From a bacterium (GTDB lineage: Bacteria > Vulcanimicrobiota > Vulcanimicrobiia > Vulcanimicrobiales > Vulcanimicrobiaceae), in the NCBI GenBank assembly GCA_021786705.1, contig JAJYMV010000149.1, positions 1 to 37,719 on the forward strand: a stretch of 37,719 nucleotides of DNA, given 5' to 3'. The notes below the pieces were generated by a model. The model did not search any database. It was not told the DNA's origin and saw only the letters and a list, made by a program, of their open reading frames with translations. The translations under genes were made by a program, and so were the position numbers. Shown here piece by piece: positions 1-37,719 of this stretch. Position 1 is the first letter of the stretch, and the number at the start of each line of letters is the position of its first letter.

Positions 1-1965
1 CCGATCTGCGATAAAGGCGGAGAGTGCGATCTGCAGGACTACGCAATGGCGTACGGCCGCGGCAGCAGCGATCTCGCCGATCCGAAGACGAGCAAACCGA
101 AGGCGGTCGATCTCGGCCCGACGATCGTGCTCGACGAAGAGCGTTGCGTCGTCTGTCAGCGCTGCGTGCGATTCGACGACCTGATCGCCGGCGAGCGGCA
201 ACTCGTGTTAAAGGATCGCGGACATCGCGACATGATCGCCACCGCTACCGGCGATCCGTATCGCCACAATTTTACGGGCAACGTTACCGAACTCTGCCCG
301 GTCGGCGCGCTTACGTCAAAGACCTATCGCTTTAAATCGCGTCCGTGGGATCTCAACCGCACCGAGACGAGTTGCACGCAATGCTCGGTCGGCTGCCGCA
401 TGAACGTCGACGTTCGGAACGGGACGGTGCTGCGGACGATGTCGGTGGAGGGCGACGACGCCGTCTCCGATTGGTGGCTCTGCGACCGCGGTCGCTATAA
501 CGTCGGCTACATCGATGCCCCCGAGCGCGTCAAACAACCGTTGTTGCGGCGCGATGGAACTTTCATGCAGATCGGCTGGGACGATGCCTTCGCGATCTGG
601 GCGAAGGCGATTCGCACGGCGCTCGATGCGCGCGGCCCCGAGAGTATTGCGGCGATCGGCGGCGGACGCCTCACCAATGAAGAAGCGTACGTGCTCGCGC
701 GGAGCATGCGCGCGCTCGGCGTGAAAAATATCGATTGGCGTACCGGCCGGCAGCGGCAAGCGACGCCGGGCAGCTCGGGCGGCACGCTGCTCGATCTCGA
801 ACGCGCCGGCGCGATCGTAACGATCGGCGAGTCCCCCGCGCAACTCGCACCCGTTATGGACCTGCGCGTTCGCAAAGCGGTCCGCCACGGTGCGCGCTCT
901 ATTCGCGTCGCTTCGCACGAAGCGCCGCCGACGATGCGCTACCTCGACGTTCCCGACGTTGCCGCTGCCGCCGCCGCGATTCCGGCGAACGTTACGCGCG
1001 TCGCCTTGCTTTGGGACGGCGTCGATAGCGCGCTCGCTCGCGCCGCGTTCGCCGCGCTCGAACGCGAGGGGCGTACGCTGCTCACCTACATCTCCGGCGA
1101 ACAAGGGAACGCGCGCGGTGCCGAAGCGATGGGGATGTTGCCGTTCTCCGGCCCGGGCTATCACGTCGCCGACACGGGCCGCGATTTCGACGGGGTCTGT
1201 ACCGACGCGCTCGCCGGAAAGATCGACGTCCTTTCGATCTTCGGTGCGAACCCCGCCCTCAACGCCGCCGACGGCGCTCGCGTTCGCGACGCACTCCAAG
1301 CGGTCGGCTTTCTCGTCGTCACCGAGCTCTTTATGACCGAGACCGCGAAGATGGCATCGCTCGTGTTGCCCGCCGCGGGTGCGTTCGAGAAGAGCGGCAG
1401 CATCGTGAACCTCGCCGGCGACGTGCTGCCGACCGCCGCCGCACTCGCGCCGCCCGACGGCGTTCTCAGCGATTTTGAAATCGTTGCCGGGCTCGCGCGT
1501 GCGTTGGAGATCGCGCTCCCCGATACCGAAGAGATCGAACGCGCGACGATCGCCGCTGCGGCGGCGCTGCCGGTCGGCATCGCATTCGGCGACGAGCGTT
1601 TTGCCGGGGCTGCAAAAGAGCCCGCGCTCGGCGAGGGCCTGCTGCTGCGCGTGACGCATCACGCATTCGCCGGCGGCGGAACGCTCGCGCACGACGAACG
1701 GATCGCCGCGCTTCGGCCGCTGCCGGAGGCGGCATTCTCGCGAGCCGACGCCGAACGGCTCGGCATTCGGATCGGCGATTACGTCGATCTCGTCGGCCCC
1801 GGAGGAACGCTGCACGATCTGCTCGCCGAGGTACGCGAATCGCTGGCACCGGGGGAGGTCGTCGCGATCGGTGGGCTCTCCGACGCTCCGGCGAACCTGC
1901 TTCCCGAACGCTCGCGCGTTCGGGTCGAGAACGTTCGGCACGCCGATTCGCTGGTGGAGGCGTAA
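1..1965 (+). CDS. nuoG: NADH-quinone oxidoreductase subunit G (5' end cut by window)
   Basis: This is the iron-sulfur and molybdopterin-fold subunit of the complex I peripheral arm, which carries electrons from NADH toward quinone. The frame is open from base 1 and reads PICDKGGECDLQD, the conserved NuoG cluster region, before the first in-window ATG at 46. The gene therefore starts upstream of the window. Next comes the cysteine pattern CVVCQRCVRFDD near position 145, then a 4Fe-4S Mo/W bis-MGD-type motif (CTQCSVGCRMNVDV, about 370-410). A long molybdopterin-oxidoreductase-like domain follows, including SIFGANPALN. It lies three bases upstream of nuoH and is the first visible gene of the nuo operon. 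A 541-aa antisense frame over this gene is a codon-bias shadow. Identity is secure; only the N-terminus is missing. Confidence 0.95.
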   Translation, partial: PICDKGGECDLQDYAMAYGRGSSDLADPKTSKPKAVDLGPTIVLDEERCVVCQRCVRFDDLIAGERQLVLKDRGHRDMIATATGDPYRHNFTGNVTELCPVGALTSKTYRFKSRPWDLNRTETSCTQCSVGCRMNVDVRNGTVLRTMSVEGDDAVSDWWLCDRGRYNVGYIDAPERVKQPLLRRDGTFMQIGWDDAFAIWAKAIRTALDARGPESIAAIGGGRLTNEEAYVLARSMRALGVKNIDWRTGRQRQATPGSSGGTLLDLERAGAIVTIGESPAQLAPVMDLRVRKAVRHGARSIRVASHEAPPTMRYLDVPDVAAAAAAIPANVTRVALLWDGVDSALARAAFAALEREGRTLLTYISGEQGNARGAEAMGMLPFSGPGYHVADTGRDFDGVCTDALAGKIDVLSIFGANPALNAADGARVRDALQAVGFLVVTELFMTETAKMASLVLPAAGAFEKSGSIVNLAGDVLPTAAALAPPDGVLSDFEIVAGLARALEIALPDTEEIERATIAAAAALPVGIAFGDERFAGAAKEPALGEGLLLRVTHHAFAGGGTLAHDERIAALRPLPEAAFSRADAERLGIRIGDYVDLVGPGGTLHDLLAEVRESLAPGEVVAIGGLSDAPANLLPERSRVRVENVRHADSLVEA

Positions 1966-1968
1966 GCG

Positions 1969-2937
1969 ATGCTGATCGTGCTCGTAAAATCGGCGGTACT
2001 ACTGCTCGTGGTGATTACCACATTTGCGTACGCCATGCTCTTCGAACGCAAGATTCTCGGATGGATGCAATTGCGCCCCGGGCCGAACCGCGTTGGGCCG
2101 TGGGGTTTGTTGCAGCCGGCGGCCGATGCGGCGAAGCTGATTCTCAAAGAAGATCTCACGCCGAAGACCGCCGACCCGCTGATCTATCGCCTCGCGCCCT
2201 TCATTTCGCTCCTCACCGCCTTCGCGGTCTACGCGATCGTACCGTTCGGCGCGAACGGCGATGGGTCGCCGTGGGCGATCGGCGATGTCAATGCGGGGAT
2301 TCTGTTCCTCATGGCGATCTCGTCGATCGGCGTTTACGGCATCTCGCTCGGCGGCTGGGCCTCGGGCTCGAAGTTTCCGCTGCTCGGCGCCGTTCGCGGC
2401 ACCGCGCAGATGATCTCCTACGAGCTCTCGATGTCGCTTTCGTTCGTCGGCGTCCTCATGCTCGCTGGGACGACCTCGCTGACCGGCATCGTCAACGCTC
2501 AGGAACGGATGTGGTTCCTTATCCCGCAGGCACTCGGCTTCATCATCTACGTTATTACCGCAGTCGCCGAAACCAATCGCACGCCTTTCGATCTCGTCGA
2601 GGCGGAGACCGAACTCGTCGGCGGCTTTCACACCGAGTACTCGGGGCTTCGGTTCGGATCGTTCTTTATCGCCGAGTACGTGAACATGCTCACAGTCTCG
2701 TGCATCGCGACGTTGCTTTTCATGGGCGGCTGGAACGCACCGTTCGGGCTGACGATGCTTCCGGGGGTCGCTTGGTTCGTCCTGAAGGTCGGGGCGTTCA
2801 TGTTTTTCTACATGTGGTTGCGCGCGACGTTGCCGCGCTTTCGCTACGACCGTCTGATGACGTTCGGGTGGAAGGTGTTGCTTCCGATCGCCACGCTCAA
2901 CCTCGTCGCTACTGCGGCGTGGGTCGCGCTTCACTAA
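1969..2937 (+). CDS. nuoH: NADH-quinone oxidoreductase subunit H
   Basis: Membrane subunit of complex I that forms much of the quinone-binding chamber at the junction of the peripheral and membrane arms. The 322-aa product is typical in length and strongly hydrophobic, with about eight predicted membrane helices. Family signatures are visible: ERKILGWMQLRPGPNRVGPWG near the N-terminus, ETNRTPFDLVEAE in the middle and a conserved acidic GFHTEYSG loop. The ATG follows the nuoG stop by three bases, so the two genes are translationally close. It sits in the standard G-H-I order. Confidence 0.97.
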   Translation: MLIVLVKSAVLLLVVITTFAYAMLFERKILGWMQLRPGPNRVGPWGLLQPAADAAKLILKEDLTPKTADPLIYRLAPFISLLTAFAVYAIVPFGANGDGSPWAIGDVNAGILFLMAISSIGVYGISLGGWASGSKFPLLGAVRGTAQMISYELSMSLSFVGVLMLAGTTSLTGIVNAQERMWFLIPQALGFIIYVITAVAETNRTPFDLVEAETELVGGFHTEYSGLRFGSFFIAEYVNMLTVSCIATLLFMGGWNAPFGLTMLPGVAWFVLKVGAFMFFYMWLRATLPRFRYDRLMTFGWKVLLPIATLNLVATAAWVALH

Positions 2938-2952
2938 GGCGGGAACGAACGA

Positions 2953-3549
2953 ATGCGAAAACACCTCTTTAACGTCGGCGCGATTCTCCAAGGCTTGGGA
3001 ATCACGTTCAAGTATATGTTCGTCCGGCGCCCGACGATCGAATACCCAAGCATCAAAAAGCAGCACGCGCCGCGCTTTCACGGCCTGCACGAACTCCGTC
3101 GTTACGCCGACGGCAAGGAACGGTGCATCGGCTGCGAGCTCTGTTCGAGTGCTTGCCCCGCGAACGCCATTACCGTCATCGGGGCCGAGAACGCCCCCGA
3201 CGCTCGCGTTTCGCCGGGAGAACGCCACGCCGCGAGCTATGAGATCGACGAACTGCGGTGTATTTTCTGCGGGCTCTGCGAAGAAGCGTGCCCGACCGAT
3301 GCCATCGTGTTGACGCCGCGCTTCGAGATGGCGGATTACCGTCGCGGCGCCTTCGTCTATTCGAAGGATCGCCTGCTCGTGCCGAGCGATGCCGGGGTGG
3401 GAACCCCGCCCGACGAGCGTCCGAACGGTATTCCCGCCGACTTGGGCCGCGTCGCCGAGGTGAAATCGACGATGAACGTCGACCGCGGCTATTCGGCGAC
3501 GCATCGCGGTGAAGTGCTCAAAACGGAGCGGAAGGGGCTGGCCGGGTGA
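2953..3549 (+). CDS. nuoI: NADH-quinone oxidoreductase subunit I
   Basis: Ferredoxin-like subunit that holds clusters N6a and N6b and relays electrons to N2 beside the quinone site. Two classical 4Fe-4S motifs are present: CIGCELCSSACP (about residues 57-68) and CIFCGLCEEACP (about residues 102-113). An amphipathic N-terminal helix (GLGITFKYMF) would dock it to the membrane arm. The 198-aa length fits the family, with a C-terminal extension of about 60 residues after the second cluster. The start ATG lies 15 bases after nuoH behind a GGCGGGAACG leader. Its stop overlaps the GTG start of nuoJ. Confidence 0.96.
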   Translation: MRKHLFNVGAILQGLGITFKYMFVRRPTIEYPSIKKQHAPRFHGLHELRRYADGKERCIGCELCSSACPANAITVIGAENAPDARVSPGERHAASYEIDELRCIFCGLCEEACPTDAIVLTPRFEMADYRRGAFVYSKDRLLVPSDAGVGTPPDERPNGIPADLGRVAEVKSTMNVDRGYSATHRGEVLKTERKGLAG

Positions 3550-4142
3550 TTGCCTTTTGGATTATTGCGGCGGTTTTAATCGTCAGCGCGCTCTGGACGG
3601 TGACCGCACGGAAGCCGATCTACAGCGTCGTCTCGTTGCTGCTGAATTTTGCCGCACTCGCGACGACCTATCTCATCTTGCACGCCGAGTTTCTCGCCGT
3701 CATGCAGATTATCGTCTACTCGGGAGCGATCCTCATGCTCTTCGTTTTCGTGATCGCGCTCCTCAATAGCGGCATCGCCGCAGTCGTGCTCGGGCGCGAC
3801 CGCGTTCCGGTGGCGCCGGCTGCAGCGGCGGCGCTCGCCGCGGTCGCTTTCGTCGCCACGGCGATCGCCGCGGCTCACGCACCCGCCATCGCGCCGATCG
3901 CCACGCATTCGCCGTTGGGAGCGGTGGGGCGCGGAAACGTTTTCGGCAGTATCGGAGATTTCGGCCAGGCGCTCTTCCTTTCGCGGTTGTTGCCGTTCGA
4001 AATCACCGCATTGATTTTAATGGTCGCGGTCGTCGGCGTCGTGCTGCTCGCCGGCGATCTCACCCCCTACGTTCCAACGCGCCGTCGCGCCGAGCAGACG
4101 CGCCGCGCATTACGCGAAGCGATCCTTCGGGAGGGTAAATAA
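3546..4142 (+). CDS. nuoJ: NADH-quinone oxidoreductase subunit J
   Basis: Hydrophobic membrane-arm subunit of complex I. The 198-aa protein has about five predicted membrane segments and the conserved stretch AEFLAVMQIIVYSGAILMLF, which is characteristic of NuoJ/ND6. Translation probably begins at a GTG (3546-3548) embedded in the nuoI stop (GTGA overlap), which indicates translational coupling. The stop TAA shares its last base with the ATG of nuoK (TAATG). An Ala/Pro-rich loop at about residues 95-125 looks lineage-specific. Confidence 0.93.
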   Translation: MIAFWIIAAVLIVSALWTVTARKPIYSVVSLLLNFAALATTYLILHAEFLAVMQIIVYSGAILMLFVFVIALLNSGIAAVVLGRDRVPVAPAAAAALAAVAFVATAIAAAHAPAIAPIATHSPLGAVGRGNVFGSIGDFGQALFLSRLLPFEITALILMVAVVGVVLLAGDLTPYVPTRRRAEQTRRALREAILREGK

Positions 4143-4462
4143 TGGCGACGTCCTTCGCCGGCGTGCCGATCTTCGATTACGAAGCGTTGGCTTCGATACT
4201 CTTTTTCATAGGGCTCACCGGCGCGATCGCGCGGCGGAACCCGTTGGTGATGTTGATGAGCATCGAGCTCATGTTCAATGCGGCGAACCTCGCATTCATC
4301 GTCTTCGCGCGCGCGTGGCTCAATAACGCCGGGCAGATCTTTGCGTTCTTGGTGATCACCGTTGCAGCGGCGGAGGCCGCCATCGCTTTGGCGATCGTCG
4401 TCGTCGTCTTCCGCTCGGCGCCGCAGGTCGATGTCGACGAAGTTCGGGTGCTGCATGGCTAA
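4142..4462 (+). CDS. nuoK: NADH-quinone oxidoreductase subunit K
   Basis: Small membrane-arm subunit (ND4L-type) contributing to the proton-translocation chain next to NuoJ and NuoN. The 106-aa product has three hydrophobic helices. Conserved glutamates lie in the second and third helices, in the stretches MSIELMFNAANLAF and TVAAAEAAIALAI. The ATG overlaps the nuoJ stop by one base, and the 3' end overlaps the nuoL start by eight bases. Length and motif order match the family. Confidence 0.95.
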   Translation: MATSFAGVPIFDYEALASILFFIGLTGAIARRNPLVMLMSIELMFNAANLAFIVFARAWLNNAGQIFAFLVITVAAAEAAIALAIVVVVFRSAPQVDVDEVRVLHG

Positions 4463-6440
4463 CCCGGAACACGTCATGGGTGTCGTCGGGAGCTATCCGC
4501 TCCTCGTCACACTCTGGTTGCTGCCGCTCTTCGGAGCGATTCTGTGCTGGGCGTTCGGCCCGCAACTCAAACGTGCAGCGGGTTGGGCCGCTACGCTTAT
4601 CGCCTTTCTCGCCTTCGGGCTGACGATCGCATCGTGGGGCGCCGGAACGCAGAGCCTCAATGGCGCGCTCGGTGCCGATCAGCCCCTGGTGAGCTGGATG
4701 GCGGGCTTCCATCTCGGGCTCTTGCTCGATCCGCTCTCGCTCCTCTGGGCCTGTATCATCACCGGCGTCGGGGCACTCATCCACCTGTACTCCATCGGGT
4801 ATATGGAGGGCGATTCGGCGTTCGCGCGGTTCTTCGCGTACATGAATTTCTTCTTGTTCGCGATGTTGACGTTGGTGCTCTCCGATAACTTCGTTGGGCT
4901 TTTGATCGGTTGGGGGCTCGTCGGTCTCGCCTCGTACTTCTTGATCGGATTTTGGTTCTATAAGCCCTCCGCGGTAGCCGCGGCGCGCAAAGCCTTCGTG
5001 ATCAACGTCGCCGGCGACGTCGGCATCATGTTCGCGATCTTTCTGATCGTGCAGAAGACGGGCTCCATAAGTTTCGGCAACGCCTTCGCCGCTGCCGACA
5101 CCTATGGGCCGACGCTGTTGCTGGCGATCTGTATCTCGCTCTTCATCGGAGCGGCGGCGAAATCGGCACAGGTTCCACTGCATACCTGGCTTCCCGATGC
5201 GATGGAGGGCCCGACGCCGGTCTCGGCGCTCATCCACGCGGCAACGATGGTCACCGCGGGCGTCTATCTCATCGCACGCTGTGCACCGCTCTGGTCGCAC
5301 GACGGCAACGCGCAGCTCCTGGTCGGAACGATCGGCGGCGTCACCGCATTGGTCGGGGCGATTTTAGGGATGGTGCAATGGGATATCAAACGCATCCTCG
5401 CCTATTCCACGATGTCGCAGATCGGTTACATGATTATGGGCGTCGGCGTCGGCGCCTACGAAGCGGGCGTCGCGCATTTCTTCACGCACGCGTTTTTCAA
5501 AGCGCAGCTCTTCCTCGGTTCGGGGTTGATCATTCACGCGCTGGCGAACGAACAGGACGTCCGGCGTATGGGCGGCTTGCGAAAACGGCTGCCGTTTGCA
5601 TTCATCGCCATGCTCGTCGGCGTACTGGCGATCTGCGGCATCCCGGGATTGAGCGGATCGTTTAGTAAGGATGCCGTGATTCAAGGCGCGCTCGACCGCG
5701 GGCACCCGTGGCTCTACGCCGTCGGCATCTTGACGGCGGGTATGACGGCGTACTACATGTTCCGTATGCTCTTCGTGACGTTCTTCGGCAAGTATCGCGG
5801 CGACGTCGATCCCTCGGAGCTCGGTATCCGGCATCCCGAATTCGCCGGCACCGAGACGCATCTCGCCGATGACGGGCACGAGCAGCATCACGCACCGGCG
5901 TGGTTGATGAACGTTCCGGTCGCGATCCTCATCGTGCCCTCGATCTTTGCGGGATGGCTGCTCTACGGCGGCGCGAACTCGCCCTGGCACCGATTCTTCG
6001 ACCCGCAGTTCGGCGTCGGCCACTTCGTCGGCGTGCCGATCTCCGAGATGACGACCACGCTCGTCACGCTCGCCTGCGTCGCGGTGGGTATCCTCGTGGC
6101 CTATCTGCGCTATGGAACGAAGGTGGCGCGCGAGAAATCGGTCGAGCGGCTTCGCCGTGAATCGATCGGCATGTCGCCAATACTGGCAAATGCGTTCTAT
6201 TTCGACGTCGCGCTCGACGCGTTATTCGTGAAGACGAGTGAAGCGCTCGGGCGGCTCGTGAGCCGGATACTCGATCCGCACGTCGTCGATGGAGCGGTGC
6301 GCGAAGCCACGATCGTCACGCAATGGAGCGGCGCGCTCGTGCGCTCGTTCCAAACCGGGTTAGTTCGTGCCTATGCCGTCTTTCTCGCCGTCGGCATCGC
6401 CTGTTTTGCCGCATTCTACGCCTTCCACGGAGTTCACTGA
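4455..6440 (+). CDS. nuoL: NADH-quinone oxidoreductase subunit L
   Basis: Distal antiporter-like, proton-pumping subunit of complex I with the long lateral helix. From the ATG at 4455 it encodes about 661 residues. An upstream in-frame ATG at 4362 would add an arginine/serine-rich stretch overlapping nuoK and is rejected. A second ATG at 4476 is possible. Family signatures include LLIGWGLVGLASYFLIGFW, the KSAQVPLHTWLPDAMEGPTP quinone/H+-antiporter motif, and ALIHAATMVTAGVYL. Its stop overlaps the nuoM ATG (ATGA). Confidence 0.95.
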   Translation: MANPEHVMGVVGSYPLLVTLWLLPLFGAILCWAFGPQLKRAAGWAATLIAFLAFGLTIASWGAGTQSLNGALGADQPLVSWMAGFHLGLLLDPLSLLWACIITGVGALIHLYSIGYMEGDSAFARFFAYMNFFLFAMLTLVLSDNFVGLLIGWGLVGLASYFLIGFWFYKPSAVAAARKAFVINVAGDVGIMFAIFLIVQKTGSISFGNAFAAADTYGPTLLLAICISLFIGAAAKSAQVPLHTWLPDAMEGPTPVSALIHAATMVTAGVYLIARCAPLWSHDGNAQLLVGTIGGVTALVGAILGMVQWDIKRILAYSTMSQIGYMIMGVGVGAYEAGVAHFFTHAFFKAQLFLGSGLIIHALANEQDVRRMGGLRKRLPFAFIAMLVGVLAICGIPGLSGSFSKDAVIQGALDRGHPWLYAVGILTAGMTAYYMFRMLFVTFFGKYRGDVDPSELGIRHPEFAGTETHLADDGHEQHHAPAWLMNVPVAILIVPSIFAGWLLYGGANSPWHRFFDPQFGVGHFVGVPISEMTTTLVTLACVAVGILVAYLRYGTKVAREKSVERLRRESIGMSPILANAFYFDVALDALFVKTSEALGRLVSRILDPHVVDGAVREATIVTQWSGALVRSFQTGLVRAYAVFLAVGIACFAAFYAFHGVH

Positions 6441-7864
6441 TGCTGCTTGCACTCGTTCTCCTTCCAATCGTCGCGGGCTCCGCGATGTTGCTATCGCGCG
6501 GTGAAGACCGACGCACGTACCGCGGTATCGGCGTCGCGGTCGCGCTGGCGACCTTGGCGATCGCGGTCGCGGCTCGCTCCGAGGATTGGAGCGTTCCGTG
6601 GCTGCGGGCGCCCTTCGTCGCGAATTTCCATCTCGGCATCGGAACGCTCGCATTCTGGCTGATCGCGTTGCTCGCGCTCTGTACCGCCTGTGCTGTTCTC
6701 GCCGTCGATAGCGCGCGCCCGCGCGCGCTCGTCGGGCAGTTGCTGTTGCTCGAGGGAGCGATGCTGGGGCTCTTCGTCTCGCGCGATCTCTTGCTCTTCG
6801 CGCTCTTTTACGATCTCATGCTCGTTCCGGTGTTTTTCGTACTGCTCGAGCGGAGCGAGCATCCGCGCGATGCGTGGCGCTATATCATCTATAATTTTGC
6901 GGGCGGCCTTTTATTGCTGTTGGCAACGGCCGCATTCGGCGTTTTGCACGGGACGACCGACGTCATCGGGAGCGCCGGGAACGCAATTGCGGGTGCGTGG
7001 GCGCCGTGGATTTTCTGGGGATTTGCGATCGCCTTCTTGGTGAAGACGCCGGCGTTTCCGCTACACACCTGGATGCCCAATACCTATGCGAGCCTCCCCG
7101 CGCCGGTCGCAGCCGTCGTCGGTGCGGTGCAATCGAAGGCCGGGCTCTACGGGTTCTTCGTCGTCGCGCTGGCGTTGATGCCGCAGGAAGTCGCGCGCTA
7201 TTCGGGCGCGCTCATCGTAATCGGTTCGATCTCGCTGCTTTACGGTGCGGTCGCCGCACTCGTGCAAACCGATGCAAAGCGCGTCGTTGCCTACTCCTCG
7301 CTCTCGCATCTCGGTCTGATCGTCATCGCGATTGCCACGCAACAACCGCTCGCACTCGCGGGCGCCGCGCTCTATATCGTCGCGCACGGACTCTTCACCG
7401 CGGCCCTCTTCATCGGACTGGGCTACGTTGAGGAGCGCGAGGAAACGCGCTCGCTCGCGCGGCTGCGCGGGATCGGCGCGAAGAACCCGCGCCTCGCCGG
7501 CGCGCTCACGATCGCCGGGCTGGCGATGCTCGGCCTTCCCGGCCTCGCCGGGTTCGTCGGCGAACTGGTCATCATCGCCGGTATCGTGCAGAGTGGAAAT
7601 ATTGCGGTGGCGGTCGTCGCCGTTATCTCCGTCGTGCTCGCATCCGCGTACGTTCTGCGTTTGTTCCAGGGAATCGTGAACGGCCCGGTCGTTCACGATC
7701 TCCCGGTTCGCCGCGATCTCACCTGGCGCGAAGGCATCGCGATCGCACCGCTCCTCCTCGCATTGCTCTATCTCGGCGTGAACCCGCATGCCGTACTCGC
7801 CGGCGGGGCCGTCGCGATTCCACGCGCGCCGCTTTCATCAACTTCAGGAGTTCCGACGCCATGA
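6440..7864 (+). CDS. nuoM: NADH-quinone oxidoreductase subunit M
   Basis: Antiporter-like proton-pumping membrane subunit of complex I. The ATG at 6440 overlaps the nuoL TGA and yields about 474 residues beginning MLLALVLLP. A longer reading from 6323 would extend into nuoL and is unlikely. Conserved motifs are FALFYDLMLVPVFFVLLE, LVKTPAFPLHTWMPNTYAS and a KRVVAYSSLSHLG segment. All belong to the proton-antiporter fold and include the functional lysine and histidine positions. Its stop overlaps the nuoN ATG, again as ATGA. Confidence 0.95.
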   Translation: MLLALVLLPIVAGSAMLLSRGEDRRTYRGIGVAVALATLAIAVAARSEDWSVPWLRAPFVANFHLGIGTLAFWLIALLALCTACAVLAVDSARPRALVGQLLLLEGAMLGLFVSRDLLLFALFYDLMLVPVFFVLLERSEHPRDAWRYIIYNFAGGLLLLLATAAFGVLHGTTDVIGSAGNAIAGAWAPWIFWGFAIAFLVKTPAFPLHTWMPNTYASLPAPVAAVVGAVQSKAGLYGFFVVALALMPQEVARYSGALIVIGSISLLYGAVAALVQTDAKRVVAYSSLSHLGLIVIAIATQQPLALAGAALYIVAHGLFTAALFIGLGYVEEREETRSLARLRGIGAKNPRLAGALTIAGLAMLGLPGLAGFVGELVIIAGIVQSGNIAVAVVAVISVVLASAYVLRLFQGIVNGPVVHDLPVRRDLTWREGIAIAPLLLALLYLGVNPHAVLAGGAVAIPRAPLSSTSGVPTP

Positions 7865-9294
7865 CGTTGCCGTTTACCCACGTCGATTGGGCGGCGATCG
7901 CGCCGCTCGAAGTGCTCGCCGCAACCGGGTTGCTCGTGTTGCTCCTCGATCTCGTGCTGCGACCCTTCGCGCCGCGGGCGCTCTCGCTCGGGATCGCCAT
8001 TCTCGGAACGATCGTGACTGCGGTCACGATCGGGCAGCAGTACGGCACGAATGTTGCAGCTTTTAACGGCGGCTACATCGTCGGGAATTTCAGCGTGCTT
8101 TTCGGCGCCGTCGTCCTCCTCGGAACGCTCGGCGCACTCGCGCTGATGGGGCGTGGGGGCGGCGATCGCGAGAGCGCCGGAACCATCGCCTTGCTGCTCT
8201 GGAGCGCGTGCGGGGCGTTGCTCCTCACCGGTGCCTCGACGACGATGACGGTATTCCTCGGCATCGAATTGCTTTCGCTCTCGCTCTACTGCCTTTGCGG
8301 GCTCGCCGACCGCGCGAGCGCACGCGAGGCCGCGCTGAAGTATCTCTTGCTCTCCTCGACGGCGTCGGCGGTATTGCTTTTCGGTATGGCCTTGCTCTTC
8401 GGAGCGAGTGGGAGCGTTTCGCTCGCCGCCCTTGCGACGCCGGCGATGGTGGGAAATCCGCTCTTCTGGATGGGCAGCGGCTTTTTTCTCGTCGGCATCG
8501 CGTTTAAGTTAAGTCTCGTGCCGTTCCACGCATGGGCTCCCGATGTCTATGAAGGCGCTCCGCTGCCGATTACGGCGTTTATGACCGTGGTGACGAAAGC
8601 CGCGACGATCGCTATCTTCGCGCGCTTCGCCTATGCGGCGCTGCCGAGCGGCGCCTCGCAAGTACTCTTGCTGCCGGTCTGGATCGTCGCCGGTATTTCG
8701 ATGATCGTCGGCAACGTCGGCATGCTCGCGCAGCACGATCTCAAACGCTTGCTCGGCTACTCGGGTATCGCGCAGGTCGGCTATATTCTCGCCGCGCTCG
8801 CCGGGACGACGCGACTGGGTTTGCGTTATGCGTTTTTCTATCTCGCCGTGTACGCGGTCATGAATCTGGGAGCGTTCGCCGTCGCGGCGGCGCTCAGTAC
8901 GGGCGATGCTGAAGAAGGGGCGAGGCTCGAAACCTACCGCGGGCTCGGGGCGCGCCGGCCGCTGCTCGCCGCTGCGATGACGTTCTTTCTTCTGGCGCTC
9001 GCCGGTCTGCCGCCGACGGCGGGCTTCCTCGGCAAAATCCTCATTCTCGCCGCGACGGCTGGAAGCGGGTATCTCTGGCTGGCCGCGCTCCTTCTTGCCG
9101 GAACCGCGATCTCGCTCTATGCCTACGCGAAGGTCATTATGGCGATGTATCGCCCCGACCACCGCGTTCGTGCCGCCGAACCGGTCCGCAGCGCGCCGTT
9201 GCCGTGGGTGAGCCTCGCGCTCTGCCTGGTAGCGACGGTCGCTCTCACCTTCTATCCGCTGCTCCCGACGGGGTTGCTGCCGCTCGTCAAGTGA
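7861..9294 (+). CDS. nuoN: NADH-quinone oxidoreductase subunit N
   Basis: Third antiporter-like membrane subunit of complex I and the last gene of the operon here. The 477-aa protein has about 14 hydrophobic segments. Recognisable motifs are FLGIELLSLSLYCLCG, FKLSLVPFHAWAPDVYEGAP, and KRLLGYSGIAQVGYIL. The ATG overlaps the nuoM stop. The 54 bases that follow lead directly to a secreted TPR gene on the same strand. No strong terminator is visible there, so some read-through is possible. Confidence 0.95.
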   Translation: MTLPFTHVDWAAIAPLEVLAATGLLVLLLDLVLRPFAPRALSLGIAILGTIVTAVTIGQQYGTNVAAFNGGYIVGNFSVLFGAVVLLGTLGALALMGRGGGDRESAGTIALLLWSACGALLLTGASTTMTVFLGIELLSLSLYCLCGLADRASAREAALKYLLLSSTASAVLLFGMALLFGASGSVSLAALATPAMVGNPLFWMGSGFFLVGIAFKLSLVPFHAWAPDVYEGAPLPITAFMTVVTKAATIAIFARFAYAALPSGASQVLLLPVWIVAGISMIVGNVGMLAQHDLKRLLGYSGIAQVGYILAALAGTTRLGLRYAFFYLAVYAVMNLGAFAVAAALSTGDAEEGARLETYRGLGARRPLLAAAMTFFLLALAGLPPTAGFLGKILILAATAGSGYLWLAALLLAGTAISLYAYAKVIMAMYRPDHRVRAAEPVRSAPLPWVSLALCLVATVALTFYPLLPTGLLPLVK

Positions 9295-9348
9295 TTTTGT
9301 TAGGGACCCCTCGTACACGGCTCCGACTTTTGCTACACTGAGCGGGCG

Positions 9349-10572
9349 ATGAGATCGCTCAGGCTCCTGCTGGGCCTCGCCCTCGCGGGGCTCCTTGCCC
9401 TCGCTGCACCGCCGGTGCCGGCCGCTGCGGGGTTCGTCGTGAACCCCTCGAGCGCTCAGCTCTCGCACGGGTTCCCCGCCGATCCGAAGGCGGCGGTTCG
9501 CGACGCGCGTTCCCTCGTAGCGGCGGGGCACCTCAAACGGGCGATAGCGACGCTCAAACTCTATACCGCCGAACATCCGCGCGAGATCGGCGTTCGCCGT
9601 TTTCTCGGCGATCTCTATTATCGCGCCGGCGACCTGCGAAGTGCGCGGCGAACCTATCTCGCAATCGTCACCGATTTTGGCGGCGATCGGGACACGTACA
9701 ATCGCTTGGGGAGCGTCTACGCTTCCGAGAATCACATCAATCGAGCGATCGCGTATTTCGATAAGAGTTTGCCGGCCGCTGATTCGGTGATCGATTTGGT
9801 GTCATTACATCGTCGAAAGGGCGATTTGCCGAGCTTCATCGCCTACACGCGGGCGCAGGCGCTCTCGCATCCGAACGATCCGGGCCTCCAGGACGATCTC
9901 GGCCAGGTCTATGAATCGGTACGGCGCCCGGGGGCTGCCGAACGCGCATTTCGGCGTGCGCTCGCGCTCGCTCCTCAAGATGTCGGCGCGCTCAACGGCC
10001 TCGGATTAACGATGCTCGACCAAGGACTGGTGAAGGACGCCATCGCCGATTTTCAGCAATGCTTGAACGAACTTCCCGGGGAGTACAAATGCACGAACAA
10101 CCTCGCGGTTGCGGACCTCGATATAGATCGTGTCGCCGAGGCGGAGCGGCTCTTGAAATCCGCTCACGCGCAGCGTCCCGAACTCCCTGAAGCCATCGTC
10201 AATCTTGGTTACATTCGCGACGAGCGCGGCGATTGGCGCGGCGCGATTCGCCGCTATCTTCAGGCGCTCGCGGTCGGTCCGTTTTGGCGCGATGCCTACT
10301 TGAATCTCGGCATCGATTACGAACGGCATCATCTCTACGCACTTGCGGAGAGCGTCCTCCTGAAAGGCATCGCGGCCGTGCCCTACGATGGAGCGATGCA
10401 CGTGGTACTCGGGCAGACCTACGCCGATCAGGGGAAGCGGGCGCTCGCGCTCGCGCAATACTCCTTCGCGACTCACGCACTCGACCGACACGTCCGCAAC
10501 GTTGCGAAGCGTTTGATCGCGGCATTAAGCCCCGCGAGCGCGCAGAGCCCGCAGCCGCGACGCCGCCGTTAG
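9349..10572 (+). CDS. Secreted/periplasmic tetratricopeptide-repeat protein
   Basis: The 407-aa product starts with a clear Sec signal peptide: an arginine start, a leucine-rich core, and a cleavage region around PAAAG at residues 24-28. The rest is a series of about nine to ten TPR-like helical pairs. Examples are RFLGDLYYRAGDLRSARRTY, NRLGSVYASENHINRAIAYF and NNLAVADLDIDRVAEAERLL. TPRs are protein-protein scaffolds, and no catalytic domain is present, so the role is unknown. It follows nuoN by 54 bases, and TACACT at 9334-9339 might be a weak -10 element. The C-terminus is arginine-rich (QPRRRR). A REP-like repeat begins 18 bases after the stop. Confidence 0.8.
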   Translation: MRSLRLLLGLALAGLLALAAPPVPAAAGFVVNPSSAQLSHGFPADPKAAVRDARSLVAAGHLKRAIATLKLYTAEHPREIGVRRFLGDLYYRAGDLRSARRTYLAIVTDFGGDRDTYNRLGSVYASENHINRAIAYFDKSLPAADSVIDLVSLHRRKGDLPSFIAYTRAQALSHPNDPGLQDDLGQVYESVRRPGAAERAFRRALALAPQDVGALNGLGLTMLDQGLVKDAIADFQQCLNELPGEYKCTNNLAVADLDIDRVAEAERLLKSAHAQRPELPEAIVNLGYIRDERGDWRGAIRRYLQALAVGPFWRDAYLNLGIDYERHHLYALAESVLLKGIAAVPYDGAMHVVLGQTYADQGKRALALAQYSFATHALDRHVRNVAKRLIAALSPASAQSPQPRRRR

Positions 10573-10590
10573 CGGCGACGCAGCGTTCCT

Positions 10591-10655
10591 GTCAGCCCGC
10601 GTAGCCCCCGTTCGACGCGCTTCGCTCGCTCGGGACATGCTCGGGGCGTATCGAG
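10591..10655 (+). repeat. REP-like intergenic element, copy A
   Basis: It begins GTCAGCCCGCGTAG and closes with CGTATCGAG. Between them lies a hairpin-capable segment (CCCCG at 10606-10610 against CGGGG at 10642-10646). It lies in sense orientation just after the TPR gene stop. It shares the GTCA..CC..GTAG / CGTATCGAG frame with the copies at 10682-10764 and 15081-15160. Confidence 0.6.
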
Positions 10656-10681
10656 TGTCAGCCACCCCCAGAAGACGCGGA

Positions 10682-10764
10682 CCTCGATACGGGCGCTAAA
10701 GCGCCCTACTCGGCGTGACAATGGAGCCAACTCGGCGTGAGAACGGCGCCTGCTCGGCGTAACG
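10682..10764 (-). repeat. REP-like intergenic element, copy B (triple half-unit plus hairpin)
   Basis: Read on the minus strand from the end of the RidA gene, it has three half-units close to GTCACGCCGAG, starting at 10763, 10741 and 10719 (22-base period). A perfect 7-bp hairpin follows (GGGCGCT/AGCGCCC, 10691-10706), then the closing block GTATCGAGG. The same architecture recurs at 15081-15160. The position right after a stop codon suggests a transcription- or mRNA-end role, but no T-tract is present. Confidence 0.65.
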
Positions 10765-10775
10765 GAAGCTCCGCG

Positions 10776-11159
10776 TTAGCGGCGACGCTTTGCGATGGCG
10801 TCGATTTCGACGCGTGCTCCGCGCGGGAGCGCAGCGACCGCAACGGTCGAGCGTGCCGGCTTCGAAGCCTCGAAGACTTTTTCGTACTCCGCATTGACCG
10901 CCGAGAAATCCTCGATGTCGATGAGGTAGATCGTCGTCTTTACCACGTCTGCGGCGGAGAAATTCGCCGCCGTCAGCACCGCTTGAAGGTTCGCAAGTGC
11001 TTGGCGTGCTTGCGCTCTCGCCTCGCTGCCGACGATTTCGCCGCTCGCCGGATCGAGCGGGATCTGTCCGCTGCAGAAAAGTTCATCTCCCGCGAGAATC
11101 GCCTGGCTATACGGGCCGATCGGCGCGGGAGCGTGATGGCTGTGAATCGCCTCGTTCAC
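10776..11159 (-). CDS. ridA: RidA family enamine/imine deaminase
   Basis: RidA proteins hydrolyse reactive 2-aminoacrylate and other enamine/imine intermediates made by PLP enzymes, releasing ammonia and a keto acid. The 127-aa length is typical. Family features are APIGPYSQA near the N-terminus, LFCSGQIPLDP, and the C-terminal PARSTVAVAALPRGARVEID containing the conserved substrate-binding arginine. The start is GTG at 11159, overlapping by one base the TAG stop of the upstream aldo/keto reductase gene (TAGTG), so the two form an operon. A PLP decarboxylase is encoded divergently nearby, which suits a role in quenching its by-products (inference). Confidence 0.9.
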   Translation of the reverse strand: MNEAIHSHHAPAPIGPYSQAILAGDELFCSGQIPLDPASGEIVGSEARAQARQALANLQAVLTAANFSAADVVKTTIYLIDIEDFSAVNAEYEKVFEASKPARSTVAVAALPRGARVEIDAIAKRRR

Positions 11160-12187
11160 TACGCGCTCGCGGCTTCCAACGTCATCGTTCCCTTGTAATT
11201 CATCGGCGGCTCTTCGACGCCGAAATTCGAGGCGATCAAGTCGTGGACGCGCACCAACTCTTCCTCGGTGAGGCGCGGGGAATCGGAGGCTGCCGCAAAT
11301 TCACGAAGTTGTTCGCGATCGTAGATATTCGGCAGCACCGTCATGACGCGCGGTTCGGCGAGCAGCCATGCGATCGCCGCCTGTGCGAGCGTCCGATCCG
11401 GGCGCTCGAGGAAGCGGAGCGTTTCGACTTTTTTAATGCCGTTGAGCAGCCACGACCGCGGGCGATGGCGCCGATGGTCGCCTTCAGGGAAGACCGTTTC
11501 TTCGGTGTAATGGCCTTCGAGAAGACCGCTGGAGTGCGGTACGCGAATCATGTAGCCGGTCGCGCTCCCGGCCTCGTTCGCCGCTGCAATCTGTCGATCG
11601 CCGGGGAACGTTTCGAGAATATTCCAGATGATTTGTAGGCTGGAGACGCCGCGGTGCGCGGCTTCGATGCCTTCGTAGAGCCAACCGATCGCCGGGCCGA
11701 GAGCGATGCCGTAATGGCGAATCTTGCCCTCGGTGCGCAACGCTTCCATCAGTTCGTAGAGCGAGCCGTCGCGTACGTGTTCGAGGCGGGCGTTGTGCAT
11801 CTGGTAAATATCGACGTAATCGGTTTTGAGGCGGCGCAACGATTGCTCGAGCGCGCGACGCACGAAAGCGGGAGAGGTGTTCTGCGGCAATTCGCGTTCG
11901 CCGCGGTGCGCCGGATCGGCGTTCTCAAACTCGTAGCCGAATTTCGTGGCAATGACGATCTTGTCGCGCCGCCCGGCGAAGGCACGAGCGATCTGTTCCT
12001 CGCTGCGCCCGTTCCCGTAGACGTCGGCGGCATCGTACAGGGTGATGCCGAGGTCGAACGCCTCGCGCAGGAGCGCGTCGGCTTCCTCCTCGCTCTTGAT
12101 GCCCCACCAGGTGGTGCCGGTCGTCCAGAGCCCGAAGCCGACCTCACTGACGCGCAGATCGGTTTGCGGGTACGTGCGATATTTCAT
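11159..12187 (-). CDS. Aldo/keto reductase
   Basis: NAD(P)H-dependent oxidoreductase of the AKR TIM-barrel superfamily. The ATG at 12187 gives a 342-aa protein beginning [17 protein letters not shown]. It is chosen because a strong Shine-Dalgarno (GGAGGAGAGG) ends four bases upstream. A longer frame to 12259 lacks such a site and adds non-homologous residues. Catalytic elements visible are [16 protein letters not shown] (Asp and Tyr), [11 protein letters not shown] (Lys) and [10 protein letters not shown] (His replaced in context QMHN, as in several AKR groups). The substrate is not predictable. It is the first gene of an AKR-ridA pair and is divergent from the decarboxylase gene across 52 bases. 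Confidence 0.88.
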
Positions 12188-12239
12188 TTCCTCTCCTCCA
12201 TAGCGGGCATTGGGCGGGTAAAGCGCCAACTCCCGCATT

Positions 12240-13670
12240 GTGGATGGGCAGCGGCGCATCGAAGAAGACTTTGCGCGGGTCGGCCGTTGGGTCGCCCGAT
12301 ACTTCCATCATCCCGAAGAATTTCGCGTCTTCCCCGACGTTCGTCCGGGGGAGGTGCTCGCTCGGTTACCGGACCGAGCTCCCGAGGATCCCGAGACATT
12401 CGAGGAAATCCTGCGGGACTTCGAGCGGATCGTCGTCCCGGCGACGACGCACTGGAATCATCCGCGCTTCTTCGCCTATTTTGCTACGAGCGCCGACCCG
12501 GCGGCGGTGATGGCCGAAGCGCTCGCCGCAACGCTCGATGTGAAGGCGATGCTCTGGCGCACCTCGCCCGCCGCGACGGAACTCGAGACGGCGATGATGA
12601 TTTGGCTCCGTCGCCTCCTCGGCTTGCCGGAGCAATTTACCGGTGCGATTTACGACACCGCATCGATCGCCGGCTTTACGGCGCTTGCCGCCGCGCGCGA
12701 AGCGCTCGGGCTCGACATTCGCCGTCGCGGCGCGACCGGTCGCGATCTCCCGACGTTGCGCATTTACGCGACCGCGCATACCCATTCGCACGTCGCGAAG
12801 GCGGCGATCGCCCTGGGCATCGGACATTCCAACGTCGTTGAGGTTCCCTGCGACGAGCGTTTTCGCATGCGCCCCGAGGCGCTCGAAAGCGCGATCCGGC
12901 ACGACCTGCGCAGCGGCATGAAACCGATGGCCATCGTCGCGACGGTAGGAACGACGTCGACGACCTCGGTCGACCCGATTCCCGGAATCGCCGCAATCGC
13001 ACAGACGCACAAGATCTGGCTCCATGTCGATGCCGCATACGCCGGGGTCGCAGGCATGCTGCCCGAGTACGAATGGCTCATGGAGGGCTGCGAACAGGCT
13101 GATTCGCTCGTGCTCAACCCGCATAAATGGCTCTTCGTCCCGATGGACTGCTCGGTGCTTTTCGTCCGCGATATCGAACAGTTGCGTCAGGCGTTCTCGC
13201 TCGTTCCCGAATACTTGCGAGCCGGTGACGACGGCGTGACGAACTACATGGATTACGGGCTGCAACTCGGTCGGCGTTTTCGAGCACTGAAGTTGTGGTT
13301 CGTGTTTCGCGCGCTTGGGGCGAAGCGCATTCGCGAGACGCTGCGCGGACATATCTCGATGGCCGCCACGTTTGCAGCATGGATAGCCGCGGATCCGCAG
13401 TGGGAGGTCGTGGCGCCGCACCCGCTCTCGGTGGTGTGCTTTCGCCACGTTCCTCCAGGCCTGGAACCCGAACAACTCGACGCCCACAATGCCGCATTGC
13501 TCGCAGCGGTGAATGCGACGGGCGAAATCTTCATCTCGCATACCGTGCTCGGTGGGCGCTACGCGCTCCGCCTCGCGATCGGGAACCAACGGAGCACGCT
13601 CGGCGATGTCGAGGCGGCGTGGGAGGTGTTACGCCGCTGCGCGGAATCGCTGGAGGCATTGCTTCGATGA
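12240..13670 (+). CDS. PLP-dependent group II (aromatic-L-amino-acid-type) decarboxylase
   Basis: Fold-type I PLP enzyme that removes the alpha-carboxyl group of an amino acid to give an amine. The 476-aa length fits the family. The PLP lysine is in NPHKWLF (Lys at about residue 296), preceded by the HVDAAYAG aspartate/alanine motif that contacts the cofactor. An N-terminal [12 protein letters not shown] segment and a [11 protein letters not shown] segment near the C-terminal third match aromatic-amino-acid decarboxylases. The likely start is GTG at 12240, since no ATG is available before conserved sequence. Its TGA overlaps the ATG of the following kinase gene, so the two are cotranscribed. 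Substrate specificity (Trp, Tyr, DOPA or other) cannot be read from the sequence. Confidence 0.9.
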
Positions 13671-15073
13671 ATATTTTACTGGTCGAAGATAGTCAGACCG
13701 ACGCGGCACTCGTGCAGCGTTTTCTCCGAGACGAGCGCGAGCCTCACGTGGTACGCGTCGTTCGTCGCTTTGCGGATTTTGCCGACGCGGTGCGCGAGCG
13801 GGCGTGGGAAATCGTGCTTCTCGACATGACGCTTCCCGACGGCGAGGGGCTCGAACTTTATCGGCGCGCCCGCGAGATCGCTCCGACGCTCCCGATCGTT
13901 ATTTTGAGCGGCCGCTCCGACGAAGAGCTTGCGCTCGCGGCGGTCGCGGCGGGCGCGCAGGATTATCTCCTGAAGGGGCACGTCGACGATGTGACGCTGC
14001 GACGAGCGCTGCGCTACGCGGTCGAGCGAGACCGCATGCAGCGGCGCCTCGAAACCGGACTCGCCGAACTCGAACGGCAGCGAGCGAACGTTATCCGACT
14101 AAACTCACAAAAAAACGAATTGATTGCGACGCTTGCCCACGATATTCGCGGCCCGTTGACGGCGATCGTCGGGTTCGGCGAGATGCTCGCCGATGGTGGG
14201 CTCGAGGGAGAAGAAGCGACGAAGGCTGCGGAAACGATCGTCCGCAACGGGCAGCGATTGGCCACGTTGAGCGACGACGTCGTCGCCTTGGCGCGCATCG
14301 AATTGGGAGAACTCGAACTCGATATCGAGCGATTCGATTTTTCAGCGCTCGTCGCCGAGGAAATCGAAGGGCGTCTCGCCCAACGCACGATTCGCTACAT
14401 TTGCGACGCCGACGATACGACGATCGTCGGGGACAAGCGCCGCTTACGTCAATCGATCGATAATCTGTTGGGGAATGCGGTGAAGTACTCCAGCGATCGG
14501 AAGCCGATCATCGTGACGCTTCACGGAAATTCGAGTTCGTTGACGCTCGATATCAGTGACAAGGGGATCGGGATACCCGGCGACGAGTTGGCGAAAATCT
14601 TCGATCGCTTCGCGCGTGGGAGCAATGCGCGACGGGCGAAGATTGCAGGAACCGGGCTCGGGCTCTTCCTCGTCCGCACGTTTATCGAGCGGCACGGTGG
14701 GCGTATTTCCGTGCGAAGTGCCGTCGGCGTCGGCAGCACGTTTAGCGTGGTACTGCCGCGGAACGGAGCGGGGTTGAGCCTCCGCGGGGTGGTCGTCCTC
14801 GCCGGAGATCGCAACGTGCGCGAAGGCGCCGCCTACGAACTGCGCGCTCGGGGAATCCGCGTTCGCGAACTCGCTGCGGCGGACGAACTCGCGATGCTCG
14901 ATCCCTCCGCCGCTCCCATCGCCATTTTTGTCGAAAAGCGCAACCTCGACGAGGATCGAATGCGGGCGCTCGTTCCCGATGCGCTGCGCAAGACGCCGTT
15001 TATCGATATCCCCCCGCACTTTCTCGGCGAAGAACTCGTCGCAGCGCTCCGCACCGAAACCGCGCTCGAATAG
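13667..15073 (+). CDS. Hybrid REC-histidine kinase with C-terminal degenerate receiver
   Basis: The 468-aa cytoplasmic signalling protein has a receiver domain first (residues 1-120). Acidic residues at 7-8, the phospho-accepting Asp53 in LLDMTLPDGEG and Lys103 are visible. A HisKA segment follows (LIATLAHDIRGPLTA, His158), then a HATPase_c domain (NLLGNAVKYSSD, DKGIGIPGDE, GTGLGLFLV; about 260-365). Residues 373-466 look like a beta-alpha receiver-like fold lacking the phosphorylatable Asp. There is no membrane segment or classical sensor. The ATG overlaps the decarboxylase stop (ATGA). A longer frame from 13295 is a shadow of the decarboxylase gene. Confidence 0.88.
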   Translation: MNILLVEDSQTDAALVQRFLRDEREPHVVRVVRRFADFADAVRERAWEIVLLDMTLPDGEGLELYRRAREIAPTLPIVILSGRSDEELALAAVAAGAQDYLLKGHVDDVTLRRALRYAVERDRMQRRLETGLAELERQRANVIRLNSQKNELIATLAHDIRGPLTAIVGFGEMLADGGLEGEEATKAAETIVRNGQRLATLSDDVVALARIELGELELDIERFDFSALVAEEIEGRLAQRTIRYICDADDTTIVGDKRRLRQSIDNLLGNAVKYSSDRKPIIVTLHGNSSSLTLDISDKGIGIPGDELAKIFDRFARGSNARRAKIAGTGLGLFLVRTFIERHGGRISVRSAVGVGSTFSVVLPRNGAGLSLRGVVVLAGDRNVREGAAYELRARGIRVRELAAADELAMLDPSAAPIAIFVEKRNLDEDRMRALVPDALRKTPFIDIPPHFLGEELVAALRTETALE

Positions 15074-15080
15074 CAAGTTT

Positions 15081-15160
15081 GTCACCCCGAGTAGGGCGGA
15101 CGTGTCACCCCAGGCAACGATTTTTGTCACCCCGAGTAGCCCCGAAGGGGCGTATCGAGG
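15081..15160 (+). repeat. REP-like intergenic element, copy C (triple half-unit plus hairpin)
   Basis: It has three GTCACCCC half-units at 15081, 15104 and 15126. The first and last extend to GTCACCCCGAGTAG. A CCCC-GAA-GGGG hairpin (15140-15150) and the closing block CGTATCGAGG follow. It lies in the convergent spacer between the hybrid kinase and glutamine-synthetase-like genes, in sense orientation eight bases after the kinase stop. Its architecture matches copy B at 10682-10764. Confidence 0.65.
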
Positions 15161-15163
15161 GCG

Positions 15164-16471
15164 CTAATACCGGCGCAAGTACGCTTCGCGCTCCCAATCG
15201 TGGACCGCGCGGCGATAGCGCTCGTACTCCGCAATCTTCGCGTCGCGTAGCGCATGGTAACAGTGGTCGCCGATCGCTCCACGCACGCACGCATCGCCAT
15301 CGAGTGCGTCGATCGACTGCCGGAGCGATTTCGGCAGCGCGACGATGCCGCGTTCGCGGCGTTCGCGTTCGCTCGTCGCATAGCTGGAGTGGACGACCGG
15401 TTCGCCGGGCAACGTGCGGCGTTCGATTCCGTCGCAGATCGCGGCGATGACGACGGCGAGCGCGAGATACGGGTTGCACGCGGGGTCGGGGCTGCGTAGC
15501 TCGATCGTGCCCGCCGCTTCATCGGGTACGCGGATCATCGCGTCGGTACTCCGTCGCGACCACACGCAGTGGATCGGTGCATCCCACGCAGCGACGAGAC
15601 GCTTGTACGAATTCACCGTCGGGTTGCAGAGCGCCGTGAGGGCCGGTCCATGCGCGAGCAATCCGCCGACGGCATAGAGCAGCGTCTCGCGGTCGGAGCG
15701 CTCGCCGAGATGGAGCGCAAGGTGAAGCCCGCTGCCCGCTGCCGATTCACGGGGTTTGGGCATGAACGTCGCTTCGAGCGCATGTTCGGGAGCGAGATGT
15801 TTGGCGAGCGTTCGCAGCGTGAGGATCGCATCCGCGGCTGCCAAGGGAGCCGTTGGGGCGAGATCGATTTCGTGCTGCCCCGGCGAGTGTTCGTGGTGAG
15901 CGGCGCTCACCGAAACGCCCATCGATTCCAAAGCGCTGACGATGCCGTCGCGCGCGCGTTCGCCGCGATCGTTCGGCGAGAAATCGAAGTACGATCCGAC
16001 ATCGCTGGTCTCGGTTCGAAGCTCGCCGCGCTCGCGCGAGGAGAAGAGATAGAACTCGACTTCGCTCGCGATCCGCATTCCGGGGGCGAGCGCATCGAGC
16101 CGTTCGACGTTGCGCTGAAGCGTCGTCCGCGGGCAGCCTTCGAACGGGCTGCCGTCGGGCATCGCAATCGTGCAGATGAGGCGGGCCTCCGGTTGCCCAT
16201 CGTTCCACGGAAAGATGCCGAAGGTATCGAGATCGGGCTGCAAGAGCATGTCGAGCTCTTCATCGCGCACGAAGCCGTCGATCGAGCCGCCGTCGAACGA
16301 GATCGTTCCGTCGAGAATCTCGGAGAGTCGCGTCGCCGGGACGCTCACCATCTTGCTGACCCCGAAGAGGTCGACGAATTGGAGGCGAACGAAGCGCACG
16401 CCGCGAGCGGCAATCTCATCGGCGATCGCGCGTCGGCGTGCGCGCAGCGTCGGTTTAGGCGTCGAGGGCAT
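15164..16471 (-). CDS. Glutamine synthetase family protein (type I, alpha-like or gamma-glutamyl-amine ligase)
   Basis: ATP-dependent ligase joining glutamate to ammonia or an amine. The 435-aa protein has the N-terminal beta-grasp domain (VRFVRLQFVDLFG, GGSIDGF) and the catalytic domain. Metal and substrate motifs are EVEFYLF, PGQHEIDL, GSGLHLALHLG, NPTVNSYKRLV and RSPDPACNPYLALAV. The adenylylation loop reads RTLPGEPVV and lacks the tyrosine of the GSI-beta type, so covalent control by GlnE is unlikely. The ATG lies 17 bases inside the upstream PucR-family gene, so the two form an operon. PucR regulators often control nitrogen-compound catabolism, which favours a gamma-glutamyl-polyamine or amine ligase over housekeeping GlnA (inference). 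Confidence 0.9.
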   Translation of the reverse strand: MPSTPKPTLRARRRAIADEIAARGVRFVRLQFVDLFGVSKMVSVPATRLSEILDGTISFDGGSIDGFVRDEELDMLLQPDLDTFGIFPWNDGQPEARLICTIAMPDGSPFEGCPRTTLQRNVERLDALAPGMRIASEVEFYLFSSRERGELRTETSDVGSYFDFSPNDRGERARDGIVSALESMGVSVSAAHHEHSPGQHEIDLAPTAPLAAADAILTLRTLAKHLAPEHALEATFMPKPRESAAGSGLHLALHLGERSDRETLLYAVGGLLAHGPALTALCNPTVNSYKRLVAAWDAPIHCVWSRRSTDAMIRVPDEAAGTIELRSPDPACNPYLALAVVIAAICDGIERRTLPGEPVVHSSYATSERERRERGIVALPKSLRQSIDALDGDACVRGAIGDHCYHALRDAKIAEYERYRRAVHDWEREAYLRRY

Positions 16472-17579
16472 CGATCGTTACCGCAAGGCGAAGGTTGAGT
16501 TGGTCGAACGGATTTTCCAGCGAGAGGCCGGTCAATTCGGCGATCTGTCGCAGGCGATAGAAGACGGTGTGGCGGTGGACGTGCAGTTGTTCGGCGGCGA
16601 CTTTCACGTTTTCGCCGGCTTCGAAGTAGATCGTCATCGTTCGTTCGAGCTCCGTTTGATGTTTTGCATCGTAATCGCGAATGGACTCCAGATAATCGCG
16701 TGCGAAGCCCCGCCATTCCGGCGCGACTGCCGCTTGGAACAATAGGGGAAGCGCTCCAAGCTTTTCATAGGCGAGCACGGTATCGTGACGGCGAAGCCTC
16801 CGAGCGATCTCGAGGGCGGCGAGTGCCTCGCGAGCCGCGATATCGAGTTCGTGCAAGGGGCGCGCGCCGCCGATGCCCCCGACGATGCGGTAGGCGGCGT
16901 GACGTCGCGCGATGCTTTTCGGAAGCAAGGTTGCGGCGACGCGCATTTTCCCAATCGTCGGTTCCTCGGTCGCGGGGCAGAGCAGCAGCGCTGCCCCGTC
17001 GCGTTCGCGCACGGCGATCCCGCACTGCCCGAGTGCCTCGCATGCGAGCGCGCCGAGTTCGGCAAGCTCGCAGGTTTCGCCGGCTTCATCAAAGGTCAAT
17101 GCGACGACGAGATAGGTCGATGCAACGACGATCCGATGCTCGGCAGCGAGCGCCTTCGCGGCGGCGGCCCCGGCGAGCGAGCCGGAGAGCGCTGCATCCC
17201 AAAGATCGCGCCGGTCTCCGGCTCGGCGGTCGCGCGAGAGATCGAGCGCGAGCAACGTTGCGGCGAGCCGCAAGGCATCGGTCTCGGCTCGGCGCTCGTT
17301 GGGGCCGTAGGCAACGAGCCAGCCGAGTCGCTCGCCGCCGATCGAGAGCGGGAGCGCGAGCGAGCCGTCGCCGAACGCCACGGGCTCCGTGCTTTCGGGG
17401 AGCTCGCTCGGAACGGTAGGGGCCGGGCTTCCACTTTGGGCGACCGAGTGCTGCCGCGCGTCGAGGAGGCGCAGGCCGGTGCCGCGATCGAGCTCTCGCA
17501 GCACGGCATCGCGCCCGCCCTCGGAAGCGAGGGCCTGCGCGAGCCGCGCACCCAAATCGAGGAGCCGAGCGGAAGTCAC
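16455..17579 (-). CDS. PucR/CdaR-type helix-turn-helix transcriptional regulator
   Basis: The 374-aa protein has an N-terminal GAF-like or small-molecule-binding region (about 1-140), a middle region with a degenerate GGDEF-like fold seen in this family (about 150-290), and a C-terminal PucR-type HTH. The diagnostic HTH reads VAAEQLHVHRHTVFYRLRQI, followed by GLSLENPFDQLNLRLA. The start is GTG at 17579, only 26 bases from the divergent diguanylate cyclase start. The regulator could therefore control both that gene and the glutamine-synthetase-like gene behind it, which it overlaps by 17 bases. The ligand is unknown. Confidence 0.85.
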   Translation of the reverse strand: MTSARLLDLGARLAQALASEGGRDAVLRELDRGTGLRLLDARQHSVAQSGSPAPTVPSELPESTEPVAFGDGSLALPLSIGGERLGWLVAYGPNERRAETDALRLAATLLALDLSRDRRAGDRRDLWDAALSGSLAGAAAAKALAAEHRIVVASTYLVVALTFDEAGETCELAELGALACEALGQCGIAVRERDGAALLLCPATEEPTIGKMRVAATLLPKSIARRHAAYRIVGGIGGARPLHELDIAAREALAALEIARRLRRHDTVLAYEKLGALPLLFQAAVAPEWRGFARDYLESIRDYDAKHQTELERTMTIYFEAGENVKVAAEQLHVHRHTVFYRLRQIAELTGLSLENPFDQLNLRLAVTIDALDA

Positions 17580-17605
17580 GCGCGCATCTTCGGCGAAGTA
17601 GCCGG

Positions 17606-19426
17606 GTGTTCATGGAAACCCGTCGGGAAATTGCCGCCGAGACCTTCGCCGCGCTGTTCGATAAGAACCCCGAGGTCGTCGTCCTGTATAGCGCCGACGG
17701 TCTCCTCATCGACGTCAACCAGGCCTCGGTGGATCTGACGGGCTACCTCATCGAGGAAGTGCGCGGTACGACCTTCCGCGACCACATTCCCCACGGCGAT
17801 CGCGTGCGTGGCGAGATGGCGTTCGAGATGGCCCGCAGCGGCGTCGCCGACCATTTCGAGACGACGCTGCGCCACAAAGACGGCACCCTCGTCCCGGTCG
17901 AAGTCTCCGTGATCCCCGCAAAGATCGAAGGAATGGTGCGGGCGATTTTCGTTCAAGCCCGCGATATTGCCGCGCTGCGCGACGCCGAAGAGGCGATGCG
18001 CGTCAACCAACAACGGCTCCGTTCGCTCTTCGAATATCATCCGGACGGCATCGTCGAACTCAAGGCGACCGGTGTCGTTTCGCGCGTGAACGTCGCGTTC
18101 GAAAGCGAGACCGGGCTCTTGGGCGAGCGCGTCGTCGGAACCCCCTGGATCGAGCTGATCGTGCCGGGCCGGCGCGAGCGTGCCGAGTCGGCGCGCCATG
18201 CCGCTATGCGCGGTGAGGCAGCCGAACACGAGTCGGTCCTGTTGGATCGGCTGGGGTATCAAATCGAGGTGCAGCTCAAACTCGTACCGATCCACAGCGG
18301 CGAGGAGATAACCGGCACCTATGCGATCTTCAAGAACGTCTCCGCTCGGCTCGCCGCGGAACGTGCTGTGGCCGCTCAGGTCGACCGGCTGCGCCGCCTC
18401 TACCTCGTCGCGGCCTCGCGCGAACTGACGATTCCACAGCAGCTCGAGGCCGTGCTGCAACTCGGCATCGAATTTTTCGGCTTCGACGAAGGATACATCG
18501 TCCGCAACGAGGGCGACGCGATCGTCGTTCATACCGCCGTGGGACGGCAAACACCGCTTGCGCCCGGCGCGCGCGTTCCCGTTGCCTCAAGTTTTGCACG
18601 ATACCTCACCAACGAGCGGCCGTTTCTTTTTGTCCCCGATCTCGACGATCCCGAGTGGCGCGCCGATCCCGCGCGAGCGACGGTGAATTGGCGTAGCTAC
18701 GCCGGCACGCAATTACAGGTCGATGGGAAACCCTACGGGGCGCTCGCCTTTATCGGGCTGCGCGCGCGAATGGAAGGGCTCGACGAACTCGCTCGCGAGT
18801 CGATCTCGCTGATGGGGTTGCTTGTCGCCGCAGCGCTGGAACGGCAGCGCACCGCCGAACGCATCGAGCAACTCGCGTTCACCGATTCCTTGACCGAACT
18901 TCCCAATCGCGTGCTGTTCGCCGATCGAATCGAGCAGGCGTTCGGCGCGGCGAAGCGCTACGGACGCGGATTCGCCGTTATGTATCTCGATCTCGATCAC
19001 TTTAAGGCGATCAACGACACCTACGGGCATATGGTTGGCGATGAGGTGCTCGTGCACGTCGCCCGGCGTCTGCGCGCGCTCCTGCGGGAGAGCGATACGA
19101 TTGCGCGCTTCGGCGGCGACGAATTCGTAATTCTCCAACCGGTCGTCGATGCGGCGACCGATGCGGCGGATCTCGCGCGAAAAATTCTCGTTGCGTTGGA
19201 GGAGCCGATCCTTGTGGACGGCGTCTCGCATCGCGTCGCAACGAGCATAGGCATCGCGCTCTTTCCCGAGCACTCGACCGAGATCGAACGGTTGATGGAG
19301 CTTGCGGATGCCGCCCTTTATCGCGCCAAGCGCGAGGGGCGCAACCGCTGGCACTTCGCAGCGCCGCCGGTTACGACGCCGCGGGCTCCTTCGGCCGATG
19401 CTGCGCGCTCCGGTGGCGCAGCGTAA
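17606..19426 (+). CDS. PAS-PAS-GAF-GGDEF diguanylate cyclase
   Basis: Predicted cytoplasmic enzyme making cyclic di-GMP from two GTP. Domain order in 606 aa: PAS (about 15-120), second PAS (about 135-250), GAF (about 270-415) and GGDEF (about 425-585). The active-site GGDEF is intact at residues 503-507. An RESD motif at 494-497 matches the RxxD inhibitory site, so product feedback is likely. No membrane helix is seen, so the signal is sensed in the cytoplasm. The start may be GTG at 17606 or ATG at 17612. The 3' end overlaps the convergent MgtE_N/CBS gene by 56 bases. A flagellin gene and a fibre operon lie nearby, both typical c-di-GMP-controlled outputs (inference). Confidence 0.92.
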   Translation: MFMETRREIAAETFAALFDKNPEVVVLYSADGLLIDVNQASVDLTGYLIEEVRGTTFRDHIPHGDRVRGEMAFEMARSGVADHFETTLRHKDGTLVPVEVSVIPAKIEGMVRAIFVQARDIAALRDAEEAMRVNQQRLRSLFEYHPDGIVELKATGVVSRVNVAFESETGLLGERVVGTPWIELIVPGRRERAESARHAAMRGEAAEHESVLLDRLGYQIEVQLKLVPIHSGEEITGTYAIFKNVSARLAAERAVAAQVDRLRRLYLVAASRELTIPQQLEAVLQLGIEFFGFDEGYIVRNEGDAIVVHTAVGRQTPLAPGARVPVASSFARYLTNERPFLFVPDLDDPEWRADPARATVNWRSYAGTQLQVDGKPYGALAFIGLRARMEGLDELARESISLMGLLVAAALERQRTAERIEQLAFTDSLTELPNRVLFADRIEQAFGAAKRYGRGFAVMYLDLDHFKAINDTYGHMVGDEVLVHVARRLRALLRESDTIARFGGDEFVILQPVVDAATDAADLARKILVALEEPILVDGVSHRVATSIGIALFPEHSTEIERLMELADAALYRAKREGRNRWHFAAPPVTTPRAPSADAARSGGAA

Positions 19427-20681
19427 TTCGCGGCAACTTTTTCGCCATCTCTTCGGGCATGATCGCATCGATCGCGTCGTCGACCGTGACGATGCCGAGC
19501 ATGCGATCGCGTTCGTCGACGACGGGAATCGCGAGCAGATCGTAGCGTGCGATCGCGGCGGCTACCTCTTCGGCGGGCGTTTCCGGGCGCACGCTGACGA
19601 TATCGGTTCGCATAATTTTATCGATAAACGCCGTCGGTAAAGCGAGAAGAAGATCGCGCAGGGTCACGATGCCCAGCAAGCGATCCTCCTGATCGATCAC
19701 GTAGAGGTAATAGATTAATTCGCTCTCCGGAGCGAGCTCGCGAATCTTCCGAATCGTCGCGTCGGTGGTGCGATGCGGATAGATCCACACGTAATCGGTC
19801 GTCATGAGGCCGCCGGCGGTATCGTCGTCGTACTTCACGAGTTCGCGCAGCTCGCCCGCGGTATCGGCGTTCATTTCCGCGAGCAGCTCGCTCTGCCGCT
19901 CCTCGGGGAGCTCCGCGAGCAGATCGGCCGCGTCGTCGGAGTCCATCTCTTCGATGATATCCGCGGCACGTGCCGTTCCGACGCTTTCGATGATTTCGCG
20001 CTGCGTCTGGGCGTCGAGGTGTTCGAACGCGTCGGCGGCGACCTCGTCGTCGAGCTGCTTGACCACCGTCGCAGCCTCGCTGCTTGAGAGCGTCCCGATA
20101 ATCTCGGCGAGGTCGGAGGGATGTAGCCGGGCGAGCTTATTCGCCGTCACCGAGAGGTGAACTTGGCTCGGGTTGACCTCGCGAATCGGAGCGACCGAGT
20201 CCCACGCGATCATCGCGCGCGGAATTCGTTCGTGAATCGCGGGCGAGAGGCGCTCGCCGAGTCTGCGGAGACCGAGCCGACGGAGAAGCCCGGCGAAACC
20301 GATATCGGCGGCGACCACGCGCAACTGCCCCCCGGTCCGCGCGACCTCGAGGTCGTTGATGCGCACGACTTTGCGGCCGTCGATATCGACGATCTGTTTA
20401 TCGAGGAGATCCGCGACGAGATAGAGGGCCTCGCCCTCGGGTGGGGCCGGCTCTTTGGGTGCGCTCGACAGTGAAACGGCGCCCCCGCGTTCGATGCCGA
20501 GCACCGACTCCATAGGGGCGAAGCGCGCTCCTTGCGCTGTCTTGACGACGAAACCGTCGATTTGCGGGAAGGTCGCCTCGGGGTGGTTGACGAGAAAATC
20601 GCCGATCTTTCCAATCGGCAAGTCGTCGATGGTGACGCGTTTGCCGACCAGTTCCGAGATGAACCCTTGCGTGAACGCCAT
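19371..20681 (-). CDS. PRC-barrel / MgtE N-domain / CBS-pair protein without membrane domain
   Basis: The 436-aa soluble protein has PRC-barrel-like beta sheets (about 1-140), an MgtE intracellular N-domain of acidic helical repeats (about 165-270; LHPSDLAEIIGTL, DDAADLLAELPEE, YDDDTAGGLMT), and a CBS pair (about 275-400). MgtE magnesium channels carry the same N and CBS modules, but here the five-helix pore is absent. The protein ends in a basic tail after the second CBS domain. The ATG at 20681 has a strong GGGGAGG ribosome-binding site. A Mg2+- or nucleotide-sensing partner role is an inference; no enzyme activity is apparent. Confidence 0.82.
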   Translation of the reverse strand: MAFTQGFISELVGKRVTIDDLPIGKIGDFLVNHPEATFPQIDGFVVKTAQGARFAPMESVLGIERGGAVSLSSAPKEPAPPEGEALYLVADLLDKQIVDIDGRKVVRINDLEVARTGGQLRVVAADIGFAGLLRRLGLRRLGERLSPAIHERIPRAMIAWDSVAPIREVNPSQVHLSVTANKLARLHPSDLAEIIGTLSSSEAATVVKQLDDEVAADAFEHLDAQTQREIIESVGTARAADIIEEMDSDDAADLLAELPEERQSELLAEMNADTAGELRELVKYDDDTAGGLMTTDYVWIYPHRTTDATIRKIRELAPESELIYYLYVIDQEDRLLGIVTLRDLLLALPTAFIDKIMRTDIVSVRPETPAEEVAAAIARYDLLAIPVVDERDRMLGIVTVDDAIDAIMPEEMAKKLPRITLRHRSAQHRPKEPAAS

Positions 20682-20738
20682 CGCAGCCTCCCCTTTCGGG
20701 TGGCTCTGTTCTCGACGGCGTGCGTAGTATCCGTTCGT

Positions 20739-22172
20739 TTATGCGATAGGCGCGGCCCCCGCGCCGACCCCGATGCCGATTCCGTTCAGCATCAGGGCGG
20801 TGATCTGGAGCGCGCTGACTTGCATCTGCGCGATGACGCTCGTTCCAATTTGCGTGAGAATCTGCTGCTGGGTGAGATTCGTCACGGTCGCGCCGATATT
20901 CGCGTCTTGGATCGAGCTAACACTTGCGGTGAGGTTGACGGCTGCGGTATTCGCATTGTTCGCGTCGTAGTTTAACGAGACCATCTGGGCACCGATTTGT
21001 GCCTGCGCCTGGGTGACCGCGGTAATCGCCGCATCGACGCGGACCTCCGCGTCGGTTGCAGGAATGATGTTACTGGAACTCTGCCCGGTTACTTGGTTGA
21101 AAATGTTGACGGTTTGCGGTGCAAGCACTGAAATATCGGAAATGTTGAGGTCTGACGTGCTGACGCCCGGTAATGATATGGCGGTCGTTTGCCCTTCCTG
21201 TGGGCCATCTTGGACATACAATGGCCCCGAACTCGTCGATCCGCCCGAACTTGGCGGAGCAACGACTTGAAATGCGATAGTCGCGCCCACATCTTGCTGC
21301 GTGAGGTTCGCGAGGTTGAATTGAAGAAGTTCACTCGACGATGAGCCTGAATACGATGCCGGTGTTGCCTCGGTGATGCCGCTCAAAACACCTGAATTTA
21401 TCGGTACCGCCGTCGTGTCTTGCATGAGTGGCGCCGATCCGAATGATGGATTATTGCTGTAGGCCTGTACTTGGACAAAGACACCCGGACCAACGTTAAT
21501 CCCGGTGTCAGGGTCTATGGCATTTGCCGAATAGCCCGTTACCTGGAATACGATGAAGTTAGGGGTAAAGTTACCGGGACCCGAGACACCTCCCGGCCCG
21601 GACAGAGTGACGAGAGGGCCGGGGTTTCCGAGGCCATCCGCGTTCGTGACCGTCGTTGGCGCAATCGAGCCGCTCGATGTTAATAACGGTGAAGTTATTT
21701 GGTATGCACCATAGCCAACGCCATTGCTCGACGCCGGTGAGTACAAGGGCGTCGTCTGGAATTGTCCATTCAACAGATGGAGTCCGTTGAAACTGGTGTT
21801 GCTCGATATGCGGTTCACCTCGAGCAGCAATTGTGAAATCTCTGCCTGGATGTTGGCGAGATCGGTCGACGAATTGAGATCGGAGCGCGACTCGACGACC
21901 AAGCTGCGGATGCGCTGAAGGATCAGCGTGATCGTCGTGAGGGCTCCGTTCGCGACGGCGAGCGCGTTGTTCGCGGTCTGCACGTTTTGCACGGCTTGCT
22001 GGAAACCGTTCACTTGCGTCTGCAGGCGTTGTGCGATGCCGTAACCGCTGGGGTCATTAACAGCAGAACTCACGCGGAGGCCGCTGGCCAGCGCGCGAAT
22101 GTCGGTCTGTTCCTTTTTTTGTGTGAGAGAAAGGTTCAGAAGAACCTGACTCGCACTCCCCAGCACATCCAT
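20739..22172 (-). CDS. Flagellin
   Basis: Structural subunit of the flagellar filament. The ATG at 22172 gives 477 residues beginning MDVLGSASQVLLNLSLTQKK. The N-terminal D0/D1 helices are recognisable (ALASGLRVSSAVNDPSGYGI, NNALAVANGALTTI, RISSNTSFNGLHLL), as is the C-terminal helix (AITAVTQAQAQIGAQMVSL, SSIQDANIGATVTNLTQQQI). A variable domain of about 230 residues sits between them. The last 15 residues form an unusual Gly/Ala-rich tail after the normal end point. An AAGGAGG site lies 15 bases upstream of the ATG, a rather long spacing. A longer frame to 22274 lacks flagellin character. No other flagellar gene is in the window. Confidence 0.92.
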   Translation of the reverse strand: MDVLGSASQVLLNLSLTQKKEQTDIRALASGLRVSSAVNDPSGYGIAQRLQTQVNGFQQAVQNVQTANNALAVANGALTTITLILQRIRSLVVESRSDLNSSTDLANIQAEISQLLLEVNRISSNTSFNGLHLLNGQFQTTPLYSPASSNGVGYGAYQITSPLLTSSGSIAPTTVTNADGLGNPGPLVTLSGPGGVSGPGNFTPNFIVFQVTGYSANAIDPDTGINVGPGVFVQVQAYSNNPSFGSAPLMQDTTAVPINSGVLSGITEATPASYSGSSSSELLQFNLANLTQQDVGATIAFQVVAPPSSGGSTSSGPLYVQDGPQEGQTTAISLPGVSTSDLNISDISVLAPQTVNIFNQVTGQSSSNIIPATDAEVRVDAAITAVTQAQAQIGAQMVSLNYDANNANTAAVNLTASVSSIQDANIGATVTNLTQQQILTQIGTSVIAQMQVSALQITALMLNGIGIGVGAGAAPIA

Positions 22173-22214
22173 GAAGTAAGGTGGCTTCCTCCTTGAAGAT
22201 TCCCTACAGTTCGG

Positions 22215-22241
22215 ATATCGGCCGAACCACCCCAAGACTTG
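22215..22241 (-). promoter_or_regulatory. Candidate sigma-28 (FliA-type) promoter for flagellin
   Basis: On the minus strand, GCCGATAT (22215-22222) matches seven of eight bases of the sigma-28 -10 consensus GCCGATAA. CAAGTCTT (22234-22241), 11 bases upstream, is a weak match to the TAAAGTTT -35 element. The implied 5' UTR of about 35 bases would include the AAGGAGG site of the flagellin gene. The -10 lies within the dyad TTCGGATATCGGCCGAA, so a regulator could also bind there. Confidence 0.5.
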
Positions 22242-22254
22242 CTCGTTGCTAGGT

Positions 22255-22318
22255 GAATCCCTGGTAAAGATCATGCCTCTCCAGGTAAGCCGCGGGGCTT
22301 GAGAAGCCGATAGGATTC
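22255..22318 (+). promoter_or_regulatory. Predicted three-way-junction leader that can hide the ribosome-binding site
   Basis: GAATCC (22255-22260) pairs perfectly with GGATTC (22313-22318). Inside, CTGG (22261-22264) pairs with CCAG (22281-22284), and GGCTT (22296-22300) pairs with AAGCC (22304-22308). The only Shine-Dalgarno-like stretch, TAGGA (22311-22315), lies within the closing stem about ten bases before the ATG at 22326. Folding would mask it, so this may be a translational switch. It does not match any riboswitch class I recognise, and the fold is drawn by eye. Confidence 0.4.
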
Positions 22319-22325
22319 TTGCTCG

Positions 22326-25300
22326 ATGAAGCCGATCGCCGTACGAAAAAGGTTAATCCTTTCGTTCTCAGTCCTCGGACTGACGGCGGCGCTTTTCGCT
22401 TGCCTGGCACCGCGAGCCGGCGCGAGCCCCTACGCCCCCGTCGGAGCGCTTCCTCGGCCGACGGCGGGGAGTTCGCCGCTGCCTTCCGTCGAGCCAACAG
22501 GAAGCCCCTCCCTCAGCCCCGCCCCGAGCCCATCGGCGACCCCTCGCCCGAAGCCGACCCGGGCGCCGCGGTTTACGCGCGGCGGGCCGCTGGAGTTCTC
22601 GTTAAACGGCTCGCTCTCGTTCGGTAGGACGCAGTCGAGCTACGCCACGACGGCGAGCCCCGCGCCCGGCGCTGCGGCCCTGACGAGCAATCAAACGCAG
22701 AGCGAGACGGGCGTCGGCATGCTCGCCCATCTGTTCAGGCGCGCTGGAAACAGCACGCTCGACCTTCAGGTTCCGTTCACGCTCTCTACCTCGACGAGCC
22801 TCTTTGGGAGCGGCATCCTCAGCTACTCGACTCCACGCTACGCAATAGGCTATGGGCCGGAGAGCCTCTCCGTGCTCGGGCAACTCGGCGTCGGTTCCAC
22901 GCTCCGCGGCCTGTTCTTCACGCTTCCTGCAAACGGCGGCGACGTTACGGCCTTTGCGGGGCCCGCTCTCTTGAACCAAGGGGCGAGTATTCGGCTCTAC
23001 GGTCTGCGGGAGCGGCGGCTCGTTGCCGGGCGACTCTTTGAATATGGCCTCGCAATGACGCCGCCGGGGAGCGGGATCGGCTCCTCGCTAACGGTGTTGA
23101 CCGGGACCGCGCAACGGCGTGGCGATGCATCGGTGGTGCTCGAGGCCGCGCTGCAGAGGCTCGCTGCTACCTCCGAGACTCCGGGTGGTGCCGGAATCGC
23201 TGCTCAAGCGCGAATCGATTGGGGGAAGCAGAGCGGATTGTGGTCGCTGACGACGAGGACGATTCCCAACGATTTCATTGCCTTTGGAACGGGGCAGTTG
23301 CAGGGCGATCGCCTGATCGATATCAGCCATATTTCGCAGTCGCGACACGGGACGAGCACCTTCGATCTTGCCTTCGAGCGTTCGTTGCTCAACGGTGAGA
23401 GCACGACGCAGCGTCGCAGTTCGTACATCCTGAGCGGGCAGCTCACGCAGCACCTCGGTTACTCGTTCAATCTCTTCGATCAGGCGTTGGGGGGAAGCTC
23501 GGGGAGCCAGTGGCAGGGCACAGCGGGTGGGCAACTCTCCTTTTCGGGGCGGATGGGTTTCCTGAGCCTCTCGGAGCAACTCGGTCGTTTCACGAGCATT
23601 TCGGCGTCCCCGACCGGCACCGCACAGAGTGCCGTTCAATCGCAGATACGCTTGGGAGCATTCGCGCTCTCGCTCACCGACCAGGAGTTGCGGACCGCAG
23701 GTGGGCTCGCCGGCGTCGGGCATCAAGGGAGTTTCGGTGCGCAACTTGGACGAACGAGCGGGAAGACGACTATCTCCTTAAACTTTATGCGGACCCTCAC
23801 GCAGAACGCGATCTCCGACGCAATCTCCCGCATTCCGACGGTCAGCGTGACGCGACAGATCTCGCCGGCGTTTTCGATTACCGCTTCCTACGGCACAGAG
23901 TCGCTCGTCGATCGTTTAAATCCGGCGGTCGACGGTCGCTCGCGCATTTTTAATCTTCAGGTCAATGCTCCGTTCATGTTCGGGAGCGGGGCGCTCGTCC
24001 AGGGCAGAGTCGATCCGCGCTTGCCGGCGACGATTGGAGGGCGCGTGACGCTCGATTCGGGATCGGCGGCGACCTATCTCGTGGGCTCTGGAACCTATGG
24101 CGTCGCCAATGCGATGGTGGTGCTCGATGGACGGTACGTGCAGCGAACCGATCTTAACGGCAATTATCAATTCAGTTTCGTGCCGCCTGGAGAGCACCAA
24201 GTGCGGCTCGAAACATCCTCGCTTCCGCGCGGGCTAACCGCAGATTCTCCGGTCGTCACGCTCACCGTGCAGGGCGGGCAGAGCGCGCAAATTGGGTTCT
24301 TGGTTGGCGATTTCGGCGGCATCGCGGGACACGTTTACGGCATCAGCCGCGACGGCGAACGCGTGCCGCTTGCGAACGTCCTCGTGCGCGTCGATAGCGG
24401 AGCCTATTCGCAGACCGATTCGAGCGGAGCCTACGGTTTCGGGCGGCTGAGCCCCGGCGAACATACCGTCTCGGTGCTGGAGAACTCGGTTCCGGCCTTC
24501 GCGACCTTCTCGAAGAAAGAGCTCACGCAGAAGGTAAACGTGAACCGCGGTCAGCTCAGCCATGCCACCTTCACCGCCGAGCCGCTCGGTTCGATCTCCG
24601 GCTACGTCCTCTATGGGAAGGACGTGCCGAAGCCATACGTTCCGGGTGACGGCGCGCTCAACGCCTACGTTGTCGCGGAACCCGGGGACGAAGCGGCGAT
24701 CGCGAACGACGACGGCTCCTTCGTGCTCGACGATCTCACCCCCGGGACCTACACGCTCTCGATCGATCCCGAGACCGTCGCCGAGGGCCTGGGACAGGTG
24801 AGCCCCGACCTGACGATTACGCTCGCCGCGCGCGAGCGCTACAAGGGCGCGATTTTCAAGGTCGGTCGGAAGAAAAAGAAAGTAGTCTTTACGTTCTTCG
24901 GGAACGCCGGCGCCGCCGCGCCGACGCTCGCGCCGAGCGTCCAACTCTCCGAGCCGCGCCTTCCCCCCGGCGGCGCGGCGGAGGTAAGCGTTGCGGCGCC
25001 CGCCGATGCGGCGGTTTCAGCGACGGCGTTCGGGCGGAGCGAGCGGCTGCGCTATGACGCGGCGCGCAAACGTTGGATCGGCGAGATCATCGTGCCGAAG
25101 GGGACGCGCGCCGGGCGCTTCGAGGTGCGCGCGCATACGGCGGCTGGCCGCACCCCGCTCCCCGGCGAGCTCACGGTCGATCCGCGCCTGCCGATCGCGA
25201 TACTTACCGCGAGCCCGGGCTCGGCGAAGATCGGCGAGTACGTCACCGTGCGGGCGCGCTTCCTCGCCGACGTGCGGCCGGGGGACCGAATTCTCTGGGC

Positions 25301-25433
25301 GGACGGGCAGAAGAGCGTACTTGGGAAGCCGCTCGTCGGCCGACTCTACGCCTTCACCCTCAAGCTGAGCGCGCGTCCGATGGTCGGTATTTTAGTCACG
25401 GCTCACGGCCGGTTTACAGTGCGACTTCAGTGA
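22326..25433 (+). CDS. Putative outer-membrane usher-like beta-barrel protein with CNA-B-like domains
   Basis: The 1035-aa protein begins with a Sec signal peptide (basic start, hydrophobic core, cleavage near RAGAS at 31-36). A Pro/Ser/Thr-rich spacer follows (about 38-80; PSPSATPRPKPTRAP). Residues 85-580 alternate short amphipathic strands and glycine-rich turns, as in an outer-membrane barrel. Three CarboxypepD_reg/CNA-B-like modules come next: about 588-660 (TDLNGNYQFSFVPPGEH), 663-745 (TDSSGAYGFGRLSPGEH) and 754-840 (NDDGSFVLDDLTPGTY). Two Ig-like domains end it. Pilin-like and chaperone genes follow on the same strand, so the best guess is a divergent usher or fibre-assembly platform. 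A plain surface protein is the alternative. I see no canonical FimD/PapC signature. Confidence 0.6.
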   Translation: MKPIAVRKRLILSFSVLGLTAALFACLAPRAGASPYAPVGALPRPTAGSSPLPSVEPTGSPSLSPAPSPSATPRPKPTRAPRFTRGGPLEFSLNGSLSFGRTQSSYATTASPAPGAAALTSNQTQSETGVGMLAHLFRRAGNSTLDLQVPFTLSTSTSLFGSGILSYSTPRYAIGYGPESLSVLGQLGVGSTLRGLFFTLPANGGDVTAFAGPALLNQGASIRLYGLRERRLVAGRLFEYGLAMTPPGSGIGSSLTVLTGTAQRRGDASVVLEAALQRLAATSETPGGAGIAAQARIDWGKQSGLWSLTTRTIPNDFIAFGTGQLQGDRLIDISHISQSRHGTSTFDLAFERSLLNGESTTQRRSSYILSGQLTQHLGYSFNLFDQALGGSSGSQWQGTAGGQLSFSGRMGFLSLSEQLGRFTSISASPTGTAQSAVQSQIRLGAFALSLTDQELRTAGGLAGVGHQGSFGAQLGRTSGKTTISLNFMRTLTQNAISDAISRIPTVSVTRQISPAFSITASYGTESLVDRLNPAVDGRSRIFNLQVNAPFMFGSGALVQGRVDPRLPATIGGRVTLDSGSAATYLVGSGTYGVANAMVVLDGRYVQRTDLNGNYQFSFVPPGEHQVRLETSSLPRGLTADSPVVTLTVQGGQSAQIGFLVGDFGGIAGHVYGISRDGERVPLANVLVRVDSGAYSQTDSSGAYGFGRLSPGEHTVSVLENSVPAFATFSKKELTQKVNVNRGQLSHATFTAEPLGSISGYVLYGKDVPKPYVPGDGALNAYVVAEPGDEAAIANDDGSFVLDDLTPGTYTLSIDPETVAEGLGQVSPDLTITLAARERYKGAIFKVGRKKKKVVFTFFGNAGAAAPTLAPSVQLSEPRLPPGGAAEVSVAAPADAAVSATAFGRSERLRYDAARKRWIGEIIVPKGTRAGRFEVRAHTAAGRTPLPGELTVDPRLPIAILTASPGSAKIGEYVTVRARFLADVRPGDRILWADGQKSVLGKPLVGRLYAFTLKLSARPMVGILVTAHGRFTVRLQ

Positions 25434-25500
25434 CGATAAGAATCTTTACCGAAAGCAGGGCCATAACTTTACTACCCCTTGACCCATTCGTAGAAAGTTC

Positions 25501-25546
25501 CGGGAGCAGGCAACCGATACGATAATCGTAAAAGCTCTCGCTCCCG
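25501..25546 (+). promoter_or_regulatory. Nested dyads upstream of the first pilin-like gene
   Basis: CGGGAGC (25501-25507) pairs perfectly with GCTCCCG (25540-25546). Within it lies the perfect inverted repeat TACGAT-A-ATCGTA (25518-25530). It could be an operator for a dimeric regulator or a leader-RNA hairpin. A TTGACC at 25479-25484 resembles a -35 element but has no good -10 at the right distance. The 150-base spacer otherwise shows nothing recognisable. Confidence 0.35.
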
Positions 25547-25583
25547 CCAAGGACGGCGACTTCTCGCGCATGGTGAAAGGATC

Positions 25584-26279
25584 ATGAATACAAAACGAAT
25601 TATCGCGCTTGCCTCATTCGCAGCGTTAGTTATCTCCACAACTCCGGCTTTCGCAGCCTCTCCGACGGTCACGATCGATTGGAACACCCAAAAAATCGCG
25701 TCGATCGTTCTCACGTCGCAGTATAACGGCACGCCGCTCGGCAGCCACAATACCGGCGCCGAAACCATCTACCCAAATCTCAACCTCGGAGCCGGCGTTT
25801 GTGCTGCCTCCGATACCGAGGCCGGTGCCGGCACCAGCAATGGTACGACCAATGCGGCGACCATCAACTTCGGCAACGTCACCCCGGACTCTCTGCAATA
25901 TACGGACTGCATGGAGGTGAACGCCCTGAATGCCGTCGTGCAGACCAACGATTCGCTCGGATATTCGGTAACGGAAGCGGCGACCGCGGGCTATCCGGCG
26001 AGCGGCTATCTGCTCTGCCTGCTGCCCAACGGCGGCGCGTCGTACACGAACGGCGAAGCAGCAACCGCTTCGACGCGCGTGGCAGCTCCCTCGATCGTCA
26101 GCACCGCGTCCTGCCCCGCCGGCGACTTCCCGATGAACGGCACCGGCGCCACGTTGCTCTCGGCGACCGCTGCGACGACCGGCACCAACCTTGGTGGCGA
26201 CGTCGAGTTGGTAATCGGGCCGAACGCACCCTCGGGCGCGCAGTCGGTGACCGTTACCTACACTCTGACCACGAATTAG
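25584..26279 (+). CDS. Pilin-like secreted subunit (major candidate)
   Basis: The 231-aa protein has a signal peptide with cleavage near TPAFAAS (about residues 20-26). The mature start is an alternating beta-strand (VTIDWNTQKIASIVLTSQYN) strongly resembling that of the second pilin-like protein at 27208. Other pilin-like features are INFGNVT, EVNALNAVVQTN followed by a GYSV strand, four cysteines and the C-terminal strand TVTYTLTTN. These fit the spore-coat-U/archaic pilin style, although I cannot prove membership. The start ATG follows AAAGGATC. A strong hairpin separates it from the chaperone gene, consistent with higher expression of this first subunit. No sorting or type IV pilin motif is present. 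Confidence 0.65.
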   Translation: MNTKRIIALASFAALVISTTPAFAASPTVTIDWNTQKIASIVLTSQYNGTPLGSHNTGAETIYPNLNLGAGVCAASDTEAGAGTSNGTTNAATINFGNVTPDSLQYTDCMEVNALNAVVQTNDSLGYSVTEAATAGYPASGYLLCLLPNGGASYTNGEAATASTRVAAPSIVSTASCPAGDFPMNGTGATLLSATAATTGTNLGGDVELVIGPNAPSGAQSVTVTYTLTTN

Positions 26280-26304
26280 GGTAGGTACGATCCTTGGCGC
26301 GTCA

Positions 26305-26342
26305 CGTTTCGTTGCGGGGACTCACCTCCTCGCAACGAAACG
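26305..26342 (+). promoter_or_regulatory. Intercistronic 12-bp hairpin between pilin and chaperone genes
   Basis: CGTTTCGTTGCG (26305-26316) pairs perfectly with CGCAACGAAACG (26331-26342) around a 14-base loop containing CACCTCCT. No T-tract follows, so it is not a standard terminator. It more likely stabilises the upstream pilin mRNA or attenuates into the chaperone gene. The loop could also pair with purine-rich ribosome-binding sequence. The chaperone site GAGAGGG starts right at the stem base. Confidence 0.6.
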
Positions 26343-26352
26343 AGAGGGCACG

Positions 26353-27147
26353 ATGCTGAAAATCCGATCGCTCCGCGCGCTCGCGGCACTCACGCTCCTC
26401 ATCTGGCCGATCCGTGCAAGTTCGATCCAACTCGGGCTTGAGGTGACGCCGGGGAAACTCGAGGTTTCGATTCCCAGAGGCATGACGTACAACATACCGA
26501 TCACGATTCACAACTCGGGGCTCAACTCGACGCACGTGCAGGCGACGATGGTCGACTTCACGGTGAATCAAGGAGGAAGCTACGTTTTTACCAAAGTGGG
26601 TTCGCGCCCGAACTCACTGATGAAATGGGCCTCGATTCGTCCGCGTGAGTTTAACGTTTTACCGAACACCTCGCAGCAAGTGCAATTGACGATCCAAGTC
26701 CCTTCGAATAAAGCGCTCTCGGGCGAGTACGCCGGCATCGTTTTTTTCCAGACGCGGCCGGAGCGTAAACCCGGGCAGACGGTCGCCTTCTCGGAACGCA
26801 TCGCCTCGAAGATCTACGAAACGATTCCCGATACGGTGCACATCGACGGCGCGATCGTTCGAATGGCGAGCTACGCGAATCCGCTCGGACGAATCTATCA
26901 CGTGCTCTTTAAAAATACCGGCAACGCACACGTCTACCTTCGAGGGCAGCTCGTCGTGCAGACGACCTCGGGAGCGATCGTCGATCACGTGGCGATCCCT
27001 AGCAACCAACTCGTCGAACGCGGCGGTATGCGCCTGTTGGAGATTCAGGGAAAGCGTCTCCCTCCAGGAGAGTACGAAGCGATCGCGACGATCGATTATA
27101 ACGGCAAGACGGATACCGCGGGCGGCATCAAGTTTACGGTTCGCTAG
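26353..27147 (+). CDS. PapD-like periplasmic pilus-assembly chaperone
   Basis: The 264-aa protein has a signal peptide (cleavage near IRASS, about residues 20-24) followed by two Ig-like domains. The first reads like the fimbrial chaperone N-domain: LEVTPGKLEVSIPRG, then VTVHN-like IPITIHNSG, SLMKWASIRPREFNVLPN, and VQLTIQVP with SGEYAGIVFF. The second (about 150-264) contains FKNTGNAHVYLRGQL and ends LPPGEYEAIATIDY plus a final KFTVR strand. Such chaperones cap subunits by donor-strand complementation in the periplasm. It lies between two pilin-like genes and downstream of a predicted barrel protein, which is what a chaperone-usher locus would show. The fold call is good; classical active-site basic residues cannot be assigned by eye. 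Confidence 0.7.
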   Translation: MLKIRSLRALAALTLLIWPIRASSIQLGLEVTPGKLEVSIPRGMTYNIPITIHNSGLNSTHVQATMVDFTVNQGGSYVFTKVGSRPNSLMKWASIRPREFNVLPNTSQQVQLTIQVPSNKALSGEYAGIVFFQTRPERKPGQTVAFSERIASKIYETIPDTVHIDGAIVRMASYANPLGRIYHVLFKNTGNAHVYLRGQLVVQTTSGAIVDHVAIPSNQLVERGGMRLLEIQGKRLPPGEYEAIATIDYNGKTDTAGGIKFTVR

Positions 27148-27207
27148 CCCGCCTTTTCGGCGCGGCGGCGTGATTCGGGTTCATGGAGGATGGTAGGAGC
27201 CACGAGG

Positions 27208-27873
27208 ATGGAACACAGAGGAACGGCACGGATACGGGGGATCGGCATAGCCATCGCGATGATGGCACTGCTACCGGTCGCCGTTTTCGCGTCGACTGCC
27301 TCCACCGTCGTGACATGGCGTGCAAACGCGATCGTCAAGCTCTCGTTGACCCCGAATTATAATAGTGGCTTCGGCGCAGTTCCGGCGGTGATTGGAGCGC
27401 AACCCGCTCCAACGCACGGGCCGAACGCCGTCTTCGACGGAGGTTCGGTCGATTTCGGCACGATCGACGCCGGCAAGACCTATCTCTACAAATACGCCGT
27501 AGAACTCAACGTTACGACGAACTCCTCGACCGGATTCAATATCTACGGTGAGGGTGCGGCGGATTTCTACAATCTCACCGATGGGACGAGCGTTCCGATC
27601 TCGCAGACGGTCTATTACGTCCCTTCCACGGCCGCCTCCGATTCAAACACCGGGTTTACTGCGGGTGCGCCTTTCATGAAGACGAGTGCGGCGGTAAGCG
27701 GTAGTGGTTATGCGACCGCGCCGACTATCGCGTATACCACCTACCCGACGCCGATCGCGCAGAGCCTCGCGGCAACCGGTACCTATTATTATGACTACGA
27801 AGTGAAGGTTCCCAATACTGCTACGAACGGGCAGTATTATGTTTGGATCGTCTATACAGTGGTGGCAAAATGA
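27208..27873 (+). CDS. Second pilin-like secreted subunit
   Basis: About 221 aa from the ATG at 27208, which has an AGGAG site eight bases upstream. An in-frame ATG at 27190 would add six residues and has a poorly placed site. The signal peptide ends near AVFAS. The mature start TVVTWRANAIVKLSLTPNYN parallels the first pilin-like protein (W, I, LT, YN positions). A VDFGTIDAG strand, VELNVTTNSSTGFNIYGEG and the C-terminal YVWIVYTVVAK match the shared pattern. It contains no cysteine. Its TGA overlaps the ATG of the next gene. Likely a minor or alternative fibre subunit (inference). Confidence 0.62.
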   Translation: MEHRGTARIRGIGIAIAMMALLPVAVFASTASTVVTWRANAIVKLSLTPNYNSGFGAVPAVIGAQPAPTHGPNAVFDGGSVDFGTIDAGKTYLYKYAVELNVTTNSSTGFNIYGEGAADFYNLTDGTSVPISQTVYYVPSTAASDSNTGFTAGAPFMKTSAAVSGSGYATAPTIAYTTYPTPIAQSLAATGTYYYDYEVKVPNTATNGQYYVWIVYTVVAK

Positions 27874-28541
27874 AACGGCTGGCCCGCGTTACCCTTCTTG
27901 CCGGATTCCTTGCGTTGGCCACCGTGGCTGCCGCACTCGCACTTTTTGTCCAGCAGCGAGATCAAATCGCGGTGACGATTATCGTCAACGTTACGCCGGC
28001 ACCACGAATGGCTGCCTTTGCACCGTCGGCAACGACGGGCTCGCACATTCGGGCCGCCTTCACGCTAGATGCCAACCGGACTCTTCGTGCCGACGCAATT
28101 TCACTCGATCGCCTTGTCGCCCAGAATCAACAAGCCGTTCGTGTCGAAGCCTCCGTTCAGCCCAATCCGTTGGGCACGTTATTGGTTAGTAACCAGAATT
28201 CAGTAACTATTAATGCTACCGCTGGAACTACCACGGTGATTCCGTGTGCCTATACCATTACGGTAGATACGACGGTTACGTATTGGCAGCTCAAGGACGG
28301 CGTGTACAGTGATTTTTCGGGAACATTCCCCGGGAACGATTTGGCAAACAACACCTATATAACCGCGCCTCTTGCAACGGCGACCCCGTTCTTCGTCTAT
28401 CTCGATGATGGAGGGCAATTCGCCCTCCGCGAAACAAGCGGTGGAACGAAGACCTATTGCGTCGATCTTACGTTGACCATCCCGGTCAGCGTCTCCGGGG
28501 GGACGTATAGCACCAACGCGGTCTATACGCTGTATTACTGA
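27870..28541 (+). CDS. Small secreted or membrane-anchored pilin-like subunit
   Basis: The ATG at 27870 overlaps the preceding stop (ATGA) and gives 223 residues. A hydrophobic N-terminal segment (about 8-30, LLAGFLALATVAAALALF) could be a signal peptide or an uncleaved anchor, since no clear cleavage motif follows. The first mature strand (DQIAVTIIVNVTP) and the C-terminus (GGTYSTNAVYTLYY) repeat the subunit pattern of the locus. Two cysteines (in VIPCAYTI and TYCVDLTL) could form a disulfide. An adaptor or anchoring subunit is a reasonable guess. Homology to a named family is not recognisable. Its stop shares one base with the next ATG. Confidence 0.55.
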   Translation: MKRLARVTLLAGFLALATVAAALALFVQQRDQIAVTIIVNVTPAPRMAAFAPSATTGSHIRAAFTLDANRTLRADAISLDRLVAQNQQAVRVEASVQPNPLGTLLVSNQNSVTINATAGTTTVIPCAYTITVDTTVTYWQLKDGVYSDFSGTFPGNDLANNTYITAPLATATPFFVYLDDGGQFALRETSGGTKTYCVDLTLTIPVSVSGGTYSTNAVYTLYY

Positions 28542-31500
28542 TGAACGTACGTCGCCTGCAGTCACTCTCCGTCGCAGCGATCGTCGCCGTCGCAGCGGTC
28601 GCCACGGCGTTCGGCCGCGGGGTCCCGGCGCGCATCGTCCCTCACCCGATCGTAACACCGATCGGCGTGCCGATTTTCCACACGCCGCCGCCGCTGCCGA
28701 TCCCCACGCTCCATCCGACGCCGACCCCGTCGGCGCTGCCCGGCTTTCCGCAGGCAAATTCGAACGTGCGCGCGCCGGGAAGTATCGTGCCGCTCTCGGA
28801 GTTGCCGCGCCTCCCGATGAAGAGCGCGATGAATACGCTCCATCCGGGGCAGCGGAGGATTCAAGCCGCGACCGGAGCAACGGTCTTATTGACGGCGAGC
28901 GGAAGCGCGAACTGCGCGATTACGGCGGGCGATAACTTTACGGTCGGTTGCACCGCCGATTGGCAATCCTCCGGCCTGACCGGCGGCGACACATTCCAAG
29001 ATTATTACATCGCGCCCAACGTCGCCGACGGCACTGCCGGCACGGCGGTCGGCGGGGGCTACGGCGCCCCAAACGGCAACGTCCATGCGACGACGCTGAG
29101 CGTCGCCGGGGTCTATACCTTCGGCGTGCTCGACACGACCACCAATAAGTGGGTCGCGGTAATCTATATTAACGTCGGCGTTACCTACAATTTCGGTGTC
29201 TACCAGGATGCCTTCCACACGCAGTTGATTTCGCAATTCGCCGCCGGATCGAGTTCGGCCGCCTATATTTACGCGACGAACCTCACCCCGTCGGATTTTT
29301 ACGTCGTCTATATCGAATCGACATCGATTAATCCGGTCTGTATTTTCTCTGCGCCGGTGCAATCGTCGTACGCGACGAACGGCCTCTGTCAGCCCAACCT
29401 CTCCTCGGGAGAACAGGCCCCCGGCGGCAACCTTGCCGTTACGTGGACGATCAGCGCGACGCAAGCGGCGGGCACCTATTCGGTGGTGCTCTTCGACAAG
29501 ACGACGAATCAGCGCATCTCGCAACAACAGATCTCCGTGACCGGGCCGAGCGGCGAAACGATGCTGCTCTATCCCGACGGAACGAACGCGAACCCTTCGC
29601 CGCGCCCCATTCCCGCGGCGACGCCGGGCACGGTGTTCGCCTGGGATAGCGCGAACGATCAATCGACCTCGGGAATCCGTCAGCAGATACTCATCGCGCC
29701 GAGCTCGACCTACGAATGGACGATCTCCGACCCGACCGGCGAAACGCTCTGGACCGCGAACGCCGCCGGGAGCGGTACGGCGACCAATACCTTCCAGTTT
29801 GGAACGAACGCACTCGGCAGCGCCTACTCGCCGGGGAGTTACGTCCCCCGCACCTTCACCGCGCAGGCTTACGATACGGTCGCCAAGAGCGTCTACGCGT
29901 CGCAAGCGTTTACGATGGTCGGCTATTACGTGTCGACGACCTTTACCGGTGGATCGATCACCTTGCGCGTACCGGGCGGCAGCTCGCAAACGACGAACCT
30001 GATTTTCACGAATAACTCGCCGCTGCGCTTCGGCCTCGCGAATAGCGATTCGTTCGCAAAGATCGCCTTTTCTACCGGCTCGGATTTCACCGCAAACGGG
30101 AACAACGGCTACGGCGTCGATGTCGTGCTCGCAGGCTACACGCTCGCGCAGTGCCAAGCAACGTGCACGACGACGGCGACCGACTCGGCGGGAAATTCGT
30201 GGAGCGTGAAGGATACCTGCGGCGTAAACGGCTCGGGGAACGACGAGTGTTACGTTGAGGTCGATCCGACGAAGAGCAACGAATATCTCGCCCCCAATGC
30301 CAGCTTGACGATTCCGAACGTCAGTTTCTCCGACGTGAACGGCGGTATCTGTCAGGCGAACGCGAGCTGCCAAATGCTGACTTCGGTTCTCCCGGAGCAC
30401 GGGCTCACCTGGTCGGTCACCACCGCGACCGACGCCTACGCGCCGGCCTTTATCGCGGTCGGAAACACGGGCGGCTCGGCCACGGCGACGCTCGCCGGCG
30501 TCTACGTCAACGGCGGCTATCAATCAGGCGCGCCGCAAGATGTTGAGGCACACTTCTTTAAGCCGAATACCGTCGACGCACAGTACGAACGCAATTCGCC
30601 CTATGCGATCAATCTGAACGATTTCAATATCGTTGCCTTCCAGATCAAGAATAATTCGAATAACACGGTCTCGGAGATTGGGATCGGCCTCGTCGGAACC
30701 TATTCGTCCTTCGGCGTCCTCGATTACTTCCAAGCCGATCCGAACCTCAACACCGACTTTTGGGTGATCGATAACGGATGTACCGGCGCAGCGCAACCGC
30801 TTCCACGCAAATACGTGTGCTTCTATGATTACAGCGGCGGTATCGGGCCCGGCAAAACGCAGACCTTTTATATGGATGTGAACGCGGCTCCGAACGGATT
30901 TCCATACTCCGACTGGGCGGTGCTCTCGGCGTACCCGACAGTCTATGCGTTGAGCCCCGGTGGAACGGAGGTCGTCCCGGTAACGAGCGCAGGCGTCAAC
31001 CAAAGCGTCGATAGCCTCGCCTGGGCGCAGTATTCGCTGAACTCCAGTCTGATGACGTCGTATTTCTCGCCATCTTCGGTCGGGACGAATACTACCTCGC
31101 CGGTGGACGTCATCTTTCAAAACACTTCGTTAGGTGAAGATCCGAACCCGGACTTCGTCGATACCGTTGAGGTTGCGGCATCGAATAGTCTCTCGACCTC
31201 GGGCGCCCCATCGGTGGTCTCGCCCGCAGGCTGGTCCTATATTGGGAGCGGCTCGAGTGGCGCGCAGACCTATTGGATCTTCAGCGCCTGCAACAACGTG
31301 AACCAGGCCTACGCCGTTCCGCCGACCGGTACGCTTTCGAGCCCCGACACGCGCCCGCAACCGGAATGTAATACCGCCGGCCTCGCCAACGCGCTCGCCC
31401 CGGGTGCGAGCCTGACGTTGAAGTTTGCTTTGCAGAATCTCAATACCACCGGGAACGTGCCGTTTACGATCTACGCGCACGGCGCGAACGGCAATGGTTG

Positions 31501-32566
31501 GTCCGCCGGCAAGACCTTCCAGTTGTTGGTGAACAGCGTTTCGGCGGGCGTGGGCTTCACGGGGGCGGGCGGCTACCCGACCGCAACCGCCGTTGCGACC
31601 AATACCGAGCCGACGATCGGCGGCAACGCGAACGGCACGTACGGAAACGCCTACACCTACACCGTGACGAACAACTCCGGCGTTAGCAGCAATATCACCT
31701 CGTTCCGCGTTCGCATACCCGGTACCGATGTCAACGGCGTCAATGCAACCGACAGCAGCGGCAACTTCTGGCACGTGACCGGTTCTATTCCCACTCTTTC
31801 GGGGAACGTGGACGGCTGTACGGTGACGAACGCGCTCTCAGCGATGAGCGCGACCTCGGCGGGCGCCGACGGCGAGATCGATATCGGCGGTGCTTCCTGC
31901 GCGTTGAAACCCGGCGATACGATGACGATCTCGTTCACGGCAATCGGACCGCAATCGAATAGCGATTCCTATCAGTTCCAGACCTACTGCATCAATAACA
32001 CCGCCGGAACGTGCACCCTCGCAAATGGCATCGTCGGCGGCCCGAACTGGCTCGGCGATGACGAAGTGCAGGTGCAGCTCTCGGTCGGACTTACCGTGGT
32101 CGTCGATCCATCGAACCCCGGTCCGGGCGGTTCGACGCCGAACGTGAGTTGTGCGCTCTGTTCCTTCTCCGGCTCGACCATTACGCTCGGCAACTATGCG
32201 AATAACACGACGACGACATTCGGCGATATCGTCCGCGCGAGCGTCATCATCCAGTCGACGACGGCGATCACCTGGAATCTCTCGGTACAGGCGAATAGTA
32301 ATCCCGTCAATAGTACGGGCTCGCCGACGAACGAATTGTTGACCCAGACCGACTCGACGAACTCTTCGCAGGGAGCGGGGATTAGCTTCGACGTGCCGAC
32401 CTTCACGGTCGTGCCGACGGCGACGAGCCTGCAGATCGCCAATGGTACGAGCGTCACCACGCGAACCCAGCCCTACGATATCCTGCAGAACTTCGAGCTC
32501 GCGCTCGGTGGCGAGACGCTCAGCGCCCAGAGTTCGGTCATCACCTACACGCTGGTCGCGAATTAA
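28541..32566 (+). CDS. Giant secreted adhesin-like protein with C-terminal pilin-like domain
   Basis: The 1341-aa protein has a signal peptide (about 1-26), a Pro-rich spacer (about 30-70; PPPLPIPTLHPTPTPSALPG) and many beta-rich, Thr/Ser/Asn/Gly-rich modules. These resemble Ig-like or DUF11-type surface repeats, for example TVTNNSGVSSNITSFRVRIP, and contain scattered cysteine pairs. The last 130 residues or so differ: STITLGNYANNTTTTFGDIV, ITWNLSVQA and the final VITYTLVAN look like a pilin domain with the same C-terminal strand as the small subunits. That layout (large N-terminal region, pilin domain last) recalls two-domain tip adhesins such as FimH. The ligand is unknown. Long minus-strand frames across it are shadows. 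The ATG overlaps the previous stop by one base. Confidence 0.62.
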   Translation: MNVRRLQSLSVAAIVAVAAVATAFGRGVPARIVPHPIVTPIGVPIFHTPPPLPIPTLHPTPTPSALPGFPQANSNVRAPGSIVPLSELPRLPMKSAMNTLHPGQRRIQAATGATVLLTASGSANCAITAGDNFTVGCTADWQSSGLTGGDTFQDYYIAPNVADGTAGTAVGGGYGAPNGNVHATTLSVAGVYTFGVLDTTTNKWVAVIYINVGVTYNFGVYQDAFHTQLISQFAAGSSSAAYIYATNLTPSDFYVVYIESTSINPVCIFSAPVQSSYATNGLCQPNLSSGEQAPGGNLAVTWTISATQAAGTYSVVLFDKTTNQRISQQQISVTGPSGETMLLYPDGTNANPSPRPIPAATPGTVFAWDSANDQSTSGIRQQILIAPSSTYEWTISDPTGETLWTANAAGSGTATNTFQFGTNALGSAYSPGSYVPRTFTAQAYDTVAKSVYASQAFTMVGYYVSTTFTGGSITLRVPGGSSQTTNLIFTNNSPLRFGLANSDSFAKIAFSTGSDFTANGNNGYGVDVVLAGYTLAQCQATCTTTATDSAGNSWSVKDTCGVNGSGNDECYVEVDPTKSNEYLAPNASLTIPNVSFSDVNGGICQANASCQMLTSVLPEHGLTWSVTTATDAYAPAFIAVGNTGGSATATLAGVYVNGGYQSGAPQDVEAHFFKPNTVDAQYERNSPYAINLNDFNIVAFQIKNNSNNTVSEIGIGLVGTYSSFGVLDYFQADPNLNTDFWVIDNGCTGAAQPLPRKYVCFYDYSGGIGPGKTQTFYMDVNAAPNGFPYSDWAVLSAYPTVYALSPGGTEVVPVTSAGVNQSVDSLAWAQYSLNSSLMTSYFSPSSVGTNTTSPVDVIFQNTSLGEDPNPDFVDTVEVAASNSLSTSGAPSVVSPAGWSYIGSGSSGAQTYWIFSACNNVNQAYAVPPTGTLSSPDTRPQPECNTAGLANALAPGASLTLKFALQNLNTTGNVPFTIYAHGANGNGWSAGKTFQLLVNSVSAGVGFTGAGGYPTATAVATNTEPTIGGNANGTYGNAYTYTVTNNSGVSSNITSFRVRIPGTDVNGVNATDSSGNFWHVTGSIPTLSGNVDGCTVTNALSAMSATSAGADGEIDIGGASCALKPGDTMTISFTAIGPQSNSDSYQFQTYCINNTAGTCTLANGIVGGPNWLGDDEVQVQLSVGLTVVVDPSNPGPGGSTPNVSCALCSFSGSTITLGNYANNTTTTFGDIVRASVIIQSTTAITWNLSVQANSNPVNSTGSPTNELLTQTDSTNSSQGAGISFDVPTFTVVPTATSLQIANGTSVTTRTQPYDILQNFELALGGETLSAQSSVITYTLVAN

Positions 32567-33353
32567 ACCGCTCGCCGCCATCTCCGGTCTCGCCCGCCTT
32601 GCCGAGCACGCCGCTCGCGAGGCGGGCGATCTGCTTCTCGCCCGGGTGGAGTTGCCGCGCGTGATCGCCGAAAAGGAGCGTCGTGCCGATATCGTTACCG
32701 ATGCCGATCGTGCGAGCGAGCGACTCATCATCGATCGCCTTTTGACGATGACGCCGCAGGCCGCGATTCTCGCCGAGGAGTCCGGCGCGCGAACCGGCGA
32801 GAGCGACGAACGCTGGGTAATCGATCCGCTCGACGGGACGACGAATTACGCGCATCGCTACCCGTTCTATTGCGTCTCGATCGCGTACGAGCGCGCCGGC
32901 GTCGTCGAAATCGGCGTCGTCCACGCACCGGCGATGGGTGAAACCTTCGTAGCGATCCGGGGAGCCGGCGCATATCGCAACGGCGTGCCGATCGTCGTTT
33001 CGTCGATCGAACGAATCGGCGATGCGATGCTCTGCACCGGTTTTCATCCCGCCGATTATTCCGCGAACGCGCGCTGTTTTGCGGCGGCCTCCGAGGGCGC
33101 GCAGGCGGTACGGCGCGACGGATCGGCGGCGCTCGACCTCGCATATACGGCGATGGGGCGTTTCGATGGGTTTTGGGAGTTCGGCCTCGCGCCGTGGGAC
33201 GTCGCTGCGGGAGCACTCTTGGTCACCGAGGCGGGCGGCTGCGTGAGCCGGGTCGACGGCGGCGAGCATCGCATCGACGGGCGCAGTATCCTCGCCGATA
33301 ATGGGCGCCTGCACCAGGACTTGGGCGCATTGCTGCGCAAGGCGAGCGCATGA
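32508..33353 (+). CDS. Inositol monophosphatase family protein
   Basis: Mg2+-dependent sugar-phosphate phosphatase of the IMPase/SuhB/CysQ superfamily. Metal-site motifs are clear: AEESGARTGE, WVIDPLDGTTNYAHRYPF and APWDVAAGALLVTEAGG. The start is uncertain. The conserved first helix (LARLAEHAAREAGDLLL) begins right after the adhesin stop, yet no ATG, GTG or TTG lies there. GTG at 32508 overlaps the adhesin gene by 59 bases; ATT at 32562, inside ATTAA, would give a cleaner N-terminus. The product is about 260-280 aa, a normal length. The substrate could be inositol phosphate, histidinol phosphate or a related compound. It overlaps the next gene by four bases. Confidence 0.9.
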   Translation: MARRSAPRVRSSPTRWSRIKPLAAISGLARLAEHAAREAGDLLLARVELPRVIAEKERRADIVTDADRASERLIIDRLLTMTPQAAILAEESGARTGESDERWVIDPLDGTTNYAHRYPFYCVSIAYERAGVVEIGVVHAPAMGETFVAIRGAGAYRNGVPIVVSSIERIGDAMLCTGFHPADYSANARCFAAASEGAQAVRRDGSAALDLAYTAMGRFDGFWEFGLAPWDVAAGALLVTEAGGCVSRVDGGEHRIDGRSILADNGRLHQDLGALLRKASA

Positions 33354-33778
33354 TCGCACGGCGCCTCTCGCTGCTCTTTGGAATCGTCTTTCTCGCCATT
33401 GGCGGGCTCGCGTTCTTGCCGGCGGTCGCGCCGCTCGCGCCCTTCGACGCTCCCGTCGTCGTCACGCTCGACCCGCATTTTCGGCTTCTCTTCGGCCTCT
33501 TTCCGGTGAATCTCGCGCACGATGCGATTCATCTGCTCTTTGGGGTCTTCGGCGTGATCGCGGCGAGAAGCCTCGCAAGCGCGACCGGTTATTTTCGCAA
33601 ACTCTTCTGGTTCTATCTGCTCGTCGCGATTCTCGGCATGATTCCGATTACCAACACGATCTTCGGCATCGCGCCGGTTTATGGATGGGACGTGCCGCTC
33701 CATCTTGGAACGGCGATCGTTGCGTGGTTCGCGGGGTACGGCCGGCTCTCGGTCGATCCGCTCCAATCGAAGCCTTAA
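33350..33778 (+). CDS. DUF4383-like integral membrane protein
   Basis: The 142-aa protein has four predicted membrane helices: about 8-26, 50-70 with the loop [19 protein letters not shown], 82-102 and 115-132. The FPVN..HD..H..FG pattern and size resemble DUF4383 small membrane proteins of unknown function. The ATG overlaps the phosphatase stop (ATGA), so the two are cotranscribed. An IS3-family element is inserted 78 bases after the stop. The 77-base spacer (33779-33855) has only a weak G-U-containing hairpin at 33806-33831. Confidence 0.75.
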
Positions 33779-34694
33779 TTTTGCCCAGACGAATGTGTAG
33801 CTTGTGGTCACCTCGTTCGCAAGTGGTGGCCTTCGTGCATTCGTTGTTGAAACAGTGACGGGTACCCCAAAGTAATGCCACCTTTCGAGGGAAAAGGGTA
33901 ATTTGTTCGTTTGACCGGGCGAACCCCTCGGGCGTTTGCTGTCCAAGGGCCCGATGCGGTCGGTTGGTGTTGTAGTCGATCCGCCGGCGCTCGATTTCCT
34001 CGCGGGCTTCGTTGAGCGAATCGAAGGTATGTTCGTTGAGGCATTCGTCGCGGAACTTCCCGTTGAAGCTCTCGACGAAAGCGTTCTGCGTTGGCTTCCC
34101 TGGGGCGATATAGTGCAGCCGGACGCTCCGATCGCGTGCCCACGCGAGCATGGCTACACTCGTCAGCTCCGTGCCGTTGTCCATGACGATGGTTTCCGGG
34201 TATCCGCGCGCTTCGGCGATCGCGTCGAGCACGCGGGCCACGCGGTTGCCGGAGAGCGAGGTGTCAACTTCGATATCCAGACATTCGCGCGTGAAGTCGT
34301 CGACGACATTGAGCGTTCTGATCTTTCGACCGGCTCGCAGCGTGTCGTGCACGAAATCAAGCGACCAGCGCTCGTTCATCTTCGAGACGACTGGCGCCGG
34401 ATTTCCACGGCCCAGGGCAACGCGGCGCTTCACCCGACGGCGCACCTGAAGGTTTGCCTCGCGGTACACACGCAGGATCCGCTTGACGTTGTCCTTGATA
34501 CCCTCGCGGCGCAAGAGCACCGTTAGCTGACGGAATCCAAACCGACGACGCTCCGCCGCCAGTGCCTCTAGACGTATCCTCAACGTGCTGTCCTCCGGCC
34601 GCCGACGAACGTATCGAACCATACGCCGGTTGGCCTTGAGATAGCGGCACGCTTGCCGTTCGCTGATGTCGAGCATCTTCTGGATCGCCTGCAC
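33648..34694 (-). CDS. IS3-family transposase OrfB (DDE integrase domain), runs past the element end
   Basis: Catalytic half of an IS3-family transposase. An HTH_21-like stretch ([17 protein letters not shown]) precedes the rve integrase core: [10 protein letters not shown] (first Asp), [11 protein letters not shown] (second Asp) and [16 protein letters not shown] (Glu). The frame is open upstream of the GTG at 34694 back to the OrfA slippery site, so the active protein is probably an OrfAB frameshift fusion. No stop occurs before the left terminal repeat (33856). The frame continues about 70 codons into flanking DNA, antisense to the DUF4383-like gene, giving a tail unrelated to the family. 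Catalytic residues are intact, so activity is possible. Confidence 0.88.
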
Positions 34695-34717
34695 TCCTCG
34701 ACGTCGCTGTGCGGGCG

Positions 34718-34984
34718 TTAGAAGTTTCCCTCGGCGATGATCTTCAACGCGTCGACGTTGAGCGTTAGATCGGCAACGATCCGCTTGAGTCGACGATTCT
34801 CGTCCTCGAGGGAACGGAGCTTCGCCACGTCGCTGACCTCCAGGCCACCGTACTTGGCTTTCCCCTTATGAAACGTGTTCGGGCTGACGCCGTGCTTGCG
34901 GCACAGCTCCTTCGTGTTGATGCCGGCCTCGGATTCTTTGATGATGCCGACGATTCGGCTTTCGGTAAAACGCGACTTTCTCAC
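34718..34984 (-). CDS. IS3-family transposase OrfA (helix-turn-helix)
   Basis: The 88-aa DNA-binding half of the transposase starts at GTG 34984 ([17 protein letters not shown]), with AAAGGA upstream. A TTG at 35005 could add seven residues. The HTH_Tnp_1 helix-turn-helix spans about residues 10-50 ([19 protein letters not shown]). A leucine-zipper-like coiled coil ([20 protein letters not shown]) then mediates multimerisation in this family. It ends EGNF-stop immediately after the GGGAAAC heptamer, where a -1 slip would continue into OrfB. Confidence 0.88.
34724..34730 (-). other. Candidate -1 ribosomal frameshift site (GGGAAAC)
   Basis: In the OrfA frame the heptamer is read G GGA AAC, which has the X XXY YYZ form. 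A -1 slip yields GGG AAA CTT and enters the OrfB frame before the OrfA TAA at 34718. A stem (CGCC-C-GCA pairing with TGC-A-GGCG) begins six bases after the heptamer, the usual spacing for a stimulatory hairpin. IS3 elements normally use such shifting to make OrfAB. Confidence 0.6.
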
Positions 34985-35123
34985 GGCAGTTCCTTTCGGG
35001 GCCAAGGCCCCGGGATTTCTGCCTCCAAAAGCGGACTACTTTATTGGGCACCCGTCAGGTAGCCTGGGCGGGGAAAGTTACTCCGTCCAAAACGGAAAAT
35101 ATACGCCGTCACTGACAGACAAA

Positions 35124-35154
35124 ATGGCGCGCCGCTCGTCATGCGACGCGCCAT
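35124..35154 (-). terminator. Hairpin terminator candidate after the lipoprotein gene
   Basis: ATGGCGCG (35124-35131) pairs with CGCGCCAT (35147-35154). On the minus strand the stem is followed by TTTTGTC, a short T-run. It lies just downstream of the lipoprotein stop at 35163 and fits a Rho-independent terminator, though the T-tract is weak. The remaining spacer to the IS end (35058-35123) also has TCCGT/ACGGA (35089-35103) and nothing else clear. Confidence 0.5.
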
Positions 35155-35162
35155 CTTTAATC

Positions 35163-36569
35163 TCAAAGACCTACGGTTGCAAGGTTCGACGATCCGAATC
35201 CCGTATTTCCGCCAGATATAACTCGAGTCGGCGCAACGTTCCCGTTTGCCCCCGGTGCAAAGTAGCTAATTGCGCCGGACGCGAAGTCCCCAACGAAAAT
35301 GCCGCCTTCTGAATCCACTCGCATACCCCAGGGCGACTGCATTCCGGTGGAGGGCCCGGCGATAACCGCGACTGGAGCAACGTTGCCGTTCGCGTTTGGG
35401 GCAAAGATACAGATGCGTGGATTGACGGCTCGCGGAGGATCGCCGTATCCATATGTCATTGCACTGTTGTCAGCAACCAATACGTAAATACGGCCTGAGG
35501 AATCAACGGCCACCCGATATGGTGTGGAGATAAGTGTCTTATTGCCGCCAATAACTGCCGCCGGCGCGGCAGACGGGCCATTGGAAGTGGGCGAGAAAAT
35601 AAGCACGTTGCCCCCACCGGGCATCGCGTTTGCCACATAAAGAGTGCCGTCCGCCGATGAGGCGATGTCCTGCGGAACGACCAGTTGTGTTGATGCGGTT
35701 GAATCAAAACTTTCGGCTGGAAGCGTAGACTCCGGAGTGGCCGCACCAGTGGAATTTGGCGCAAATTTCATAATTGCCTCAGAGGCATAATAATTCTCGC
35801 CCCATTCTAAAACGTACAAGTCTCCCGCTTTGTCGAGGGCAAGAGATTGTATGACGTAGAAGGGCGGTAACTCAATGTCTGACAAAGGAGTAGACGGTCC
35901 GTTAGCTGTTGCAGAAAAAGAAAGAATATGTGGACTCGTGTCATCTGATGGGTTGCCACCAACATATATGTCGCCGTTAGCGCTGGTAGCGATAGCGCTA
36001 ACATGGGTAAGCGGAATGGTTGCGCTTGATATATCGCGCAGCGGTGTTGCGTTGCCGTTCGTTGCACCGTCAAAGCCTAAAACGTAGGGAGCGGCACTTG
36101 GGGCTACAAAAACAAGCGGTGCAGTCGATACGCTAATTGCGATGGTAACAGATCGTCCCTTTTTGTCCGTAACCGTAATCGTGCACGTGCCATTACCAAC
36201 GGGCGTTACAGTAAATGTTGCGGATTTTGATCCGCCATCAGCCGGCGTAACCAAAGGCGTCGCGGATGGGGGATCAACCGTAGCTACACTCGTGTCCGAA
36301 CTCACTGCTGTCAGGTCGCCAGCGAACTGTACGTTGACGACAAATGTCTTGACGTTGTCGGTTCCTAAAGCGGTGAAACTTAACGAAGTTGGACTTGCAA
36401 TGGGCGCCGCAACACCGTTACCAGCCGCGACATCGCGATGCGCGGCCTGATAGCTAGGCATTGCGCCCGGCAGTGCCTTGCCGGTTCCGCCTTCGCAAGC
36501 GGCAAGACCTAGAGCTGCTACTATAAAAGCAGTGAAAAATAACGAAGTGTCAATCACGCGTTTGGGCAT
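35163..36569 (-). CDS. Beta-propeller (NHL-like) surface lipoprotein with Ig-like domain
   Basis: The 468-aa protein starts with a lipoprotein signal peptide (lipobox LAAC, Cys at residue 25). A BIg2-like domain follows (about 58-155; PTSLSFTALGTDN, SDTSVATVDPP, GTCTITVTDKKG). Residues 155-468 hold about six repeats of the kind FAPNANGNVAPVAVIAG with SPWGMRVDSEGGIFVGDF, typical of NHL/SMP-30-like propellers. The gene starts at an ATG with AAGGAG five bases upstream. Its base composition is visibly AT-richer than the rest of the window, and it lies between an intact IS and IS remnants, suggesting acquisition by transfer. Binding or structural function only; no catalytic motif is seen. Confidence 0.8.
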   Translation of the reverse strand: MPKRVIDTSLFFTAFIVAALGLAACEGGTGKALPGAMPSYQAAHRDVAAGNGVAAPIASPTSLSFTALGTDNVKTFVVNVQFAGDLTAVSSDTSVATVDPPSATPLVTPADGGSKSATFTVTPVGNGTCTITVTDKKGRSVTIAISVSTAPLVFVAPSAAPYVLGFDGATNGNATPLRDISSATIPLTHVSAIATSANGDIYVGGNPSDDTSPHILSFSATANGPSTPLSDIELPPFYVIQSLALDKAGDLYVLEWGENYYASEAIMKFAPNSTGAATPESTLPAESFDSTASTQLVVPQDIASSADGTLYVANAMPGGGNVLIFSPTSNGPSAAPAAVIGGNKTLISTPYRVAVDSSGRIYVLVADNSAMTYGYGDPPRAVNPRICIFAPNANGNVAPVAVIAGPSTGMQSPWGMRVDSEGGIFVGDFASGAISYFAPGANGNVAPTRVISGGNTGFGSSNLATVGL

Positions 36570-36654
36570 CGAATCTCCTTACTCAGCGAAAAGGTGCTAC
36601 GTGCGCTTGCGTCATAACGAGTCCGCAGCGCACATAAACCTGAAGCCACTTCCC

Positions 36655-36680
36655 CCAAACAAGGAGGACTCCTTGTTTGG
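36655..36680. repeat. Perfect 12-bp palindrome with 2-base centre
   Basis: CCAAACAAGGAG (36655-36666), then GA, then CTCCTTGTTTGG (36669-36680). It sits between the lipoprotein promoter region and the end of a transposase remnant. The outer flanks also look loosely symmetric (GGAAGTGG-like versus GGGTCCAC-like), as if two IS ends abut. A hairpin with a two-base loop is unlikely to be a terminator. The surrounding 36570-36716 stretch has no gene I can support. Confidence 0.6.
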
Positions 36681-36716
36681 AGCGGGTCCACTTTCGACGA
36701 AGGGTTTGACCGGTCA

Positions 36717-36918
36717 TCAGGCGGCTTGAGTCCGCCGTTCGATCTCCTTGGGTGAGAAAATGTGGATCGAGATGTGCGGACGGCGCAAATTTCAGAAAAG
36801 CTCGATGAACTCAATAACCTTGGGCGCCGCCGTGCGTTAAATCGTGAAGCGATGTTTGATGTGTTAGGAGCAGCTCGCACTTTAGAATGGCGTTGAAGCT
36901 CTCGCGCATCGCGTTACC
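36717..36918 (-). pseudogene. IS3-family OrfB C-terminal remnant
   Basis: The minus strand reads NAMRESFNAILKCELL, then after frame changes and stops HRFTI-stop-RTAAPKVIEFIELF-stop, NLRRPHISIHIFSPKEIERR, ending TQAA-stop at 36717. This is the end of an IS3-type integrase domain (MRESFNA...FEFIEGFYN.RR.HSSIGY.SP.E). The catalytic Asp region is missing and internal stops occur, so it is dead. The sequence breaks off near 36918. Confidence 0.72.
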
Positions 36919-37038
36919 TTATTAAGTTCAAACAGATCTCATTGCGGGTTGGATAAGGGCGCTATCGCAACGCTTGCTAGACGCATGAAGCTGCCTCGCT
37001 TCCGTGCCCCTTGCCCGCCTATCGGCGAAGGGGTCCGC

Positions 37039-37719
37039 TATGGCCAAAATCGCTCCTGTCCGCCCGAGGTCCGGAAGAAAATCATCGACCTGGTGCGCCC
37101 CACTCGTGCCGTCGCTCAATAATTCGAGCTTTTTCGCCCAAAAGTGTCGAATTGGCGCAAGCAAGAGGTTATCGATAGCGGGCGACGACTCGAGGGCCTC
37201 GCAGCGGTGGAGAACGACGAGCTATCTCAGGCCCGCAAGCGCGTTCGACAGCTTGAAATCGAGCGCGAAATCCTCTCAAGAGGCGCGGCGGAGTCAACTG
37301 GTCAGCGCGACGCCGGTTCTATCCAACGGGAGCCTTCGAACGCGTGCGGGCGTACCAAGGCGGCTAGCCGATTACTATGTAGTGCCGCGTTCTGGGCGTC
37401 TCGACCGGCGGTTACTGCGCGTGGCTGAAAGGCGTTCTCTCGAAACGGCGTCAGGCTGTCGCTGCTATGGGCGTTTATTTCGTCATTTTGCATCGAGCTG
37501 CGCTCGAAAGCCACGGGCGCCCGCGCACCCAAGCCGATCTACGCGGATGCCCGGATCCACGTGGGCTATCGCCGCGTAGCGCATTTAATCCACGAGCGCG
37601 ACCTGCAAGGTACTAGCCGGCGGTGGGCTTTGCTATTAAGAGAGCGATTCGCTAAAAGGATGCGTTGCCGGCGCCCAATCTGCCGAACCGCCAATTCACC
37701 GCCGCTTTGCCCGACCTCT
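37039..37719 (+). pseudogene. Decayed IS3-family transposase (OrfA and OrfB fragments), cut by window end
   Basis: OrfA-like sequence starts near 37039: PPEVRKKIIDLVR, an in-frame TAA at 37120, then VSNWRKQEVIDSGRR and QLEIEREIL. OrfB-like sequence follows in another frame: AFERVRAYQGG, TAG at 37365, TAG at 37380, CRVLGVSTGGYCAWLKG, ESHGRPRTQADLR. A frameshift near 37540 leads to RIHVGYRRVAHLIHERDLQG, and another to APNLPNRQFTAALPDL at the window end. These match IS3-family proteins in order. Two premature stops in OrfB, one in OrfA and at least two frameshifts make it non-functional. The 36919-37038 stretch before it has nothing recognisable. Confidence 0.78.

Follow-up and report, generated by a model that had tools for sequence, protein, structure and literature searches.

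The window, by which we mean the whole stretch of 37,719 nucleotides that was analysed, comes from a MAG of Candidatus Eremiobacterota, a phylum with hardly any cultivated representatives. Between positions 22326 and 32566 it carries six genes in the order A-B-C-D-E-F, all on the + strand; the Eremiobacterota carriers of this locus are uncultured soil bacteria. An earlier description made from the letters of the DNA (the sequence-only reading) had listed six same-strand genes, the last three of them overlapping. All six open reading frames were confirmed, with overlaps of 4 bases between D and E and 1 base between E and F. The features of the region are as follows.

20739–22274, − strand: locus-specific flagellin, divergent from A (PF00669, 3e-27; PF00700, 3e-10)
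22216–22222, − strand: GCCGATA, sigma-28-like −10 element before the flagellin gene (direct sequence)
22286–22312, + strand: TAAG-N16-GCCGATA, sigma-28-like promoter before A
22326–25433, + strand: A, usher-like outer-membrane barrel protein (1035 aa; Pfam, AF2, Foldseek, HHalign)
25584–26279, + strand: B, small secreted pilin-like subunit of family B/D (231 aa; signal peptide; iterated profile)
26353–27147, + strand: C, periplasmic two-Ig-domain chaperone-like protein (264 aa; AF2, Foldseek, HHalign)
27190–27873, + strand: D, second small subunit, paralogue of B (227 aa; iterated profile)
27870–28541, + strand: E, third small subunit, separate family (223 aa from the ATG start; orthologues in the operon)
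28541–32566, + strand: F, large secreted subunit or adhesin candidate (1341 aa; orthologues in the operon)

About 36 of the 149 genomes of the phylum carry these six families together as a unit, with more than one gene order among them, far more often than expected by chance. The locus also extends beyond these six genes: the flagellin gene at 20739–22274 on the − strand belongs to the conserved unit and stands head-to-head with A in 36/36 loci that have upstream DNA. The sequence-only reading had the six genes right but missed this neighbour. It had staked its case on an Ig fold for the 26353 product, a barrel for the 22326 product and a gene neighbourhood conserved in relatives, and the analysis contradicted none of the three. 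The operon set has no prior name in Eremiobacterota. Our literature search found no paper linking Eremiobacterota with chaperone-usher (CU) systems, and the sole paper containing both “WxL domain” and “chaperone-usher” was a 2012 secretomics study.

The AF2 model of C had the two-Ig fold (pLDDT 91, pTM 0.80) of the PapD-like chaperone that had been proposed at this position. Foldseek matched it to WxLIP (4e-13), CfaA (5e-10) and CsuC (3e-9), with FimC also among the top matches; the closest solved relative was thus Enterococcus WxLIP, followed by the CU chaperones. The PDB entries nearest in both sequence and fold were WxLIP 9i1y and 9i25, and the C profile searched against PDB sequences retrieved EfmWxLIP1 (E 0.009). 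In HHalign with signal peptides removed, C reached 93% to PapD (93–97% to canonical PapD overall) and 95% to WxLIP; the reversed controls were clean in both cases, and the PapD match extended into domain 2. The PapD and WxLIP profiles did not match each other, and that of C matched both. C is as close to the WxLIP (DUF916) proteins of Gram-positives as to PapD. No PapD_N (PF00345) match was found for C at E ≤ 1, nor in its genome (G000) at E ≤ 10, whereas PF00345 does pick up the canonical chaperones of this phylum. Against DUF916 (PF06030), C scored 21.6 bits, below the cut-off of 27.3, and Pfam gave no DUF3324 match. In the AF2 model, the chain terminates in a β strand (residues 255–263), with no C-terminal transmembrane helix. 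Lys35 and Lys153 of C are Lys or Arg in 32/32 orthologues and fall near the basic cleft positions Arg8 and Lys112 of PapD, a correspondence by alignment alone.

Protein A begins with a signal peptide and a Pro-rich linker (~ residues 35–85; residues 25–85 were of low confidence in the AF2 model), followed by the barrel (residues 89–576). Behind the barrel are two modules aligning with usher CTD1 and CTD2 (~ 580–745), a third CarboxypepD_reg-like module (~ 750–848) and C-terminal Ig-like domains (~ 870–1035); Pfam matched CarboxypepD_reg (4e-15) in three stretches. The large β-barrel expected for this protein was predicted by AF2 with roughly 24–26 strands (pLDDT 74, pTM 0.44). The best Foldseek matches were the ushers FimD (E 3e-15) and PapC, with TM-scores by query of 0.22–0.27 among the best hits, which are low because the model is of only moderate confidence. 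In HHalign, A matched canonical ushers at 96.9% (1.4e-10 to 1.5e-10), collinear with CTD1–CTD2 over 163 columns, so that both usher CTDs are present behind the barrel. We considered whether this match merely reflects generic prealbumin-like similarity; a generic CarboxypepD_reg control (67%, 5e-5, 56 columns) explained part of it, but neither its extent nor its collinearity. The barrel alone gave 18–22% against usher barrels in HHalign, which is not significant, and in Foldseek its match to porins was about as good as that to usher pores taken in isolation. HHalign found no match in A to the usher N-terminal domain (NTD) or plug, which in FimD recruit chaperone–subunit complexes and seal the pore (PMC12122975). 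Neither A nor any other protein of its genome matched PF00577 (Usher), whereas canonical ushers of the same phylum do so at up to 1e-33. A barrel carrying CNA-B-like modules had been suggested to stand in place of a standard usher. A barrel is indeed predicted, but the simple replacement was not borne out, as ushers head the Foldseek matches and modules 1–2 align with usher CTDs; it is more probable that A is related to ushers but divergent, lacking NTD and plug.

Two pilin-like subunits had been recognised previously, and both are present, with the correction that iterated profiles place B and D in one family. The C-terminal strand of B is VTVTYTLTTN, and D ends in YYVWIVYTVVAK. The frame of E also opens at TTG 27843; its product has a hydrophobic N-terminus, by which it may be either anchored or secreted, a conserved Cys pair and the C-terminus YSTNAVYTLYY. 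The subunits show a C-terminal strand pattern that may be of pilin type. The last ~ 140 residues of F resemble B/D (HHalign 88%, E 3e-6; reversed control 0.13). HHalign matched B, D and E significantly to neither SCPU pilins nor WxL domains; B/D, E and the F C-terminus scored about 13% or less against WxL and had no Pfam WxL match. In PDB sequence searches, B/D had no match and E a chance-level match only. At first E appeared to be an SCPU relative (83–93%); that alignment started in the signal peptides and disappeared once these were removed. All HHalign results relied on here are from local runs for which reversed controls were made.

The product of 20739–22274 contains both the N- and C-terminal helical regions of flagellins (PF00669, PF00700), and the true start is probably the ATG near 22172. 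Set against the phylum’s other flagellins, those of the locus form a separate clade (support 100/100). In flagellin orientation, GCCGATA is present in most of the 36 loci, with a density of 1.93/kb in regulatory regions versus 0.27/kb in whole loci. Across the whole window the motif occurs 11 times against 7.7 expected, which is no enrichment, so the argument rests on position and conservation, not on count. On the A side, TAAG-N16-GCCGATA is kept at constant spacing in 8/8 examined loci of the window’s genus, the only genus in which this box was seen, and follows the pattern of other flagellins of the phylum (TAAAGT...GCCGATA). The exact TAAA-N14-16-CGATAA, with one −10 mismatch allowed, was not found, and the looser TAAR-N15-17-GCCGAT matched. 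The −10 element stops only ~ 13 bases ahead of the ATG, so A would be nearly leaderless if the box is used. G000 also encodes a FliA/WhiG sigma factor, above curated cut-offs. The A–F operon occurs in 36/61 genomes bearing flagellin and 0/88 without, a comparison that ignores phylogeny and counts the locus flagellin itself; two genomes have a single flagellin match only. The flagellin linkage, the sigma-28-like boxes and the FliA/WhiG gene suggest that the locus belongs to the flagellar regulon under predicted sigma-28 control. That it always adjoins its own flagellin gene hints that the A–F fibres are perhaps part of the flagellar programme.

We consider it likely that A–F is a fibre export system of chaperone-usher-like type, forming its own deep branch and tied to the flagellar regulon. 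The chaperone-usher-like character proposed earlier is supported by the Ig chaperone, the barrel, and the small and large subunits. B, D, E and F would reach the periplasm via their signal peptides, as read from sequence. C may then chaperone the subunits by binding them and lending its G1 strand to complete their folds; a flexible F1–G1 loop lies at ~ 136–148. A would serve as the outer-membrane pore for secretion. Since A has no usher NTD, recruitment of the C–subunit complexes would fall to its periplasmic CarboxypepD_reg/Ig modules, of which modules 1 and 2 match usher CTDs. B and D, and also E, would form the fibre, presumably polymerising by donor-strand exchange, and F would be the large subunit at the tip or in the shaft, ending in a pilin-like domain. 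The dedicated flagellin would be transcribed from a control region common to A, with sigma-28-like boxes; this would place A–F in the flagellar regulon, and the fibre would then probably be made when the cell makes flagella. A bolder version, which we think unlikely, is a flagellum-coupled fibre machine: a chaperone-usher-like exporter whose branch links PapD with WxLIP chaperones, and which is co-expressed with its own flagellin so that the subunits it exports would coat the flagellar filament, cap it or tether it.

Several other explanations must be weighed. C could be a permanent structural partner of WxLIP type rather than a transient chaperone, and A only an outer-membrane anchor, in a diderm version of a WxL cluster. 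In favour are that WxLIP is nearest to C among solved structures, in sequence as in fold, and that the set of a small subunit, a large subunit with a C-terminal domain and a WxLIP-like protein mirrors WxL clusters (PMC10599100). However, C has neither the C-terminal transmembrane helix nor DUF3324, its PapD match reaches domain 2, the subunits show no WxL-domain match, and A resembles ushers, which translocate; we regard this explanation as rather improbable. We give a similarly small chance to the secreted subunits binding a filament that the locus flagellin forms or caps, resulting in an adhesive or sheathed flagellum. The separate flagellin clade with its 36/36 linkage, the phylogeny-uncorrected co-occurrence and the common control region with sigma-28-like boxes would fit, but shared regulation suffices to explain the linkage, the locus flagellin itself enters the co-occurrence, which includes the two genomes with one flagellin match, and relatives of C and A in Deinococcus have no flagellin gene beside them.

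The two remaining explanations concern what A and C are related to. That A has nothing to do with ushers, being instead a porin or receptor that carries prealbumin-like adhesion modules and displays its neighbours as adhesins, is improbable. CarboxypepD_reg modules are common and the barrel alone is about as close to porins as to isolated usher pores in Foldseek, but the predicted strand number is near 24 rather than 16–18, the order and position of the CTDs behind the barrel match ushers, and A is paired with a chaperone-like protein in two phyla. Least of all do we expect a standard archaic (sigma) CU locus missed by Pfam through divergence only. Such a locus has the same logic of parts, and profile comparison links C and the CTD region of A with canonical proteins of this phylum; nevertheless, canonical SCPU/PapD/PF00577 loci of that phylum are clearly recognised, A lacks NTD and plug and has added modules, the subunits have no SCPU similarity, and C is equally near WxLIP and PapD.

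On the preferred reading, the locus probably builds surface fibres, using a helper protein and an outer-membrane pore that are no more than distant relatives of their counterparts in known pili. Because C matches PapD as well as WxLIP, it can be tested whether the pilus chaperones of Gram-negatives and the WxL partners of Gram-positives share an origin. For an usher-like barrel that lacks the N-terminal domain for chaperone binding, the question arises how subunits would be recruited, and the strict linkage with a dedicated flagellin points to one regulon building two surface appendages.

Canonical usher (PF00577) and PapD (PF00345) genes were each found in 23/149 genomes, at separate loci, and some genomes carry both a canonical CU locus and an A–F locus; because of this separate occurrence we take A–F to be another branch. 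The lineage had been thought one in which CU systems are rarely described: the locus is indeed divergent, but standard systems do occur in the lineage. With archaic CU pili (Csu; Eremiobacterota G041, L131), A–F shares an Ig-domain chaperone, secreted small subunits and a large outer-membrane barrel with periplasmic C-terminal modules, all in one operon. It differs from them in having no PapD_N or Usher Pfam match, SCPU pilins or detectable usher NTD/plug, and in adding the A modules and Ig domains, the 1341-aa subunit and the head-to-head flagellin. The WxL/WxLIP (DUF916-DUF3324) clusters of Firmicutes provide the nearest match to C and likewise combine small and large subunits with a two-Ig partner; in contrast, A–F has a diderm host, an outer-membrane barrel, a C without transmembrane helix and no recognisable WxL domains. 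FimD and PapC, from type 1 and P pili, are the best Foldseek matches of A and share CTD-like domains behind the barrel, but A has additional modules and no detectable N-terminal chaperone-binding domain or plug. Unnamed, reduced four-gene clusters on Deinococcus plasmids (L176–L179) encode homologues of C (99.5%) and A (99.1%) with two small secreted proteins; no flagellin gene adjoins them, the subunits are different, and the barrel protein has extra N-terminal Ig domains. The pairing of C and A with different subunits in Deinococcus would follow if the two form the machine and the subunits vary.

The window lies in a MAG of 2.19 Mb in 185 contigs (G000); the named records that hold near-identical loci are from Candidatus Eremiobacterota. 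The six same-strand genes proposed by the sequence-only reading are all present on the plus strand, next to a flagellin gene:

20739-22274, minus strand, flagellin, head-to-head with A
22326-32566, plus strand, six ORFs: A (usher-like barrel protein), B and D (subunits), C (chaperone-like), E (small subunit), F (large subunit)

The intergenic gaps are 150 (A-B), 73 (B-C), 42 (C-D), -4 (D-E) and -1 (E-F) bases, and all six N-termini read as signal-peptide-like or hydrophobic. As a query, C matched many of 60 relatives strongly, and its profile matched in about 36 of the 149 genomes of the phylum. Reading the DNA around these matches with one profile per gene recovered the same gene set across them, which confirmed the anticipated conserved neighbourhood. 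The order is A-B-C-D-E-F or, in other genera, A-B-C-F-D-E; rarer arrangements are A-F-B-C-D-E (locus L085) and a rearranged locus in which C occurs twice and A comes last (L097). That A-F are kept together despite changing order argues for function and not for recent common descent alone. Downstream of the locus, an IS3-type transposase-like frame (33648-34694, minus strand; by eye) overlaps the end of a DUF4383 gene.

The Ig-like chaperone fold expected for the 26353 protein (C) was borne out. The AF2 model was confident (pLDDT 91, pTM 0.80) and comprised two Ig domains, with a less confident stretch within the folded part at residues ~131-150, the loop preceding strand G1. The top Foldseek matches were Enterococcus WxLIP (9i1y, 9i25; 4e-13), the Gram-positive two-Ig partner of WxL proteins, followed by the CU chaperones CfaA, CsuC, YadV, Caf1M and FimC, among others. 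A PDB sequence profile search also ranked EfmWxLIP1 first (E 0.009). Against Pfam, C had no PapD_N match, and its WxLIP match (2e-4) was below threshold. Using HHalign with signal peptides removed, we compared C with canonical chaperones from other Eremiobacterota loci and with WxLIP proteins, which were gathered along with WxL partners from lactic acid bacterial and enterococcal plasmids. C matched PapD at 93% and WxLIP at 95%, and distant C relatives matched each at 97%; the PapD and WxLIP profiles did not match each other (1.5%), and reversed-sequence controls were all <1%. On an Arthrobacter plasmid (L181), a DUF916 protein lies between two small hypothetical proteins and a barrel is lacking, which is what a monoderm version would be expected to show.

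For A, the sequence-only reading had proposed a barrel carrying CNA-B-like modules in place of a standard usher. The AF2 model (pLDDT 74, pTM 0.44) has about 24-26 predicted strands across residues 89-576 with the modules after them, consistent with a barrel. The best six Foldseek matches were FimD chains (3e-15 to 4e-14) and the next were mostly FimD and PapC; the TM-scores were low, so these matches are a lead backed by other evidence, not proof. HHalign aligned A with canonical ushers of the phylum over 413 columns (96.9%, 1.5e-10). With A split up, the match resided in the CTD1-CTD2 part (1.4e-10, 163 columns), and the barrel alone reached about 20% against usher barrels, not a significant match. 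The departure from a standard usher held in that the NTD and plug were not found in A by this comparison; the first two modules themselves align with usher CTD1-CTD2. Generic CarboxypepD_reg domains of relatives, as a control, also matched the usher CTD (67%, 5e-5, 56 columns), so part of this similarity is family-wide.

By profile, B and D form one family, which the C-terminal domain of F resembles (HHalign 88%, 3e-6). The C-termini of B, D, E and F are mostly an alternating strand of the vxVxYTlxxN or YTLYY type, as in pilin-like subunits; comparing their profiles with SCPU and with WxL gave no significant match.

C also matched hypothetical proteins on Deinococcus plasmids. The gene order there is a secreted protein of ~290 aa, then C, then another secreted protein (175-190 aa) and lastly a barrel-like protein of 1013-1058 aa; two further species have related clusters. 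HHalign gave 99.5% for Deinococcus C against C and 99.1% for the large protein against A, the latter over 613 columns and mostly via the modules and Ig domain. In Eremiobacterota, distant C relatives adjoin a ~700-aa protein sharing the second and third modules of A (96.9%), and others adjoin other A relatives. Because the C and barrel pair recurs with other partners, it looks, at the sequence level, like a constant core. The Deinococcus cluster proteins (L176-L180), C and barrel homologues included, are mostly annotated as hypothetical; the FimB/Mfa2 family label on one D. deserti homologue of C is probably a misannotation. L044, L045, L047, L048, L142, L144 and L145 represent a second, simpler locus type of the phylum, with distant C relatives, a ~700-aa protein (or fragment) with an A-like C-terminal module and other secreted proteins; one such ~700-aa protein has an N-terminal Cu_amine_oxidN1-like domain.

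In all 36 loci where sequence ahead of A is available in the usual orientation, A is adjoined by a flagellin in the opposite direction. The A-linked flagellins formed one clade (100/100) in a tree of 61 flagellin-family proteins; two members of this clade from outside recognised operon loci also adjoin A, on contigs with A near the end. The clade comprises the window flagellin and those of L027-L042, L079-L096, L098, L202-L204 and L206. The operon occurs in 36 of 61 flagellin-bearing genomes and 0 of 88 others, a count that ignores phylogeny and is partly circular because the locus flagellin itself counts. The single-contig genome G017 lacks both flagellin and operon; Vulcanimicrobium, a cultivated relative, has neither flagellin nor flagella (PMC9758169). 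Promoters of the pattern TAAAGT...GCCGATA stand before several of the phylum's other flagellins. In most loci GCCGATA boxes accompany the locus flagellin, and in the window's genus TAAG-N16-GCCGATA also precedes A, in 8/8 loci. The genes of G000 include a FliA/WhiG sigma factor, scored over curated cut-offs, as well as FlhA-type genes. The A-F locus is probably under flagellar control. G000, like many relatives, has two FHIPEP (FlhA-type) export genes (G000:C77, G000:C54); most flagellin-free genomes retain one, which suggests, from gene content, a second export apparatus. Adjoining the flagellin is an MgtE-N/CBS-domain-like protein (19371-20681, minus strand; by eye), with similar-sized ORFs there in several related loci.

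Canonical usher genes and canonical PapD genes each occur in 23/149 genomes, accompanied by SCPU pilins where checked. The sequence-only reading had placed the locus in a lineage where such systems are not commonly described; the phylum is not free of standard loci, and in G000 genome-wide profile searches found neither gene. Canonical and A-F loci coexist in some genomes, e.g. G018, G097, G098 and G099.

A-F is best classed neither as a standard CU locus, since PapD_N, Usher, NTD, plug and SCPU similarity were not found, nor as a WxL cluster, since WxL domains and a TM helix were not found and C fell below the DUF916 cut-off. The evidence supports A-F as a divergent chaperone-usher-like secretion system, and that it works like the CU pathway is the best-supported reading and, in our judgement, a likely one. 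In the published WxLIP-WxL model, a strand from WxLIP completes the WxL sandwich (PMC10599100), a parallel to donor-strand complementation in CU pili (PMC12122975).
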